From assembly GCF_018139565.1 (NCBI RefSeq), contig NZ_JAGSPK010000003.1, positions 434,001-498,000 of the forward strand: a stretch of DNA of 64,000 nt, written 5' to 3'. This DNA comes from Cognatundibacterium rivi. GTDB taxonomy: Bacteria > Pseudomonadota > Gammaproteobacteria > Burkholderiales > Burkholderiaceae_D. Below, piece after piece: positions 1 through 64,000 of this stretch. Position 1 is the first letter of the stretch; every line of letters begins with the position of its first letter. The notes under the pieces are model-generated. The model ran no database searches and was not told the DNA's origin. It worked only from the letters and a program-made list of their open reading frames with translations. A program made the position numbers and the translations under genes.

Positions 1-114
1 CATATGCAAATTGAAGAAGGCCAGATCGCACCGATGGCGCTGCGTTTGTTCAGCGCGGCGCAAATGCAGAAGTTAGGTGCGGCGATGCAGGCGCGCCGGG
101 GCATCAGCGCCTAG
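1..114 (+). CDS. C-terminal end of a hemerythrin HHE-like protein (partial)
   Basis: Only the last 37 codons lie in the window, in frame 1, ending at TAG (112-114). The visible tail has HMQIEEGQIAPMA followed by an amphipathic helix and a basic end. An H-x3-EE-x5-P-A arrangement is typical of the last helix of hemerythrin/HHE cation-binding proteins, where the His and Glu help bind a di-iron centre. With so little sequence the family call is tentative. It is on the same strand as pdxH, 75 bp away, and could share a transcript with it. Confidence 0.5.
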   Translation, partial: HMQIEEGQIAPMALRLFSAAQMQKLGAAMQARRGISA

Positions 115-189
115 CGCCAGAACCCGGGCTGTGCCGTCATAACGTCAGCCGCAATACAGGCAACCCCATTTTGTTTTTAAAGGAACCGT

Positions 190-825
190 ATGTCTATCGC
201 CCATCTCCGCAAGGATTATCAACAAGCCAGCCTGACCGAATCAGACGTTACCGCTGACCCGATTGAACAATTTGGTATCTGGTTTGATCAGGCATTAAAA
301 GCGGATGCTGCCGAAGCAAACGCCATGAGCTTATCGACTGTCACAGATGACGGACGACCAACATCCCGCATCGTACTGATCAAGGAATTTGATCAACGTG
401 GTTTTTGCTGGTTTACCAATTACGACAGCGCGAAAGGTAAAGATCTGGCAACCAATCCCTACGCGGCCTTGTTATTTTTTTGGTCTGCTCTGGAACGTCA
501 GGTTCGCATTGAAGGCCGCATAGAAAAAGTGTCTTCCGAAGAAAACGATACGTATTTTTATAGCCGCCCATTAGGTAGCCGTCAGAGCGCCAATGCATCA
601 GCCCAGAGCCAGACGATTGCTAATCGCGATCTGCTGGAACAGCAGTTAGCCAGCGTAGTCGGTACCTTTGGCGACCAGCCACCGCGCCCGGAACATTGGG
701 GTGGTTACCGTCTGGTGCCGGAAAAAATCGAATTCTGGCAAGGTCGCAGTTCCCGTCTGCATGATCGTATCGTCTACACCCGTAATGCCGATGGCAGATG
801 GAGTATCGGCCGCTTGCAGCCATAA
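190..825 (+). CDS. pdxH: Pyridoxamine 5'-phosphate oxidase PdxH
   Basis: A 211-aa FMN-dependent oxidase that converts pyridoxamine/pyridoxine 5'-phosphate to pyridoxal 5'-phosphate, the last step of de novo and salvage vitamin B6 synthesis in the cytoplasm. Family landmarks are visible: the N-terminal LRKDYQQ, the FMN-binding stretch [20 protein letters not shown], the [12 protein letters not shown] strand, and the C-terminal [18 protein letters not shown] block that contacts PLP. Length matches the family (about 210-220 aa). The start follows AAAGGAACCGT, a good ribosome binding site. A strong terminator follows at 870-906. pdxA, an earlier enzyme of the same pathway, lies near 42 kb but is not linked to this gene. 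Confidence 0.97.
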
Positions 826-869
826 TCAGATCCCTCGCTCTCTGCTGCGCCGTCTTATATAGCGCACAC

Positions 870-906
870 AAATCCCCCGTCGCTATTGCCTGGCCGGGGG
901 ATTTTC
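870..906 (+). terminator. Rho-independent terminator after pdxH
   Basis: Inverted repeat ATCCCCCG / CGGGGGAT (872-879 and 895-902) with a 15-nt loop, followed by TTTTC. It sits 45 bp after the pdxH stop codon and separates it from the glycosyltransferase gene. Confidence 0.8.
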
Positions 907-1017
907 TTTGCCCCGCACCTGCATTCAAAAGGACGAGAACTACCGCCTCAGATCACGTCATCAAGTCATCACACTGCACTGTTATGCTGAATGATCGTTT
1001 CTGATCAATTCAAATTC

Positions 1018-2169
1018 ATGCGAAAAAAAATCTTGTTGCTCAGCGTTTCTGCGGGGAGCGGGCATAAACGGGCCGCGGAAGCGCTGCTCGCCTGTGCCTT
1101 AGCCGGCGACGCAGAAGCGGAAATACGCCATCTGGATGTGATGGATTTTGTTACCGCCGGATTTCGCAAGATCTATACTGATTTTTATATCAAACTCGTC
1201 AACCGCGCTCCGCTGCTATGGGGCTATCTTTACCATGCAAGCAATGGCGCGCAGGCCAATGGCTTCCTCGAAAAACTGCGCCGTGGCGTGGAAAGACTGA
1301 ATGCCCGCCCGCTGAAGAAAATGCTGACCGGATTTCAGCCCGATGCAATTATCTGCACACATTTCCTGCCAGCAGAAATGCTGTCGCATCTGATCCGTAA
1401 ATCGGAACTGAGCTGCCCAGTGTGGGTACAAGTCACCGATTTCGACTTACACCGTATGTGGGTGCACGACAATATGGCCGGTTATTTTGCGGCGAATGCC
1501 GAAGTCGCTGAACGCATGCGCCAGAATGGCATTCCTGCGCAAAAAATCCATGTCACCGGGATTCCTGTGATGCCAGGATTCACGCAACGGCATGATCGCC
1601 GCACCTGTGCCGCAGAGTATGGCTTAGATCCCCACAAACCAACGGTGTTGCTGATGGGTGGAGGTGCCGGTGTCGGCGATCTCGACAAACTGGCTGCGCA
1701 CTTATTGCGCTCAGAGACGCCTTTTCAACTAATCACACTGGCGGGTAGTAACAAGCAGATGCTGCATAAAATGCAGGCGCTGGCAAAGCATTATCCGGGC
1801 AAGCTGCTGCCACTCGGATTCAGCAACAAGGTTGAACGTCTGATGGCTTGTGCGGATCTGGTCATTACCAAACCCGGCGGCCTGACGACCTCGGAATGCC
1901 TTGCCAGCGGCGTGGCGATGATCGTGACTTCGCCGATTCCCGGGCAGGAAGAAAGGAATGCCGATTTCTTACTCGAACAAGGTGTGGCGCTGAAAGCCCA
2001 CGACCATATCAGCCTTGCCTACCGCCTGAATTTACTGCTCAGCCAACCCGAAAAATTACATGAGATGCGTCGCAAAGCGCTCGCCTTAGGCAAGCCACAT
2101 GCTGCAGCCGATGTCCTGACGCAAGTATTCGGACGACAAGAGGAAAACACAATACATACAACAAACTAA
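1018..2169 (+). CDS. MGDG synthase/UgtP-like GT28 glycosyltransferase
   Basis: A 383-aa GT-B fold glycosyltransferase. The N-terminal half starts with a strand and then SVSAGSGHKRAAEAL (residues 9-23), the signature of the MGDG-synthase/UgtP N-terminal domain. The C-terminal half has MGGGAGVGDL and the nucleotide-sugar site KPGGLTTSECLASG, followed by PGQEERNADFLL. Family members transfer glucose, galactose or GlcNAc from UDP-sugars to diacylglycerol or related lipids at the inner face of the membrane; the real sugar and acceptor cannot be read from sequence. An upstream in-frame ATG at 991 exists, but the strand-forming start at 1018 fits the family better. It precedes an unknown membrane protein gene by 60 bp. 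Confidence 0.8.
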   Translation: MRKKILLLSVSAGSGHKRAAEALLACALAGDAEAEIRHLDVMDFVTAGFRKIYTDFYIKLVNRAPLLWGYLYHASNGAQANGFLEKLRRGVERLNARPLKKMLTGFQPDAIICTHFLPAEMLSHLIRKSELSCPVWVQVTDFDLHRMWVHDNMAGYFAANAEVAERMRQNGIPAQKIHVTGIPVMPGFTQRHDRRTCAAEYGLDPHKPTVLLMGGGAGVGDLDKLAAHLLRSETPFQLITLAGSNKQMLHKMQALAKHYPGKLLPLGFSNKVERLMACADLVITKPGGLTTSECLASGVAMIVTSPIPGQEERNADFLLEQGVALKAHDHISLAYRLNLLLSQPEKLHEMRRKALALGKPHAAADVLTQVFGRQEENTIHTTN

Positions 2170-2229
2170 CGCTGAGCAAACAATCAAAAACTCAAAGATC
2201 AGCACGTCATTCACACTCACTTCTAGCGT

Positions 2230-2709
2230 ATGAATTCATCTTTCAAAAACTTATTTTTAACCCTGTTATGGGTCTTTGTGCTGGCTGTTTTTTTTGCGCA
2301 GGTGGAAATTCAGATAGAAGGTGCAAATGGCTGGGGCGGTAGTCTGCCAACCTGGCGCATAAAAAACCACTGGTTGCTTGATTTGTTCTGGGGTGGTCGC
2401 GCCATGACCGGCTATCACGCATGGGTATTTCCGTTTATCGCCATCTTTTTCCATTTCCCCATCATCTGGATGTCGCAATGGAACTGGAAAATACAAGCGC
2501 GCATAGCCGCATGCATTATCATTTTCTGGATCACCGAAGATTGCCTGTGGTTCGTGATGAATCCCGCGTATGGCATCAGCAGTTTTAACCCCGTGCTGGT
2601 TCCCTGGCATCGCCACTGGCTATGGGGAACGCCCATAGATTACTGGATAGGCGGTGTGGTCGCCATCCTGCTGCTTTGCTATTCCTACAAAAAAGAAAAA
2701 GTCCGCTGA
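2230..2709 (+). CDS. Unknown four-helix membrane protein
   Basis: A 159-aa protein I do not recognise. It shows about four hydrophobic segments (residues about 8-24, 60-78, 88-105 and 137-152), many Trp residues, a conserved-looking ITEDCLWFVMNP motif between helices 3 and 4, and a short basic C-terminus (YKKEKVR). It lies 60 bp behind the lipid glycosyltransferase on the same strand and could be co-transcribed with it. It ends against a convergent gene with a shared terminator. No functional assignment is made. Confidence 0.7.
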   Translation: MNSSFKNLFLTLLWVFVLAVFFAQVEIQIEGANGWGGSLPTWRIKNHWLLDLFWGGRAMTGYHAWVFPFIAIFFHFPIIWMSQWNWKIQARIAACIIIFWITEDCLWFVMNPAYGISSFNPVLVPWHRHWLWGTPIDYWIGGVVAILLLCYSYKKEKVR

Positions 2710-2731
2710 GGCAAAAAACCTGCATCAGCGG
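2703..2731. terminator. Terminator between convergent membrane-protein genes
   Basis: Arms CCGCTGA (2703-2709) and TCAGCGG (2725-2731), extendable by a GCA/TGC pair inside. The left arm overlaps the stop codon of the plus-strand gene. On the minus strand the stem is followed by a T-rich tract (ACTTTTTCTTTTTT), so it best serves the minus-strand gene ending at 2749. Confidence 0.55.
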
Positions 2732-2748
2732 TACTGCGTCTTTTTGTC

Positions 2749-3807
2749 TCAGGCACCTGCACTGTAGGCTTTTTTAGGATCTTCGCTAACGTCATCCGCC
2801 GATGCTGCTGGCGTTATGGCAACCGCAGCATTCTGCGTTTTTTCGGGAATTTTAAAACCCGCATAAGTGCCGGCGCTCATCCCCATTAAGGTCAGAATAT
2901 TGCCGTCAAATTCAGGCATGCTGACATGCTGTACAACATACAAAATAAACAGGACGCCAAACAACAGATTAAACACCAGCATCTGAAAACGGTACAAAGC
3001 CAACCCCTGCGCATCGCTCAGAATATCGCTCCAGAATCCCTGACTTTCGCTGTTAGCAGGAGGCTTAGTTGCATCCACACTGGCGGCAGCGAAATATGTT
3101 GCACTACCGATGCCAAGTAAGCCCAGCGCCTGACTTGATAGGGTCGGAATGCCTTCCCCGACCAGCCACAGCCACATGTAAGAAGCAAAAACGATAAAAA
3201 ACCACCATGCCATCTGCACTCTTGACAAACTGAAACTGCGGCAACGGACAGCAAGATCGGTGACATCGCGCAGCAAACCCGAATCACGCCCGAGGCGCAA
3301 CAATGCAAAGCCGACACCCAGAATAAAGCCGAATCCCAGCAGCAGATACGAAGGACGTAATATCTGCAGACGCAATATCCCATTTGCCAGCGCTACGCCA
3401 CCCGCAGCCGTAGTCACGCTGAGGCTGTAAGGAAGATCGCGGCGAAAGCCATGTTTCGCATCTTTCCACGGCGAGCCGACCAGCAGCTCGCGCATGGTGC
3501 CGAGATCGCTGCCATCGAGCTGCGGCATAAAAAATTGCAAACCATATCCGGTGGCAGCCGGATTGCAATCCATCGGTTTCAGCGGGGTCAGTTGCCCCTG
3601 TATGCGTAATTCCACCACGGCATACTGATCACTGCTCAACTGCTCACAAATACCTGGAGTGGAAATCACGAAACGATGATTGAGTTCAACCGCAACAATA
3701 TCGGTCGAACGCACAGCGTCAGCAGCGCTTGCTGGCAGACCACAGAAAAAAAGGGCAGCAACAAAACATCGTTGCAACGTAGAAGACAGAAAAGACAGCG
3801 CATTCAT
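2749..3807 (-). CDS. Exported/membrane protein paired with a lysozyme, function unknown
   Basis: A 352-aa protein with a clear signal peptide (residues 1-28, ending LPASA-AD), an extracytoplasmic domain of about 120 residues with two Cys, and then about four membrane helices (near residues 155-175, 198-220, 228-248 and 278-305). The last is followed by LMGMSAGTYAGFKIPE, a pattern I associate with a widespread but uncharacterised membrane-protein family. The start at 3807 is chosen because GAGGAGAAAACG precedes it. That ribosome site overlaps the stop codon of the lysozyme gene (TGA at 3820-3818), so the two genes look translationally coupled. It is too large and has the wrong layout for a classical holin, but a role in lysozyme delivery or cell-wall work is possible. 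Confidence 0.75.
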   Translation of the reverse strand: MNALSFLSSTLQRCFVAALFFCGLPASAADAVRSTDIVAVELNHRFVISTPGICEQLSSDQYAVVELRIQGQLTPLKPMDCNPAATGYGLQFFMPQLDGSDLGTMRELLVGSPWKDAKHGFRRDLPYSLSVTTAAGGVALANGILRLQILRPSYLLLGFGFILGVGFALLRLGRDSGLLRDVTDLAVRCRSFSLSRVQMAWWFFIVFASYMWLWLVGEGIPTLSSQALGLLGIGSATYFAAASVDATKPPANSESQGFWSDILSDAQGLALYRFQMLVFNLLFGVLFILYVVQHVSMPEFDGNILTLMGMSAGTYAGFKIPEKTQNAAVAITPAASADDVSEDPKKAYSAGA

Positions 3808-3817
3808 CGTTTTCTCC

Positions 3818-4381
3818 TCAGGCTGCTTGTACAGGTGATGAAAGTGGTACAAGCGGGTCGGCTGGCGACACCACCGGCGTCAAAAATAAATCCCGTTCAG
3901 CCGCTCGACGTTTGACCAATCCCGGTAAGGGTTTGCCATCCGCCATGACCCAGCGGCCGAACTGATCTGCAGCACCGGCACGGTTATTCGCATTGAGCAT
4001 CTTCAGCAACGTTGAACTGCGCAAGTTACCGATGCCAAGATTGAAGGTAAAACTGGTCAACGCACCGAATTCATTGTCATTCAGCGACACCAGCACCACT
4101 GAAGACACATCGCGCCCGGCATTCATCAGATCCGTATGCAACAAAGCCTCGGCCTGAGCGAGCGTAATGCCTCCTGGATACAGGCTTTGCACCTGCGCCT
4201 TATCCGCAGCCCCCTTCAGGAAGCGCCCCTGATAGGTGATCGCATGTCCCCACCCTATAGTCCAGATACCGACGGGATCAAGATAAGGATCGATATTGTC
4301 TGTTGCAGGATTACCGTCCGGTATCCCTTCGTATTGTTTGATCAGGTCTACTGTCGCCTGATTCACATCGCGCAGTGCCAT
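3818..4381 (-). CDS. Phage-type lysozyme (GH24 endolysin)
   Basis: A 187-aa muramidase expected to cut the MurNAc-GlcNAc bond of peptidoglycan. The T4-lysozyme triad is visible: Glu18 in LIKQYEG, Asp35 and Thr41 in YLDPVGIWTIGWGH. The Glu-Asp gap is 8 residues longer than in T4 lysozyme. The middle contains the family-typical LTSFTFNLGIGNLRSSTLL and the end GLVKRRAAERDLF, followed by a Pro/Val-rich tail. The start at 4381 is preferred over upstream starts because CCGGAGGTTGCA sits directly before it. No signal peptide is evident from this start. There are no phage structural genes nearby; it is coupled instead to the membrane-protein gene downstream. Confidence 0.88.
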   Translation of the reverse strand: MALRDVNQATVDLIKQYEGIPDGNPATDNIDPYLDPVGIWTIGWGHAITYQGRFLKGAADKAQVQSLYPGGITLAQAEALLHTDLMNAGRDVSSVVLVSLNDNEFGALTSFTFNLGIGNLRSSTLLKMLNANNRAGAADQFGRWVMADGKPLPGLVKRRAAERDLFLTPVVSPADPLVPLSSPVQAA

Positions 4382-4514
4382 TGCAACCTCCGGAAGAGCG
4401 TACATCGATGCAGCGCCCTGCACCTTGATACCGTTCTCTCCAGACAAAGTGTAACGGAGTTGAAGTCAAGACGAAGCAGAGCAGGTTCCGGAAGAATAGT
4501 ATCAAATAAATATG

Positions 4515-5054
4515 TTAATCAATTAATTTTTTAGCGAAAACCTGACGCGCTTTTGCCACTTTAGGCGCCACCACGAATGCACAATAGCCTTGTTCAGGAT
4601 GCTGGCGATAATAATTCTGATGGTAGTCTTCGGCGATATAAAACATCGGCGCCATCGTAATTTCCGTCACGATAGGCGCATCCCATACCGCAGCCATCGC
4701 CGCGACCACTTCCTGTGCTGTTTTTTTCTGTTGTTCGTCGTGATAAAAGATAGCGGAACGATACTGCGTTCCGACGTCGTTACCCTGACGATTCAGCGTG
4801 GTCGGATCGTGTATCGTAAAAAACACTTCCAGTAATTCACGATAAGAAACAAGAGCCGGGTCAAACGTCAAGCGCACCACTTCTGCATGACCAGTCCGAC
4901 CGGTGCAGATCTGCTCATAACTGGGCTGATGCACGCTGCCGCCGGTATAGCCGGATTCCACTTTCAGCACGCCGCGAATTTGCTGAAATACAGCTTCAGT
5001 GCACCAAAAACAACCGCCACCCAAGGTGGCAATCTCTGTGCCGGGATTCGTCAT
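4515..5054 (-). CDS. msrA: Peptide methionine-S-sulfoxide reductase MsrA
   Basis: A 179-aa cytoplasmic repair enzyme that reduces the S-epimer of methionine sulfoxide in proteins with thioredoxin. The catalytic motif GGCFWCTE (Cys15) is present, together with ESGYTGG, YEQICTGRTGHAEVV and the FFTIHDPTTLNRQGNDVGTQ segment. The C-terminal HQNYY is also typical. The Cys content suggests recycling through a Cys near the C-terminus (GYCAFVV). Length is normal. AGGAATAGGCT lies before the start. It appears monocistronic. Confidence 0.97.
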   Translation of the reverse strand: MTNPGTEIATLGGGCFWCTEAVFQQIRGVLKVESGYTGGSVHQPSYEQICTGRTGHAEVVRLTFDPALVSYRELLEVFFTIHDPTTLNRQGNDVGTQYRSAIFYHDEQQKKTAQEVVAAMAAVWDAPIVTEITMAPMFYIAEDYHQNYYRQHPEQGYCAFVVAPKVAKARQVFAKKLID

Positions 5055-5375
5055 AGCCTATTCCTGATTACGTTAAACAAAGAGGGGCAGAACGAAAGCA
5101 GTCTCTTTCGCAGACTGTCAAATTTCTGACCATCGCTACATTTGTGTCCTTGTGTGAGTATATACAAGCACGAACAGCTTGACAGGCTTGCCCCAGCACC
5201 ACAGACACACCATAAGAAAAACCGAAGCTGTCGCAGTCAGCCCTGGCGTATATATCTCAGGGAGTGGACGATATGACATCAGCTTTATGTAATTAAAATT
5301 ACAATTCATTACACGTTGTTCGTCCCTCTTGCGCTTAAAATTTGCGATCAATATTTTCTGGCAGGAGTGCTTACC
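5055..5375. other. Divergent intergenic region msrA / small unknown gene
   Basis: About 320 bp between diverging genes. I see one clear symmetrical site, TGTAATT-AA-AATTACA at 5288-5303 (listed separately), and no convincing ORF. A 71-codon minus-strand reading frame crosses it but lacks a ribosome site and family features. Confidence 0.5.
5288..5303. promoter_or_regulatory. Palindromic operator-like site
   Basis: Perfect 7-bp inverted repeat TGTAATT-AA-AATTACA, 72 bp before the ATG at 5376. The size and symmetry fit a dimeric repressor or activator site. It resembles, with one extra central base, the TGTAAT-www-ATTACA sites known for RpiR-family HexR regulators. No binding partner can be assigned from sequence. 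Confidence 0.35.
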
Positions 5376-5717
5376 ATGCTTTATCAGGCCATCAGCAAAC
5401 TCAGGGATCAGCTACGCACCGTGTTCCATGTCCGCCGCCAGCGCTTGCTGCCGCCGCCCGGCGCGAAACCGGCATTTGGCAGCACCATCACGCTCGACAG
5501 GCTGAAGATGCAGCTGTTTTTGCCTATCGATTATGAGCAATGGGAATGGCTGACTTTACGCGGCTGGCGCACGCTTGAATCACGCCAGAACCGTCGCCGC
5601 TATTACCGGGTGCCGCGCTCTGCCGTTACGCGTCTGCTGCACGCGACGCCGGATGAGCGCGAATTCGTACATCAGCGCATCGTCGAACACAAATACGATA
5701 AAAAACGGCTGGAATAA
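5376..5717 (+). CDS. Small conserved-looking protein of unknown function
   Basis: A 113-aa basic soluble protein. The start at 5376 follows GGCAGGAGTGCTTACC, a good ribosome site; an in-frame upstream start at 5316 has none. The sequence has a proline/arginine-rich N-terminal part (RRQRLLPPPGAKP), a Trp-rich central block (YEQWEWLTLRGWRTLE) and a strongly basic tail rich in Arg and Tyr. It carries no membrane segment, signal peptide or motif I recognise. It stands alone upstream of the SMC-like operon and may or may not be related to it. Confidence 0.65.
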   Translation: MLYQAISKLRDQLRTVFHVRRQRLLPPPGAKPAFGSTITLDRLKMQLFLPIDYEQWEWLTLRGWRTLESRQNRRRYYRVPRSAVTRLLHATPDEREFVHQRIVEHKYDKKRLE

Positions 5718-5815
5718 GCGAGGACAAACCTCGACTTCGCAGCAACAAGCAACAGCAAGTCAGCACAGCATCAGCCGCCAGCGGCAAACAGGTTTGACGA
5801 GTTTAGCGCACGAGA

Positions 5816-5835
5816 AAACGCCTCATTTCGCTGCC
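5816..5835 (+). repeat. 20-bp direct repeat, copy 1
   Basis: AAACGCCTCATTTCGCTGCC, repeated with one mismatch at 6020-6039. The two copies flank palindromic-box element A. Confidence 0.7.
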
Positions 5836-5860
5836 ATTTTTCCTATAAAAATACAAAAAC

Positions 5861-5932
5861 AGGGGAGTATGTGCCAATAATGCATAGATCTCTACATAAA
5901 CAAAGGGCTTTAAAATATACTCCCCCCAGTAT
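5861..5932. repeat. Palindromic GC-box element, copy A
   Basis: A half box GGGGAGTAT (5862-5870) faces a full 16-bp box ATACTCCCCCCAGTAT (5917-5932), so the ends can pair as a 9-bp stem. Related elements occur at 29058-29135 and 38526-38607. Between the boxes lies CATAAACAAAGGGC (5895-5908), whose reverse complement is also found in copy B. The full box is close to the TACT-G6-N-AGTA operators of RcnR/CsoR-type repressors. Confidence 0.7.
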
Positions 5933-6019
5933 TATTTTGCCTCCGGGAACGATTTTGCGGCCATTTCAGCCAGATTCTGGGTTCTGCCACTGGCGTCAGA
6001 TGGCGTGAAGAGCATCAGT

Positions 6020-6039
6020 AAACGCCTCATTTCCCTGCC
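6020..6039 (+). repeat. 20-bp direct repeat, copy 2
   Basis: AAACGCCTCATTTCCCTGCC, differing at one position from the copy at 5816-5835. It lies 54 bp before the start of the kleisin-like gene. Confidence 0.7.
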
Positions 6040-6093
6040 CTAAAATAGCTTTCAGACAATACTCAAGCCCCTTGCAAGCGGGTAAAATGCCGT

Positions 6094-7461
6094 ATGCAAA
6101 ATTTTAGTGACGACGCTCACGTCCAGACTGAGGAAGACCTCGCTCTGCAGACGTATTTCAAAACTGGTATTTCTCCCGACGACGTTTCCGCCGTTTTCCC
6201 CTTAAAGCGTGCCCAGCCTGTATTGCAGGCATTCACGGCGCTGTTTCATGGTGGCTTCAACGGCGTCTTGTTGCGTCTGCTGGTCTTGCGCGAGCTAACG
6301 GCGGATGTCGAAACGCCATCGCTGAGCCGCGCCGATATCAATGCCAAACTCGGTTATCTGGAGCCGGATGCGCTCGAAACCGTGTTGTCGCGCCTGCGCT
6401 CAACCGGCCTGCTGGTGTGGGATGCGAGTCAGTCGGTGTATCGCATCACGCCGACCGCGCGCAATGTGCTGGCCGCCATAGAATCGCTGCTACACACGGA
6501 AGAAAATAACGATCAGGCCGAGATGAGCTACATGCTGACGCAGGTCGCCGGTGCGCAAGCGGTCGGCGGTGTCTCGGTCGAGCAATTGCACCATCTGCTG
6601 GGCCGCCTGATCGAGCTGACTGAAGAATTTTCCGATGCGATTGCATCCGGCTCTGAATTCCAGTTACGCGCAGCGCAGCAGAAATGGCATACCGCCTGTG
6701 ACTGGGTGGAAAAAGGTTCGCAAATCATTCACGCGATCACCCACGATGAGCGGGCGGATGCGGCCACCCATCGCGCTGCACAGGCCATCGGCCGCGCGCA
6801 GAGTGCGCTGCTGAATATGCAGGGCATGTTTTCGCGCGCGCTGAATCAGATCGAACGGCAACGTGTGCATCTCGGTCAATCGGGCTTATCAACGACCGAT
6901 ATCAAAACCTGGCTGCTGCAAAAAGAAGACCTTGCCGCACTGGCGGACGATGCACTGGCGAACCCGGTCACGCCGCTGTTTATCACGCCATCTGAAATGA
7001 TAGACGTGGCCGAAAGCGAATTGCTGAGCCATCGTGTATCGGCGGTCGCAGGCGCATTACCGACCGGTGAAAATGCTGTCTCGATTGCCAATGATGACAG
7101 CGATGCGCTGCACGAACTCGATCACTGGCTGGCGCTGCTGAGCAAATCAGACCCGACCGAAAAGCCGATCGCATTACAGGATCTTTTACTGCCGGCGAGT
7201 TTTGCAATTGCCTCGTACCGCGCGTCGATGCTGCCTTTGCTGGGCGACGTCAATGAATCGGCGTTACAAGGTGCAACGGCCAATCTGGCGCGCTTGCCGC
7301 TGGTTTTTCAATCCAAAGACAAAATGCAAAAGGTGCAGGATGCCCATATTGCGGCACTTTCCGTTGCCAGCATCAGCGCTGCACCTGCTGCCACTATTCA
7401 CACCATCTCCAGTATCAACAACACTGGTACTGGCATTGGCAAAAACAGAGAAACACCATGA
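6094..7461 (+). CDS. Kleisin-like subunit of an SMC complex (MksF/MukF-like position)
   Basis: A 455-aa, mostly helical acidic protein. An N-terminal winged-helix-like segment is suggested by ADINAKLGYLEPDALETVLS then RLRSTGLLVWDASQSVYRIT (residues about 70-130), followed by long helices with regular Gln/Glu/Ala heptads and a low-complexity Ala/Ser/Thr tail. I do not recognise the sequence itself; the role is inferred from position: it is the first gene of a row whose third gene is an SMC ATPase, as mksF/mukF or jetA precede their partners. Its stop overlaps the next start (ATGA at 7458), indicating translational coupling. In this model it would bridge the SMC heads and bind the KITE subunit. 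It lacks the DUF3375 beginning I would expect of JetA. Confidence 0.65.
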   Translation: MQNFSDDAHVQTEEDLALQTYFKTGISPDDVSAVFPLKRAQPVLQAFTALFHGGFNGVLLRLLVLRELTADVETPSLSRADINAKLGYLEPDALETVLSRLRSTGLLVWDASQSVYRITPTARNVLAAIESLLHTEENNDQAEMSYMLTQVAGAQAVGGVSVEQLHHLLGRLIELTEEFSDAIASGSEFQLRAAQQKWHTACDWVEKGSQIIHAITHDERADAATHRAAQAIGRAQSALLNMQGMFSRALNQIERQRVHLGQSGLSTTDIKTWLLQKEDLAALADDALANPVTPLFITPSEMIDVAESELLSHRVSAVAGALPTGENAVSIANDDSDALHELDHWLALLSKSDPTEKPIALQDLLLPASFAIASYRASMLPLLGDVNESALQGATANLARLPLVFQSKDKMQKVQDAHIAALSVASISAAPAATIHTISSINNTGTGIGKNRETP

Positions 7462-8207
7462 CCGAAGATGCACAAATTCTGATTGCGCGCCTGCTCGCGC
7501 ATCAAACCCTGCGCCGTGAAGATAAGCTGGTCAAACGCGCTTTGTCAGATGAAAATTTCCGTACCGAACTTGATGCCAGACTCAAAGCCTGCGGCATGAA
7601 ATTCGTTGATAACGTGTATGCCGATTACGTCACGCTGGCATTAACGCGCGACAGCGAATCAAAAGTATTCGGCACTAAGGAAACCTGGCAGAACAATAAT
7701 TTCGGCCTCGCCCGCGATGGCGTGGCGCTGCTGGTGGTGTTGTGGTCACTGATTATTTTGCCGAAACGCGAACGCCAGGAAGCGCATCAGCTGGCGGAAG
7801 AAGATCAGAACGATATGTTCGGCAAAGAGAAACCTTTGCCACGCGCCGAAGATACCTCGATCGGCATTTCATACCGCGCATTGCTGGCCGATTTCGGCGA
7901 TAAGCTCGGTAAAAAAACGCGCATGGATATGAACCTTGGCCAACTTGCGCGCGTTGGCTTTATCGAACGCAAAGGCGATCTGATTCTGGAAGGCCCGCTG
8001 CTCGATCTGCTGATGGATACCGACACACTGAAGGACCGCATCATCAATGGTGCATTGTCGGATATTTTCCAGATTCCTGCGGTGCGCACGCCTGCGATTT
8101 TGACTCCAGCCAACGAAGAAACGGACGCCGTGGAAACGCTGGCAAGTGACGACAACCGCGATACGGATACTGATGCAGACGCGCCCCTCAACACCGGAAA
8201 AGAATAA
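7458..8207 (+). CDS. KITE-like subunit of an SMC complex (MksE/JetB-like position)
   Basis: A 249-aa protein lying between a kleisin-like gene (4-bp overlap) and an SMC gene (5-bp gap). The middle reads like tandem winged helices: NNFGLARDGVALLVVLWSLI, then ISYRALLADFGDKL, then LGQLARVGFIERKGDLILEG, as in KITE proteins (MukE, MksE, JetB, ScpB), which dimerise and sit on the kleisin. The C-terminal 50 residues are Asp/Thr-rich and probably disordered. The assignment rests on predicted fold and operon position; no catalytic motif is expected or seen. Confidence 0.65.
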   Translation: MTEDAQILIARLLAHQTLRREDKLVKRALSDENFRTELDARLKACGMKFVDNVYADYVTLALTRDSESKVFGTKETWQNNNFGLARDGVALLVVLWSLIILPKRERQEAHQLAEEDQNDMFGKEKPLPRAEDTSIGISYRALLADFGDKLGKKTRMDMNLGQLARVGFIERKGDLILEGPLLDLLMDTDTLKDRIINGALSDIFQIPAVRTPAILTPANEETDAVETLASDDNRDTDTDADAPLNTGKE

Positions 8208-8212
8208 AACTT

Positions 8213-11041
8213 ATGTTTCATATTAAATCGCTGGAACTGGTGCACTGGGATTACTGGCAGCGCATCAAAAATATTCCCCTCGACGCCAAGATCATTACGA
8301 TTGCCGGACAAAACGGTTCCGGTAAAACTACCTTGCTAGATGCCTTGCGCACCTTGTTCGGGCTCGAATGTTCTATGGGACGTTCTTACAAACACTACGC
8401 CCGCCATTCCGGCCAGCAAACCGCTTGGATACGCGCAGTGGTCGATAACAGTGCGGTGGGTCCGCAGATTTCGAATCGCCCTTTCCGCATGTCCGGGCTG
8501 TATGAAGATGAAGTCACCCTGTTCTGCAAAATAGAAAAAAACGGTGGCGACTGGAAACGTCAGTATCTGATGCGCGGCGGTAAAGTCGAGATCGAGGAAG
8601 TGATCGAAGCGCATGATTGGCTGGGTGTGGAAAGCTACCGCAAACGCTTGTCCCACGCGGGGTTGTCGAATGCGATGGGTAAAGTGCTGGCGCTCGAACA
8701 GGGCGAAACTGACAAGCTGTGCGAATATGCTCCACGTCAGTTACTCGATCTGGTGTTCCAGGTCTTTGGCGACAAAGAAGTGCTGGATGCTTACGATGAT
8801 GCGAAACGTCATCAGCATGATACTGAAGTTGAATTGCAGCGTTTTGAAACTGAACTCGAAGGCGCAAAGGCGAATCTGGAAGGCTTGCGCCTGAAGGTCG
8901 CGAATTACCATCAGTATGAAAGTCTGCAAAAAGAAAAACGTGATCTGCAGGAAGAAATTCTGCCGACACTGCAATACCATGAAGACCTGGTCAAAGCCGC
9001 AGCCACCAGCCAGTCGCTGCGAAACAGCAAGCGCTTATTGAAAACGCAGGATGAAGCTTTATCCGGGCGTCGTCAGCATCTGGCGCAACAGGCGCATGAA
9101 GTGTCGGAAGCCAAGCAAGTGGAAACCGCACTGGAAGCGGAAGAATCGGCGTTGCGTGAAAAACTGCAGCAAATCAATGCCAAGCTGAAACCGCAGGAAA
9201 GTCTGCTCGAACAAAAAAGCCGTCTGCAAAAACTGGCCGCCGAAGCCGACGCCGATGTCGCCAACGTCGCCGATGATTTAGAGAAAAAAGAAGCCGAACT
9301 CTCACGTCAGAAAGCGGAGCGCGATGCGCTCAGCCAGCGCATCGCCAGCGAGATGGATACGATCGCCGCGCTGCAAGGCAAATCCGCCCTGCCCGACCCG
9401 GAAAACGTGCGCCAGATGCGCCGCGCCCTGAACGATGCAGGGATTGCGCATTGCATGCTGCCGGATATTGTCGAAGTCACCGACCCGCAATGGCAAGGCG
9501 CAGTCGAAGGCATGCTGCGTGGCTATACCTCAGTGATTTTGCTCGACAAGGCCAGCGATGCCGCAGCGGCCTACCGCATTGGTGAGAAGCAGAAATACAG
9601 CCACTTCATCGTGCCTGAGCGCATCAGTGCGCCTGTCGTTAAAGACCAGAGCCTGCTGTCCGTCGTGAATTTCACTGCGCAGGCACCTGCCTGGCTGATC
9701 GAACAATTACAACGCGTATCGACTGTCGGCTCGATTGAAGCGGGCATGAAACTGCCGCGTTCGCAAGAATGGATCACGCCCGACGCCTATCATTTTGAAC
9801 GTCGTGGCGGACGCTCGTTGTTTGTCGAAGTATCGCGCTACCGTTTCGGCAATGCCGGTCGTACTCAGCGTCTGGAAGCATTACTGAAATCGCTACCGCG
9901 CCTGCAATCGCAGGAAGACGTGCTGACCATGAACATCAGCAAACTTGCCGGTGAAATCAGCGCCTACAAAGCGCGTCTGGCAGGTGTCGATGCGGCAAAA
10001 GAACTCAGTGCGCGTCATGCCGAATTTGAAGAAGCCCTGCGCAATACGCAACCGCTGAAACAGCAACGCATCGAAGTCGGCAGCCGCTTAGGTGAAATCG
10101 CACCGCTGCTGAAAGCAGCAACCGAACAACGCTCTGTCGCGCATCTGAAGTGGGAACAGGCCAAGGCCGCCATCGCCGATGCCGAAGCGCAATTGCGTGT
10201 GTCAGAAAAACGTCACGCTGAAGAACGCGCCGCGCAATACGAAACCCTGCGCAGCATGCGCGATACCTGGCATACGCTGCCGCCCAACTGGAAGCGCGCG
10301 TCACACCGGCGTGAACTGGTGGCAGAGCACGAAAACGTCCATCAGATCGAATTGCGACTCCGCAGTCTGAGCAATAATCTGGCGCGCGATGACTGGGAAA
10401 CCGACTCCACTGTGGTGGATCAGTACACCCGTCTGAACGCCTTGCTGCAAGGCCGCCAGGCAGAAACCGATGAACGCCGTTATCAGAATAACCGGGCAAT
10501 CGAGGCCACCATCAATGCCCGCGCCGCCTACATGGACAGACTGCGTTACACCATCAAGGCGTACAGCAAAAATATCCGTCAGCTCGGCGAGCTGGCCGGT
10601 ATTGAAGTGCATACTGATCCGGTGAAACTCGAAAATGATGATATTCAGCTGGCGCAGGCCGGTTTGCATGTGCGTTTCAAATTCGATGGCAAAGGCCCTA
10701 TCGGTATGAACGACGGCGAAGCCTCCGGTGGCCAGCAGGTAATGAAATCGCTGATTCTGCTGATCGGTCTGCTGAAATCCGAAGACGGTTCCGGCGGCTT
10801 CGTTTTCATCGATGAACCGTTTGCCCATCTGGATATACGCAATATTCAGCTGGTCGGCGAATTCCTGAAAAATACCGATGCACAGTATCTGATGACCACG
10901 CCATTGACGCATAACACCGACGTCTATGACCCATCAGAACTGACGCTGATCACCAGTAAAAAGAAAAAAGACACAGAATGGGCGCAACCAATTTTTGTCT
11001 TGCAACGCAAGGTGGAAAAAAGCAAGGAACACCGCGCCTGA
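8213..11041 (+). CDS. SMC-like ATPase with hinge and short coiled-coil arms
   Basis: A 942-aa ABC-type SMC ATPase. Visible in order: Walker A GQNGSGKTT (residues 32-40); N-head with the Q-loop region ending near residue 175; a coiled coil rich in Glu/Gln/Lys/Leu to about 390; a globular hinge-like domain (about 392-550, including HCMLPDIVEVTDPQWQGAVE and FIVPERI); a returning coiled coil to about 790; the ABC signature ASGGQQ (837-842); and Walker B plus D-loop FVFIDEPFAHLD (863-874). All catalytic elements are intact. Arms of roughly 200 residues are much shorter than those of Smc or MukB and closer to MksB-type proteins. It is the third gene of a coupled row with kleisin-like and KITE-like partners, suggesting a DNA-loop-forming or plasmid-restricting condensin. 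No MksG/JetD nuclease gene follows. Confidence 0.85.
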   Translation: MFHIKSLELVHWDYWQRIKNIPLDAKIITIAGQNGSGKTTLLDALRTLFGLECSMGRSYKHYARHSGQQTAWIRAVVDNSAVGPQISNRPFRMSGLYEDEVTLFCKIEKNGGDWKRQYLMRGGKVEIEEVIEAHDWLGVESYRKRLSHAGLSNAMGKVLALEQGETDKLCEYAPRQLLDLVFQVFGDKEVLDAYDDAKRHQHDTEVELQRFETELEGAKANLEGLRLKVANYHQYESLQKEKRDLQEEILPTLQYHEDLVKAAATSQSLRNSKRLLKTQDEALSGRRQHLAQQAHEVSEAKQVETALEAEESALREKLQQINAKLKPQESLLEQKSRLQKLAAEADADVANVADDLEKKEAELSRQKAERDALSQRIASEMDTIAALQGKSALPDPENVRQMRRALNDAGIAHCMLPDIVEVTDPQWQGAVEGMLRGYTSVILLDKASDAAAAYRIGEKQKYSHFIVPERISAPVVKDQSLLSVVNFTAQAPAWLIEQLQRVSTVGSIEAGMKLPRSQEWITPDAYHFERRGGRSLFVEVSRYRFGNAGRTQRLEALLKSLPRLQSQEDVLTMNISKLAGEISAYKARLAGVDAAKELSARHAEFEEALRNTQPLKQQRIEVGSRLGEIAPLLKAATEQRSVAHLKWEQAKAAIADAEAQLRVSEKRHAEERAAQYETLRSMRDTWHTLPPNWKRASHRRELVAEHENVHQIELRLRSLSNNLARDDWETDSTVVDQYTRLNALLQGRQAETDERRYQNNRAIEATINARAAYMDRLRYTIKAYSKNIRQLGELAGIEVHTDPVKLENDDIQLAQAGLHVRFKFDGKGPIGMNDGEASGGQQVMKSLILLIGLLKSEDGSGGFVFIDEPFAHLDIRNIQLVGEFLKNTDAQYLMTTPLTHNTDVYDPSELTLITSKKKKDTEWAQPIFVLQRKVEKSKEHRA

Positions 11042-11229
11042 CCTGTGGTAAGAGTAGTTCCGTGAGGAATTACCGACAGTCTGAAAAAATATCTGGTGCA
11101 GCCCGCAGTTGCACTGGGGTATCGCTCATAAAACCCGTACAATGTTTTTTTTGAAACATCTGGCAGTGTATGACTACTGAAGGGGTAACAGCCCCCACCG
11201 TCGTTACATTGCAAAAGGAGAGGTGCGGC

Positions 11230-12381
11230 ATGAGCATGGTAACGGATATCGCGACGGACGTCGTCAGCGAGGCATTGATTGTCAACGAAGCAGCTAAGAC
11301 GGCGAACAGTTCTCATACCGCCCATGCACATGAACATGGTGGTAATTGCGCCAATTGCGGCACACTTCTGACCGGCCCTTATTGTCATGCCTGCGGGCAG
11401 TCGGCGCACATTCACCGCTCTCTGCTACATATGACCGAAGAGTTTCTGCATGGATTTCTGCACTTTGAAACAAAGGCATGGCGCACTATTCCGGCACTGA
11501 TTTTTAAGCCCGGGCAACTAACCCGCAATTATATTCAGGGACAACGAACTCGCTATGTGTCGCCGCTGGCATTATTTCTGTTTTTGATTTTTCTGATGTT
11601 TTTCGTCTTTTCAATGACAGCGAATCACCCTGAAGACAAGCTATCCTCTGCAACGAAAAATAAGGTCAGCATCAACAACAATAACGCTAACGCTATTGGC
11701 GGTAGTAAAGAAAAAATACAGCAGGTCGATGACAGCAGTGTTCCGTCAGGAATAGATAAAGAACTGAGTGAAACCGCGCGCACGTCACAAAAAACGGATA
11801 ATGAAAAAAATCAGAAGAATAATCCTGCAGCGGCTGCTCAGCCTGCGGCAATCGCTACCGAGACTGATAACGCGGCAACGGATAATGAGATTGTTGATGC
11901 CGGCGTACTGATCAAAAAAATCGACCAGCAGTTTGACAATAGAAAAATCACTTCGACCATACCAAGATTGGAACAGAAAATCAGAAGCGCTGTTAAAAAT
12001 CCTGAACTGATTCTCTACAAAATGAAAAGTAATGCGTCGAAATTTGCTTTTCTGCTGATGCCAATGTCGCTGCCATTTTTGTGGTTGCTGTTTATATTCC
12101 GACGTCAGTACGTCATGTTTGACCATGCTGTTTTTTCGCTCTACTCATTATGTTTCATGAGCCTATTGCTGATGTGTATTGCCCTGCTGAACAGGTTCGG
12201 CTTCAGCATAACTGCAGCGATGCTGTTCGCATTTGTGCCGCCGGTACACATGTATACGCAGCTAAAACAAGCGTATCAGCTGAGTGTCAAAGGCGCGCTC
12301 TGGCGCACGTTTGCATTACTGTTTATTGCAACATGCGCGCTAACTTTTTATGCGATTGTTGTACTGTCGATCAGTGTTTAA
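11230..12381 (+). CDS. DUF3667-type zinc-ribbon membrane protein
   Basis: A 383-aa protein with an N-terminal zinc ribbon (CANCGTLLTGPYCHACGQ), the adjoining DUF3667 pattern FETKAWRTIPALIFKPGQL then RYVSPLALFLFL, one membrane helix (about residues 115-135), a long polar Asn/Lys/Thr-rich linker, and three or four helices at the C-terminus. Function of the family is unknown; a membrane sensor or trafficking role is often suspected. The start at 11230 is chosen for AAAGGAGAGGTGCGGC just upstream rather than the ATG at 11170. It lies 188 bp behind the SMC-like gene and is probably a separate unit. Confidence 0.8.
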   Translation: MSMVTDIATDVVSEALIVNEAAKTANSSHTAHAHEHGGNCANCGTLLTGPYCHACGQSAHIHRSLLHMTEEFLHGFLHFETKAWRTIPALIFKPGQLTRNYIQGQRTRYVSPLALFLFLIFLMFFVFSMTANHPEDKLSSATKNKVSINNNNANAIGGSKEKIQQVDDSSVPSGIDKELSETARTSQKTDNEKNQKNNPAAAAQPAAIATETDNAATDNEIVDAGVLIKKIDQQFDNRKITSTIPRLEQKIRSAVKNPELILYKMKSNASKFAFLLMPMSLPFLWLLFIFRRQYVMFDHAVFSLYSLCFMSLLLMCIALLNRFGFSITAAMLFAFVPPVHMYTQLKQAYQLSVKGALWRTFALLFIATCALTFYAIVVLSISV

Positions 12382-12446
12382 AATACTTGTCTTCTGATCC
12401 CTGAAAGCGCGGACAGTACACTTCGGCATCAGTATTTTCTTAAAAG

Positions 12447-12483
12447 AAAAAGCCCCGCTAAAATATATTGCGGGGCTTTTTTT
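12447..12483. terminator. Bidirectional terminator
   Basis: Stem AAGCCCCGC / GCGGGGCTT with an AT-rich loop, flanked by A-rich and T-rich tracts on both sides. It serves the DUF3667 gene (plus) and the DksA-type gene (minus), which converge here. Confidence 0.9.
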
Positions 12484-12499
12484 ACGGCAGTCTGGTAAT

Positions 12500-12877
12500 T
12501 TACATGCTGGAATGTGGATGCAAATGCAGACGATGGTCGTTGGCTTCGAGTTTGCTCTGACAATCGATGCAACGTTCGGCTGTCGGCTCTGCCTCTAAAC
12601 GCGCAAAAGGAATGGCGCTGCCACATTCACTGCAAATATCGGCGACGTTTTCATTGAGTCTGGCCTGCGCCCGCTGCAAAGCCTGCCACTCCGCATGATG
12701 ATGCAGATATTGCGCCATCTCATCGGCATTCAGCGCATCATTCGTGAGACGATCGCCCTCACCGGATTGTATCTGCAAACTTTCAGGATTATGTTGCCGC
12801 AATTCCTCTTGTATGCTTTGCTTTAAGCCATCCAGTTTCTCTTTTAAGCTGTTTTGTTGTGCACTGTTGAGACTCAT
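12500..12877 (-). CDS. TraR/DksA-family C4 zinc-finger protein
   Basis: A 125-aa protein with an N-terminal coiled-coil hairpin (about residues 5-80) and a C4 zinc finger whose Cys pairs are CSEC and CIDC, about 17 residues apart. This is the DksA/TraR layout, in which the coiled coil enters the RNA polymerase secondary channel and changes promoter response, usually with ppGpp. At 125 aa it is shorter than classic DksA (about 150 aa), so it is more likely one of the accessory paralogues than the main DksA. A His-rich tail (HRLHLHPHSSM) follows the finger. GGGAGAAAAC precedes the start. Confidence 0.88.
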   Translation of the reverse strand: MSLNSAQQNSLKEKLDGLKQSIQEELRQHNPESLQIQSGEGDRLTNDALNADEMAQYLHHHAEWQALQRAQARLNENVADICSECGSAIPFARLEAEPTAERCIDCQSKLEANDHRLHLHPHSSM

Positions 12878-13227
12878 GTTTTCTCCCTTAAATCAATGAC
12901 CTGCCAAGTATTCAGATTACTCTGCTCAAAGTAAATCAGTCTTGATTAAACACAATCCGGATGTCGTCAATCTCTTCTTAAAACAAGAATTTCAATATCT
13001 GACCTGCATGGCGAATATTCCGGTCTACGTTACCACACGTCTGCTTGCGATGGCAACGCGGGGCTTTAGGTCACAGCAGATGTGAAGCCTCATGCATATG
13101 AAAGCATAAATAGCTCCCCACGAGCATCATCGTCGTGAAATAATTCTGTTGTACGCTTTTATTCCTCTCGCAAGCAGTCGGCCTCCTGTGGCGGGCTGTT
13201 TTATTAACCTCCATTGAACATCAGAAC
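12878..13227. other. Divergent intergenic region, no gene seen
   Basis: 350 bp between the DksA-type gene and the phosphatase gene. It contains a modest inverted repeat CACGA/TCGTG near 13118-13136 and no supported ORF. Promoters for both flanking genes must lie here, but I cannot place them reliably. Confidence 0.4.
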
Positions 13228-14910
13228 ATGAAACCGATGAAGCCCTCCCTGCTTTGTCTGCGCCCTGTGCGCAGGCTGTTTTTACTTACTTGTCTTGTTG
13301 CCGCCAGCAGCCTGGCAACGTTTCCGGCGATTGCAGCAGAAAAACCTGCGCAACCAAAACTGGTCGTGGTGCTGGTGGTCGATGGTTTGCCGCAAGAGCA
13401 AGTCACGCGTTATCGTGATCAGTTCGGACAAGGCGGATTCCGCCGTTTGCTGGATCAGGGAGCATGGTTCAGTAATGCCCATCAGGCGCATGGCGTGACA
13501 GTCACTGCGGTTGGTCACGCTGCCGTACTGACTGGCGCGTATCCTTACCAGCACGGCATTATCTCGAATGACTGGACCGATACGAAAACACTGGAATCGA
13601 TGTACTGCACGCAAGACAATGCGCACAACTATATCGGCGATGAAACCAAACCCGGCGCCGGAACCTCGCCTGCTAATTTACGCGCCAGCACAGTCGGCGA
13701 CGAATTACGCTATGCAACCGGTAACCGGGCGAAAGTAATCACGGTATCAGGTAAGGATCGCGGCGCGATTCTGCTCGCAGGCAAAGCGGGGACGGCGTAT
13801 ATGTATATGGGCAAATCCGGCAATTTCGCCAGCAGCACCTACTATATGCAAAGCCACCCGCAGTGGGTGCAGCAATACCATGCCAGCAAGCCACAGGACA
13901 GATTCTATGGCAAAGAATGGCGTCCCTTACTTGCCGATGCATCTTATGCAGGCGACGCCAGCGATGATCTGATTGCAGACGAAAAAAACCGTTTTCCATT
14001 TAAATATGAAAGCAAATCCGGCAAACCGGATGCGGAATATTACGGCAAGCTGTACACCGGTCCGTATCTCGATGAAATGACGCTGGACTTTGCCCGTGCC
14101 GCGGTAGAAGGTGAAAATCTGGGCCGTAATCCTGCCGGTGTACCTGATGTGCTGGGCGTCAGCTTATCCAGCCATGATTATGTGAACCATAGTTTTGGTC
14201 CGGAAAGCCGCATGTCGCACGATCATTTGCAGCGACTCGATCGTCTGCTGGCGAATTTTTTCAGCTATCTGGATAAACGTGTTGGTCTTGATAACACCAT
14301 GGTCGTACTGACTGCCGATCATGGTTTTCCGAACGTGCCGGAATTCTCACAATCCATCAAACGTGATGCCCAGCGTCTCGATGGTAAGCAAATGTCAGCA
14401 GCATTGAGTAAGCATCTGGCAGAAAAATTCGGGCAGGAAAATCTGGTCAGAAAATGGTCGCCGCCGAATGTGATTCTGGATTACGCACTGATAGAGCAAA
14501 AGAATCTGAAACGGGAAGAAGTAGAAAATACGGCTGCACGTTTCCTGTTGAATTACCCTGGCGTGGCGAATGCGTTCACCCGTACTCAACTGGAAAACGG
14601 CAATCTGCCGGCCACCCGCATCGGAACCCTAATGCAACGCGCGTGGAACCGTCAGGTATCCGGAGACATCATGGTGGTGATCAAACCTTTCTGGTATTTC
14701 AGCAGCGGTAAGCAAGGGACTTCGCATGGTTCACCCTACTCGTATGACACGAATGTACCGCTGATGATCATGGGCAAACCGTGGATTAAAGCAGGCGCTT
14801 ACGGTCAGTATGCCGAGGTCATGGATATTGCACCGACACTCGCGCATCTGTTGCGTGTGCGTCCGCCATCAGCTGCCGAAGGACGTGTGCTGACAGAAGC
14901 ACTGCAGTGA
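13228..14910 (+). CDS. PafA-like alkaline phosphatase family protein (periplasmic)
   Basis: A 560-aa alkaline-phosphatase-superfamily hydrolase with an N-terminal signal peptide (about residues 1-37, ending PAIA-AE). Metal and catalytic elements visible: VVLVVDGL (metal Asp), the nucleophile region GVTVTAVGHAAVLTGAYP (Thr nucleophile as in PafA and nucleotide pyrophosphatases), SSHDYVNHSFGP, TADHGFPN and HGSPYSYDTNVPLMIMG near the end. It most likely hydrolyses phosphomonoesters in the periplasm, though phosphodiesterase activity is possible in this superfamily. Length suits the PafA group. No Pho-box was recognised upstream. It converges on the POT transporter gene. Confidence 0.85.
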   Translation: MKPMKPSLLCLRPVRRLFLLTCLVAASSLATFPAIAAEKPAQPKLVVVLVVDGLPQEQVTRYRDQFGQGGFRRLLDQGAWFSNAHQAHGVTVTAVGHAAVLTGAYPYQHGIISNDWTDTKTLESMYCTQDNAHNYIGDETKPGAGTSPANLRASTVGDELRYATGNRAKVITVSGKDRGAILLAGKAGTAYMYMGKSGNFASSTYYMQSHPQWVQQYHASKPQDRFYGKEWRPLLADASYAGDASDDLIADEKNRFPFKYESKSGKPDAEYYGKLYTGPYLDEMTLDFARAAVEGENLGRNPAGVPDVLGVSLSSHDYVNHSFGPESRMSHDHLQRLDRLLANFFSYLDKRVGLDNTMVVLTADHGFPNVPEFSQSIKRDAQRLDGKQMSAALSKHLAEKFGQENLVRKWSPPNVILDYALIEQKNLKREEVENTAARFLLNYPGVANAFTRTQLENGNLPATRIGTLMQRAWNRQVSGDIMVVIKPFWYFSSGKQGTSHGSPYSYDTNVPLMIMGKPWIKAGAYGQYAEVMDIAPTLAHLLRVRPPSAAEGRVLTEALQ

Positions 14911-14926
14911 TCTGATTACTGTAATT

Positions 14927-14961
14927 AAAAAAAGCCGCATGAAAAATCATGCGGCTTTTTT
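14927..14961. terminator. Bidirectional terminator
   Basis: Stem AAGCCGCATGA / TCATGCGGCTT with a short A-rich loop, preceded by an A-tract and followed by a T-tract. Shared by the phosphatase (plus) and the POT transporter (minus). Confidence 0.92.
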
Positions 14962-14986
14962 GTTTTCAATGGCCTGACTTGTTGCT

Positions 14987-16543
14987 TCAGGCTTTGCGAT
15001 AGTTGTTCAGCATTTTGTAGTTCTTCGCGTACAGCGCAAACAATAAGGCTGCGAGTAAGGCAAAACCGGCGAAGAAGAACATCTGGAAAGCGGCCACACT
15101 GATGCCTGTCGTTTTGATCTGCTCAGTCACTGCCGTGCTTTTCACACTGGAGTTCGCAAGCAAGACCCATAAGTTACCTATCGTCACGGACAGATTCCAG
15201 AAACTCATGATCACGCCTTTCATTGCCAGCGGTGCCTGACTATAAGCGAATTCCAGACCTGTCGCGGATACCAGCACTTCGCCAAAAGTCAGCAAAGCAT
15301 ACGGCAAAATTTGCCATGTGATATCAATCGAATTGCCGCCATCAATCGCCAATTGCATAAAGCCGACGACGATCCATGCCAGGCCGGAAAACGCAATTCC
15401 CAGCCCCATACGGCGCAAGGCAGTCAGCTCAACGCCCATGCGCTTGAGCATAGGGTACAGAATCAGGTTATTGAATGGAATCAGCAACATCACCAGCATA
15501 GGGTTTAATGCCTGCATCTGTGAGGACTGGAACCACGACGGTTTCGTCATCAGATCGGCCTGCAATACCCAGGTTGAGGCTTTCTGATCAAACAAAGACC
15601 AGAACGGCGTCACCAGTGCAAACACCACCAGAATGCGCAATACAGAACGCACACCATCGACTGCCTCATCAGGATGCGCGCCACGCGCGCGATCCAGCTG
15701 CATCCATGCGCCCATGCCACCGAATCCCAGCATTAACACCAGCACCAGACACAATGCGGCAACGATGCCGATGGCCGGAATTAGGAACAGCGAGCCAACT
15801 GCCAGCAAGGCTCCCAGCCATGCCATCAGCGTGCCGCTATTCGATTGGCCTGCAACCTTAGTCGTCAGCGCAGTACGCACGACATTCAGGAAAGAATGCG
15901 GGTCTTTTGAGACCGGCGGTACATGCACATATTTTTTGCGGCCAGACCAGAAAATCATGGTCGCGATAAACATCAGCGCACCGGGAATACCGAAAGCAAC
16001 GCTGGCACCCAGTTGCTTGAGGAACAGCGGCATCAGCAGCGAAGCGAAGAAGGAACCGAAATTGATGATCCAGTAAAAACCATCGAATACTTTTTGCGCC
16101 AGCTTGCGATTGGTCTGATCAAACTGATCGCCGACAAACGAGGTCACCAGCGGTTTAATCCCACCGGAACCCAGCGCGATCAGAAACAACCCGGTATAAA
16201 AACCATTGCGGTTATCCTCGAAGATCGCCAGGCAGGCATGCCCGGCGCAATACACGAGGCTGAGCCAGAACACGGTATTGTATTTACCGAAGTAACGATC
16301 CGCGAGCCAGCCACCCAGCAAAGGGAAAAAATAGACGCCGATGACGAAGGTATGAAAGACTTCCTTTGCCATGCCTGCGCGCATGTTTTCCGGCATCGAC
16401 AATAACAGGCTGGTAATCAGAAACGAGGTCAGGATGTTGCGCATGCCATAAAAGCTGAAACGTTCACAGCCTTCATTCGCGATAATGTAGGGAATTTGTG
16501 GCGGCATTTTCGCTTGTTCAGCGTGCCCGGTGTTTTGCGTCAT
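14987..16543 (-). CDS. POT/PTR-family proton-dependent oligopeptide transporter
   Basis: A 518-aa inner-membrane transporter importing di- and tripeptides with protons. The family's ExxERFxYY motif appears as NEGCERFSFYGM near residue 25, and the PTR2 signature FYWIINFGSF lies near residue 155. About 12-14 hydrophobic helices are present, with the cytoplasmic GGWLADRYFGKYNT loop after helix 2. The start at 16543 is chosen because CTGGAGAGGTCG precedes it; longer forms from 16561 or 16576 lack this. It is transcribed alone. Confidence 0.93.
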   Translation of the reverse strand: MTQNTGHAEQAKMPPQIPYIIANEGCERFSFYGMRNILTSFLITSLLLSMPENMRAGMAKEVFHTFVIGVYFFPLLGGWLADRYFGKYNTVFWLSLVYCAGHACLAIFEDNRNGFYTGLFLIALGSGGIKPLVTSFVGDQFDQTNRKLAQKVFDGFYWIINFGSFFASLLMPLFLKQLGASVAFGIPGALMFIATMIFWSGRKKYVHVPPVSKDPHSFLNVVRTALTTKVAGQSNSGTLMAWLGALLAVGSLFLIPAIGIVAALCLVLVLMLGFGGMGAWMQLDRARGAHPDEAVDGVRSVLRILVVFALVTPFWSLFDQKASTWVLQADLMTKPSWFQSSQMQALNPMLVMLLIPFNNLILYPMLKRMGVELTALRRMGLGIAFSGLAWIVVGFMQLAIDGGNSIDITWQILPYALLTFGEVLVSATGLEFAYSQAPLAMKGVIMSFWNLSVTIGNLWVLLANSSVKSTAVTEQIKTTGISVAAFQMFFFAGFALLAALLFALYAKNYKMLNNYRKA

Positions 16544-16722
16544 CGACCTCTCCAGTTTCATTGTTGTGTTGAACAATAAGAAAACGGCCCTTGGTAAAGG
16601 CCGTCTGTAAAAAACATCTTTATCCTGCTGTATTTTCGCCCAGAATTTGTGGGCGAAGTATCCGGATTTGCCGGTATCACGTCAAGCTTCAGAAGCGTCA
16701 GCAAGCAGATTGATTTTCCGTT

Positions 16723-19700
16723 TTATTTTCTGCCTTTTATTTTGCGCCAGATCCGGAATGGCAGACGGAAAATAAAGCGGATAAACGTCACGGTGAATAT
16801 TGCCTCGAGCAAGGTCAGCACAAATGCGACTGCCGTGTTCCAGCGTTCATCGCGACGGTGGAATTTCGCCACCATGCGGTCGCTGCTGATTTCTATACTG
16901 TCATAGAAAGTCGGCACCACCAGCAAGGTCAGCAAAGTCGAAGTGATCGTGCCGCCGATAATCGCAATCGCCAACGGACGGTAAAACTCACCGCCTTCAC
17001 CCAGACCAATTGCGACCGGCAACATGCCTGCAATCAAGGCAAATGTCGTCATCAGAATCGGCCGCAGACGCTTGCGCCCCGCATACATCAACGCCTCTTC
17101 GCGCTCAAAACCTTCACGCTCACGTTCACGCGCACAGTCCAGCAGCAGAATCGCATTCTTCGCCACCAGTCCCATCAGCATGATAATACCGATGAAACTC
17201 ATCAGATTGAGTGTACCTTTGGTCAGCAACAGCGCCACCACCACACCGATCAGACTCAGCGGTAAAGACAGCATCACCGCAATCGGTGCTGTGAATGAGC
17301 CAAACTGCATGACGAGAATCAGATACATGAGACCAATCCCCATCACCAGCGCAATTCCCATCTCACTGAACAACTCTTTCTGCGAACGGGCTGCACCGCC
17401 GAGTTCGAGTGCATAACCAGTAGGAAAACTCATCGCTTTGGCGATTTTCAGCGCATCGGAAGTCACTTCACCGGCAGAACGCCCCTGTACGTTGGCGGAC
17501 ACCGCAATCATGCGTTTGCCATCGTAATGCTGAATCTGCGATGGCCCTTTGCCCATCGTGATTTTCGCAATTTGTTCCAGCGGTACCATCTTATCGCTGC
17601 CGGTGACAGAGATCGGCAAGCGTTCGATGTTTTCCAGATTGACGCGATCACCCGGCTGCAAACGCACAGACACGTCGCGTGTTTCGCCGGTAGGATCAAC
17701 CCAATCACCGACTTCCACACCGGCAAACGCAACCCGCAATGCTTGCGCGGCATCGTTCACAGAAATACCGAGGGTATTCGCCAGTCCGCGATCCATTTCT
17801 ATCTGTAATTCATCTTTCGGATCTTGCTCAGATAAGCCGACATCGACTGCACCTTCCACTTTTCTGAGCTTGTCCATGAATTCATTGGCGATCGCCAACA
17901 GCTTACGCGCATCCGGGCCGGAGAACTGTATCTGCACCGGTTTACCGCCGCCGTTGTTCAGATCATCCTGCACCACATATTCAGCACCGATGATGTTACC
18001 GACGAGTTTGCGCAATTCAACGGCAATCTCTGCCGCAGAGCGTTTGCGTTCCGTGCTTTTGCCAATATCAACATAGACGCGGCCACCACTCAGATTGACT
18101 GTACTGTTAGTTGCTTTAGTTTCTTTGATCGTGCGCGCGAGTTCTGCTGATTTTTCGACCTTCAGACGCGAGTATTCCAGACTGGAACTCGACGGCGTGC
18201 GCACGTTCACAATCAGCATACCGTTATCGGCAGCTGGCAAAAAGCTGGAGCCGCCCAGTGTCGCATGTAAAACGATCGCCACAAAGAATGAGACACCGGC
18301 AATCACCGCCATCCAGACACGATGATGCAGTGCCCATGCAATCACATTACCGTAACGGTCTGACTGATGATCGAACCATTGATTGAACTTTGCCAGAACC
18401 AGACTGATACCTTTTTTCGGCAATTCATGATGTCCCGGTGGATCACCCCAGTATGCGGACAACATAGGATCGAGCGTAAAGGAAATAAACAGACTGACCA
18501 GCACGGAAGACGCGACGGTCAGCGCAAATGGCCGAAACCACTCGCCGGAAACGCCGGGCATAAAAGCGACAGGAATAAACACAGCGATAATAGAAAACGT
18601 CGTCGCCGCCACCGCCAGCCCAATTTCTTTCGTCCCGTTACTGGCCGCAGTGCGTCTGTCCACGCCCATTTCCATATGCCGCACGATGTTTTCACGCACC
18701 ACTATCGCATCGTCAATCAGCACACCGATCGCCAGCGACAACCCCAGCAAGGTCATGAAGTTGAGGGTAAAGCCGGATAACCAGATCGCAATAAATGCCG
18801 CTACGACCGAGGTCGGCAGACTCAGCGCGGTAATCAGCGTTGATCGCCAGGAATTAAGGAAAACATACACGACGAAAATCGTCAGTACCGCACCGAAAAT
18901 TAATGATTCGATGACGTTATTCAGACTACTTTCAGCATCCTTACCACCATCCTGCGTGACTTCCATTTTGGTGCCGGCTGGCAGTGTCTTGTTAATTTCC
19001 TCGACCATGCTACGGACACGGTTTGCGACCGATACGGTACTCGCATCGCGTGAACGGGTCACTGAAATACCGACGTTAGGATTACCGTTACGAACGCTGA
19101 AACCGCTGATCTCAGCAAAGCCATCGGCGATATCAGCCACCTGTGCCAGACGGATAATTTCACTGCCACGGCGCTTAATGACGATCGCTTTAAAATCCTC
19201 TGGCGACTCTATCCTGCCGATCAGACGTATGCTTTGTTCGTTGAGTTCACCTTTGACTTTACCCACTGGTGCAGTCGTGTTCTGGCTTTTTAAGGCGCTA
19301 ACGACTTCCGCCACCGACACATTGTATTCACGCAGCTTTTGCGCATGCAGCAAGACACTCAACTCACGTTTCAGCGAGCCATTGACACTGACTGTAGCGA
19401 CGCCATCAATACCCCGGAATTTATCTGAAATTTCATCTTCGGCTTTCCGTGAAATCTCGGCATGCGTCAGTGTGCTGGACGATAACGCAATCTGCATGAT
19501 CGGTTGCGCCGACGGGTCTATCCTTTGCAGCACCGGTTCGCGCATTTCCACCGGCAACTTGTAGCGCACACCGGCAATCGCATTTCTCACCTCATCCGAG
19601 GCTTCCACCATGTTTTTGTTGAAGTTAAAGAAAATGACGATACTCGCACTGCCTTCGTAAGCAGTTGAGGTCAGCTTGTCGACGCCGGTAATGCTCTGCA

Positions 19701-19911
19701 AAGATTTTTCTATGCGGTTGATCACTTCCCTTTCCACGGTTTCCGGCGAGGCACCGGGATACGGCACGCTGACCACCAGCAAGGGCTGATCGACATCCGG
19801 AATCTGATTCACTTTGAGTTTTTTCAGGGCGAGCAAGCCCAGCGCCATCAATGCGATGATGATGACGATCATCGCTATCGGGCGTTTGATACTGAAGTCG
19901 GATAAAAACAT
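16723..19911 (-). CDS. RND efflux transporter, inner-membrane permease (AcrB/HAE1 type)
   Basis: A 1062-aa proton-driven efflux permease with two homologous halves, 12 membrane helices and two large periplasmic porter domains. The proton-relay Asp pair is visible in GVLIDDAIVVREN, along with the classic start FSIKRPIAMIVIIIA and IPDVDQPLLVVSVPYPGASP. The second half has NAILLLDCARERERE and LRPILMTTFALIAGMLPVA. The motifs fit hydrophobic-amphiphilic efflux rather than heavy-metal export. It starts 3 bp after the membrane-fusion gene, so they form one operon. No outer-membrane TolC-like gene is in the window, so the pump must borrow one. Confidence 0.95.
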   Translation of the reverse strand: MFLSDFSIKRPIAMIVIIIALMALGLLALKKLKVNQIPDVDQPLLVVSVPYPGASPETVEREVINRIEKSLQSITGVDKLTSTAYEGSASIVIFFNFNKNMVEASDEVRNAIAGVRYKLPVEMREPVLQRIDPSAQPIMQIALSSSTLTHAEISRKAEDEISDKFRGIDGVATVSVNGSLKRELSVLLHAQKLREYNVSVAEVVSALKSQNTTAPVGKVKGELNEQSIRLIGRIESPEDFKAIVIKRRGSEIIRLAQVADIADGFAEISGFSVRNGNPNVGISVTRSRDASTVSVANRVRSMVEEINKTLPAGTKMEVTQDGGKDAESSLNNVIESLIFGAVLTIFVVYVFLNSWRSTLITALSLPTSVVAAFIAIWLSGFTLNFMTLLGLSLAIGVLIDDAIVVRENIVRHMEMGVDRRTAASNGTKEIGLAVAATTFSIIAVFIPVAFMPGVSGEWFRPFALTVASSVLVSLFISFTLDPMLSAYWGDPPGHHELPKKGISLVLAKFNQWFDHQSDRYGNVIAWALHHRVWMAVIAGVSFFVAIVLHATLGGSSFLPAADNGMLIVNVRTPSSSSLEYSRLKVEKSAELARTIKETKATNSTVNLSGGRVYVDIGKSTERKRSAAEIAVELRKLVGNIIGAEYVVQDDLNNGGGKPVQIQFSGPDARKLLAIANEFMDKLRKVEGAVDVGLSEQDPKDELQIEMDRGLANTLGISVNDAAQALRVAFAGVEVGDWVDPTGETRDVSVRLQPGDRVNLENIERLPISVTGSDKMVPLEQIAKITMGKGPSQIQHYDGKRMIAVSANVQGRSAGEVTSDALKIAKAMSFPTGYALELGGAARSQKELFSEMGIALVMGIGLMYLILVMQFGSFTAPIAVMLSLPLSLIGVVVALLLTKGTLNLMSFIGIIMLMGLVAKNAILLLDCAREREREGFEREEALMYAGRKRLRPILMTTFALIAGMLPVAIGLGEGGEFYRPLAIAIIGGTITSTLLTLLVVPTFYDSIEISSDRMVAKFHRRDERWNTAVAFVLTLLEAIFTVTFIRFIFRLPFRIWRKIKGRK

Positions 19912-19914
19912 GGT

Positions 19915-21108
19915 TTATTTCCCCGCAGCCGCAGAAGCTGAAGCTGCGGATGCCGCTGCCGGTGCTGTCGCTGGCGTTACTACAACGGGCGTATTTTTAG
20001 GAACAGAAGCGACCATCTGCACTTTTTGCCCGTCTTTCAACGTGGATAACGGATTACTGACCACCTTATCGCCATTCAGCAGGCCGCTGCGCACCACAAA
20101 ATCGCCACGGCGCGGATCACGTTCACCGATGCTGACGCTGACTTTATTCAGAACACCGTCCTTGACGCGCCATGCGTAAGCCTTATCGCCATCGCGCACC
20201 AGCGCCGAACCGGGGATCATCAGTGTTTCTGTGGAAGACGCTTCTATCATGCCTTCGGCAAACAAACCGGATACGCGTGGCTGTGTGCCCTCGCCTAATG
20301 TCACCAGCACTTCTACCTGACGCGTCGTTGCATTCGCCGCTAAATCGACGCGCTTTACTTTCCCTCTGAATTCCTGATTGCCGTAGCCATTGATGCGGAA
20401 AGAGACTGCCTGCCCTATCTTGACGCTGGTGACTTTGTCAGCCGAGACCAATCCCTCAAAACGCATGCTGGTCGGATCAATGACTTTCACCAACTCCTTA
20501 CCGATTTGTGCCGTATCACCAGCGGACACTTTACGTTCACTGACCACGCCGTCAAACGGTGCGCGGACTTCTGTGCGTTGTAATTGCTGACGCGCCTGCA
20601 CTGTGCGCGCCTTTGCGGCAACCAGATCGCTTTGCGTGTTGTTGCGACGGATTTCAGCATCTTCTAATTGTTGCGTCGATGCCATGCCGGAAGCTCGCAA
20701 CGTTTTCAGTCGCTGCAATTGGCGCTCGGCCTGATCAAACGTCTGCACCGCAGCGCGCTCCGCTTCCTGTGCGGAATGCAGGCTGTCTTTGATCGAAGTG
20801 TCGTCCAGCCGCACCAGCGTATCGCCACGCTTCACGGTTTCGCCATTCTCTTTCAGCACTTGCAAAACAACTGAGGAAATTTCTGAACGCAGATCAGCTT
20901 TTCGCTCTGGCTGGATAGAGCCGGTGATCACTGGGCCAGAAGAGAGTGCATTACTCTGTACGGTGGATAAATCCTCATTGGTCACCATCAAAGCTTTATC
21001 GGCAGTCGCAGAGGCGCTGGCCTTCGTCTGGTCGTCACTTTTTTTGAACTTGCTACAGCCGGTGAAGGCAAGTGCAATACTTAATACAATCAGACTAGGT
21101 CGCAACAT
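19915..21108 (-). CDS. RND efflux periplasmic adaptor (membrane fusion lipoprotein)
   Basis: A 397-aa adaptor with a lipoprotein signal peptide ending in the lipobox AFTGC, a barrel-sandwich (lipoyl) domain split around a coiled-coil hairpin (ENGETVKRGDTLVRLDDTSI to VRAPFDGVVSERKV), a beta-barrel domain and a Pro/Ala-rich C-terminal tail. It links the inner-membrane permease to an outer-membrane channel. The start at 21108 follows CGGAGATTCCTT; the upstream in-frame extension is rejected because it lacks a ribosome site and would bury the lipobox. It is the first gene of the efflux operon and has a terminator-like hairpin in its leader. Confidence 0.93.
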   Translation of the reverse strand: MLRPSLIVLSIALAFTGCSKFKKSDDQTKASASATADKALMVTNEDLSTVQSNALSSGPVITGSIQPERKADLRSEISSVVLQVLKENGETVKRGDTLVRLDDTSIKDSLHSAQEAERAAVQTFDQAERQLQRLKTLRASGMASTQQLEDAEIRRNNTQSDLVAAKARTVQARQQLQRTEVRAPFDGVVSERKVSAGDTAQIGKELVKVIDPTSMRFEGLVSADKVTSVKIGQAVSFRINGYGNQEFRGKVKRVDLAANATTRQVEVLVTLGEGTQPRVSGLFAEGMIEASSTETLMIPGSALVRDGDKAYAWRVKDGVLNKVSVSIGERDPRRGDFVVRSGLLNGDKVVSNPLSTLKDGQKVQMVASVPKNTPVVVTPATAPAAASAASASAAAGK

Positions 21109-21163
21109 AAGGAATCTCCGGAATACTCTAATTTTAAGAAGGCAGCTTGGACTGAAAATAAAG

Positions 21164-21187
21164 AAAAAAGGTTCAACGACCGAACCT
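21164..21187 (-). promoter_or_regulatory. Terminator-like hairpin in the efflux operon leader
   Basis: On the minus strand AGGTTC-GGTCGTT-GAACCT is followed by TTTTT, ending 55 bp before the start codon at 21108. No minus-strand gene ends here, so if functional it would act as an attenuator inside the leader of the efflux operon. The 6-bp stem is short, so confidence is limited. Confidence 0.4.
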
Positions 21188-21393
21188 GTCATGCGGAACA
21201 TTGCAACACATGACGCTGACCAGACCTGAAAACAGCGAACGCGAGGCACAACCGGGGTCAATGACAGCGACCAGATGCAAACGCAAGCAACAGCTATCAG
21301 CATCAACGCAACGGCCCGGCAAAATTCCCGGTCATACTCAAGATTGTCAGTCAGTTTTTCAGCATCCCGCGAATCACACTTGCACTCAATTCA

Positions 21394-22206
21394 ATGTGCA
21401 GTGAGGGAATGAAGCTGGCAGTATCCATGAGTCGCAAAGCTCTTGTCAATCGGGCATTGCGTGTACGAAATAAGACAGGCACAAGCCTTTGTACGGCTTG
21501 CTTTTCCCCCGCAAGTCCGGTAGGCTCCGGCCTCCTTTGCTTTTCCGTATTTGTTGTGCCAGCCTCTGTCAAATCTGCTCAAACTGCATCCCCTGCTGCC
21601 CCCGTCACTGCTGCATCAGCCAACTCCGCGGCGACCATACTGATCGCCACCGATGTCTTTGGAATTACCCCTGCGGTACAGAGTCTGGTACGTCAGCTCG
21701 CAGTCAACGCCCTCATCATCAGCCCGTTTCAGGATACTGAACGCCAGTTCCGCTCTGAGCAAGACGCATACCAGGCATTCATTGCGGAAGGTGGTGTCGC
21801 CCGCTATACAGAAAAGCTCGATGCTATCCTGCAACAGCAAACCGGGCTGACCCATGCGATAGGATTCAGCGCCGGTGCCAGTGCCCTATGGATCAGCAGT
21901 CAGCACGAATTCGTGCGTTCATTGCAGAACATGGTGCTGTTTTATGGTTCACGGATACGCGACCATCGTGAGGTACGCCCTGCTTGCCCGGTACGACTAA
22001 TCTTTGCGGAACAGGAAGCCGCTTTTAATCCGGCAGAACTGGTCAACGATCTGCGCCAGCGCGGTCATACTGCAGAACTCGCCAAAGCAACCCGGCATGG
22101 TTTCATGAATGCATATTCCCGCGGTTGCTGCGTTAAATCGCAAACCCGTTATACCGCCGAATTATTCGACCTGCTGCATCCGGCGTCAGATAAAGCCGCC
22201 GCATGA
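21394..22206 (+). CDS. Alpha/beta hydrolase, dienelactone hydrolase-like
   Basis: A reading frame of up to 270 aa. The part from about residue 78 on (ILIATDVFGITPAVQSL) is a compact alpha/beta hydrolase of the dienelactone hydrolase type, with a nucleophile elbow GFSAGAS and a C-terminal histidine in TRHGFMNAY. A CPVRLIFAEQE strand supplies a likely acidic residue. The N-terminal 75 residues look unlike a folded domain or a proper signal peptide, and no start codon has a well-placed ribosome site, so the true start may be internal. Substrate unknown. It is divergent from the RND operon. Confidence 0.7.
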   Translation: MCSEGMKLAVSMSRKALVNRALRVRNKTGTSLCTACFSPASPVGSGLLCFSVFVVPASVKSAQTASPAAPVTAASANSAATILIATDVFGITPAVQSLVRQLAVNALIISPFQDTERQFRSEQDAYQAFIAEGGVARYTEKLDAILQQQTGLTHAIGFSAGASALWISSQHEFVRSLQNMVLFYGSRIRDHREVRPACPVRLIFAEQEAAFNPAELVNDLRQRGHTAELAKATRHGFMNAYSRGCCVKSQTRYTAELFDLLHPASDKAAA

Positions 22207-22207
22207 A

Positions 22208-22300
22208 ATGAACAGCATATTCAAATCTGCGCCGGACATCGTGGATACCGGTTTGTACCGCATTGATTTCCCGCCAGTAGCAGAACAGCCGCGGATTTGA
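22208..22300 (+). CDS. Possible 30-codon micro-ORF
   Basis: An ATG two bases after the hydrolase stop opens a 30-aa frame (beginning MNSIFKSAPDIVDTG, ending EQPRI). Its position would allow translational coupling. I recognise no family, and it may be chance or the remnant of a larger gene. Confidence 0.2.
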   Translation: MNSIFKSAPDIVDTGLYRIDFPPVAEQPRI

Positions 22301-22500
22301 GTAAATGTCTGGCGTCCCTTATACTTCCCTCCGCGTGACACAATCACCGCCCTGCGCTTTTGATTGCACCAACCAGCAATCAGAAGCTTTTTTTTATCCA
22401 GTATTTGTTGTACCCGTTTTGTCCTTTTTCATTCACTTTTTGCGGCCAACCACTGTTGCCCTATCAGGTTCACAGTCTTACGCCGCGCGGAGCCATAAGC

Positions 22501-23532
22501 ATGACCGCTTTTGTATTTAACGAAATCAACTTCGACAACCACGAACAGGTTGTCTTTGCCTCAGAAGAAAAATCCGGCCTGAAAGCTATTATCGCCGTTC
22601 ACAATACGCATCTTGGCCCTGCAATGGGTGGCTGCCGTATGTGGAATTACGCCACAGAAGCAGAAGCGGTACGCGACGTACTGCGCCTCTCACGCGGCAT
22701 GACTTATAAAAACGCCGTTGCCGGCCTGCCTATCGGCGGCGGTAAAAGCGTCATCATCGGTAACCCGAAAACAGATAAAACTCCGGCTTTGTTTGAAGCC
22801 CTGGGCGAAGCACTGGAGCGTCTCGGCGGCCGCTATGTCACGGCAGAAGACGTCGGCACCAGCCCGGCAGATATGGCAAATGTCGCCAGCAAAACAAAAT
22901 ACGTTGCCGGTCTCGGCGACCGTGGCGATCCGTCACCATTTACCGCACTTGGCTGCTTCGTTGGTGCGCAGGCGGCCATCAGACATCAGCTCAAACGCGA
23001 CAGCTTTGACGGTCTGACCGTCGCACTGCAAGGTTTGGGGCATGTCGGTTACGACTACGCCCGTCGTCTGCATGCAGCAGGTGCAAAACTGATCGTGGCT
23101 GATATCGATCAGGCGGCATTACAACGCGCGCAAGACGAGCTGGGTGCAGAAGTCGTTGGTATTGATGCGATCTATGATGTGCAGGCCGACATTTATGCGC
23201 CTTGCGCTCTGGGTGCAACATTGAATCCGGATACATTATCCCGCCTGAAAGCAAAGATCGTTGCAGGTGCCGCCAACAATCAGTTAGCTACTGCTGATAT
23301 CGGTGAAGCCTGTCGCCAGAAGGGCATTTTGTACGCGCCGGATTTCGTCATCAATGCCGGCGGCATTATCAAAGTCTGCTACGAATATCTGAATACACCG
23401 GAAGATGGCATGGAAGCGCATGTACGTCGTATCGGCGACACGCTGACGGAAGTATTCAGCCGCGCCGATGCAGAAGGCTTGCCAACCAGCGTGGTAGCTG
23501 ATCGCATTGCGGAAGCAAAGTTTAAAAAATAA
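22501..23532 (+). CDS. Leu/Val/Phe-type amino acid dehydrogenase
   Basis: A 343-aa NAD-dependent oxidative deaminase of the Glu/Leu/Phe/Val dehydrogenase family. The substrate-domain motif LPIGGGKSVIIG contains the catalytic-type Lys, preceded by GPAMGGCRMW; the Rossmann motif is LQGLGHVGYDYARRL. The C-terminal NAGGIIKVCYEY is typical of leucine/valine dehydrogenases, about 340-370 aa long. It probably converts branched-chain or aromatic amino acids to 2-oxo acids with release of ammonia. The start at 22501 follows GCGGAGCCATAAGC. A shared terminator follows. Confidence 0.92.
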   Translation: MTAFVFNEINFDNHEQVVFASEEKSGLKAIIAVHNTHLGPAMGGCRMWNYATEAEAVRDVLRLSRGMTYKNAVAGLPIGGGKSVIIGNPKTDKTPALFEALGEALERLGGRYVTAEDVGTSPADMANVASKTKYVAGLGDRGDPSPFTALGCFVGAQAAIRHQLKRDSFDGLTVALQGLGHVGYDYARRLHAAGAKLIVADIDQAALQRAQDELGAEVVGIDAIYDVQADIYAPCALGATLNPDTLSRLKAKIVAGAANNQLATADIGEACRQKGILYAPDFVINAGGIIKVCYEYLNTPEDGMEAHVRRIGDTLTEVFSRADAEGLPTSVVADRIAEAKFKK

Positions 23533-23573
23533 ACTTACTGGCGACCGCCTGATTTGCGGATGCTATCTTGAGC

Positions 23574-23603
23574 GAGCCGCCTGAATTTTCAGGCGGCTTT
23601 TTT
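23574..23603. terminator. Bidirectional terminator
   Basis: Stem AGCCGCCTGAA / TTCAGGCGGCT with a TTT-type tight loop and a T6 tract. It lies between the amino-acid dehydrogenase (plus) and the serine hydrolase (minus). The same stem sequence recurs at 24987-25016. Confidence 0.9.
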
Positions 23604-23677
23604 ATGTGCGCTTCACAACCGCATTATCAGTGGGCAGCCCCCCAAAAAAGCACCTGACATGATATGCAGATACAAGC

Positions 23678-24868
23678 TCATTTTTCCGCTACCTTAGGCA
23701 GCAAACCTTCCAGTTGCGCAGGTAAAGATCCGGCGGAATCATAGTTCGACAGCACGATCATTGTGTATCCACTGTCGAGGTACATTGCAACATCACCGGA
23801 CACGCCACGCAGGCTGCCGGAATGTCCCGCCACTTTTCCGGCTGGGCTATTCCATATCTGAAAGCCTAAACCGTACGGTCTGCCGCCCACGTTTTGCCCC
23901 TGGCTGTTATCCGTCAGATGTAATTGCAGCGTCGCTTTTTTAATTAGCTTCCCGCTCTGCAATGCGGTCGTGAAGCGCCATAAATCGTGAACAGTCGAGT
24001 AACCTGCGCCAAATGGCAGCCCCCGCAAAGGAATATAAAAATTATTCTCTTTTGAAAAATCCGGCGCTTCCGGCGTAGAAAAATAGCCAGTCGCCATGTT
24101 ATCGACAGGCTCATCCCGGAAATAACTGTCAGAGTTCAGCATCCCTGCCGGTTGATAGATATGCTCACGGATATAGCTGAAAAAATTTTCTCCTGACGCC
24201 TTCTGGATCACCAGACCTAATAAAAAATACCCGGTATTGCTATAGGAAAACCGGCTGCCCGGTTCAGCTTTCAGCGTGTCGCCTTGCAGTAAAGGTTTGT
24301 AATCGGCGAGCTCCCGCAAAAACAGCAATCTGATGTAAGACGACTGAATGATCTGCTGCGACAGCATGTCTCCAAAGCCAGCGCGATGTGACAACAACTG
24401 CCGTATCGTGACCTTATCCAGTACATTTTTGGGATACCAGCCCGCATCCACGTATTGACTCAACTTATCGTCGTAACTGAGTTTTCCTGCGTCCGCCAAT
24501 TGCGCAATCGCGACGGCAGTCAGCATCTTTCCTATCGACGCGATATTAAATTTTGTATCTATCGTATTCGCATAGTGGTAGCGCTTATTCGCCTGTCCGC
24601 AGACGCCATCGGCGATGAGGCGCTCTCCTTTCGCGATTAAGATCGCACCGGAAAACTGATTCTGCTGACATTTTTCCTGAAGAAGTGCGCGGACATTATT
24701 CGCTAATTGTTTTTCCGCCGGACTTAATAACGCTGTTTGGTCCTGCATCGTTACAACTGCCGATGCTGTTAATACAGCCTGAGCGCTCCCTTGCGCAGAA
24801 GCAAATGAAGATTCACTGGAAAATAAAACGACTCCGCTAACAATAAACAGCAGCTTTTTTATCCGCAT
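23678..24868 (-). CDS. Exported serine hydrolase of the class C beta-lactamase/PBP4* family
   Basis: A 396-aa protein with a signal peptide (residues about 1-25) and a beta-lactamase-fold domain. The SxxK nucleophile motif is SIGK (in FNIASIGKMLTAVAIAQL), the YxN motif is YSN in RFSYSNTGYFLLGLV, and HSGSLRG stands in the third-motif position. These features fit the esterase/D-aminopeptidase/PBP-like group rather than a dedicated beta-lactamase, so a resistance role should not be assumed. Two Cys pairs suggest periplasmic disulfides. AAGGTGATCGC precedes the start. Confidence 0.88.
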   Translation of the reverse strand: MRIKKLLFIVSGVVLFSSESSFASAQGSAQAVLTASAVVTMQDQTALLSPAEKQLANNVRALLQEKCQQNQFSGAILIAKGERLIADGVCGQANKRYHYANTIDTKFNIASIGKMLTAVAIAQLADAGKLSYDDKLSQYVDAGWYPKNVLDKVTIRQLLSHRAGFGDMLSQQIIQSSYIRLLFLRELADYKPLLQGDTLKAEPGSRFSYSNTGYFLLGLVIQKASGENFFSYIREHIYQPAGMLNSDSYFRDEPVDNMATGYFSTPEAPDFSKENNFYIPLRGLPFGAGYSTVHDLWRFTTALQSGKLIKKATLQLHLTDNSQGQNVGGRPYGLGFQIWNSPAGKVAGHSGSLRGVSGDVAMYLDSGYTMIVLSNYDSAGSLPAQLEGLLPKVAEK

Positions 24869-24986
24869 GCGATCACCTTATTTTTTATGGAAAGAACAAG
24901 CAGCATTCATTCAACTACGGACTTGAAAAATAAGCAATATCGGCACACCAGTATTTCACTACCTCTGTCGGGAGCTAAAAATGATA

Positions 24987-25016
24987 AAGCCGCCTGAAAC
25001 GGGATTCAGGCGGCTT
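24987..25016 (-). terminator. Terminator after the cystine transporter gene
   Basis: Stem AAGCCGCCTGAA / TTCAGGCGGCTT with a 6-nt loop. On the minus strand it is followed by TATCATTTTT, after the end of the transporter gene at 25044. Almost the same stem is used at 23574-23603. Confidence 0.75.
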
Positions 25017-25043
25017 ACCAGGTCTGCTCAATTACAGGAGTGA

Positions 25044-26477
25044 TTACACTCGCTGTTCAGCCTCGCCCGTCGTCAATTCTGCGTCGCTGTTAAACACGTT
25101 CATATCCGTTTCACCCAGTACCCGGCTGGTGATCGTCCCCGCCGTCATCGCACCGCTGACATTCAATGCCGTACGCCCCATATCAATTAAGGGTTCGACG
25201 GAAATCAACAGTCCCGCTAATGCGACTGGTAAATTCATCGTAGAAAGAACGATCAGAGCAGCAAAGGTCGCGCCGCCGCCAACACCAGCCACGCCGATCG
25301 AGCCTATCGTGACGATCGCAATGAGCTGCGCAATGAAACTGAAGGTAAATGGATCTATGCCCACCGTTGGCGCGATCATGATCGCCAGCATCGCTGGATA
25401 AATTCCGGCACAGCCGTTCTGACCTATCGTTGCGCCGAACGAGGCAGCGAAATTCGCTATGCCTTCCGGTGTTCCCAGGCGCTGGGTCTGGGTTTGCACA
25501 TTCATAGGAATGGTGCCCATGCTGGTGCGCGAAGTGAATGCGAACGCCAGTACCGGGAATATCTTCTTAGAGAACTTCAGAGGATTCAGACCCGCACCGG
25601 CAATCAGACATAAATGCACACCAAACATCAGTAACAGTGCGCTGTACGACGCGACGACAAAGTTAATCAACTTCAGAATATCGGCATAACTCGATTCCGC
25701 CACAACCATCGCTATTAAAGCAAAAATACCATACGGCGTCAGACGCAATACCAAGGAAACCATGCGCATGACGATAGCGTGGGCAACGTCGACAAACTGG
25801 GTAAATGAAGCAAACAGTAAGGGTTTGGCTGCGGCGATACCGGTCGCGGAAAGACCGATGAAAATCGAAAAAACCACGACCGCAATCGTCGATGTTTTAC
25901 GGGCGCCGGTGATATCCAGAAACGGATTCGTCGGGATAAAACTCAGGAGCAAACTTGGCAGACTGATCGTTTTTGCACTCGCCAGCGTACCTTGCAGATA
26001 CTCGCCGCGCGCGACTTCGGCCGCGGTTGAACTCAAGCCAACGGCAGTCAGGCCAAAGAATTTGGCCATCATAATGCCGATACCCGCTGCAACCGCTGTC
26101 GTTGCCAGCAAGGTACCGATGGTCAGTGCGCTGATTTTCCCAAGTTCACTGGCGCCATTCAGTTTCAGAATCGCACCGACGATCGACACCATAATCAGCG
26201 GCATCACGATCATCTGCAACAGCTTGACGTAACCAGTGCCAACGATATCGAGATAAGAATTGGTCGTGGTAATAATCGCTGCTGTACTGGCATCACCGCT
26301 ATACAACAGATGCATCGCGGCACCGAGTAATACGCCCAGTACCAGGCCGGTCAGCACACGCACGGTAAACGTTGCTTCCTTGCGCTGCTGCCGGTACATC
26401 AATCCGCCTATCGCCACAGCGATGGCCAGATTAATCAAAACAAAAATAGTGGAATACGAAGCGATCGGACCGATCAT
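25044..26477 (-). CDS. tcyP: L-cystine/dicarboxylate-cation symporter, TcyP-like
   Basis: A 477-aa inner-membrane transporter of the DAACS (glutamate-type) family. Two re-entrant-loop signatures are clear: FTSRTSMGTIPMNVQTQTQR and ASFGATIGQNGCAGIYPAML, then VAGVGGGATFAALIVLS and SVEPLIDMGRTALNVSGAMT. These match what I remember of the E. coli cystine carrier TcyP (YdjN) better than GltP or DctA, so cystine uptake is the best call. The start at 26477 follows AGAGGCAAGTTC; the longer frame from 26531 has no such site. Confidence 0.87.
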   Translation of the reverse strand: MIGPIASYSTIFVLINLAIAVAIGGLMYRQQRKEATFTVRVLTGLVLGVLLGAAMHLLYSGDASTAAIITTTNSYLDIVGTGYVKLLQMIVMPLIMVSIVGAILKLNGASELGKISALTIGTLLATTAVAAGIGIMMAKFFGLTAVGLSSTAAEVARGEYLQGTLASAKTISLPSLLLSFIPTNPFLDITGARKTSTIAVVVFSIFIGLSATGIAAAKPLLFASFTQFVDVAHAIVMRMVSLVLRLTPYGIFALIAMVVAESSYADILKLINFVVASYSALLLMFGVHLCLIAGAGLNPLKFSKKIFPVLAFAFTSRTSMGTIPMNVQTQTQRLGTPEGIANFAASFGATIGQNGCAGIYPAMLAIMIAPTVGIDPFTFSFIAQLIAIVTIGSIGVAGVGGGATFAALIVLSTMNLPVALAGLLISVEPLIDMGRTALNVSGAMTAGTITSRVLGETDMNVFNSDAELTTGEAEQRV

Positions 26478-26737
26478 GAACTTGCCTCTGTCTAAATGAG
26501 ATGAAGTGAAATGCAGTGACGGATAAGCCACTCAGCATGTGAAGATTTTCCGATAAAAATCTGTGATTTCTGTGATTATACTTGGCATCGATAAAGTCAT
26601 TGCAGGGTGGCGATGTCACAATGAAAGCGCACGTATCAAAGCGCATTGCGAAAGCGGTCCGGTACAAATACACTGAGCGTTTTGCTGCGACAACAGCCAC
26701 CATAATTTCACCCTGACGCCTGAGAAGGATGCCGATA

Positions 26738-27283
26738 ATGACGATCTTGCTTACCCCACGCCTGCAATTGATCCCGATGGACGACAGTCATTTTGACGGA
26801 CTGTTCGCGATGAACAGCGATACCGAAGTGATGCGTTACATCACAGGAAAGCCGGATACACCTGCCGACACGCAAGCGATGATCGATCGTGTTAAAGCGC
26901 GTTGGAAAGAATACGGATTTTCCTGGTGGTCGTTTTTTGAAAAAGACAGCGGTCAGTTAGTCGGCGCTGGTTGTATTCAGCATCTGGGGCGCGACCCGGC
27001 GAATCCGCTGGAGACCGGCTGGCGTCTGCGCCGTGACCGCTGGGGCAACGGCTATGCGTCGGAAGCCGCCAGAGCAATGGCTGGCTTTGCTTTTGACACA
27101 CTGAACGCGCCCTTATTATGTGCGGTCTGCCATCCGGATAATCATGCGTCCGCCCATGTCATGAAAAAACTCGGTATGCAGTTTAAAGCGACTGAATCCT
27201 GGTACGACATGCAAGTCGCCGTCTACGATATGCCGCGCGCAGTATGGCAAGCGAACAGCGCCACGCTGCATCAGACAAACTAA
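26738..27283 (+). CDS. GNAT acetyltransferase, RimJ/RimL type
   Basis: A 181-aa Gcn5-related N-acetyltransferase. The N-terminal LLTPRLQLIPMDDSHFDGL, the central ETGWRLRRDRWGNGYASEAA (acetyl-CoA pyrophosphate loop, R-x-x-G-x-G/A type) and the C-terminal NHASAHVMKKLGMQF are the usual landmarks of the RimJ/RimL group. The substrate may be a protein N-terminus or a small amine and cannot be told. The start at 26738 is favoured because GAGAAGG lies 9 bases upstream, whereas the ATG at 26729 abuts it. Confidence 0.88.
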   Translation: MTILLTPRLQLIPMDDSHFDGLFAMNSDTEVMRYITGKPDTPADTQAMIDRVKARWKEYGFSWWSFFEKDSGQLVGAGCIQHLGRDPANPLETGWRLRRDRWGNGYASEAARAMAGFAFDTLNAPLLCAVCHPDNHASAHVMKKLGMQFKATESWYDMQVAVYDMPRAVWQANSATLHQTN

Positions 27284-27332
27284 GCCCGCCAACATTCGCT
27301 CATAAACCTCAGCAAGGTCTGAAGATTTCCCT

Positions 27333-27363
27333 GAAGCGACATCACTAACGGTGTCGCTTTTTT
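27333..27363 (+). terminator. Terminator after the acetyltransferase gene
   Basis: Stem AAGCGACA / TGTCGCTT with loop, then T6. A near copy of this hairpin stands at 28707-28740. Confidence 0.85.
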
Positions 27364-27743
27364 CATTTGTCTGCCGTCAGCAACGCGCATTCATTTTTAC
27401 AACACGGTTATGCGCTTAGTTCGTTCGGTTTGTTTCGCAATAACGCCAGCAAACCTCGCGCCAAGCGGAGGAATCCTCGTTATTTCGTGTTGCGCTGCCT
27501 TTGCGACGCGTTTGCGTTGATGCATTGCGCAGACAATGTTGCGTAAGTTCTGTCTTATTTGAATTTTTTCATTTCATTCAAACAACTTCTCTCTTAGAAT
27601 TGCTTTTATGATTAGATTGTCCGCAGATCAACAAGCAGTCAAAATTCACGTTGAACAGCGTCTTCCTTTTCAGGGATTCATCGGTATCGCACGCCACATC
27701 ATTGGCACGCCGTTTTCGTCGCACTACAAATCAAGGAGAAAAA
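27364..27743. other. 380-bp intergenic region before the zinc-ribbon pair
   Basis: No supported ORF. It includes an imperfectly spaced inverted repeat TTTGAAT / ATTCAAA (about 27558-27583), an AT-rich stretch likely to hold the promoter of the following gene, and a GC-rich part with scattered GCG repeats. I see no tRNA or known ncRNA fold. Confidence 0.4.
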
Positions 27744-28058
27744 ATGAGTATGGTGTTTTGCCGCGGCTGCGGTAAGGAAATTCATGAAACCGCTGTGACC
27801 TGCCCTCATTGTGGCGCTCCACAGGGAACGCCAAAAGAAGCAAGTAATTCGGACAAGCGGATTTTGCCTGCCGCATTGCTGTGTTTTTTCTTAGGCGTCT
27901 TTGGCATACACCGTTTTTATGTCGGGAAAATCGGCACCGGTATTTTGCAGTTGCTGACGTTTGGTGGTCTGGGTATCTGGGCGCTGATCGATTTCATCAT
28001 GATCGTCGTCGGCAGTTTCACCGATAAAGACGGCAATACGATCAACCTCTGGACCTGA
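27744..28058 (+). CDS. Zinc-ribbon plus TM2-domain membrane protein
   Basis: A 104-aa protein. Residues 1-27 form a zinc ribbon with CRGC and CPHC pairs; residues about 38-95 form a TM2 domain: a helix (LPAALLCFFLGVFGIHRFY), the GIHRFYVGK turn, a second helix and a C-terminal DKDGN. TM2 proteins are small membrane proteins of poorly known function. The start at 27744 follows CAAGGAGAAAAA. The zinc-ribbon part is almost identical to that of the next gene, indicating a shared origin for two different membrane modules. Confidence 0.88.
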   Translation: MSMVFCRGCGKEIHETAVTCPHCGAPQGTPKEASNSDKRILPAALLCFFLGVFGIHRFYVGKIGTGILQLLTFGGLGIWALIDFIMIVVGSFTDKDGNTINLWT

Positions 28059-28161
28059 CATCACAGCAACGACAAACCCAGCGAGACTGCGACTTATGCA
28101 CGATGCTGCTCAGGCTTGTGATCTGTCAACGTGCTGAAAACACTATCTGAAAAGGAAAACT

Positions 28162-28650
28162 ATGAGCATGGTATTTTGCCGCGGCTGCGGTAAGGAAATT
28201 CACGAAACTGCTGCAACCTGCCCGCATTGTGGTGCGCAGCAAACAGTGTCGGCATCAGCGGCGAACGTTGCTGGCGACGAAGTTCAGGCGTTCGACTGGT
28301 ATGTCGCCGTACTCAGAAATTATGCCGGCTTCAGTGGCCGTGCACGTCGCAAAGAATACTGGTTCTTTTTCCTGTTTAACATCCTGATCAGTATAGGTTT
28401 AGGTCTGGTCGACGGCATCACGGGCAGTTCAAATATTTCATCAGGAATGGGGTTTCTCGGCGGCCTGTACGCGCTGGGAACATTCATTCCCGGCCTTGCC
28501 GTTACCATGCGCCGTCTGCATGATACCAACCGCAGTGGCTGGTGGATGCTGATCGCACTCGTTCCTGTCGCCGGTATCATCGTGCTGCTGGTGTTCCTCG
28601 CGAGCGAAGGTCAAAAAACAGAAAACCGTTACGGCGCTCCGGTCAAATAA
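28162..28650 (+). CDS. Zinc-ribbon plus DUF805 membrane protein
   Basis: A 162-aa protein. Its first 25 residues repeat the zinc ribbon of the upstream gene with one or two changes (CRGC...CPHC). A 20-residue linker leads to a DUF805 domain: FSGRARRKEYWFFFLFN, then helices and the diagnostic MRRLHDTNRSGWWML, ending with ENRYGAP. DUF805 proteins are inner-membrane proteins of unknown function, often with zinc ribbons. AAAAGGAAAACT precedes the start. It is 103 bp from the TM2 gene. Confidence 0.9.
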   Translation: MSMVFCRGCGKEIHETAATCPHCGAQQTVSASAANVAGDEVQAFDWYVAVLRNYAGFSGRARRKEYWFFFLFNILISIGLGLVDGITGSSNISSGMGFLGGLYALGTFIPGLAVTMRRLHDTNRSGWWMLIALVPVAGIIVLLVFLASEGQKTENRYGAPVK

Positions 28651-28706
28651 GCCGACCGGCATCATCAGAACAGATCATCAGGTGGCGACCTGATCGTCTA
28701 TGCAAA

Positions 28707-28740
28707 TAAAAAGCGACATCACCAACGATGTCGCTTTTTG
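28707..28740. terminator. Bidirectional terminator
   Basis: Stem AAAAAGCGACATC / GATGTCGCTTTTT with a 6-nt loop, 56 bp after the DUF805 gene and before the end of the convergent Cys-rich gene. The hairpin resembles the one at 27333-27363. Confidence 0.9.
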
Positions 28741-28772
28741 TCTTTTCCGGTGTTTTTTATCGCCAGGAAATT

Positions 28773-28976
28773 TTACGAACCAGACGCTGGCGAGCGTTGT
28801 TTCAATTCAAATCCTTCACAAGGTTTGCCTGATGCTTCAACAATTTCCATTAAAGGCTGACGCTGACTTTTGATGCCGAACATGCGGCATCCGTACATGA
28901 AATTCACATCATGCGTAATGTAGTAATGCACGCATAAGCGGCAGTTTTGCTGTATCGGTTTATTCGTTTCAGACAT
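28773..28976 (-). CDS. Small cysteine-rich protein of unknown function
   Basis: A 67-aa protein (70 aa if the ATG at 28985 is used). It has four Cys arranged CRLC-x12-14-YGC-x25-28-PCEGF with a YYITHDVNFMYGCRMFGIKS core. I recall similar short proteins in Burkholderiales, sometimes mis-labelled as uracil-DNA glycosylase; they may bind zinc or an Fe-S cluster. No ribosome site clearly selects the start. Palindromic-box element B (29058-29135) lies upstream of it. Confidence 0.72.
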   Translation of the reverse strand: MSETNKPIQQNCRLCVHYYITHDVNFMYGCRMFGIKSQRQPLMEIVEASGKPCEGFELKQRSPASGS

Positions 28977-29057
28977 CATGTGCAAGATGGTAACAAGACT
29001 AAGACGAAAGCGATATCGCGGTCACGCCTGCCTGAGAAGGCTCTGCGTGCCTTAATA

Positions 29058-29135
29058 ATACTCCCCCCAGTATTCTAAATCGCCCTTTGTTTATGCTGAC
29101 AATAGCGGTTTTTTTATAAAATAAGGGGGGAGTAT
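29058..29135. repeat. Palindromic GC-box element, copy B
   Basis: Full box ATACTCCCCCCAGTAT (29058-29073) faces half box GGGGGGAGTAT (29125-29135); the ends pair as an 11-bp perfect stem. GCCCTTTGTTTATG (29082-29095) is the reverse complement of a segment in copy A, and AATAATACT leads into the box in both. It lies between the Cys-rich gene start and the exonuclease gene end. Confidence 0.72.
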
Positions 29136-29171
29136 GCTATTTTCCCTAAAAAATCTCGCGCGCTAGCGCGC

Positions 29172-29822
29172 TTACACCGATGCTGGAGTCGTTGGCGAAG
29201 TTGACGTGGTTGCCGACGTGGTTGCCGGTGTTATCGCTGTTCGGCTTGCTGGTTGCAAGGTCAGCCAGCGCTGATATACCAGCAAGGCGACATGCGCGTC
29301 ATTCGCCGCGTAGGCAATCTGCTTGTCCGTCAACGGTTGCTGCGCCCAGTTAGATGTCGAGGTCTTTTTTGATTTCGATAACTGCATGCCGAAAAATTTT
29401 GCCACCGCCGCTTTGGCCCCAATATCCTGATGCCGGTTTTCACGCAGGGCTTTAGCCAGATCAAGCACATTCGTCGTCGTGATATCGAGTTTGCTTTTCA
29501 AATGCCGCAGATCATCACTCAAGCCGAAGCCGACTTTCAGAATATGCTGCGCTTCCAGGATCTCTTTGACGACATCAATATTCACGGTCTGCACGACAGG
29601 AAAAAGAAATGCCTTGGTTTCGGTCGCCAGCTGTATCAGATGCGGGCCATGATGTCGCTGGCCTTTTTGAAAGACAGGTTTGGTTTCAGTATCAAAGCCA
29701 AGTATGCTGGCCTGCGACAGATGCAGATGCGCAAACGCAGCGGTAGCGGTATCGTCAACGATATGGATATTGGCTTCAGCGATCCCCGGGTAAAGCGGCA
29801 GGGTTGTTTCCTGTTCTGACAT
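29172..29822 (-). CDS. DEDDy 3'-5' exonuclease domain protein (RNase D/WRN-like)
   Basis: A 216-aa exonuclease-fold protein. The three Exo motifs are visible: GFDTETKP (Asp, Glu), GFGLSDDLRHL (second Asp) and YAANDAHVAL (Tyr and final Asp, the DEDDy type). It should remove nucleotides from DNA or RNA 3' ends with two metal ions. It lacks the HRDC domain of full RNase D. The last 25 residues are a Thr/Ser/Ala/Pro tail encoded partly by a 12-bp tandem repeat (29203-29226), probably disordered. Confidence 0.88.
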   Translation of the reverse strand: MSEQETTLPLYPGIAEANIHIVDDTATAAFAHLHLSQASILGFDTETKPVFQKGQRHHGPHLIQLATETKAFLFPVVQTVNIDVVKEILEAQHILKVGFGLSDDLRHLKSKLDITTTNVLDLAKALRENRHQDIGAKAAVAKFFGMQLSKSKKTSTSNWAQQPLTDKQIAYAANDAHVALLVYQRWLTLQPASRTAITPATTSATTSTSPTTPASV

Positions 29823-29876
29823 TATGAATAGTGTGGTGAATGAGCGGATGGCTGCCAGTCTAACCCAGTACCGACA

Positions 29877-30146
29877 TCATGACGTACCAACGATGACTAT
29901 CGATTCCTCACTCGCATCCCGGCGGCGGCGCGATGGGTGACTGGCGCGCGCAGCGAGTGAAATCATCAGAGACTGGCCATCAGGCAAAGTCACCGCCATT
30001 TTTTCGCTGCCATTATGCTGAAAATGATAAATCGTCAGCTCGCCGACGGCCTGCGACTTCTGTATCTCGGCATCGACCAAGATATCGGCCAGGGCATTGA
30101 CGGCGCCGACGTGCCACACCAGTTGATTGGTCGCCGCTTTGCTCAT
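29877..30146 (-). CDS. Small protein coupled to a c-di-GMP enzyme gene
   Basis: An 89-aa protein that I do not recognise. It starts 3 bp after the stop codon of the GGDEF-EAL gene, so translation is probably coupled. The centre (VGELTIYHFQHNGSEKMAVT then LPDGQSLMISL) looks like a small beta-rich fold; the C-terminal part is basic (SRRRRD) and then hydrophobic. It might modulate or depend on the upstream signalling protein, but that is inference from position alone. Confidence 0.62.
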   Translation of the reverse strand: MSKAATNQLVWHVGAVNALADILVDAEIQKSQAVGELTIYHFQHNGSEKMAVTLPDGQSLMISLAARASHPSRRRRDASEESIVIVGTS

Positions 30147-30149
30147 GAC

Positions 30150-32684
30150 TTACTCCCCGACACGCCTAGCCTGATTTTTCAGTACGAAGCCTTCAAAAGC
30201 GGTCGCATCCACTGGCTTGGAAAAATAATAGCCCTGCACCTGAGTACAGCGCATCTCTTTGAGCAAGCTTGCCTGCTCATTTTTTTCAACACCTTCCGCG
30301 ACAACATTCAGACCCAGACTCAATCCCATGGCGATGATCGCACCGGCAATCGCAGCATCATCCGGATTCACATGAATATCATTGATAAATGATTTATCGA
30401 TTTTCAGCTCATCAATCGGGAAACGCCGCAGATAAGACAAACTGGAATAGCCCGTGCCGAAATCATCGAGTGAAATCGATAAGCCCAGATTTTTCAGTGA
30501 ACGCAAGGTCATCAGGGTACTACCAACATCCTGCATCACCATGCTCTCGGTTAATTCCAGTGTCACGGCGTGAGGATCAACGCCACTGCGTTGAATAATA
30601 TTGGCAACGCGCTCGGCAAGATCATCCTGGCGGAACTGGCGTGAAGACATATTCACCGCAATTTTGAAAGCGCCCAGCCCTTTATTGACCCAGGCAACCT
30701 GCTGGCGACAGGCTTCATTCAACACCCATTCGCCGAGCGGCAAAATGAGCCCGGTTTCTTCCGCCAGCGGAATAAATTCTATGGGGTGAATCAGTCCGAT
30801 CTGCGGGTGATACCAGCGCACCAAGGCTTCCGCGCCAACGACGTGCCCGCTTTTCAGATCAATTTTCGGCTGGTAATGCAAGGCGAATTCAGCACGTTCC
30901 AGACCGCGTCGCATCGCGCTTTCCATATTCAGGCGACTGATTGCGGTGACGCCCATTTCGGGAATAAACTGACGCACGCTGTTGCGCCCATGTTCTTTGA
31001 CGCGGTACATCGCTATATCCGCATAACGCAACAGAATTTCGCCATGATCGCCATCACGCGGATACACCGATACGCCAATACTGGCGGTGACAAAAATTTC
31101 GCTGCCATTGATGTGCATAGGCCGGGAAAAGGACTGCATGATTTTTTCTGAAATCGCTTCCACGTCATCGCTCTCGGGCAAATCGGTCAACACGATCACG
31201 AATTCATCGCCCCCCAGACGGGCAACCGTATCGGTGTCACGCACACACATATTCAGCCGCTGTGCGACTTGTTTCAGCATTTCATCGCCGGCACCATGAC
31301 CGGATGCATCATTGATCAGTTTGAAATGATCAAGATCCAGCAGCAACAAACCCACATGCAGATTCTGACGTTTCGCCCAGGCGATTGCCTGAGAAATGCG
31401 GTCATTCAAAAGATTGCGGTTCGCCAGCCCGGTCAGGCTGTCATGCGTGGCCTGATATTCGAGTTCTTTCTGATAATTGACCCGTTCACTGACATCATTG
31501 ATCACGCTGACAAAGTGGGTTGTCACCGCACCGGCAGCATCTTTGACCGGGGAAATTCGTAACTCATTCCAGAATTGCGAGCCGTCTTTGCGATAATTTC
31601 TCAGCAAAGCGCGCCCCTCGCGCCGCTCGCGCAAGGCAGAACGGATTTCTTCCAGATCCGGCTGCGCCAGATCATCGCGGACCAGAAAACGCCCTTCGCG
31701 CCCGATCACTTCATCGGCGTGATAACCGGTGATCCGTTCAAATGCCGGATTCACATACACGATAGAGTGATCGGCCTCGTCACTGCGGGTGATCATGATG
31801 CCATTGCTGCTCGATACCAGTGCCTGTTCCCTCAACAACAAAGCCTGTTCGACTTCCTGCAATTGAAAATGCCGATCAGAAATATCCTGACGCACGGCCA
31901 CCAGATGTGTGACCTGTCCTGCGTCATTGCACAAAGGACTGACGACCTGCCGCTCCCAGTACAGATGACCATTTAGATGCCGACTCTGCACATCGCCATG
32001 CCAGTGTTCACCATGCTTCAACGCCAGAAACGCGTCTCTATGCGCGGCGTCAGTGGCAGCGCCGTTGTTCCACAGTACATGGGTTTTCCTGACTTCGTTG
32101 AGGCTGAAGCCTGCGATACGGGTATAGGCTGGATTGCAGTATTCAAGCTCACCGCCAGCGTTTGTGATCAGTATCGCATACGGGCTTTGGTGCACAGACA
32201 GCGCCAGTAACTCCAGATTATTTTGCAGATCATGATGATCTTGCGTGGTCAGCAGCGCGCGGACAGCACTGACCAGCTCTTCCGCAAAACGCGTCAATAC
32301 TTTTCGGGGTTCCGCTGCTTCATTAATTTCGAATGGTGCTCTGACAGATAATGTCAGGTGCATCTGTGGTGCGACATTAAAATCCAGCGTCAGCGCATGA
32401 ATGCCATCGATGCCATCGTGTTCGTGGTCAGAGGGGCTAAACAAAAAATCCGGTGCGCGCGCCGAAGTCGCTTCAAAACGAGATTTTTCACCGCTGTTTT
32501 CAAAAAAGATTTCAGTATGTGAATAGCCAGCTCGCAGCACCAGTATCTTGCAAAATCCTTCCAGTAATCCGGGTAAATCGTCCGGATACCAAAGACAATC
32601 CGTCAGCTCTCCCAGCAGCAGATACCAGTTTTCCAACCTTTGCGACTCTTCGTCCAAAGAATTTGTGCGACCTGTTATGTCCAT
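30150..32684 (-). CDS. PAS-PAS-GGDEF-EAL cyclic di-GMP signalling protein
   Basis: An 844-aa cytoplasmic protein. Visible order: an N-terminal GAF-like region (about 18-150), two PAS domains with PAC extensions (about 165-290 and 290-410), a GGDEF domain (about 420-575) with intact RLGGDEF, and an EAL domain (about 590-835) with EALVRW, DDFGTGYSSL and GVEK motifs. Both diguanylate cyclase and phosphodiesterase sites look intact, so it may make or break c-di-GMP depending on sensory input; in many such proteins one activity dominates. No membrane helix is seen. It heads a two-gene unit with the 89-aa gene. Confidence 0.93.
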   Translation of the reverse strand: MDITGRTNSLDEESQRLENWYLLLGELTDCLWYPDDLPGLLEGFCKILVLRAGYSHTEIFFENSGEKSRFEATSARAPDFLFSPSDHEHDGIDGIHALTLDFNVAPQMHLTLSVRAPFEINEAAEPRKVLTRFAEELVSAVRALLTTQDHHDLQNNLELLALSVHQSPYAILITNAGGELEYCNPAYTRIAGFSLNEVRKTHVLWNNGAATDAAHRDAFLALKHGEHWHGDVQSRHLNGHLYWERQVVSPLCNDAGQVTHLVAVRQDISDRHFQLQEVEQALLLREQALVSSSNGIMITRSDEADHSIVYVNPAFERITGYHADEVIGREGRFLVRDDLAQPDLEEIRSALRERREGRALLRNYRKDGSQFWNELRISPVKDAAGAVTTHFVSVINDVSERVNYQKELEYQATHDSLTGLANRNLLNDRISQAIAWAKRQNLHVGLLLLDLDHFKLINDASGHGAGDEMLKQVAQRLNMCVRDTDTVARLGGDEFVIVLTDLPESDDVEAISEKIMQSFSRPMHINGSEIFVTASIGVSVYPRDGDHGEILLRYADIAMYRVKEHGRNSVRQFIPEMGVTAISRLNMESAMRRGLERAEFALHYQPKIDLKSGHVVGAEALVRWYHPQIGLIHPIEFIPLAEETGLILPLGEWVLNEACRQQVAWVNKGLGAFKIAVNMSSRQFRQDDLAERVANIIQRSGVDPHAVTLELTESMVMQDVGSTLMTLRSLKNLGLSISLDDFGTGYSSLSYLRRFPIDELKIDKSFINDIHVNPDDAAIAGAIIAMGLSLGLNVVAEGVEKNEQASLLKEMRCTQVQGYYFSKPVDATAFEGFVLKNQARRVGE

Positions 32685-32932
32685 CAGCTACATCACTCCC
32701 CTCAATCGTCGTGAAATCTGCGAGAAGATTTTTATACCTTGTTAAAAACATTAACGCAATATAAACGTTGATGTGAAGAACGAAAAGTGAGCGCGACGGC
32801 GTTTCACGTTGCGGCAATGTGTCGCCTAGTCTGAGCGGATGACATTACTACCCGCATTTCTAGGTTAAAATCGAAGGTTTAGCAAACATTATTCCTCGCG
32901 CCGCCCCGGCTGCGATAAAGGCAGACAGCACG

Positions 32933-33865
32933 ATGCTCACATTTCAACAAATCATCCTGACATTACAAGATTACTGGGACAAACAAGGCTGCGCCTTGTT
33001 GCAACCTTACGATATGGAAGTCGGTGCAGGAACGTCGCACACCGGCACATTTTTACGTGCCATCGGCCCGGAACCCTGGCGCGCTGCTTACGTCCAGCCA
33101 TCACGCCGCCCGAAAGATGGCCGCTATGGCGAAAATCCGAATCGTCTGCAGCACTATTATCAGTATCAGGTGGTATTGAAACCGGCACCGGAAAACATCC
33201 TCGATTTGTATCTTGGCTCGCTCAAAGCACTCGGGCTGGATTTGCAGCAAAACGATATCCGCTTTGTTGAAGACGATTGGGAAAACCCGACGCTGGGTGC
33301 CTGGGGTCTGGGCTGGGAAGTCTGGCTCAACGGTATGGAAGTCACGCAGTTCACCTACTTCCAGCAAGTCGGCGGTATCGATTGCAAACCTATCCTCGGC
33401 GAAATCACTTACGGTATCGAACGTCTGGCGATGTATCTGCAGGGCGTGGAAAATGTCTACGATCTGGTCTGGACTGAGCGTGAAGAAAACGGCAAAACCG
33501 TGCGCCTGTCTTACGGCGATGTCTTCCATCAGAACGAAGTGGAACAATCGACTTTCAACTTTGAATATTCGAATACCGATTTTCTGTTTTCACTGTTCAC
33601 CAACTACGAAGCAGAAGCCAAGCGCCTGCTCGAAGTGACAGAGAAATCACTGGCTTTGCCTGCTTACGAAATGATTCTGAAAGCCGCACACACATTCAAT
33701 CTGCTGGATGCACGCGGGGCGATTTCGGTGACAGAGCGTGCCGCATATATTGGCCGCATCCGTAATTTATCGCGTGCAGTTGCTGCCGCCTATTACGCAT
33801 CGCGCGAAGCGCTCGGCTTCCCTATGTGCGCCGCCGACGATAAGCATAAACCTGTTGTCGCCTGA
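32933..33865 (+). CDS. glyQ: Glycyl-tRNA synthetase alpha subunit
   Basis: A 310-aa catalytic subunit of the bacterial alpha2-beta2 glycyl-tRNA synthetase. The start [20 protein letters not shown] and the class II motifs [35 protein letters not shown] and [15 protein letters not shown] are nearly invariant in GlyQ. Length is normal. It is followed 70 bp later by glyS. Confidence 0.98.
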
Positions 33866-33935
33866 AACCTGAACGCGCAGACGCCTTACATAATTTCGGA
33901 TGCCGGTTGCTGACCGGTATGCAGGAAAGATAAAC

Positions 33936-36020
33936 ATGAACCAAACACTGTTAGTTGAATTATTTACAGAAGAACTGCCACCAAAAGCGCTCGCAAAACT
34001 TGGCGAAGCGTTTGCTGCTGGCATCGTCAATGGCTTGAAATCACGTGATTTCTTAGAAGCAGATTCCGTCGCCACCAGCTATGCTTCACCGCGTCGTCTG
34101 GCCGTCAGTATCACGCGTGTGCGTGCTACATCGCCGGATAAACAAATCCGCGAAAAAGTGTTGCCGGTGTCTGTCGCCATGGATGCAGCAGGTCAACCGA
34201 CCGCGCCACTGGCAAAGAAACTCGCAGCGATGGGTTTCGCCGATTTACAGATCAGCGATCTCGAACGCGCTGCCGACGGTAAAGCTGAAAGCTTTTTCTA
34301 TACCTACACCGCAGCCGGTTCTGCACTGGCACCGGCATTGCAAACTGCCATGGAAGAATCCATCAGTAAATTGCCGATTCCTAAAGTGATGAGTTATCAG
34401 CGTCCTGATGGTGATACTGTGCATTTTGTGCGCCCGGTACATAAAATCATCGCCCTGCACGGCGCGAACATCATCCCATTATCTTTGCTTGGTCTGAGCA
34501 GTGATCGCATCACCAAAGGCCATCGTTTCCTGTCCGCTGGCGAAGTCAGTATCAGCCACGCCGACGATTACGCTGCTGCCCTGAAGACCGAAGGCAAAGT
34601 GATTGCCAGCGTCAGCGAACGTAAAGAACAAATCCGTACCGCACTGTTGGCAAAAGCAGGCGCCGATCTGGTGCTGATGCCAGAATCACTACTGGATGAA
34701 GTGACCGCGCTGGTCGAATGGCCGGTCGTGTATGAATGCCATTTCGAACAGGAATTTCTGGCAGTTCCGCAGGAATGTCTGATTCTGACGATGCAAACCA
34801 ATCAGAAATATTTTGCGCTAACGGACGCCAACGGCAAGCTGCGCTCACGCTTTCTGATCGTCTCGAATTTGGAAACAGCAACACCGGAACACATTATTCA
34901 GGGTAATGAGCGCGTGGTGCGCCCACGCTTATCGGATGCTAAGTTTTTCTTTGAACAAGATAAGAAAAAAACGCTGGCATCACGCCTGCCTTTGCTGGCG
35001 AATGTGGTGTATCACAATAAACTGGGTTCGCAAGCCGAACGTACAGAGCGCGTCAAAACACTGGCCGGAAAAATCGCAGCCACGCTGCACAGCGACGTGG
35101 CGCTAGCCGAACGTGCAGCCCTGCTGGCCAAGACCGATCTGCTGACCGACATGGTCGGCGAATTCCCTGAACTGCAAGGCATTATGGGCACTTATTATGC
35201 CCTGCACGATGGCGAACATGCCGACGTGGCTGCTGCAGCTTCCGAACACTATCAACCGCGTTTTTCGGGCGATGCATTGCCGGCGGGCGCGACTGGCACC
35301 GCCGTTGCACTGGCCGATAAACTGGAAACTTTAGTCGGCATCTGGGGCATCGGTCTGCAACCAACCGGCGACCGTGACCCGTTTGCGCTGCGTCGTCATG
35401 CGCTCGGCATTTTGCGCATGCTGGTTGAGAAACGCTTGCCATTGTCTTTGTCTGCGTTGCTGGCAGATGCAGTTGCTTTATTTGCGGGCAACAGCCAGTT
35501 CAAAGATCCGAGCGCAGATGTATTGAATTTCCTGTTTGACCGTTTGCGCGGTCAATTACGTGAACGTGGCTTTGCGCAAAATGAAGTTGAAGCGGTCGTC
35601 GCGCAAAATCCAGATACGCTGGACAACATTGTCGAACGTTTGCAGGCAGTTCAGGCATTCGCAGCTTTGCCGGAATCAGTCTCGCTGGCTGCGGCAAATA
35701 AACGTATCACCAATATCCTGAAAAAAGCAGAAGGCAGTCCGGGCGCAGTGAATGCAGCATTATTACAAGAAGCGGCTGAGCAAGCGCTGGCGAAAGCAAT
35801 GGCTGATGTAAAACCACAAGTTGACGCGGCCTTTGCCAAAGGCGACTTTACTGCCGCGCTGAAAACGCTGGCGGCCTTACGTGCTGAAGTCGACAGTTTC
35901 TTTAACGATGTGATGGTGAATGCGGAAGACCCGGCATTGCGGGATAACCGTTTAGCGCTGTTATCGAGCCTGCACGGGATGTTGAATCAGGTTGCCGATA
36001 TTTCAAAACTCGCTGCTTAA
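33936..36020 (+). CDS. glyS: Glycyl-tRNA synthetase beta subunit
   Basis: A 694-aa beta subunit needed for tRNA-Gly recognition. The N-terminal [15 protein letters not shown] and the internal [31 protein letters not shown] and [18 protein letters not shown] are standard GlyS blocks; an HD-like region and an anticodon-binding C-terminal domain follow. The start at 33936 follows AGGAAAGATAAAC; the upstream in-frame start at 33900 lacks one. It is the second gene of the glyQ-glyS-gmhB-plsC row. Confidence 0.97.
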
Positions 36021-36043
36021 GAATGACATCTAAGGATTTGCCG

Positions 36044-36619
36044 ATGAAACTCATTATTCTCGACCGTGATGGTGTCATCAATCATGATTCCGATGCCTTC
36101 ATCAAGTCGCCGGATGAATGGGTGCCTATTCCCGGTTCGCTGCAAGCGATTGCCCGCCTGAATCAGGCGGGTTATCGCGTGGTGGTGGCAACCAATCAGT
36201 CGGGGATCGGGCGTAAGTTGTTTGATATGGCTACGCTCAATGCGATTCACCAGAAGATGCATGCAGCCGCACAACAAGTCGGTGCGACGATTGATGCAGT
36301 CTTTTTCTGCCCGCATATGGCAGATGAAAATTGCGATTGCCGCAAACCTAAACCAGGAATGTTGCACGAAATCTCCCGCCGCTATGAAGTGAATCTGAAA
36401 GGCGTGCATAGCATCGGCGACTCCTTGCGCGACCTGCAATCTGGCTTTGTGGTCGGCTGCATTCCCCATCTGGTGTTGACCGGTAAAGGTCGTAAAACAC
36501 AGGAAAAAGGCGGGCTGCCACCTGGTACACAAATTCATCCTGACCTTGCAAGCATGGTTGATCATTTGCTTGCGGCAAATCAGGCTGATAACAAAACTGA
36601 CATTAATATTGCGATCTGA
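36044..36619 (+). CDS. gmhB: D-glycero-beta-D-manno-heptose 1,7-bisphosphate 7-phosphatase
   Basis: A 191-aa HAD-superfamily phosphatase for LPS heptose synthesis. Motif I is LDRDGVIN (Asp7, Asp9), motif II ATNQSG, and the zinc-binding loop CPHMADENCDCRKPKPGM is the hallmark of GmhB; motif IV is SIGDSLRDLQ. The start at 36044 follows AAGGATTTGCCG, preferable to 36023. It lies 23 bp after glyS and 32 bp before the acyltransferase gene, in the usual order for this bacterial group. Confidence 0.95.
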   Translation: MKLIILDRDGVINHDSDAFIKSPDEWVPIPGSLQAIARLNQAGYRVVVATNQSGIGRKLFDMATLNAIHQKMHAAAQQVGATIDAVFFCPHMADENCDCRKPKPGMLHEISRRYEVNLKGVHSIGDSLRDLQSGFVVGCIPHLVLTGKGRKTQEKGGLPPGTQIHPDLASMVDHLLAANQADNKTDINIAI

Positions 36620-36651
36620 CTCTGCTGTCGGTCGTCATCAACGGAAATCTC

Positions 36652-37398
36652 ATGTATCGCGCACTTCTTTTTATCCGCTCTTTTATTTTCATGTTGCTGA
36701 TGATTGCCATCACGGTGATCTGGTCGCCCATCAGCATGCTGTTCGCGTTTCTGCCGTATAACCAGCGTTACTACATTACAGCGCGCTGGAATGTCTTTGT
36801 GGTGTGGGCTGCCAGAGTCGTTTGCGGCATCCGCTACGAATTCAAAGGTTATGAGAATTTCCCTGATGCGCCAGCGATTATTTTGTCTAAACACCAGTCG
36901 GCATGGGAAACAATTTTCCTGCTGATGGCAACACCGAGACCACTGGTCTTTGTGTTCAAAAAAGAGATTACGTACATCCCGTTTTTTGGCTGGGCAATTT
37001 CTATGTTGCGCATGATTCCTATCGACAGAAAAAAAGGGAAAGATGCATTTGCTCAGGTCGTCAGCACGGGCAAGAAACGTCTGGCAGATGGTCAGTGGAT
37101 CATTATGTTCCCAGAAGGCACTCGTATTCCGGTCGGGAAAAAAGGCTCCTACAAAGGTGGTGGTGCCCGTCTGTCGGTAGAAACCAACACGCCAGTCGTA
37201 CCGATTGCGTTGAACTCAGGTGAGTGCTGGCCGAAAAATTCGTTTATCAAAAAACCCGGCCTGATCACAGTATCGGTGGGGAAACCGATCTCACCGGATG
37301 GCTGCACAGCTGCAGAACTGATGCAGAAAGTCGAAACCTGGATAGAAGCAGAAATGCGCGTGATTTCGCCTGACGTGTACAAAAACGAACAGCAATAA
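36652..37398 (+). CDS. plsC: 1-acyl-sn-glycerol-3-phosphate acyltransferase (PlsC-like)
   Basis: A 248-aa inner-membrane acyltransferase that converts lysophosphatidate to phosphatidate. An N-terminal membrane helix precedes the catalytic motif KHQSAWET (His81, with Glu in place of the usual Asp), then PFFGWAISMLRMIPIDR and FPEGTRI (from residue 153). The HX4E form of the motif is familiar in betaproteobacterial relatives. It follows gmhB closely. A GCCTGCCG/CGGCAGGC hairpin without a T-tract lies after it (37410-37436). Confidence 0.92.
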   Translation: MYRALLFIRSFIFMLLMIAITVIWSPISMLFAFLPYNQRYYITARWNVFVVWAARVVCGIRYEFKGYENFPDAPAIILSKHQSAWETIFLLMATPRPLVFVFKKEITYIPFFGWAISMLRMIPIDRKKGKDAFAQVVSTGKKRLADGQWIIMFPEGTRIPVGKKGSYKGGGARLSVETNTPVVPIALNSGECWPKNSFIKKPGLITVSVGKPISPDGCTAAELMQKVETWIEAEMRVISPDVYKNEQQ

Positions 37399-37409
37399 AC
37401 ACCGCCCAC

Positions 37410-37436
37410 GCCTGCCGTCAGAATACACCGGCAGGC
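37410..37436 (+). terminator. Hairpin after plsC, without a T-tract
   Basis: Arms GCCTGCCG and CGGCAGGC with an 11-nt loop, just after the plsC stop. There is no T run, so it may protect mRNA ends or act only weakly as a terminator. Confidence 0.4.
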
Positions 37437-37598
37437 GCTGCATCAACGGCAAAGCTACTAACCACCGACCGCCACTTCTGGCGACTTCTGCGGAATTTTT
37501 CTACTTGGTATACATTGCGCACTGGCTCATCTCTTTTTTGTTGTTGCGGATAAAAGCGTGCAAAACAAGCTCAGTGTACTCAGTGTGTCTCGGTTGAA

Positions 37599-38519
37599 AT
37601 GAAATCCCCGCTCCCATCTTTAGGTAAAGCAATACAACGCGCCTTGCAACTGGATTTATTCAGTGATTTCCTGGTGTCGGAACGCCTGCGTACACCGCCA
37701 CCACAACCGGGCAACCGGGCGGTGCAACCACCTGCGACCTTACAGGCACCGCCGCAGTTAGCATCGCCAGAGACCGATACAGAGCGGCGAACAGGTGATC
37801 TGCGACGCGTACAGTTACAAGGAACTTGGCTGACATATCAGCTGCAAAGATCGAAGCGACGCAGCATAGGCTTCCTGATCAACGAAGACGGCCTGCGCAT
37901 TACCGCGCCACGCTGGGTGACGCTTGCCGATATTGAAAAAGCCATCCATGAAAAGCAGGCGTGGATCTTGCGCAAACTGGCGGAACGGCGCGAACTGACG
38001 GCACGTCGTCTGCGTCCGCTGATGCAATGGTGTGATGGTGCCCGTCTGCCCTATCTGGGCAATGAAATTACCTTACGCATCACACCTGGCTCCACCAGTG
38101 GTACACATTTCCGGCACGATGCCAATGAACTGATGATCAGCCTGCCTCATGCGGCCAGCGAGCAGCAATTGAAAGACCGCGTACAGGCATGGCTGCAGCA
38201 GGAAGCCAGACGAGAATTTAATCAGCGCTTACCCATCTTCGCCGAGAAATTAAATGTGCGTTATCACAGCATGTCATTGTCGTCCGCAACGACACGCTGG
38301 GGATCATGCACGTCGCAAGGCAAGATAAGACTGAACTGGCGACTGATCCATTTTTCACCGCAGATTATTGATTATGTGGTCGCACATGAGCTCGCGCATT
38401 TGCGCGAAATGAACCATAGTCCGCGCTTCTGGGCAACGGTACAATCGGTCTTCCCTGACTTTGAAATTGCCCGCCATCAGTTGCGCCAACACGCCAGCGC
38501 TGATCTGCCTGAATTTTGA
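37599..38519 (+). CDS. YgjP/SprT-like zinc metallopeptidase
   Basis: A 306-aa protein whose C-terminal half is a YgjP-type (DUF45) metallopeptidase: the zinc motif HELAH (residues 263-267) is followed by LREMNHSPRFW, which supplies a third ligand, and preceded by LSSATTRWGSCTSQGKIRLN, a conserved family block. The N-terminal 70 residues are Pro/Gln-rich and probably disordered. Substrate unknown; the family is sometimes linked to UTP or nucleic-acid metabolism in E. coli, but that is not safe to transfer. It ends 2 bp before element C of the palindromic-box family begins to unfold. Confidence 0.87.
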   Translation: MKSPLPSLGKAIQRALQLDLFSDFLVSERLRTPPPQPGNRAVQPPATLQAPPQLASPETDTERRTGDLRRVQLQGTWLTYQLQRSKRRSIGFLINEDGLRITAPRWVTLADIEKAIHEKQAWILRKLAERRELTARRLRPLMQWCDGARLPYLGNEITLRITPGSTSGTHFRHDANELMISLPHAASEQQLKDRVQAWLQQEARREFNQRLPIFAEKLNVRYHSMSLSSATTRWGSCTSQGKIRLNWRLIHFSPQIIDYVVAHELAHLREMNHSPRFWATVQSVFPDFEIARHQLRQHASADLPEF

Positions 38520-38525
38520 AAAATG

Positions 38526-38607
38526 GGGGAGTATCCTGAATATTCCCCCTGTTATCAGCATTAATACTCAGAGTTTTTGAATAAATTTGATTTACTCCCC
38601 CCAGTAT
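38526..38607. repeat. Palindromic GC-box element, copy C, in the gloA leader
   Basis: Half box GGGGGAGTAT (38526-38535) faces a full box TTACTCCCCCCAGTAT (38592-38607). The full box ends 14 bp before the gloA ATG, right next to its ribosome site AAGGA. An extra TATTCCCCC sits at 38542-38550. It matches copies A and B in layout, but the inner sequence is different. Confidence 0.7.
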
Positions 38608-38621
38608 ATAAAGGAAAACGC

Positions 38622-39020
38622 ATGCGCATTCTGCACACCATGTTACGCGTCGGTAACTTACAACGATCGATTGATTTTTATACCGAAGTTCTTGGCATGA
38701 AATTACTCCGCCAGTCGGATAATCCAGAATACAAATACACGCTGGCATTTTTAGGCTACGGCAGCAACCCTGAGCATGCCGAACTGGAACTGACTTACAA
38801 CTACGGCGTTGAGCAATACGATATGGGCACCGCGTATGGACACATCGCGATTGCTGTCGCTGACGCGTATGCGGCCTGCGAAGCCGTTAAAGCACGCGGC
38901 GGCAATGTGACACGTGAGGCTGGCCCGGTGAAAGGTGGCAGCACAGTGATTGCATTTGTACAGGATCCTGACGGCTATAAAATTGAATTCATCCAGCGGA
39001 TGTCTGAGGTTAGCCTGTAA
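38622..39020 (+). CDS. gloA: Lactoylglutathione lyase (glyoxalase I)
   Basis: A 132-aa metalloenzyme that isomerises the methylglyoxal-glutathione hemithioacetal to S-lactoylglutathione. All four metal ligands align with E. coli GlxI: His5, Glu56, His74 and Glu122. The length and absence of the extra loops suggest the Ni-dependent bacterial class. The start at 38622 follows AAGGAAAACGC. The promoter region overlaps the YgjP gene end and palindromic-box element C, which could be a regulatory site for this gene. Confidence 0.97.
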
Positions 39021-39065
39021 GGTTCACTGCAATAAGCTCCTATCGCTGTACGAGCCAGCTCAAAT

Positions 39066-39094
39066 AAAAAAGCGCAGAAATTCTGCGCTTTTTT
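39066..39094. terminator. Bidirectional terminator after gloA
   Basis: Stem AAAAGCGCAGAA / TTCTGCGCTTTT with almost no loop and flanking A and T runs. It serves gloA (plus) and the 41-aa membrane-protein gene (minus). Confidence 0.9.
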
Positions 39095-39124
39095 CATGCG
39101 AGTCCAAAGTCAAACTTCGTTCCG

Positions 39125-39250
39125 CTACCTCTGCTCCGGCTCCTTTTCCCTTTCATCCGGACGACTCACCATCTGATTAATTGCTTTTGCAAGGAACAGC
39201 ATACTCAGAATAAACAGCAGTAATAAACCGGTAAAAATGGCCGTCCACAT
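39125..39250 (-). CDS. 41-residue single-pass membrane micro-protein
   Basis: A frame of 41 codons: an N-terminal hydrophobic helix (MWTAIFTGLLLLFILSMLFL), then AKAINQMVSRPDE and a charged tail ending EPEQR. The single helix plus acidic/basic cytoplasmic tail is typical of small inner-membrane accessory proteins. A good promoter (39281-39310) lies just upstream and a terminator just downstream (39066-39094), giving a complete transcription unit. The ribosome site (TGAGTTTCGCAC) is weak. I do not recognise the family; a resemblance to OadG-type small subunits is only superficial. Confidence 0.6.
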   Translation of the reverse strand: MWTAIFTGLLLLFILSMLFLAKAINQMVSRPDEREKEPEQR

Positions 39251-39280
39251 GTGCGAAACTCAGACAAAAGAAAGTCTTTC

Positions 39281-39310
39281 TTTATAGCAACTAAAGGCCT
39301 GCAAGGTCAA
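39281..39310 (-). promoter_or_regulatory. Sigma-70 promoter of the 41-aa gene
   Basis: On the minus strand TTGACC (39310-39305) and TATAAA (39286-39281) are separated by 18 bp. Transcription would start near 39274, giving a leader of about 24 nt before the ATG at 39250. Confidence 0.6.
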
Positions 39311-39474
39311 TGATGTTCCCCTAAATCAATTATTCATTGATTAAGTATTTTTCATTATTTAACCTTTAATGCCTGAATGTGATTTGTGAGCGGTAAGACG
39401 ATAGTCTTGCATCAGATACGGAGCCAATCCGGTAACGGCGCATGTCAGCTAATGCCAATAAAGCCCGCAAACAA

Positions 39475-41121
39475 TCAGACGTGTCCGTAACGGCGGAAAT
39501 ACGCAATCAGGCCACTGGTTGATGTATCCAACTGAGCATCATTCGTCTGATCGCCCAAAATAGCCGGCAACAAGCGATTCGCCAGTTGCTTACCTAATTC
39601 GACACCCCATTGGTCGAATGAATTAATGCTCCAGATTACGCCTTGCACAAAAACTTTATGCTCATACAGCGCCAGCAGCATCCCAAGCTGGAAAGGATCA
39701 AGACCGGGCATCAGTATCGTGGTGGAAGGCTGATTACCCGCAAACACTTTGTGCGGCAGAAGTTTCGCAATCTGCGCCTCACTCAACCCCGCTTGCGTTA
39801 ACTCTTCACGTGCTTGTGCCTCTGTTTTACCAAACGCCAGTGCAGCGCTTTGTGCCAGACAATTCGCCAGCAATGGTGCCTGATGGCCGGGTAAAGGAAA
39901 ATCACTGGAAGCCGCTACCACAAAATCACAAGGAATCAACCAGCCGCCCTGATGCAATAACTGAAAGAAAGCATGTTGCCCGTTCACGCCAATCTCGCCC
40001 CAGACGATGGGGTTGGCATGACAAGTCAAAGCCTGACCATCACGATCAACCGCTTTGCCATTCGACTCCATTTCCAATTGCTGCAAAAATGCCGGCAGAT
40101 GGCGCATAGACTCGTTGTACGGCAGTATCGCTGTGGTTTCCGCGCCGAGAAAATTCGTATTCCAGATCGAAATCAGTGCCATCAGGACAGGCAGATTTTG
40201 TTCCAGCGGCGTCGTTCTGAAATGAGTATCCATCGCCTCCGCGCCCATCAAGAGCCGCTCAAAACCACTCATGCCTATCGCCAGCGCCACCGACAATCCC
40301 ACGGCGGACCACAAAGAATAACGACCGCCGACCCAATCCCAGATTTCAAGGATATTGCTATCGGGGATACCGAACTCATGCGCTTTGGCCGGGCTGGAAG
40401 TGACCGCAATAAAATGCTTGGCAATCGCCCACTCCTCCATTGCAGCCGCCATCAGCCAGGTACGCGCTGTATGCGCATTAATGCTGGTTTCTTGTGTCGT
40501 AAACGTTTTGGATGCCACCACAAACAGCGTTGTGCGCGGATCGAGCTCTTCGAGCAAAGGTGCCAGATGCGCACTGTCGAGATTCGAGACGTAATAAAAT
40601 TTCAGATGCGGATGTTGCAAAGCAGACAGCGCGCGGGTTGCCAGCTTGGGGCCCAGATCGGAACCACCGATACCGATGTTCACAATATTCTGTATCGCAT
40701 CGCCTTTAAAGCCACGCCATAAACCGCTGCGCACACGTTCAACAATGTCGCGCATCTGCTTGCGCACCGCACGCACCTGCGGCATCACGTCATTATCGAC
40801 AGCTGGAAACGCCTTGTAATCCATGTGGCGCAAGGCGGTGTGCAACACAGCACGGTCTTCACTGATGTTAATTTTTTCGCCGGAAAACATACGATCACGC
40901 CAGCCTTCAACATCGGCTAAACGTGCCAATGCCATCAGGCTGTCGAGCGCAGGCTGATCCAGACGTTGCTTGGAATAATCGACCAGCAAGCCTTCCAGTT
41001 CTGATGAGAAACGTTGAAATCGCTGGCTGTCCTGTGCAAACAGATCACGTAAATGCGTTTTCTCGAGGCGCTTCTGATGTTCTAACAGGGATAACCATTC
41101 CGGCGTCAGCGTAATATTCAT
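39475..41121 (-). CDS. pgi: Glucose-6-phosphate isomerase
   Basis: A 548-aa cytoplasmic enzyme of glycolysis/gluconeogenesis interconverting glucose-6-P and fructose-6-P. Signatures NIGIGGSDLGPKLATRAL, the catalytic Glu in MESNGK, GEIGVNGQHAFFQLLHQG (catalytic His) and the Lys block YEHKVFVQGVIWSINSFDQW are intact. Length equals E. coli Pgi. It is 56 bp after rsmA on the same strand but is probably transcribed separately or as the tail of that operon. Confidence 0.98.
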   Translation of the reverse strand: MNITLTPEWLSLLEHQKRLEKTHLRDLFAQDSQRFQRFSSELEGLLVDYSKQRLDQPALDSLMALARLADVEGWRDRMFSGEKINISEDRAVLHTALRHMDYKAFPAVDNDVMPQVRAVRKQMRDIVERVRSGLWRGFKGDAIQNIVNIGIGGSDLGPKLATRALSALQHPHLKFYYVSNLDSAHLAPLLEELDPRTTLFVVASKTFTTQETSINAHTARTWLMAAAMEEWAIAKHFIAVTSSPAKAHEFGIPDSNILEIWDWVGGRYSLWSAVGLSVALAIGMSGFERLLMGAEAMDTHFRTTPLEQNLPVLMALISIWNTNFLGAETTAILPYNESMRHLPAFLQQLEMESNGKAVDRDGQALTCHANPIVWGEIGVNGQHAFFQLLHQGGWLIPCDFVVAASSDFPLPGHQAPLLANCLAQSAALAFGKTEAQAREELTQAGLSEAQIAKLLPHKVFAGNQPSTTILMPGLDPFQLGMLLALYEHKVFVQGVIWSINSFDQWGVELGKQLANRLLPAILGDQTNDAQLDTSTSGLIAYFRRYGHV

Positions 41122-41177
41122 AGCGTCAAAACCAATGTGAACTGAAAGTGAAAAATTAATCCGCAGTTAAGCAGAAA

Positions 41178-41954
41178 TTATGCAGCAGGCAGAAGGCGAG
41201 CCAGATTGACATATTGTTCAAGCGCGATTGTCTCAGGCCGCGCTTGCGGATCGATACCGGCGTCAATTAACTGTTGCTCGGTAAACATCCCGGCGACGCA
41301 ATTCCGCACTACTTTACGTCGCTGCGAAAACGCTTTTGTTACAACCGCTTCAAGATTTTTTTGCTCGCACGCCAGCATTTCAGCTTTCGGAATCATGCGC
41401 ACAATCGCCGAATCCACTTTCGGCGGTGGATCAAAAGCCTCTGGAGGTACGATGAATAATAAATCCATGTGATAACGCCATTGCAGCATGACCGACAAGC
41501 GTCCGTACGCTTTGCTGCCCGGCGTTGCGACCATGCGCTCAACCACTTCTTTTTGCAACATAAAATGCTGATCCTGCACCAGCGGTGCAATTTCAGCGAG
41601 ACGGAACAACAAGGGGCTGGAAATGTTGTACGGCAAGTTACCGACGACCCGCAATTTCTTTCCCTCAGGTACAGGGATGGAGGAGAAATCAAATTTCAAT
41701 GCATCACCTTCATGCACGATCAGTTTTTCGGCAGAAAAACTTTTCTTGAGGCGAACGACCAGATCGCGATCCAGCTCGACGACATGCATTTGCGTTACAC
41801 CTTCGAGCAGTAAGCGCGTCATCGCGGCGAGACCAGGGCCGATCTCAACCATCGTATCACCAGCCTGCGGATTGATAGAGCGGATAATCTGGCTCAATAC
41901 CAATTGATCGGTCAGAAAATTCTGACCGAAACGTTTACGTGGAATATGTTTCAT
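41178..41954 (-). CDS. rsmA: 16S rRNA dimethyladenosine transferase (KsgA)
   Basis: A 258-aa SAM-dependent methyltransferase that dimethylates A1518 and A1519 of 16S rRNA, a late step in small-subunit assembly. Motifs: KRFGQNFL at the start, SAM site [11 protein letters not shown], and the catalytic NLPYNIS. The start overlaps the pdxA stop (ATGA at 41951-41954). Last gene of the lptD-surA-pdxA-rsmA unit, the same order as in E. coli and many relatives. Confidence 0.98.
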
Positions 41955-42994
41955 GATGATGTTTTGTTTTTTGCCATAACAGCAGCAGTGCGTATTGCGA
42001 CCTGCATGCTGCCGATATCGGCATGTCCCACGCCTTTTGCAGCGAGGTCAAGCGCCGTGCCGTGATCGACGGAGGTACGGATCAGCGGCAGACCCAGAGT
42101 AATATTGACGCCCAGCCCGAAACTCGCATGCTTGAGAACCGCAAGGCCCTGATCGTGATACATCGCCAGCACGCAATCCGCATCCGCCAGATATTTTTGC
42201 TGAAACAAAGTATCAGCCGGATAAGGGCCGCTGACATTGATGCCCATGTTTTGCGCCTGCTGAATCACGGGTGTGATGACGCTGATCTCTTCAGTGCCGA
42301 GATAACCGTTTTCACCGGCATGAGGATTCAAACCAGCAACAAGAATTCGAGGCTGCGACAGACCGAACTTGCCACGTAAATCGGAATCAATGATCTGTAT
42401 CGTGCGCAATAAATGCTCTGGCTGTATTGCCTGCGGAACGTCTTTTAATGGTAAATGCGTGGTTGCCAGCGCAACGCGTAAAGCTTGTGGCAGATGAGCG
42501 CTGGCTTCGCAGGCGAGCATCATCACTACTTGCGGGATATGCGTTTTTTCTGCGAAATATTCTGTATGGCCGCTAAATTTCACACCGGCATCGTTGATCG
42601 TGCTTTTCTGCAAAGGAGCAGTAACGACGGCATCACACCAACCTTGCTCCACCGTTTCGATAGCAATATCCAATGTATGCAATACCGCGCGGCCATTACG
42701 CGGATCCAGCTGGCCGGCAACGACATGCGCACTCAGCGGGCAATCAATGACGCTCATGCGGTCTGCGGGAATGGCAGACAAACCGTAATTTCTGACTGCT
42801 TCGATCGAGACTGCCATCAGGCGAATGGCCGGATCAATCTCATTTGCCAGCATCGCCAGATAAGCAGCGTCCCCGATCAGTACCGGCCGGACTTCGTGCC
42901 GTAAAGACCAGGCCGCACGCAACGAGATTTCCGGACCAATTCCTGCCGGTTCTCCTACCGTCAGGGCTATGACCGGCAATCTTGCTTCAGGCAT
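41951..42994 (-). CDS. pdxA: 4-hydroxythreonine-4-phosphate dehydrogenase
   Basis: A 347-aa NAD- and metal-dependent dehydrogenase of pyridoxal phosphate synthesis. Typical blocks: [36 protein letters not shown] (metal His), [13 protein letters not shown] and [12 protein letters not shown]. Its start overlaps the surA stop (TAATG), and its stop overlaps the rsmA start, so expression is tightly coupled. Confidence 0.97.
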
Positions 42995-44325
42995 TATTGA
43001 TCTTCCCGGTATTCAACATAGGTACGATCACGCAATTCGCGCAACCAATCCTGCAGCGCTTCATCCGATTTACGTTCGCGCAAAGCCTGACGCGCCGTCA
43101 TACGCTGGCGGTCTTTAGATTGATCTTCGGTTTTGCGTTCCAGTACCTGAATCAGATGGAAGCCGAACGGCGACTGTACAGGATCACTGACGTCATTGAT
43201 GGCGAGTTTATTCATCGCATCTTCAAATTCCTTCACGGTGTCGCCCGGGTAAATCCAGCCCAGATCACCGCCTTTGGACGCACTGCCATCAGCAGAATTG
43301 GTTTTAGCCAATTCTTCAAATGTTGCTGTTTTATTTTCTATCTGTTTTTTCAGATCCAGTAATTTCTGACGCGCTTCCGCTTCAGTCACGATCTGATTTG
43401 CTTTGATCAGGATATGGCGAACGCGGGTCTGCTGAACCGCCGCAACAGCAGGCTGTGCCTCGCTGGCCGCGCGCTTCCCGACCAGTTTTAAAATATGAAA
43501 GCCATTTGGGCTACGGACGATTTCAGAGAATTCGCCAACCTTGATTTTGTTGATCGCGTCAATAAACAATTGTGGAATACGGTCTTGTTCACGCCAACCG
43601 ATATCGCCGCCTTTCAAGGCTTCAGCGCTGTCGGAATAAGTCACAGCCAGCTTGGCAAAATCACCGCCCGAACGCAATTTCTGCACGACTTCTTCAGCAC
43701 GATTACGGCGCAGTGCAATTTGCTCGGCAGTAGCATTTTCAGGAATACGAACCAGAATATGCAGTAAGTTGATTTCTTGTTTGCCGACTTTGGCACTGGC
43801 TTCTGCTGCCAGGAAATTATCAATCTCAGACTCAGTAATCAGAATTTTGCTATCCACTTCACGTTCGCGAATACGTTGCATCATGATGTCGTCGCGGATT
43901 TCTTCGCGGAAACGCGCAAATGAAGTGCCTTCACGTTCGATCTGATTGCGGAACTCCTGCAGATTCATTTTATTCTGCTCAGCCATACGCTGTAATGTGC
44001 GATCCAGCATCACATCGTCAACCCGCATGCCATTTTCTTTGGCCAGCTGTAACTGGGCACGGTCAACAATCAGGCGTTCAATTAATTGTTTCTTTAATTC
44101 GGCGCGGTCAGGCAATGCCGTTCCTTGCGCTTTGAGCCGACGCTCAACAGACACGATGCGCTCATTAACCTCTTGCTGAGTGATCACTTCATCATTCACG
44201 ACCACGGCAATGCTGTTAATGGCTTGCGGTTTAGCAGGGGCTGATGCCTGTTGTGCCAGACTGAACTGACTTGTCAGCAAACTTGCGGAAACGGCCAAAA
44301 CAGAAATAAAAGTGCGTTGTTTCAT
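42994..44325 (-). CDS. surA: Periplasmic chaperone/peptidyl-prolyl isomerase SurA
   Basis: A 443-aa periplasmic chaperone for outer-membrane proteins such as LptD. A signal peptide ([19 protein letters not shown], ending near SLAQQ) is followed by the N-terminal chaperone domain with [15 protein letters not shown], two parvulin domains (starting near [13 protein letters not shown] and [13 protein letters not shown]) and a short C-terminal helix. The ATG at 44325 is chosen because it begins the signal peptide; an upstream ATG at 44343 is possible and neither has a strong ribosome site. Confidence 0.95.
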
Positions 44326-44504
44326 GTGCAATAAATGTCGCATAATGTTCTAAAAAGCTGGTTAAGCAAGGCGTCAGAGCAGCGTGTTCTGAGAGCGCAA
44401 AAGTTGCAATATACACGTTCGCTCTCATTTCACAAACAACCACATCCTGACATTGCCGCAGAGAAAATCGTCAATGACTTTTTTCTCGTCTAAACGAACG
44501 TCAA

Positions 44505-46793
44505 TTAACGCTCACTAATCGGTTGATAACCGGAGATATTCCTTTTTAACGCCTCGATCGGGTTATTACCGATACCCAATCGCGCTAAACCGTTCAGTTC
44601 AAGCTGAATGGAAAAACCTGAATTATTGTTGGTACTGTTCACCGCAAAACGCTGTGCGAGGAAGCGTAAAGACCAGCAATCGGCCTTGTATTCGAAACCG
44701 ACCAGACCATCAACAACGCGCTTGTCCATCAGAGAATAATTGCTGCGACCGACGGCATACCAGCGATTCGCAATCGGCCATTGCCCCGAAATATCGAGCT
44801 GTTTTAGCGTATCTCTTTGCAAGCGGTAAGACAGATTCAGGATTTTTTTTACTTCAGGTTGCCAGCGTATGCCATAACTTGCCTGCACCGATTGGTGGGT
44901 ACTCTGATTCAACTGCAAAGCGGCGTCTGCCGACAAAGTCGGTGAGACTTTTCCAGATGCTGCCAACAATAAGTCTGAACGACTCGGGCTGTTCACGTTA
45001 TCCAGTGTGACGCGTTGTGTATTGAAATAAAAGCGCTGTCCCAACGCGAGTTTCAGTCTTTCTTCGCCATCCATTTCAATATAGCGTGAGACCAATGCGG
45101 CCGTAATCTGATTGGCGTCACCAATACGATCCTGACCGGTAAAACGATTTTCACTGAAAATCTGGGCAAAATTGAAATCGGCCACACCGCTGTCAAAATT
45201 AGGAAAATTTGACTGTTCGCGATACGGCGTACGTACGTAGAACAAGCGTGGTTCCAGCGTTTGTGTGACTTCTTTTCCCAACAAACTGGATTGCCGTTCA
45301 AACACCAGGCCACTATCAACAGAAAAAGTCGGAACGACACGGTGGAAATTCGGGTCCTGGCCGGGAACGATATTGGACAACTGATAAGTGGTCGCATGCA
45401 AAGATACTTTCGGCACCACAAAATAGCCAGGCTCAACCATAGGGAAAGAGACCTGAGGATTCAGAACCAGCCTGTCACCACGTACTTGCGTCGGATGCCA
45501 GAAGCGCGTCAGCATTGCATCTGCAGACCAGTCAAATCCTTTTACATCATGCTGTTCGGCATGAAATTGCAGTTGTGGCAAACGATCATACGGCCGATCA
45601 ATCGGTGCCGCATAATCCTGCAACACCTGATAGTTACTAGCACGTAAATTCAGATTCCAGAACGATCCGGTATACGTGAAATTGATGTCACGTAATAATA
45701 AACGCTGCGAAGTCTTGGTAATCGAATTTGAAAAATCCGACGGATAATTATCGTCTGACGCGTAATTCAGATTCCAGTTCAGCGCCAGCTCTGGCAGCAG
45801 TTGTTGCTGATGAACCGACGTCAGGGCATAGCGATTGGTATTCGTGACGCGGTCATTATTGAGCCCCTCAAGACTGGTTTCACCACGGTAGGTTTCACCC
45901 AGATAGCGCCCTTCAGCACCAAGTTGCAAGCCGCGACGTGAAATCACCTTAGGATATAAAGTCAGATCACGATTCGGCGCAATATTGAAATAGTAGGGTA
46001 AGGCGAATTCAGCTCCACCTTTGGATGATGCGCCAAAAACCGGCGGCAGGAAACCGGAATGCCGCGCGCCTGATAACGGAAATGTCAGCGAAGGCGTTGC
46101 CAGAATCGGCGTTCCCAAAAAGTACAGTACGGATTTACTGGCGATCCCTTTATCAAGACCGGTATCGAGATCCAGTGTTTCAGCACGCAAATACCAATCC
46201 GGATCGAGACCGTCGCATGAGCTGTAAGTACCCTGATGAATAACAGAACGCTCTTCATCAATAAAATCGATTTTTTCTGCCTTGCCCTGCGCATTGTTAC
46301 GCAACAGTTTGTACACGGGGTTGATCACATTACCTGAGCTTGAATCAAGCTGGATGCGAGCGCTATCCCCTTTGTAACAATCACCGTTGCGCTGCAAACT
46401 GACCTTCCCTTCGGCATCGACCTCATCTTCAAGAAAGCGATAAGTGGCCTTATCTGCATTCATGGTCGTCGCACCTTTTACCACTTCAACATCATTTTCA
46501 AAGTGGATAAATCGCTCTGGTCTTCCCCATAGACGTTCTGACTGCACGGTTGTCGGGGCGTTTTTATCGTCGGCTTTGGTTTGATTACTTTTCTGGCGTA
46601 GTACCAGATCTTCCTCAAAAGTCCGAGAGGCTGTTGTCTGCGCCTGCGCCTGCGCGAAGAAGGCCGGGACAAGCACCGACACGACAATCGCGGGGATAGT
46701 AGGAAACATCAGCGGTGAGTGAGATAATACGGGTTTCCTGCGCATGTATTCAGAGGTCAGTAAGCGTTTTGCAAGCATGCTGGTCGGTATCAT
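44505..46793 (-). CDS. lptD: LPS-assembly outer-membrane protein LptD
   Basis: An outer-membrane beta-barrel that inserts lipopolysaccharide into the outer leaflet with LptE. After an export signal ending near FFAQAQAQ, the N-terminal OstA-type jellyroll (ERFIHFENDVEVVKGATTMNAD) leads into the barrel with its many aromatic strands. Cys residues occur in the jellyroll and near the C-terminus (KADCW), but the adjacent Cys pair of E. coli LptD is reduced to one. The start is uncertain (46793, 46778, 46745 or 46709) because none has a good ribosome site. It heads the operon and is divergent from amgK. Confidence 0.94.
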   Translation of the reverse strand: MIPTSMLAKRLLTSEYMRRKPVLSHSPLMFPTIPAIVVSVLVPAFFAQAQAQTTASRTFEEDLVLRQKSNQTKADDKNAPTTVQSERLWGRPERFIHFENDVEVVKGATTMNADKATYRFLEDEVDAEGKVSLQRNGDCYKGDSARIQLDSSSGNVINPVYKLLRNNAQGKAEKIDFIDEERSVIHQGTYSSCDGLDPDWYLRAETLDLDTGLDKGIASKSVLYFLGTPILATPSLTFPLSGARHSGFLPPVFGASSKGGAEFALPYYFNIAPNRDLTLYPKVISRRGLQLGAEGRYLGETYRGETSLEGLNNDRVTNTNRYALTSVHQQQLLPELALNWNLNYASDDNYPSDFSNSITKTSQRLLLRDINFTYTGSFWNLNLRASNYQVLQDYAAPIDRPYDRLPQLQFHAEQHDVKGFDWSADAMLTRFWHPTQVRGDRLVLNPQVSFPMVEPGYFVVPKVSLHATTYQLSNIVPGQDPNFHRVVPTFSVDSGLVFERQSSLLGKEVTQTLEPRLFYVRTPYREQSNFPNFDSGVADFNFAQIFSENRFTGQDRIGDANQITAALVSRYIEMDGEERLKLALGQRFYFNTQRVTLDNVNSPSRSDLLLAASGKVSPTLSADAALQLNQSTHQSVQASYGIRWQPEVKKILNLSYRLQRDTLKQLDISGQWPIANRWYAVGRSNYSLMDKRVVDGLVGFEYKADCWSLRFLAQRFAVNSTNNNSGFSIQLELNGLARLGIGNNPIEALKRNISGYQPISER

Positions 46794-46891
46794 TCAGACA
46801 ATCCGCCAGAAATCAGTCGCCTATTATAGGTGAAATGCTGAGAAAACCAGCTGAACAGTGCAGACAAACTAACTCTCTTATTATTTTACCC

Positions 46892-47959
46892 ATGTCATCC
46901 ACCGTTACACCGACGCAAACACCGACACAAAATCCCTCTTTGCCGGAAAAAAAAGAAGAACGCCGCCTAGCTCTGCGTGAATGGTTGACAACTCTTCCGG
47001 CTCAGGAATTACTGCTAGAAACCATGCGTCCAGCATCAGCCGACGCCAGTTTTCGCCAGTTCTACCGGATTGATACAAAAAGTGGCAACAGCCTGATCGC
47101 GGTTGATGCCCCACCCGCCACGGAAAATTCAGCCGCCTATATCAAGGTGGCCGATCTGTTCCGGCAAATGAATTTATCGGTACCGGAAATTTTTGCGCAA
47201 GATCTGACTCAGGGCTTTTTGCTGGTCAGCGATATGGGACAGCATACCTATGCGCATGTACTGAATAATGACACCGCTCACAAACTGTATCTGGAAGCGA
47301 TTGACAGCCTGATTTTGCTGCAAACCCAGAGTCAGCCCGACGTTTTGCCTGAATACGACCGCGCATTTTTGTTGCGTGAACTGAATATTTTCACAGAGTG
47401 GTATATCGGCAAACATCTGGGCGTCACCCTTACAGAAACGCAAACCAAAACGCTGGACAAGGTCTTTGAACATCTGATCACCAGCGCAATGGCACAACCA
47501 CAAGTCTTCGTGCACCGCGATTTTCACTCACGCAATCTGCTCTGGATGGACAAAGGTAACCCCGGCATCGTTGATTTTCAGGATGCAGTATATGGTCCCC
47601 TTACCTACGATCTGGTGTCTTTGTTACGTGATGCGTATGTACAATGGGATGAAGAAATGGTGCTCGACTGGGCCATACGCTATTGGGAAAAAGCCAAACG
47701 TGCCGGCTTACCAGTTCCTACCGACATCGACAATTTCTACCGCGACTTTGAATGGATGGGCTTACAACGTCATCTGAAAATTCTCGGCATTTTCAGCCGT
47801 TTGTCGCACCGCGATGGCAAAGACACCTATCTCGCAGACATTCCAACCGTCATGGAATATATACGCAAGACCTCACACCGTTACAAAGAACTGGTGCCGC
47901 TGTTGCGCTTGCTCGATGAATTAGAAAATACCGCGCCACAAGTTGGCTATACATTCTGA
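46892..47959 (+). CDS. amgK: Anomeric MurNAc/GlcNAc kinase AmgK
   Basis: A 355-aa kinase of the aminoglycoside phosphotransferase fold. The catalytic Brenner motif VHRDFHSRNLLW begins near residue 208, followed by the metal-binding GIVDFQDAVYGP. Together with the adjacent MurU gene this is the MurNAc salvage route known from pseudomonads, in which AmgK phosphorylates MurNAc at C1, bypassing the early fosfomycin-sensitive steps. The start at 46892 fits the soluble N-terminus; the upstream in-frame stretch overlaps the lptD leader and is not needed. It is divergent from lptD, as in Pseudomonas. Confidence 0.92.
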   Translation: MSSTVTPTQTPTQNPSLPEKKEERRLALREWLTTLPAQELLLETMRPASADASFRQFYRIDTKSGNSLIAVDAPPATENSAAYIKVADLFRQMNLSVPEIFAQDLTQGFLLVSDMGQHTYAHVLNNDTAHKLYLEAIDSLILLQTQSQPDVLPEYDRAFLLRELNIFTEWYIGKHLGVTLTETQTKTLDKVFEHLITSAMAQPQVFVHRDFHSRNLLWMDKGNPGIVDFQDAVYGPLTYDLVSLLRDAYVQWDEEMVLDWAIRYWEKAKRAGLPVPTDIDNFYRDFEWMGLQRHLKILGIFSRLSHRDGKDTYLADIPTVMEYIRKTSHRYKELVPLLRLLDELENTAPQVGYTF

Positions 47960-47969
47960 GGCAACCATC

Positions 47970-48683
47970 ATGAAAGCCATGTTACTCGCAGCGGGGCGCG
48001 GTGAACGCATGCGCCCATTGACCGATGATTGTCCGAAACCTTTACTGAAGGTGCGTGGCAGACCGCTGATCGTCTGGCATCTGCTGAATCTGGCGAAAGC
48101 AGGCATCACCGAGATCATTATTAATCATGCGCATCTGGGTCACATGATAGAAGATGCACTGGGTGATGGCTCTCAATTCGGTGCGCAGATTCAGTATTCG
48201 GCAGAAGTCAGTGCGCTTGAAACTGCAGGTGGTATCGCCAAAGCGCTGCCTCTGATCGGCGAAGATCCGTTTGTAGTTGTATCTGCCGATATTTACATTC
48301 CGCATTTTGATTTTAAAGAATGCCTGAACACGCTGGAAGACAATGATCCATGGGGTAATCCGCACCCTGCCGATCAGCGCGATATCGCCTGGCTGTATAT
48401 GGTGAAAAATCCGTCCTTTCATCCCGGTGGCGACTTTGCCATGACGCTGATGGGTCTCTCGAACGAAGGCACACCTAGACATACCTTTGCCAATGTCGGC
48501 GTGTATCGTCCGGAAATGTTTGCCAGCATACGCCCTGGCGATTACGCCAAGCTCGGCCCGCTGCTGCGTGAATACATCGATGCGGGTCGCGTCGGTGGCG
48601 AATTGTATCGTGGCGAATGGCATAATCTGGGGACTCCGGATCAGTTACAGGCACTCAATGCGCCGTTGACATTCAAGCGTTGA
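47970..48683 (+). CDS. murU: MurNAc-1-phosphate uridylyltransferase MurU
   Basis: A 237-aa nucleotidyltransferase that makes UDP-MurNAc from MurNAc-1-P. The pyrophosphorylase motif is LLAAGRGERMRPLTDDCPKP; the sugar-binding part has ETAGGIAKAL and the metal Asp in VVVSADIYIP. GAGGCAACCATC precedes the start at 47970, 10 bp after amgK. The stop codon overlaps a TTG start candidate of the next gene. Confidence 0.93.
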   Translation: MKAMLLAAGRGERMRPLTDDCPKPLLKVRGRPLIVWHLLNLAKAGITEIIINHAHLGHMIEDALGDGSQFGAQIQYSAEVSALETAGGIAKALPLIGEDPFVVVSADIYIPHFDFKECLNTLEDNDPWGNPHPADQRDIAWLYMVKNPSFHPGGDFAMTLMGLSNEGTPRHTFANVGVYRPEMFASIRPGDYAKLGPLLREYIDAGRVGGELYRGEWHNLGTPDQLQALNAPLTFKR

Positions 48684-48688
48684 AAGCA

Positions 48689-50041
48689 ATGCAAAAACAC
48701 AGTCATGCCCATTTCCAGCTCCGCCGCCAGCGTTTGATGGCGTTAATGCGAGCGCATGGCGGCGGTGTCGCCATCATTCCAACCGCACAGGAATATCTGC
48801 GTAACAACGATAATCCGTTTCCATTCCGGCACGACAGTTATTTTTATTATCTGTCCGGTTTTGATGAGCCTGAAGCAGTATTGGTGTTAGTTGCCAATGC
48901 AAATGAAGAAAAATCGATATTGTTTTGCCGTGAGAAAAATCCCGAACGTGAAATCTGGGATGGTTTCCGTTTCGGGCCGGAAGCAGCTAAAACTGCATTC
49001 AGTTTTGATCTCGCTGATGCCATCGACAATATCGACACTGCAATGCCGGATTTTCTGGCCGATGCGCACACCTTGTTTTACAGCACGGCCGCAGAACCGC
49101 ATCTGGACACGCAGGTACACCAATGGCTGCAGGCAATACGTGCCAGAAGCCGCACAGGGATTCAGGCTCCGGCACGAACACTGGATGTAAGGGTCTTGCT
49201 GGATGAAATGCGACTGATCAAAGACGAGACAGAAATCACACTGATGCAGCGCGCCGCCAGCATCTCTGCTGCTGCACATACGCGAGCAATGCGCAGCGCC
49301 CGTCCGGGTCAGTTTGAATATGAACTCGAAGCCGAATTACTGCATGAGTTTCTGCGTCAGGGTGCGCAAGCACCTGCTTATGGCTCTATCGTTGCTGCCG
49401 GAGCCAATGCTTGCATCCTTCATTATCAGAGCAACCGGGCGCAGATTAAAGACGGAGATTTGATCCTGATCGATGCGGGCTGCGAATTCAACAGTTACGC
49501 TTCCGATATCACGCGCACATTTCCAGCCAATGGCCGCTTCAGTCCTGCACAAAAGACCTTGTATAACATCGTGTTGGCAGCTCAGCAAGCGGCACTGGAC
49601 TGCGCGCAGCCGGGCAGCCGGTATATGGATGGGCATCACGCCGCCTTGCGCGTGTTAACGCAGGGGATGCTGGATACCGGTTTGTTGAATAAAAATAGTG
49701 TCAGCAATCTTGACGACGCATTAGCAAGTCAGGCTTACCGGCGTTTTTATATGCATGGCACGGGACACTGGCTGGGTCTGGATGTGCATGACGTCGGCAA
49801 TTACAGAGAAAATGAATATAGCGGCGATGAAAAACCTTATCGTCAGTTGCAGGCCGGGATGGTGATCACGATAGAGCCTGGCATCTACGTGCAGCCAGCA
49901 CCCGATGTGCCGGAGAAATTCTGGAATATCGGCATTCGCATCGAAGACGACATCCTGATTACCGCTGACGGACATCGCAACCTGAGCCGGGATACACCAA
50001 AAACGGTGAAAGAAATTGAAGCAGAAATGCGATCCAAATAG
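48689..50041 (+). CDS. pepP: Xaa-Pro aminopeptidase P
   Basis: A 450-aa pita-bread metallopeptidase removing N-terminal residues before proline. The five dinuclear-metal ligands can be placed: Asp in IDAGCEFNSYASDITRTF (two Asp), His in MHGTGHWLGLDVHD, Glu in ITIEPGIYV and Glu in GIRIEDDILI. Length matches E. coli PepP. The ATG at 48689 is chosen over the TTG at 48680. It is in the amgK-murU-pepP-ubiH unit. Confidence 0.95.
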   Translation: MQKHSHAHFQLRRQRLMALMRAHGGGVAIIPTAQEYLRNNDNPFPFRHDSYFYYLSGFDEPEAVLVLVANANEEKSILFCREKNPEREIWDGFRFGPEAAKTAFSFDLADAIDNIDTAMPDFLADAHTLFYSTAAEPHLDTQVHQWLQAIRARSRTGIQAPARTLDVRVLLDEMRLIKDETEITLMQRAASISAAAHTRAMRSARPGQFEYELEAELLHEFLRQGAQAPAYGSIVAAGANACILHYQSNRAQIKDGDLILIDAGCEFNSYASDITRTFPANGRFSPAQKTLYNIVLAAQQAALDCAQPGSRYMDGHHAALRVLTQGMLDTGLLNKNSVSNLDDALASQAYRRFYMHGTGHWLGLDVHDVGNYRENEYSGDEKPYRQLQAGMVITIEPGIYVQPAPDVPEKFWNIGIRIEDDILITADGHRNLSRDTPKTVKEIEAEMRSK

Positions 50042-50044
50042 ATT

Positions 50045-51235
50045 ATGAAATCAACGACTCCAGCCATTATCAATGATGTCGACATCGCCATTTGCGGTGC
50101 TGGCCCTGCTGGGCAGGCACTCGCTTTACTGTTGCATAAACAGGGTATAGCAGCGGACAGGATCGCCTTATTTGATGGTAAAACAAGCGCTGAAGCAGAA
50201 CAGGATGCACGCACTATCGCACTATCCGCCGGCAGTCAGCAAATTTTAGCGATGGCAGGCAGTTGGCCTGTCAAAGCAACGCAGATCAATGAGATTCATG
50301 TCTCGCGACGCGGACATTTCGGCCGCAGTCTGATCAAAGCCAATGATTATGCGGTGCCAGCCTTAGGCTATGTTGCACGTTACGGCGACATCATCGCACC
50401 GATGCAAACGGAAATCGCACGCACCGGTATCCGGATTTTCCGCCCGTTACTGGTTCGCGGTCTGGACGAGGCAGATGACCATGTACGCCTGAATCTGCAA
50501 CATCCTGTCACTGGCGAAAACAGCAGCATGAGCGCGAATGTCGTTGTGCAAGCGGAAGGCGGTACGTTTTCCGATCAGTCTGCACGCACGCACCGCCACG
50601 ATTATCAGCAAATCGCGATTATCGCCCATGTCACCAGCGATCAGCCCGTGCTGCACCGGGCGTTTGAGCGCTTTACCGAACAAGGGCCGCTCGCCTTATT
50701 ACCGCAAGAAGATGGTTATGCGCTGGTCTGGTGTGTGCGTCCGGCTGTGGCCGAACAATTATCTGCCGCCGATGATCTGCACTTTAAACAAGCCTTACAA
50801 CAGGCATTCGGCAATCGCATCGGGCAACTGCAACAGGTATCAGAACGGGTATCTTACCCACTCGGCCTGAATGCACAGGCACACGCAACAGCCCGCACCG
50901 TCAGCATAGGCAACGCAGCCCAGACTTTGCATCCGGTAGCTGGGCAGGGCTTGAACCTGGGATTACGGGATACGTTCGTGCTGGCACGTTGCCTGAGCCG
51001 CCATGCACATCAACTAGATCATCCAGCGGCCGCATTGGAACAATTCATCCGGCAAAGGCAAGCCGATCGCAACATCACCATTCGCCTGACCGATACGCTG
51101 GCCCGCATTTTTGCCAGTACGCCAGATGGCTCATTGACACAATCACTACTGGGTTTGGGTCTGAGTGTCGTCGATATGTTCAAACCCGCGCGCGATGTAC
51201 TGGCAGAGCAAATGATGTACGGCTGGCGCGAATAA
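50045..51235 (+). CDS. ubiH: UbiH/UbiF-type FAD-dependent ubiquinone hydroxylase
   Basis: A 396-aa FAD monooxygenase of ubiquinone synthesis. The dinucleotide site CGAGPAGQALALLL is at the start, the second flavin motif GNAAQTLHPVAGQGLNLGLRD near residue 285, and the DARTIALSAGS block is typical of UbiH. It begins 3 bp after pepP; the pepP-ubiH pairing is common and supports UbiH (2-octaprenyl-6-methoxyphenol hydroxylase) over UbiF, although one enzyme can do more than one hydroxylation. Confidence 0.9.
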   Translation: MKSTTPAIINDVDIAICGAGPAGQALALLLHKQGIAADRIALFDGKTSAEAEQDARTIALSAGSQQILAMAGSWPVKATQINEIHVSRRGHFGRSLIKANDYAVPALGYVARYGDIIAPMQTEIARTGIRIFRPLLVRGLDEADDHVRLNLQHPVTGENSSMSANVVVQAEGGTFSDQSARTHRHDYQQIAIIAHVTSDQPVLHRAFERFTEQGPLALLPQEDGYALVWCVRPAVAEQLSAADDLHFKQALQQAFGNRIGQLQQVSERVSYPLGLNAQAHATARTVSIGNAAQTLHPVAGQGLNLGLRDTFVLARCLSRHAHQLDHPAAALEQFIRQRQADRNITIRLTDTLARIFASTPDGSLTQSLLGLGLSVVDMFKPARDVLAEQMMYGWRE

Positions 51236-51315
51236 GGTGAATTCGTGCTGATCATCTCTGATATTCGCATGGATTGCCTTGCCGGATTTTAAGGCAGTGC
51301 ATTTTTTAAACAAGC

Positions 51316-51321
51316 TATAAT
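51316..51321 (+). promoter_or_regulatory. Consensus -10 box upstream of the 70-aa gene
   Basis: A perfect TATAAT, 34 bp before the ATG at 51355. No good -35 is visible at the usual distance. A short TGCCTT/AAGGCA hairpin with a following T run (about 51275-51307) lies just upstream and could end the ubiH transcript. Confidence 0.4.
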
Positions 51322-51354
51322 CCGCCCCTGTATTACCAACATGAAGGAAACACC

Positions 51355-51567
51355 ATGAAATTACGCACAAAAAGACGCGCACTGAATTACAGCCGTTTAT
51401 ACAACCACCAGCTCGCCACTGTACTGGAAGCCGCCTACGAAGATTTCCGCGTCAGCTTTGCAAAAGACGGCGAATCCCTTTCTGAATCGCTCGATTCTCT
51501 GCAAAAACTGGGTGCCAGCTATCGCCATTTCAGAAAATTTGCACTGCGTTTTTCGTTCGCACGCTGA
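51355..51567 (+). CDS. Small basic protein of unknown function
   Basis: A 70-aa soluble protein with an excellent ribosome site (GAAGGAAACACC). It is rich in Arg, Lys, Leu and aromatic residues (MKLRTKRRALNYSRLYNHQL, later SYRHFRKFALRF), with a short acidic middle, likely helical. Its own -10 box and a downstream hairpin (51588-51610) suggest it is a real monocistronic gene. Function unknown. Confidence 0.65.
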   Translation: MKLRTKRRALNYSRLYNHQLATVLEAAYEDFRVSFAKDGESLSESLDSLQKLGASYRHFRKFALRFSFAR

Positions 51568-51759
51568 TCCAGATCGGTATCTCATCCGGAAGGGCGTATT
51601 GTCCTTCCGCGTAACAGAATTAATACAGGCTTAACATCACAGCGTATTTCTGGCGGTATACGCATGACGGATTTTGTCAGCAAAGCCGCAGCGACTACCA
51701 CGAGGCAATGCGGATAAGGTCTGACAAGGTTTTGCAGAGAAAATCATACATCATGATAA

Positions 51760-52215
51760 TTAATCTATCGGTAAACCGCTGACCGGTTTAATTTCCTCCA
51801 TACAAATCATCGAACGCAGAGAAGCTACACCAGATACCTGCATCAGCGTATCCGTCAAAAACTGCGACAAACTTTTGAGGTCTTTGGCGACAACCTTCAG
51901 GATGTAATCGAAGTCGCCTGAAATAGTGTGACATTCAATGATGTCGGGAAATGCCATCAGTTGTCGCTCAACCTCCCTTACATTACGAAACTGCTCGCGA
52001 TCCAGCGACAGGTTTACAAACGCCATGACGCCGAGACCAACGGCCTCAGGTGTAACTTGTGCAACGTAGCCGCGTATCACTTTCTTTTCTTCCAGCGTTC
52101 TGACCCGGCGTAAGGTTTGCGGCGCCGACAAATGTATCTGCTCAGCCAGATGCAAATTACTCATACGCCCATCTTCTTGCAAGCAACGCAAAATGCTGCG
52201 GTCATAATTATCCAT
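51760..52215 (-). CDS. Lrp/AsnC-family transcriptional regulator
   Basis: A 151-aa regulator: N-terminal helix-turn-helix (DNYDRSILRCLQEDGRMSNL then LSAPQTLRRVRTLEEKKVI), linker and C-terminal RAM effector domain (ECHTISGDFDYILKVVAKDL). It is divergent from ornithine cyclodeaminase, separated by 298 bp of AT-rich DNA, and most likely controls that gene and the arginase gene in response to an amino acid such as arginine, ornithine or proline (inference from position). Confidence 0.93.
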   Translation of the reverse strand: MDNYDRSILRCLQEDGRMSNLHLAEQIHLSAPQTLRRVRTLEEKKVIRGYVAQVTPEAVGLGVMAFVNLSLDREQFRNVREVERQLMAFPDIIECHTISGDFDYILKVVAKDLKSLSQFLTDTLMQVSGVASLRSMICMEEIKPVSGLPID

Positions 52216-52513
52216 CTCAACCTCTTATCGGTATATTTTATTAAAAATCTTATTTTAGAAATTTAAACATACTAATTATAAATAAATGAAATTAAATTTC
52301 TTTTTTAATAAATAAATCATTAAATTTAGCAATCTAATTATTGGCGTGACTGACTACAATCTTCCATAGAACACGTCATTCAACAACGCACACAGATGCG
52401 TGAGGCTTTTGCGAAATTCAGAAAATTTCGCAGCAGCTTCTGGAGTAACTGCGCGCCAGCAAATCACCTCAGTGACGATGTTTCTGCTCACCAAATCTAT
52501 TAAGGAGAACATC
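52216..52513. promoter_or_regulatory. AT-rich control region between lrp-type gene and ocd
   Basis: 298 bp, with a very AT-rich stretch (about 52235-52345) made of poly-A/T and AATTTAA motifs as expected for Lrp-type wrapping sites. Closer to ocd lies a perfect hairpin GCGAAATT-CAGAA-AATTTCGC (52411-52431) that would fall in the ocd leader. The ocd ribosome site is TAAGGAGAACATC. Confidence 0.5.
52411..52431 (+). promoter_or_regulatory. 8-bp inverted repeat in the ocd leader
   Basis: GCGAAATT and AATTTCGC separated by CAGAA. It may be an operator or an RNA hairpin; there is no T-tract after it, so it is not a simple terminator. It is 83 bp before the ocd start codon. Confidence 0.4.
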
Positions 52514-53605
52514 ATGGTCGCATTCATTGGTACACAAGACATGCAACGACATCTGCGTGAAGTCGGACTGGAGAGAGCCATTACCCGCATGGCGGCAATG
52601 ATCGAGGAAGACTATCTGCGCTGGGAACGCTTCGATAAATCGGCAAGGGTTGCACATCATTCGGATGTCGGCGTCATAGAACTGATGCCGATTTCTGACG
52701 GCAGCAACTATTCATTTAAGTACGTGAATGGTCATCCCAAAAACACGGAAACGGGCTTACTGACAGTCACTGCATTTGGTGTGTTGGCCGACGTCACCAC
52801 AGGTTATCCACGTCTGTTATCAGAGTTAACACTAACAACGGCAATACGTACCGCAGCCACCTCGGCAATGGCTGCTAAATATCTGGCACGTAAAAACTGT
52901 CGCAGCATGGCATTGATAGGCAATGGTGCGCAGAGTGAATTTCAGGCCATTGCGTTCTATACGATGTTGGGAATTAAGGAATTACGAATTTACGATATTG
53001 ATCAGAAGGCCAGCGATAAGCTGATGCGTAATTTACGCGCTTATCCTGAAATACGCGTCATTCGCGCCGACTCTGTCGCTGCTGCAGTCAAAGGTGCAGA
53101 TGTGATCACGACGGTCACGGCAGATAAAACCAATGCGACAATTCTGACGCCGGACATGATAGAAGCGGGTGTGCATATCAACGCCGTCGGTGGCGACTGT
53201 CCAGGAAAAACGGAACTGCATGCAGAGATTCTGCGACGGGCCAACGTCGTTGTCGAATACGAACCGCAATCACGCATTGAAGGGGAATTGCAGCAAATGC
53301 CGGCAGACTTCCAGGTGACTGAATTGTGGACTATCCTGCGCTCAGGCAAAGCCTATCGCCAAAGCGTGGAAAATATCACGATCTTTGATTCTGTCGGTTT
53401 TGCGCTGGAAGATTTCTCTGCAATGCGTTATCTGGAGCAATATGTGATGCCGCAATCTTCGACCGAACTTGATCTGCTGCCTGTGATGCGCAATCCTAAA
53501 GATCTGTTCGGCCTGGGTGTAAGCAGTACAGAAGATTGCAATACCAACCTGCGCAGCAGTGAAAAAGAATACGATAGTCTTCCTGAAATACCCACTCCGG
53601 CTTAA
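52514..53605 (+). CDS. Ornithine cyclodeaminase family protein
   Basis: A 363-aa NAD-dependent enzyme of the ornithine cyclodeaminase/mu-crystallin family, converting ornithine to proline and ammonia. The Rossmann motif is ALIGNGAQSEFQA; preceding TTAIRTAATSAMAAKYLARK and following INAVGGDCPGKTELH are typical. Its neighbour is arginase, so the pair forms an arginine-to-proline pathway. The start at 52514 is fixed by TAAGGAGAACATC; an in-frame upstream start at 52400 is rejected. Confidence 0.93.
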   Translation: MVAFIGTQDMQRHLREVGLERAITRMAAMIEEDYLRWERFDKSARVAHHSDVGVIELMPISDGSNYSFKYVNGHPKNTETGLLTVTAFGVLADVTTGYPRLLSELTLTTAIRTAATSAMAAKYLARKNCRSMALIGNGAQSEFQAIAFYTMLGIKELRIYDIDQKASDKLMRNLRAYPEIRVIRADSVAAAVKGADVITTVTADKTNATILTPDMIEAGVHINAVGGDCPGKTELHAEILRRANVVVEYEPQSRIEGELQQMPADFQVTELWTILRSGKAYRQSVENITIFDSVGFALEDFSAMRYLEQYVMPQSSTELDLLPVMRNPKDLFGLGVSSTEDCNTNLRSSEKEYDSLPEIPTPA

Positions 53606-53640
53606 ACTTGCGCCCATCTCACCCACATAATTTAAAAAGA

Positions 53641-54552
53641 ATGAAGACTATTTCTTTAATCGGCGCGCCAACGGATGTTGGTGCGAGCGTCAGAGGTGCT
53701 GGCATGGGGCCGGACGCACTGAGAGTTGCAGGGCTCAACGAAGCGCTTGCCGCCCGCCAGTTTCATGTTATTGATCACGGCAATCTACACGGCCCAGCGA
53801 ATCCGTGGCAACAACCAGTCAATGGCTTACGCCACCTGAAAGAAGCAATCGACTGGAATCAGGCAGTCTACGATGCGGTGAATCAGGCGTTGATACAAGG
53901 TCATCTTCCAATGATGCTGGGTGGCGATCATTGCCTCGCCATCGGCTCGATCAGCGCGGTTGCGGCACATTGCCGCCGCATAGGAAAGAAGCTGCGTGTA
54001 TTGTGGTTTGATGCGCATGCAGACAGTAACTTATCAACAATCAGCCCGACCGGTAACATTCATGGAATGCCCGTTGCGTGCCTGATGGGACATGGTCCAC
54101 AGGAGCTTATCAGTTATGCCGGACATACTCCCGCAATACATCCCGCAGATATCCGCCTGATCGGCATTCGTAGTGTTGATGCCGGTGAAAAAAAGTTTAT
54201 TCATGACATGGGAATGCAGGTATTCGACATGCGCTACATTGACGAATATGGCATGCGCAATGTGATGAGCTCAGCGCTGGCCGACCTCGATGCTGACACG
54301 CATCTACATGTTAGTTTTGATATGGATTGTCTCGACCCAGGCATCGCTCCCGGTGTTGGCACTGCGGTATTGGGAGGCCCGACATACCGTGAAGCACAAC
54401 TGTGTATGGAAATGATTGCCGATACCGGTTTGTTGGCTTCACTGGATCTGGTGGAATTAAATCCGGCACTGGACATTCGCAACCAGACCGCAATTCTCGC
54501 AGTCGATCTGATCGAGAGTTTGTTTGGTAAGTCTACATTGGTGAGAATGTAA
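53641..54552 (+). CDS. rocF: Arginase
   Basis: A 303-aa binuclear manganese hydrolase splitting arginine to ornithine and urea. Metal ligand blocks are GGDHCLAIGS, WFDAHADSNL and SFDMDCLDPG, with the N-terminal IGAPTDVGASVRGAGMGPDA typical of arginases. A product of this enzyme is the substrate of the upstream enzyme. No urease genes are in view. The ribosome site AAAAAGA is modest. It ends at a shared terminator with pntB. Confidence 0.95.
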   Translation: MKTISLIGAPTDVGASVRGAGMGPDALRVAGLNEALAARQFHVIDHGNLHGPANPWQQPVNGLRHLKEAIDWNQAVYDAVNQALIQGHLPMMLGGDHCLAIGSISAVAAHCRRIGKKLRVLWFDAHADSNLSTISPTGNIHGMPVACLMGHGPQELISYAGHTPAIHPADIRLIGIRSVDAGEKKFIHDMGMQVFDMRYIDEYGMRNVMSSALADLDADTHLHVSFDMDCLDPGIAPGVGTAVLGGPTYREAQLCMEMIADTGLLASLDLVELNPALDIRNQTAILAVDLIESLFGKSTLVRM

Positions 54553-54606
54553 GGGACTTAATTTCGTCCCTCTGTGATCGCTCATCCGAAGGCATCAACG
54601 TCAAAA

Positions 54607-54637
54607 TAAAAATCCCCGCTATTTAGCGGGGATTTTT
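54607..54637. terminator. Bidirectional terminator
   Basis: Stem AAAAATCCCCGCTA / TAGCGGGGATTTTT with a TTT loop between arginase (plus) and pntB (minus). Confidence 0.92.
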
Positions 54638-54656
54638 CATTCATCAACTGCTGCGC

Positions 54657-56102
54657 CTACTCTACGGCCTTCACCATATCTTCGATGACCTTTTTAGCGT
54701 CACCGAATACCATCATGGTCTTATCCATATAGAACAATTCGTTATCCAGACCTGCATAGCCGGACGCCATCGAACGCTTATTCACGATGATGGTTTTTGC
54801 TTTGTAGGCCTCAAGAATCGGCATCCCAGCAATCGGTGATTTCGGATCTTTTGCTGCAGGATTGACGACGTCGTTAGCACCGAGTACCAGCACAACGTCT
54901 GCCTGACCAAATTCGCTATTGATATCTTCCATCTCAAATACCTGATCGTACGGTACTTCCGCTTCTGCCAACAAGACATTCATGTGTCCAGGCATACGGC
55001 CAGCGACCGGATGAATCGCATATTTCACCGTAATACCTTTGTGCGTCAGTTTCTCTGTCAGCTCTTTCAAAGCATGCTGCGCGCGTGCCACGGCAAGGCC
55101 GTAGCCAGGAACGATAATGACTGTTTCCGCATTACCGAGCAAAAATGCAACGTCATCGGCAGAACCTGACTTCACATTTCGCTGTGCCTGCCCGCCAGCA
55201 GCGGCCTCCGCTGGAGCCCCACCAAAACCGCCAAGAATCACATTAAAGAACGAGCGGTTCATAGCCTTACACATGATGTAAGAAAGAATCGCACCTGACG
55301 ATCCAACTAATGAACCGGCGATAATCAGCATCGAGTTATTGAGAGAAAAACCAATACCAGCAGCAGCCCAGCCTGAATAGCTATTCAGCATGGAAACCAC
55401 GACCGGCATGTCTGCACCACCGATAGGAATGATGATCAGCACGCCCAATACAAAGGCGATCAGCGCCATCAACACAAACGGTATCCACGCCGGTTCTGTA
55501 CCAGGAGCAAAACAGAAGATCAGACCAAGCCCGACCATCGTGATCGCCAGGATCAAATTCAGAAAGTGTTGCCCTGTAAAACTGACAGGTGCGCCCTGAA
55601 ACAAGCGAAACTTATATTTACCCGACAATTTGCCAAACGCAATCACTGAGCCTGAGAAGGTGATCGCACCAACAAACGTCCCGATAAATAATTCAAGACG
55701 ATTACCGAAAGGAATCGCAACTTCGCGCGTCGTGATATTGAAAATCCATGGTTCGGCAACGACAGCCACAGCAATACATACTGCAGCTAAACCAATCAGT
55801 GAATGCATGGCGGCAACAAGTTCCGGCATCTTGGTCATTTCGACCCGTTTAGCCAATGTTGCACCAATGCCGCCACCGACAATCACTCCCAGTGCGACCA
55901 AACCATAGCCTAAGCCGCCGCCTGCTGCTTCGGTTTTCAGCTTAACGATCAAGGCGATAGTCGTCGCAACAGCGACGGCCATTCCCATCATGCCGAAAGC
56001 GTTGCCACGTCGAGCCGTCGATGGATGCGACAAACCTTTTAACGCTTGAATAAAACAAACAGATGCAATCAGATAGAGCATCGTGACCAGATTCATGCTC
56101 AT
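54657..56102 (-). CDS. pntB: NAD(P) transhydrogenase subunit beta
   Basis: A 481-aa membrane subunit with about nine helices and a C-terminal NADP(H)-binding domain III. Domain III landmarks are IIVPGYGLAVARAQ, GRMPGHMNVLLAEA and VLVLGANDVVNPAA. With the alpha subunits it drives hydride transfer between NAD(H) and NADP(H) coupled to proton flow. Its ATG shares bases with the pntAB stop (TAATG), showing tight coupling. Confidence 0.97.
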   Translation of the reverse strand: MSMNLVTMLYLIASVCFIQALKGLSHPSTARRGNAFGMMGMAVAVATTIALIVKLKTEAAGGGLGYGLVALGVIVGGGIGATLAKRVEMTKMPELVAAMHSLIGLAAVCIAVAVVAEPWIFNITTREVAIPFGNRLELFIGTFVGAITFSGSVIAFGKLSGKYKFRLFQGAPVSFTGQHFLNLILAITMVGLGLIFCFAPGTEPAWIPFVLMALIAFVLGVLIIIPIGGADMPVVVSMLNSYSGWAAAGIGFSLNNSMLIIAGSLVGSSGAILSYIMCKAMNRSFFNVILGGFGGAPAEAAAGGQAQRNVKSGSADDVAFLLGNAETVIIVPGYGLAVARAQHALKELTEKLTHKGITVKYAIHPVAGRMPGHMNVLLAEAEVPYDQVFEMEDINSEFGQADVVLVLGANDVVNPAAKDPKSPIAGMPILEAYKAKTIIVNKRSMASGYAGLDNELFYMDKTMMVFGDAKKVIEDMVKAVE

Positions 56103-56428
56103 TATTTGCTCTCCTTGCCAGCGTTATTCTGCGTTATTTTCGGCTCTTTTTTCTTAAACATTTCCAACATTCTCTGGGTGACCAGAAATCCGCCGAACAC
56201 GTTCACAGCAGCCAGCGCCACCGCAACGGTTCCCATCACCTGTGCCAGCAAACCTTCGGTCAGTCCTGCGGCCAGCATGGCACCAACAATGATGATGGCA
56301 GAAATCGCATTAGTCACGGCCATTAATGGCGTGTGCAATGCGGGAGTAACCGTCCACACCACGTGATAACCGACATAAATTGCCAGTACAAAAATGATGA
56401 GGTTGGTTAGGGTATGACTTACTTCCAT
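56102..56428 (-). CDS. pntAB: NAD(P) transhydrogenase subunit alpha, part 2 (membrane)
   Basis: A 108-aa protein with three helices (NLIIFVLAIYVGYHVVW, the NAISAIIIVGAML helix and AQVMGTVAVALAAVNVFGGF) corresponding to the membrane part of PntA, as in the split alpha1/alpha2 form known from Rhodospirillum. The start at 56428 follows GAGAGGACATC. A Lys-rich tail ends the protein. It lies between panD and pntB. Confidence 0.93.
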   Translation of the reverse strand: MEVSHTLTNLIIFVLAIYVGYHVVWTVTPALHTPLMAVTNAISAIIIVGAMLAAGLTEGLLAQVMGTVAVALAAVNVFGGFLVTQRMLEMFKKKEPKITQNNAGKESK

Positions 56429-56544
56429 GATGTCCTCTCTGTAGTATGGATTAAGACATGCAAAAGCAGACGATACTGTCGCGAGGAGCAATCCGTCTGA
56501 AAATTTTAAAGATTCAGTCCCGATGCTGCCTCGCCAATATTGCC

Positions 56545-56907
56545 TCAATACTCTTTCAAACTGGTGATCTGGTTTTTTGCGTTCACAAATACCACATTCG
56601 GTTTGTGATGACGCGCTTCCTCTTCTGTCATCGGCGCGTATGTGCAGATAATCATCAAATCACCTAGTTGCACCTTGCGGGCTGCAGCGCCGTTCAGGGA
56701 GATTTCGCCACTTCCACGTTTACCTTTGATGGCATAGGTGGAAAAGCGCTCACCATTGTTGACGTTATACAGCTCAATCTGTTCGTTCTCGATGATATTC
56801 GCGGCGTCGAGCAGATCTTCATCAATTCCACATGAACCTTCGTAGTGGAGATCGCACTGGGTCACAGATGCGCGATGAATTTTGGCGCGGAGCATATTTC
56901 TTTGCAT
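56545..56907 (-). CDS. panD: Aspartate 1-decarboxylase PanD
   Basis: A 120-aa pyruvoyl enzyme making beta-alanine for pantothenate/CoA. The self-cleavage site YEGSC (Gly24-Ser25) and flanking [24 protein letters not shown] and LNGAAARK match E. coli PanD. It sits inside the transhydrogenase operon, between the two alpha-subunit genes, an unusual placement. Its start could be 56907 or the ATG at 56895. Confidence 0.97.
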
Positions 56908-56954
56908 GGTATTTCTACTTTCTATTGCTTGTTACAAAAAACTTAAAATCTATT

Positions 56955-58070
56955 TTATTTCTTCAATACCTCATCGCCCGCACAAACCAGAGTTGCTGCA
57001 ACGATTTCATCTTCACGATTAATCGCCAATCCGGCATCTTTGTCGATAATTAACTTCAGAAAATCCAACACGTTGCGTGCATACAAGGCCGACGCATCTG
57101 CCGCAACCAGAGTCGCCAGATTAGGTTCGCCGATAATGTGCACACCATATTTAGTGACCGTTTTGTTCAATTCAGACAAAGGACAATTGCCGCCCTGCTC
57201 CACCGCCATGTCGACGATGACCGATCCTGGTTTCATCGCTTTGACAGTTTCTTCCGAAATCAACACCGGTGCTTTCCGTCCCGGGATCAGCGCGGTCGTA
57301 ATGATGATGTCTGCCTGCTTGGCTCGTTCATGAACCAATGCCGCCTGACGCGCCATCCACGCTGCAGGCATAGGGCGCGCATAACCACCAACACCCTTGG
57401 CAATTTCCCGCTCTTCATCTGTCTCGTACGGTACATCAATGAATTTTGCACCGAGCGATTCGACCTGCTCTTTAACGGGCGGTCTGACGTCGGATGCCTC
57501 AATGACGGCGCCCAGACGCTTCGCCGTTGCAATTGCCTGCAAACCAGCGACACCGACGCCCATGATTAAAACGCGCGCCGCTTTCACTGTTCCAGCGGCG
57601 GTCATCAGCATAGGCATAAAGCGCTGATAAGTATTTGCGGCCAACATCACTGCTTTATAACCAGCAATGTTTGCCTGAGAAGACAGCACGTCGAGTGACT
57701 GCGCACGGGTAATGCGCGGTGCAGCTTCCAGAGCGAATGCATTCAGACCGTGTGCGGCCATCACTGCAATATTTTCAGTATCGAAAGGATTCAGCATGCC
57801 CACTAACGTTGTACCGGACTTGATCAAAGTCCGTTCGTCAGCATTGGGGGCACGCACTTTCAGCACCAGTTCAGCGCCAAATGCGTCGGCAGCAGAACCA
57901 ATTTGAGCTCCTGCTGCTTGATAAGCTTCATCAGTGATACTCGAGGCCACGCCAGCACCAGACTGCACAATCACCTGATGTTTTGCAGCTACGTACTTCT
58001 TAATGGTTTCCGGAGTTGCCGCAACACGCGTCTCTCCGGGCCGAGTCTCGGCGGGGATGCCGATTTTCAT
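56955..58070 (-). CDS. pntAA: NAD(P) transhydrogenase subunit alpha, part 1 (soluble NAD domain)
   Basis: A 371-aa NAD(H)-binding domain I resembling alanine dehydrogenase. Landmarks: IGIPAETRPGETRVAATPET at the start, VLIMGVGVAGLQAIATAKRL (Rossmann), and PGSVIVDMAVEQGGNCPLS. It is the head of the pntAA-panD-pntAB-pntB operon; a palindromic site lies upstream at 58120-58137. Confidence 0.97.
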   Translation of the reverse strand: MKIGIPAETRPGETRVAATPETIKKYVAAKHQVIVQSGAGVASSITDEAYQAAGAQIGSAADAFGAELVLKVRAPNADERTLIKSGTTLVGMLNPFDTENIAVMAAHGLNAFALEAAPRITRAQSLDVLSSQANIAGYKAVMLAANTYQRFMPMLMTAAGTVKAARVLIMGVGVAGLQAIATAKRLGAVIEASDVRPPVKEQVESLGAKFIDVPYETDEEREIAKGVGGYARPMPAAWMARQAALVHERAKQADIIITTALIPGRKAPVLISEETVKAMKPGSVIVDMAVEQGGNCPLSELNKTVTKYGVHIIGEPNLATLVAADASALYARNVLDFLKLIIDKDAGLAINREDEIVAATLVCAGDEVLKK

Positions 58071-58554
58071 AGATTTGCTCCCTGACTAAGTAAATAAAAT
58101 CTTTTATGCTTATCGCAAACATGTAAGCGATTACATGCTTGCCGTATCTCGCTTCGGTCCGTTCAGAACATACATACCGATCTGATCCGACCAGTAGAAT
58201 CCTGTGATGACAGGTACCGGATTCAATCTGACAACAGCAGCAACACAGCCGCAAGTATCTGATGCAAAAATCAACAATGCTTACCAGATTCTTACATTTA
58301 ATAATAGGCAACGATATTACACGCAAAATGTTTTTTAGAACAACCGTTCGTTTTTGTGGCTTTCTACTATTTTCCCTTTCACCACAAATATGTTATGCAA
58401 GACAAACGCCGCCAATTTCCCCTGTTTTATCCCGTAAGAGCTGCGGATCATAAAAAATAGTCCGCTAAAGATGCGTCGGACAACCAGCAAGTATATCGAC
58501 AGACGACACAAACGCCCGTGGCAAAGTAAAATGTCGGACTTATTGAGAAAAGCT
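58071..58554. other. Divergent intergenic region pntAA / nudJ
   Basis: 484 bp holding the palindrome at 58120-58137 near the pntAA side. I see no convincing coding frame; the stretch nearest nudJ can be read as an N-terminal extension of that gene but has no family support. Confidence 0.45.
58120..58137. promoter_or_regulatory. Palindromic operator-like site upstream of pntAA
   Basis: Perfect inverted repeat CATGTAA-GCGA-TTACATG, embedded in a looser GCAAA...TTGC frame, 50 bp upstream of the pntAA start. It looks like a binding site for a dimeric (for example LacI/GntR-type) regulator. The regulator is not known. Confidence 0.45.
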
Positions 58555-59025
58555 ATGTCAACTATCTGGAAACCATCCGTCACAGTCGCCGCCATCATTG
58601 AACGTAACAAACGCTTTTTAATGGTGGAAGAAGAAACAAACGAAGGCATTCGCATTAACCAGCCTGCCGGCCACCTGGACCCGAACGAATCACTTGAACA
58701 AGCGGTGATACGGGAAACGCTGGAAGAAACAGCGCACGACTTCACACCCACAGCGCTGATCGGCACTTATCTGTCACGCTACATCTCTCCTAAAACCGGA
58801 GAAGACGTCACTTATTTACGTTTTGCATTCACGGGAGACGTCGGTCAGCAACATGATCGAGCCCTGGATACCGGCATTCTGCGATCCATGTGGATGAGTT
58901 ACAACGAAATACTGAATGCAGAACATATCCATCGCAGCCCGCTGGTTTTGCAATGTATCGATGATTATTTACGAGGGAAACGTGCTCCGCTATCCCTCTT
59001 GTTTACACACCCGAGCGTCTTATGA
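58555..59025 (+). CDS. nudJ: Nudix hydrolase NudJ-like (thiamine/nucleoside diphosphate phosphatase)
   Basis: A 156-aa Nudix protein. The Nudix box spans residues 39-61, with GHLDPNES then [11 protein letters not shown] type spacing and the conserved REtxEE core. Its position directly before mnmA with a 4-bp overlap (ATGA) is the same as E. coli nudJ-mnmA, supporting NudJ rather than another Nudix. E. coli NudJ hydrolyses HMP-PP and nucleoside di-/triphosphates. The start at 58555 follows TTGAGAAAAGCT; longer starts at 58531 or 58471 are possible. Confidence 0.88.
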
Positions 59026-60125
59026 GCAAAAAACGAGTAGTGATAGGTATGTCTGGTGGCGTTGATTCGTCTGTATCCGCATGGCTATTAAAAGAACAAG
59101 GTTATGAAGTCATCGGCCTCTTTATGAAAAACTGGGAAGATGACGATGACTCAGAATATTGCTCCACCCGCGAAGACTGGATAGACGCGGTCAGCGTCGC
59201 CGATGTCGTTGGCGTCGATATAGAAGCAGTCAATTTTGCGAGTGAATATAAAGACCGTGTCTTTGCCGAATTTTTACGCGAATATCAGGCTGGACGCACG
59301 CCTAATCCGGATGTGCTGTGTAACGCTGAAATCAAATTTAAAGCATTTCTGGACCATGCAATGAAATTGGGAGCCGACTACATCGCAACTGGCCACTATG
59401 CACGTGTGCGCGAGGTCAATGGCGAATTTCAGTTATTAAAAGCGCTGGACGCCAGCAAAGATCAAAGCTATTTTTTGCACAGATTAAATCAAAAACAGCT
59501 CGCCAATACTTTATTTCCTTTAGGTGAAATTCATAAAACTGAAGTCCGGAAAATTGCCGAGCAATTGCAATTACCCAATGCGAAAAAGAAAGACTCGACC
59601 GGGATTTGCTTTATCGGCGAACGTCCTTTCCGTGAATTTCTGAACCGTTATCTGTCTTATAAACCAGGAGCGATTAAAACTCCTGAAGGTGAAACCATAG
59701 GACAACACGTCGGTTTGAGTTTTTATACCCTAGGACAACGCAAAGGCATAGGCATAGGCGGCATTAAGTCTCATCAGAACGCCGATGGCAGCAGCGATGC
59801 GTGGTATGTCGCAAGAAAAGATGTGGCAGAAAATACGCTGTATGCAGTACAAGGTCACGATCATCCCTGGCTGCTGTCTTCTGCACTCGATGCAACACAG
59901 GTAAGCTGGGTCGCAGGCCGCGCTCCTGAAGTCGGCCAGTTATCAGCAAAAACACGCTATCGCCAACCCGACGTCAGTTGCAATTTTTCCGGAGATACTG
60001 AGCAATTCCACCTACATTTCGATCAGGCACAATGGGCAGTTACGCCGGGGCAATCTGCCGTTTTGTATGATGGTGATATCTGTCTCGGCGGAGGCATTAT
60101 TCATTCTGCAAGCGCAGAAAAATGA
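59022..60125 (+). CDS. mnmA: tRNA-specific 2-thiouridylase MnmA
   Basis: A 367-aa enzyme that thiolates U34 of Lys/Glu/Gln tRNAs. The ATP-pyrophosphatase P-loop is [13 protein letters not shown] (from residue 9); the two catalytic Cys are in [12 protein letters not shown] and [12 protein letters not shown]. The C-terminal [14 protein letters not shown] is typical. Translation is coupled with nudJ by a 4-bp overlap. Confidence 0.98.
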
Positions 60126-60316
60126 ATTTTACTGAACTTAAAATTTGCGATGAAAAACAATAAATGGCAGGTTCCGGCAGGATTAATCTAAATTTTATTT
60201 AAGATATTCCTCATTAAATTGAATAATCACAATTATTTGATACGTTTTGTCGCTTTACAATTCAATTTAATGAAATTACATTTACATTTTTCTCACACTG
60301 GAAACGCCAGCAAATC
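60126..60316. promoter_or_regulatory. AT-rich operator region of the RpiR-type gene
   Basis: 190 bp of very AT-rich DNA. A perfect 14-bp inverted repeat TCATTAAATTGAAT (60211-60224) / ATTCAATTTAATGA (60260-60273) brackets a smaller palindrome AATAAT-CACA-ATTATT (60222-60237). The last arm is 43 bp from the regulator start. Autoregulation is the simplest reading. Confidence 0.5.
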
Positions 60317-61258
60317 ATGAATCATCCTGATACGCAAGTCCTGGGCGGCACCGTCAATGCGCGGATAGGCAAGGTCTATATGAGCCTGTCTAAAGCACAT
60401 AAAAAAGCTGCGGATTATGTACTGTCGAATGTCTTCCGGTCGGCAACGATGTCAATCGACGAGCTTGCGAATGCGGTTGGCATTTCCGTTGCAACAGCCA
60501 ACCGGTTTGCGCGTGCACTGGGGTTTGACGGATATCCACAATTCCGTGCTGAACTTGTATGCGGCTTTGAGGCGATGCTCGCCCCGATTGACAACCTGCG
60601 TAGCGAAGTCCAACGCCCGGCAACCAGCACCGAAATTATTGCAGGTTCTCTCAACGAAGATCTGGCCAATCTGGAAGCCACTCGTCGCGGTCTCGATCCG
60701 GCATTGTGTAATCAGGCAGTCAAAATGATTTTAAATGCCGAACGCATTTACATCATTGGTTACGGTGCCAGCGCCTTTCTGGCGGGGCTGATGGCACACA
60801 GTCTTGATCCATTTTGCAATACCGTGCAATCGACGATTGGCACCGGTGGCCCTTCTACGGTAGCGCGACAATTATTCAAATACACTTCGCGTGATCTGGT
60901 GATCGGCATTTCTTTTCCACGTTACGCAGAAGATGCTGTGACCATTTTGCGGCAACTGAATGAGAAAAAAGTACCAGTACTGGCACTCACTGATGCGCCC
61001 AGCTCACCGCTGGCTGCACTGGCAAATATCACTCTGTATGCGCAGACCCGACGCCATTTTTCACCAAACTCTGAAGGTGCCGCGCTTTGTCTGATAGAAG
61101 CGATTTGCAGCGCCGTCGCACATCAGGCAAAAGCACCGGTACATGCCGCATCAGAAATGACTAAGTTTGTGATGCCTTGGCTATACCAAGAGTCAAATAC
61201 TGGCGTGCGTAAATCGTCGCCAGATCTGACCGTGATCGACGCCGACCGGCCAGCCTAA
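60317..61258 (+). CDS. MurR/RpiR-family transcriptional regulator
   Basis: A 313-aa regulator with an N-terminal HTH_6 domain (KAHKKAADYVLSN, then ATMSIDELANAVGISVATAN and RFARALGFDGYPQF) and a C-terminal SIS sugar-phosphate-binding domain (IYIIGYGASAFLAGLM, LVIGISFPRYAEDAV). Such proteins respond to sugar phosphates such as glucosamine-, MurNAc- or KDG-phosphates. The sequence does not look like the canonical HexR start. Targets are unknown; the upstream 14-bp inverted repeat may be its own operator. Confidence 0.92.
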   Translation: MNHPDTQVLGGTVNARIGKVYMSLSKAHKKAADYVLSNVFRSATMSIDELANAVGISVATANRFARALGFDGYPQFRAELVCGFEAMLAPIDNLRSEVQRPATSTEIIAGSLNEDLANLEATRRGLDPALCNQAVKMILNAERIYIIGYGASAFLAGLMAHSLDPFCNTVQSTIGTGGPSTVARQLFKYTSRDLVIGISFPRYAEDAVTILRQLNEKKVPVLALTDAPSSPLAALANITLYAQTRRHFSPNSEGAALCLIEAICSAVAHQAKAPVHAASEMTKFVMPWLYQESNTGVRKSSPDLTVIDADRPA

Positions 61259-61287
61259 ATAAGGTTTCTGTCTTTTGGAGACATCAT

Positions 61288-61327
61288 AAAAAAAACCTCA
61301 AAGTAGATTTTGCTTTGAGGTTTTTTT
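61288..61327. terminator. Bidirectional terminator
   Basis: Stem AAAACCTCAAAG / CTTTGAGGTTTT around AT-rich loop, flanked by A8 and T7. Shared by the RpiR-type gene (plus) and ahpF (minus). Confidence 0.92.
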
Positions 61328-61350
61328 ACAGATGGAAATACAGCAAAAAA

Positions 61351-62898
61351 TCAGGATCGGATAATGTAGTCAAATGCAGCCAGTGAAGCCTTAGCGCCTT
61401 CGCCCACAGCAATCACAATTTGCTTGTATGGTACCGTGGTCACATCGCCCGCGGCAAAAACGCCAGCCAGAGAAGTTTGTCCACGCGCATCGATTTCAAT
61501 TTCGCCATGACGGGATAATGTCAGGCTGCCTTTTAGCCATTCAGTATTTGGTACCAGACCAATCTGAACAAAAATACCTTCGAGCTCAACATTCTTTAAC
61601 TCACCACTGACAAGATCTTTGTAGCTCAGCGCATTCACCTTCGTTCCATCACCATGTACTTCTGTGGTTTGCGCCTGAGTAATCACCGTTACATTGGCCA
61701 GACTACGCAATTTACGCTGCAATACTTCATCGGCACGTAGCTCTGCGCCAAATTCCAGCAAGGTAACGTGACTGACGATGCCTGCCAGGTCAATCGCCGC
61801 TTCAACTCCGGAATTTCCGCCACCGATGACAGCGACACGTTTTCCTTTAAATAAAGGACCATCGCAATGCGGGCAGTAAGCAACGCCATGATTACGGTAT
61901 TCACGTTCGCCCGGAACGTTAATTTCACGCCAACGTGCACCGGTCGCTAAAATCACCGCTTTGGCTTTCAGCGTTGCACCACTGGCCAACTGAATTTCAT
62001 TGACGCCGTCTTTTTGCGTGAGCTTTTCAGCCCGCTGCAAATTCATAATGTCGACATCGTAAGTCTTCACGTGCTGTTCCAGTGCTGCCGCAAACTTTGG
62101 TCCTTCAGTCTCGGTAACCGAAATAAAATTCTCAATCGACATCGTGTCGAGAACCTGACCACCAAACCGTTCCGCAACGACACCAGTACGGATTCCTTTG
62201 CGAGCCGCATAGATCGCCGCTGCCGCACCCGCAGGACCACCACCGACGATCAGTACGTCATAAGGTGCTTTGGCATCCAGTTTTTCAGCAGCGCGTTGCA
62301 CTGACCCGGTATCGAGTTTCGCCAGAATTTCTTCAATGGACATACGTCCCTGACCAAAAACTTCACCGTTCAGGTAGACCGTCGGCACCGCCATAATCTG
62401 GCGTTGTTCAACTTCAGTCTGAAATAAAGCGCCATCGATCGTGACCGATTGCACTCGAGGATTCAATACCGCCATCAGATTCAGCGACTGCACAACTTCC
62501 GGACAATTCTGGCAAGTCAGAGAAATGTAGGTTTCGAAGTGAAAGTCACCATCAAGGTTTTTGATCTGCTCAATCACATCTGCGTCAACTTTAGGTGGGT
62601 GACCACCAGCCTGCAGTAAAGCAAGCACCAGAGATGTGAACTCGTGTCCCATCGGAATACCGGCGAAACGCAAATTGATGTCATGCCCCGGCGAGGTAAT
62701 CGCAAATGAGGGCTTGCGCTCGTGATCATCAGTATTTTCAGACAGGCTGATTTTGTCAGACAACTCAGCAATTTCACGCAGCAAGACTTGCATTTCTTTT
62801 GCCTTCTCGCTGTCATCAAGCGAGGCCAGCAACTGAATTGGGCGCGTCAGTTTTTCGAGGTAGGCTTTTAATTGCGTTTTGAGAGTCGTGTCTAACAT
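61351..62898 (-). CDS. ahpF: Alkyl hydroperoxide reductase subunit F
   Basis: A 515-aa flavoprotein disulfide reductase that passes electrons from NADH to AhpC. The N-terminal domain has the redox pair CQNC, and the thioredoxin-reductase-like part has FAD motif [14 protein letters not shown], redox pair CPHC and NAD motif [14 protein letters not shown]. Length matches AhpF. It follows ahpC by 77 bp. Confidence 0.98.
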
Positions 62899-62975
62899 GA
62901 TGCCTTCTTTCTGATACCGTTGAATTCATCTTCCCGGAATAAATCACCGGGAAGATGCGAAATGCTAAATACTGC

Positions 62976-63539
62976 TTAGATCTTGCCAACCAGATCCAGG
63001 GATGGAGTCAGTGTTTCTGCGCCTGGTGTCCATTTCGCAGGGCAAACTTCACCTGGGTGATTTGCAACGTATTGTGCAGCCTGAACTTTACGCAGCAATT
63101 CTTTCGCGTCACGGCCAATACCGTTGTCGTGCACTTCCATGACTTTGATTTCGCCGGCTGGGTTCACGACGAATGTACCGCGCAATGCCAGACCTTCTTC
63201 TTCGATCAGCACTTCAAAGTTACGGGAAATCGCCAATGTTGGGTCACCCAGCATTGGGTAAGTGATTTTGCCGATAGTGTCAGAAGTGTCGTGCCAAGCT
63301 TTGTGGGTGAAATGTGTATCTGTAGAAACGCTGTAGATTTCAACGCCCAGTTTTTTGAATTCTTCGTAATGATCAGCCAGATCGCCTAACTCAGTTGGGC
63401 AAACAAAAGTGAAGTCTGCTGGATAAAATACAAAAACAGACCATTTGCCAGCCAGATCTTCGCTGGAAACCGGAACAAATTTGCCATTGTGGTAAGCGGT
63501 AGTTTTAAATGGCTTTACAGTAGTATTGATCAGTGACAT
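62976..63539 (-). CDS. ahpC: Alkyl hydroperoxide reductase subunit C (peroxiredoxin)
   Basis: A 187-aa 2-Cys peroxiredoxin. Peroxidatic Cys47 lies in FTFVCPTE, resolving Cys in GEVCPAKW near residue 166. It reduces H2O2, organic peroxides and peroxynitrite. A good ribosome site (AAAGGAAATTACC) precedes the start. The promoter region has an OxyR-like site. Confidence 0.98.
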
Positions 63540-63930
63540 GGTAATTTCCTTTGTTGTTAAAACAGGTGTTAAGTGATGAGTTCAAATGATAAAACGTTTT
63601 TTCACATTTAAATAGCTAATTAATTTTATTGAACTCATTAATTTTAGCTATCATCGATAGTATACCTCACTATTCTTAAATCGATATGTCATGCACGATA
63701 TAAGCAGGCCATACAATCAAAACGATTTATTCTGATCGCATCAGCATCTACCCAAAGACAGATCCGCCTCCCATACATCAGCACCACACTCAACAACATA
63801 GCGCGATAAGGGACGATGATCAACGTCGTGCTGGCGAAATAATAATTGTTACCTTGAATCGACAAAGCATTCGATTTCTTATTGTGCAACGTTATAATTC
63901 CCGACCACCTCATCACAAGGAATCTCTATC
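63540..63930. promoter_or_regulatory. Divergent control region ahpC / psd
   Basis: 391 bp. On the minus strand an OxyR-like pattern lies at 63637-63673: two ATAG motifs spaced 22 bp, one followed by CTAAAATTAAT that partly fits the ATAG-x-T-x3-A-x-CTAT element. On the plus strand a TATAAT (63893-63898) lies 33 bp before the psd start. A 75-codon minus-strand frame here is not supported. Confidence 0.4.
63637..63673 (-). promoter_or_regulatory. Candidate OxyR site upstream of ahpC
   Basis: ATAG motifs start at 63673 and 63651 on the minus strand, exactly 22 bp apart as in the OxyR tandem element; the second continues as CTAAAATTAAT, a partial match to the consensus. The first half matches poorly beyond ATAG. 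Confidence 0.35.
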
Positions 63931-64000
63931 GTGTCAGACCGACTTGCCGTTCTTCCTCAATACCTTTTACCTAAACGGGCTCTGACCGTATTTGCCGGAA
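63931..64000 (+). CDS. psd: Phosphatidylserine decarboxylase, N-terminus (partial)
   Basis: The window ends after 23 codons. Starting at GTG 63931 (after AAGGAATCTCTATC), the peptide reads MSDRLAVLPQYLLPKRALTV with the final visible residues FAG. The LPQYLLPKxALT block near the N-terminus is characteristic of proteobacterial Psd proenzymes, which make phosphatidylethanolamine in the inner membrane. The LGST cleavage site is outside the window. Confidence 0.85.
   Translation, partial: MSDRLAVLPQYLLPKRALTVFAG

Follow-up and report, generated by a model that had tools for sequence, protein, structure and literature searches.

Three adjacent genes in the window, the 64,000-nucleotide stretch of Cognatundibacterium rivi DNA that was analysed, are best read as encoding a JetABC-like complex. 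It would belong to a divergent Wadjet/MksBEF lineage for which the nuclease JetD is optional, and the nuclease-free branch of that lineage, represented here, would act on the chromosome. We put the probability of this reading at about 0.6.

Gene layout and subunits

The three plus-strand open reading frames lie at 6094-7461 (455 aa), 7458-8207 (249 aa) and 8213-11041 (942 aa). We refer to their products as K1, K2 and SMC. The K1 and K2 genes overlap by 4 bp (7458-7461) and a gap of 5 bp (8208-8212) separates K2 from SMC, which agrees with the compact arrangement described in an earlier note on this DNA. The features are as follows.

6094..7461, + strand: K1, putative kleisin-like (JetA/MukF-like) subunit, 455 aa (open reading frame, predicted layout)
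6193..6447, + strand: K1, predicted winged-helix domain near the N terminus, approximately aa 34-118 (AlphaFold2 model, weak Rv3488 profile match)
7174..7413, + strand: K1, winged-helix domain near the C terminus, approximately aa 361-440, predicted with low confidence (AlphaFold2 model)
7458..8207, + strand: K2, predicted KITE (JetB-like) subunit, 249 aa (open reading frame, fold match)
7806..7835, + strand: conserved QxDMFGxxKP loop between the two predicted winged helices of K2 (alignment of 17 loci)
8213..11041, + strand: SMC (JetC-like) ATPase, 942 aa (open reading frame, SMC_N and JetC1 matches)
8306..8332, + strand: Walker A GQNGSGKTT (motif; GQNGSGKT at SMC aa 32)
9389..9892, + strand: JetC-type hinge region, approximate (profile-profile match)
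10721..10738, + strand: ABC signature ASGGQQ (motif; SMC aa 837)
10805..10822, + strand: Walker B FIDEPF (motif; SMC aa 865)
11042..11169, + strand: site of JetD in JetD-positive relatives, here intergenic and followed by a DUF3667 gene (gene comparison)

The earlier note had read the last gene as an intact 942-aa SMC ATPase, and its Walker A, ASGGQQ and FIDEP motifs were all located; the three are kept together in 109/109 full-length SMC family members. The SMC of the window is of the JetC type. It was matched by Pfam SMC_N (E 2e-13), its top PADLOC match was JetC1 (E 1e-20), and profile-profile comparison aligned aa 382-622, the hinge, with type I JetC at E 9.4e-24. LmuB models also matched it (E 1e-18), and for the SMC of one relative (L146) mad3 (1.3e-21) stood at the top of the PADLOC matches with JetC1 a close second (3e-21). 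Among PDB sequences, the SMC family profile found JetC chain 8dk2_C best (E 1.2e-8), the best stretch being the N-terminal 48 residues.

K2 was modelled by AlphaFold2 (pLDDT 62) with the helix-strand pattern of tandem winged helices. In Foldseek searches of the PDB, JetABC chains 8dk1_E, 8as8_C and 8dk1_F took ranks 1-3 (E 2.8e-5 to 7.9e-5), 8dk1_E and 8as8_C carrying the name JetB, and entries for MAGE/Nse1, Nse1-Nse3-Nse4 and ScpB took ranks 4-6. The K2 model has the JetB fold, a tandem winged helix, and the fold search supports a predicted KITE identity for K2. The loop between its winged helices reads [DE][MLI]F at the corresponding position in 112/112 K2 proteins compared. Sequence models do not recognise K2 as a JetB: Pfam, NCBIfam and PADLOC gave no convincing match, and the window's K2 found nothing in PADLOC at E 10. 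One JetB1 model of PADLOC matched 2 of 17 K2 family members (best E 0.0023), and the K2 profile met JetB1 at E 0.03 in profile-profile comparison.

K1 may be a kleisin, to judge from its predicted layout. Its AlphaFold2 model, a poor one (pLDDT 63), has an N-terminal winged helix, a helical bundle, a low-confidence linker and a C-terminal winged helix. The top Foldseek match, a chain of a Wadjet-II JetABC structure, was not significant (E 0.033), and MukF entries stood at ranks 20 and 28. The expectation of kleisin and KITE folds in the first two proteins was supported by fold search for the KITE, while for the kleisin there are the predicted layout and weak, non-significant fold matches. At E 1, K1 matched no Pfam or NCBIfam family, DUF3375 included, in line with the earlier remark that the first subunit does not begin like DUF3375, and no JetA model recognised it convincingly. 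PADLOC returned MkoB alone (E 0.003); JukB was matched weakly by K1 in 8 of 17 relatives (best E 7.7e-5). As a kleisin K1 was not recognisable by sequence (E 0.3), and the K1 profile matched the transcriptional regulator Rv3488 weakly in the PDB (E 0.0037). In phmmer and profile searches against PDB sequences, K1 and K2 gave only weak regulator, antitoxin and unrelated-chain matches. A control type I JetA profile likewise found no PDB sequence at E 0.01, so the failure of K1 by sequence says little.

The first gene 3' of SMC encodes a DUF3667 protein (11170), not a nuclease, and profile searches, which scored the best few candidates in most genomes, found no JetD match in the window's genome; the trio does lack an adjoining nuclease, as had been noted. 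Promoter predictions were at chance level and terminator predictions slightly above it, none placed convincingly. Rfam gave no match within positions 1-20000 of the window.

Comparison with known SMC systems

The closest likeness is to Wadjet type I (JetABCD / MksBEFG / EptABCD). The trio shares with it the operon order kleisin-KITE-SMC(-JetD), the kleisin being assigned by predicted layout, as well as a JetC-type hinge, a JetB-like predicted KITE fold and a homologous JetD in sister lineages. In contrast to Wadjet type I, K1 and K2 are missed by JetA and JetB models, the trio is near-core in its genus, and its SMC has 942 aa as against 1145-1195 aa in four type I loci with an unbroken SMC gene. 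The JetD TOPRIM nuclease is absent here, although present in some relatives.

By description, Pseudomonas aeruginosa MksBEF is also similar, as a nuclease-free kleisin-KITE-SMC set beside SMC-ScpAB, and the passages of a review that deal with it regard its JetD as likely lost (PMC10586767). The window's genome likewise encodes elsewhere a ScpA and a 1174-aa SMC-like frame (weak match, E 0.014), from which a canonical SMC is inferred. Unlike P. aeruginosa MksBEF, again by description, the JetD-positive and JetD-free forms of the present lineage appear orthologous and coexist in one genus.

MukBEF shares with the trio the KITE-type SMC architecture, and MukF structures are among the weak fold matches of K1; SMC-ScpAB likewise joins an SMC ATPase to a kleisin and a KITE. 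Both were ruled out as identities. The profile of the MukB N-terminal domain scored 15 bits against a cut-off of 23, and the NCBIfam MukB model, with 1486 positions, is much longer than the trio's SMC. SMC_prok scored 70 bits against 567, and the operon holds no ScpA. Lamassu, with its LmuA effector and LmuC beside LmuB, does not fit either: K1 and K2 match no Lamassu model, the flanking genes having been scanned with Pfam and NCBIfam only.

The proposed relation to MukBEF, MksBEF and JetABC in the order kleisin-KITE-SMC is upheld by the JetB fold match of K2 and the JetC-type hinge. A wholly distinct condensin class, also suggested earlier, is not, given that hinge and the sister lineages with JetD directly after SMC. 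Because of these same two features, we place the trio in a divergent Wadjet-like lineage, as its branch without a nuclease. The three proteins do not all fall clearly into a known MksBEF/JetABC subfamily, since K1 and K2 match no JetA or JetB model convincingly.

JetD beside the SMC gene in relatives

The earlier note had raised the question of whether JetD or MksG ever adjoins such a trio in Burkholderiales. It does in a minority: a JetD-type TOPRIM gene directly follows SMC in 4 of the 21 trio loci of an order-wide draw, the fifth JetD positive of that draw being a plasmid fragment. Locus L187 also has a JetD-like gene directly after SMC, and locus L174 yielded SMC and JetD only. JetD was absent from all 80 named loci nearest to the trio, which are the top scorers among at least 573 and hence biased toward near relatives; 72 of the 80 reach at least 1500 bases past SMC. 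The relatives' JetD is homologous to type I JetD (4/4 members; profile E 6e-17).

All 14 genomes examined that have JetD beside SMC hold a single family SMC, so the forms with and without JetD represent one complex rather than paralogues. Within one genus, SMCs 92-96% identical to that of L146 occur with JetD allele A, with allele B or with none; the two alleles are 50% identical to each other, and upstream genes are conserved across these loci. Our best reading is that JetD is an optional, exchangeable fourth subunit of the divergent Wadjet/MksBEF lineage.

On a FastTree phylogeny with midpoint rooting (51 tips, with every fourth Oxalobacteraceae locus kept and L187-L189 left out), the JetD distribution amounts to 5 changes. 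JetD was probably lost, not gained, in the window's own branch. Were the nuclease-free trio ancestral, a single special lineage of JetD would have to have supplied the gene on several occasions. Its absence from most family members examined and the exchange of its alleles independently of the trio favour such a history, but it appears unlikely: the JetD-like gene lies directly 3' of SMC in 15/15 loci measured (spacing between a 64-bp overlap and a 74-bp gap), the distances of JetD follow those of SMC from lineage to lineage (Mantel r 0.86, 0/999, 14 loci), and branches with JetD are dispersed over the tree, most of them deep.

Distribution, selection and proposed function

In the order, 22 of 150 genomes have K2, the window's own included (G067 matched in this draw, and its region is absent from the 21 trio loci). 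Within the genus the figure is 40 of 43, with a remnant among the 40. The nuclease-free form is near-universal in Undibacterium, where 34 of 35 good genomes have a K2 match, one of them the remnant: a complete genome that keeps SMC and has lost K1 and most of K2. A range confined strictly to Burkholderiales had seemed likely from one sample (0 of 320 non-own genomes) but does not hold, since another sample gave 6 of 398, two of which lie outside the order. Phage records searched with SMC gave no match, and plasmid records held an SMC fragment on two Variovorax replicons and nothing else. Alignments A1-A3 comprise 17 of the 21 order-draw trio loci, and alignment A6 comprises 50 of 52 selected (L111 and L118 removed by hand).

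In nuclease-free pairs the trio's dN/dS was 0.01-0.13; for SMC it was 0.010-0.063 in seven such pairs, below 35 of 37 neighbouring-gene values. Two JetD-free loci inside a JetD-positive genus gave 0.06-0.19. The wide occurrence of K2 and the low dN/dS show that the trio is not a chance arrangement. Purifying selection of this strength would be compatible with any function in steady use.

We propose that K1 as the kleisin-like subunit, K2 as the KITE and SMC as the ATPase with a JetC-type hinge would assemble into an ATP-driven, probably dimeric motor that extrudes DNA loops. In the window's JetD-free branch, kept in the near-core chromosome of Undibacterium and relatives, this motor would work on the chromosome beside canonical SMC-ScpAB, and may organise it or help segregation without cutting, as P. 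aeruginosa MksBEF does. The earlier suggestion that it could be a chromosomal organiser is in this respect supported.

Homology to Wadjet and the JetD-positive sisters would also suit a plasmid or phage defence without cleavage, in which small circles are sensed by complete loop extrusion and then silenced or compacted; a comparable compaction of viral circles by human Smc5/6 is among the subjects discussed in the review cited above (PMC10586767). Several observations make this improbable. The trio is near-core in a genus and under strong purifying selection, and the family draw gave one K2 match per genome. There is no widely shared neighbour that could serve as another effector, no neighbour cluster occurring in more than 27 of 102 clustered loci. 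In viral contigs the K2 and JetD profiles gave 22 and 26 pattern matches with no relative among them.

Partnership with an unlinked nuclease acting in trans is very improbable. Classical Wadjet loci do co-occur with JetD-positive family members in two genomes (L175, L177), but the window's own genome has no JetD-like match, and of the 145 genomes in the family draw, the 5 with JetD all had K2 too while 63 K2-positive genomes had no JetD match, the best few candidates having been scored in most genomes. Despite the Undibacterium remnant and two draft loci with an interrupted gene (K1 in L070, SMC in L105), decay of a Wadjet defence locus was rejected as largely refuted by the intact SMC motifs and by dN/dS values that lie far under 1 for every gene of the trio, including the JetD-free pair of the JetD-positive genus.

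Implications

The review cited above puts forward a defence system as the ancestor of MukBEF and MksBEF, while describing the evolutionary relationship as unresolved (PMC10586767). The present lineage offers near-isogenic natural variants, closely related chromosomes in which one motor is paired with nuclease A, with nuclease B or with no nuclease, so the effect of JetD loss on a Wadjet motor can be tested, and with it the passage from a defence role to the organisation of chromosomes. Its first two subunits are not convincingly detected by PADLOC models. At slightly under even odds, the lineage may represent a fourth, unlisted Wadjet-like type, found mainly in Burkholderiales, whose detachable nuclease has repeatedly been lost and at one locus exchanged, the motor having become a chromosome organiser that is near-core in Undibacterium and its relatives. 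If true, a single genus would display the passage of an SMC complex from defence to housekeeping, separately from MukBEF and MksBEF.

Organization and identity of the trio genes

The trio lies in a 3.92-Mb, Undibacterium-like host genome whose closest named relatives are Undibacterium species, and consists of three open reading frames:

6094-7461, + strand: K1, kleisin-like
7458-8207, + strand: K2, KITE-type and JetB-like, overlapping K1 by 4 bp
8213-11041, + strand: SMC, a JetC-like ATPase of 942 aa, 5 bp after K2

The gene directly after the window SMC encodes a DUF3667 protein. Window K2 shares 96% identity with its U. aquatile counterpart.

The window SMC carries Walker A, ABC signature and Walker B motifs, and all three are retained in 109/109 full-length family SMCs. 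Compared to the defence-gene models of PADLOC, its top matches were type I JetC models (E 1e-20). A profile of 17 SMC relatives, searched against PDB sequences, gave JetC chain 8dk2_C as the top match (E 1.2e-8, strongest over the N-terminal 48 residues), with canonical SMC and Rad50 ranking below. In a profile comparison, the hinge region matched four type I JetC proteins at an E of 9.4e-24.

Sequence searches assigned K2 to no family. Its AlphaFold2 model (51 sequences, pLDDT 62) has a tandem winged-helix pattern, and when compared with 350,542 PDB chains, JetABC entries took ranks 1-3 (E 2.8e-5 to 7.9e-5), ahead of entries for MAGE/Nse1, Nse1-Nse3-Nse4 and ScpB. Two of the three top chains, 8dk1_E and 8as8_C, are labelled JetB in the PDB sequence records. 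By profile alone, K2 aligned with JetB1 of type I Wadjet in a colinear but weak manner (E 0.03).

No family was found for K1 in Pfam or NCBIfam. The K1 model (pLDDT 63) runs from a winged helix through a long helical bundle and a low-confidence linker to a second winged helix; MukF and JetA share the layout winged helix, helical bundle, linker, winged helix. The top fold match, which came from a JetABC structure of Wadjet-II, was not significant (E 0.033), and MukF entries appeared at ranks 20 and 28. Speaking against this assignment, JukB was weakly matched by 8 of 17 K1 relatives (best E 7.7e-5). Profile comparison of K1 with JetA1 found nothing (E 0.3); this failure says little about JetA, because the JetA1 profile itself, used as a control, matches no PDB sequence at E 0.01. 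The modelled layout and the gene order suggest that K1 is a kleisin.

A JetD gene adjoins the trio in a minority of genomes

The earlier note had raised the question of whether a JetD or MksG nuclease gene ever adjoins the trio. One does, in a minority of cases: a JetD-like gene lies directly 3' of SMC at 4 of 21 loci from an order-wide genome sample (L034, L041, L043 and L044, the L043 copy being cut by the contig end). K2 was present in 22/150 genomes of this sample, and the loci examined were the window and those of 20 of the 21 other K2 genomes. A fifth positive, L024, is a Variovorax megaplasmid fragment in which, at 9986-12561, JetD still follows an SMC reduced to its C-terminal half beside an IS1071 transposase gene. 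The neighbourhood also includes a weak JAB-like gene and one of the ThiF family.

Four aligned family JetD members match the PADLOC JetD1 models, and the family JetD profile matches that of type I JetD at E 6e-17. With simple patterns, the TOPRIM motif DxDxAG was detected in 13/14 family JetD proteins (missed in L173) and ENRxSF in 11/14 (missed in L170-L172).

JetD matches occurred in 10/300 genomes of the order, nine of which carry one family SMC and one (G633) none. In the family-wide sample, K2 was found in 68/145 genomes and JetD in 5/145, all five of them K2-positive. JetD was found in none of the best-scoring 80 named loci, which come from Undibacterium, Janthinobacterium, Duganella and their relatives, MAGs among them. 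This sample is biased, its loci being the closest ones among at least 573 relatives; three of these contigs stop before the SMC end and 72 extend at least 1500 bases beyond it. Since each of the 14 genomes examined with JetD beside a family SMC holds exactly one family SMC, trios with and without JetD appear to represent one type of locus rather than paralogues. Two genomes with JetD-positive family members, G046 and G649, also carry classical Wadjet loci (L175, L177).

The family is found mostly in Burkholderiales. It was present in 0/320 other genomes of a class-wide sample and in 6/398 of a phylum-wide sample, own genome included. Two of these six belong to other orders: G926 carries JetD, and G1042 has none nearby. 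G1137, also newly found but within the order, likewise has no JetD nearby. Viral contigs searched by K2 pattern and phage records searched with SMC yielded no relative. A class-wide JetD search matched 3/321 genomes: G409, where the match belongs to a classical Wadjet (L152); G302, a weak match; and G317, outside the order, whose 11.9-kb contig (L151, 2336-5859) holds broken-frame pieces of JetD and K1 without K2 or SMC. On plasmids, a partial JetD-like gene (L181, 1042-1731) was seen on a 42-kb Diaphorobacter plasmid, a record without a match in the SMC search of plasmids, and a Vibrio plasmid Wadjet (L179, 6641-11363) has its SMC gene apparently split by an IS3-family transposase gene.

JetD alleles and JetD absence within genera

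Six loci of genus g115 have upstream genes in common, L149 in part only because its contig is short. JetD allele A is found in L146 and L148. In L149 and L150 it is replaced by allele B, with 49-50% identity to A, whereas the SMCs of the two pairs are 92-93% identical to each other. Such different JetD alleles behind highly similar SMCs suggest exchange of the nuclease module. The remaining two loci, L144 and L145, are without JetD, and between SMC and the downstream hydrolase gene blastn and tblastn detected no JetD remnant (one tblastn match, E 0.47). This hydrolase gene is common to L144, L145, L146 and L148 and was not found in the available stretches of L149 and L150. In genus g79, L039 is without JetD and L170-L172 have it.

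On a 51-tip trio tree with JetD on 13 tips, free parsimony required 5 changes, compared with a mean of 11.8 and a minimum of 8 in 1000 shuffles of the JetD labels. A losses-only model gave 8 JetD-free clades (midpoint rooting). JetD and SMC distances were correlated over 14 loci (Mantel r 0.86, 0/999 permutations), in a test that close-kin tips inflate. JetD loss is a simpler reading than gain; in the window's own branch the change may have gone in either direction.

Conservation and possible role of the nuclease-free trio

K2 matches were found in 40/43 Undibacterium genomes and in 34/35 of good quality, one of them a remnant: the one-contig genome G765 (L190, 9724-13062) has an intact SMC, K2 aa 1-94 only and no K1 in that stretch. 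Between the window and L045, dN/dS was 0.030 for K1, 0.059 for K2 and 0.010 for SMC. Across seven nuclease-free pairs, SMC values of 0.010-0.063 lay under 35/37 neighbouring-gene values; K1 reached 0.128 in one nuclease-free pair. Between two JetD-free loci of a JetD-positive genus, dN/dS stayed low (0.09, 0.19, 0.06). No neighbour was common enough for a substitute effector, the largest neighbour cluster covering 27/102 loci. Extra genes inside the trio, present in some families and labelled by eye, encode a 227-aa protein (L029, 9263-9946), a GNAT acetyltransferase-like protein (L036, 9055-9591) and, on the opposite strand, a periplasmic-binding-protein-like product (L032, 9087-9836).

Elsewhere in the host genome lie a gene for ScpA and, separately from it, a frame of 1174 aa that matches an SMC-like ATPase at E 0.014; we take this frame as the canonical SMC. 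The trio is therefore probably a second SMC system. In this it would resemble MksBEF of P. aeruginosa, which is described as a second SMC system there (PMC7485682). One review (PMC10586767) considers it likely that JetD was lost from the P. aeruginosa complex. Among the matches listed in openly accessible Wadjet/MksBEF literature, no description of this lineage was found; such a description may be in print elsewhere.

A defence role for the trio is the alternative; we favour a chromosomal one because the trio is near-core, occurs in single copy and is strongly constrained. The remnant in one of 34 genomes slightly lowers our confidence in a chromosome-acting, nuclease-free JetABC-like complex. 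With a probability of about 0.6, we propose that the trio is such a complex with a chromosomal role, in a divergent Wadjet/MksBEF lineage in which JetD is optional. By analogy, it would act as a loop-extruding motor without the cutter.
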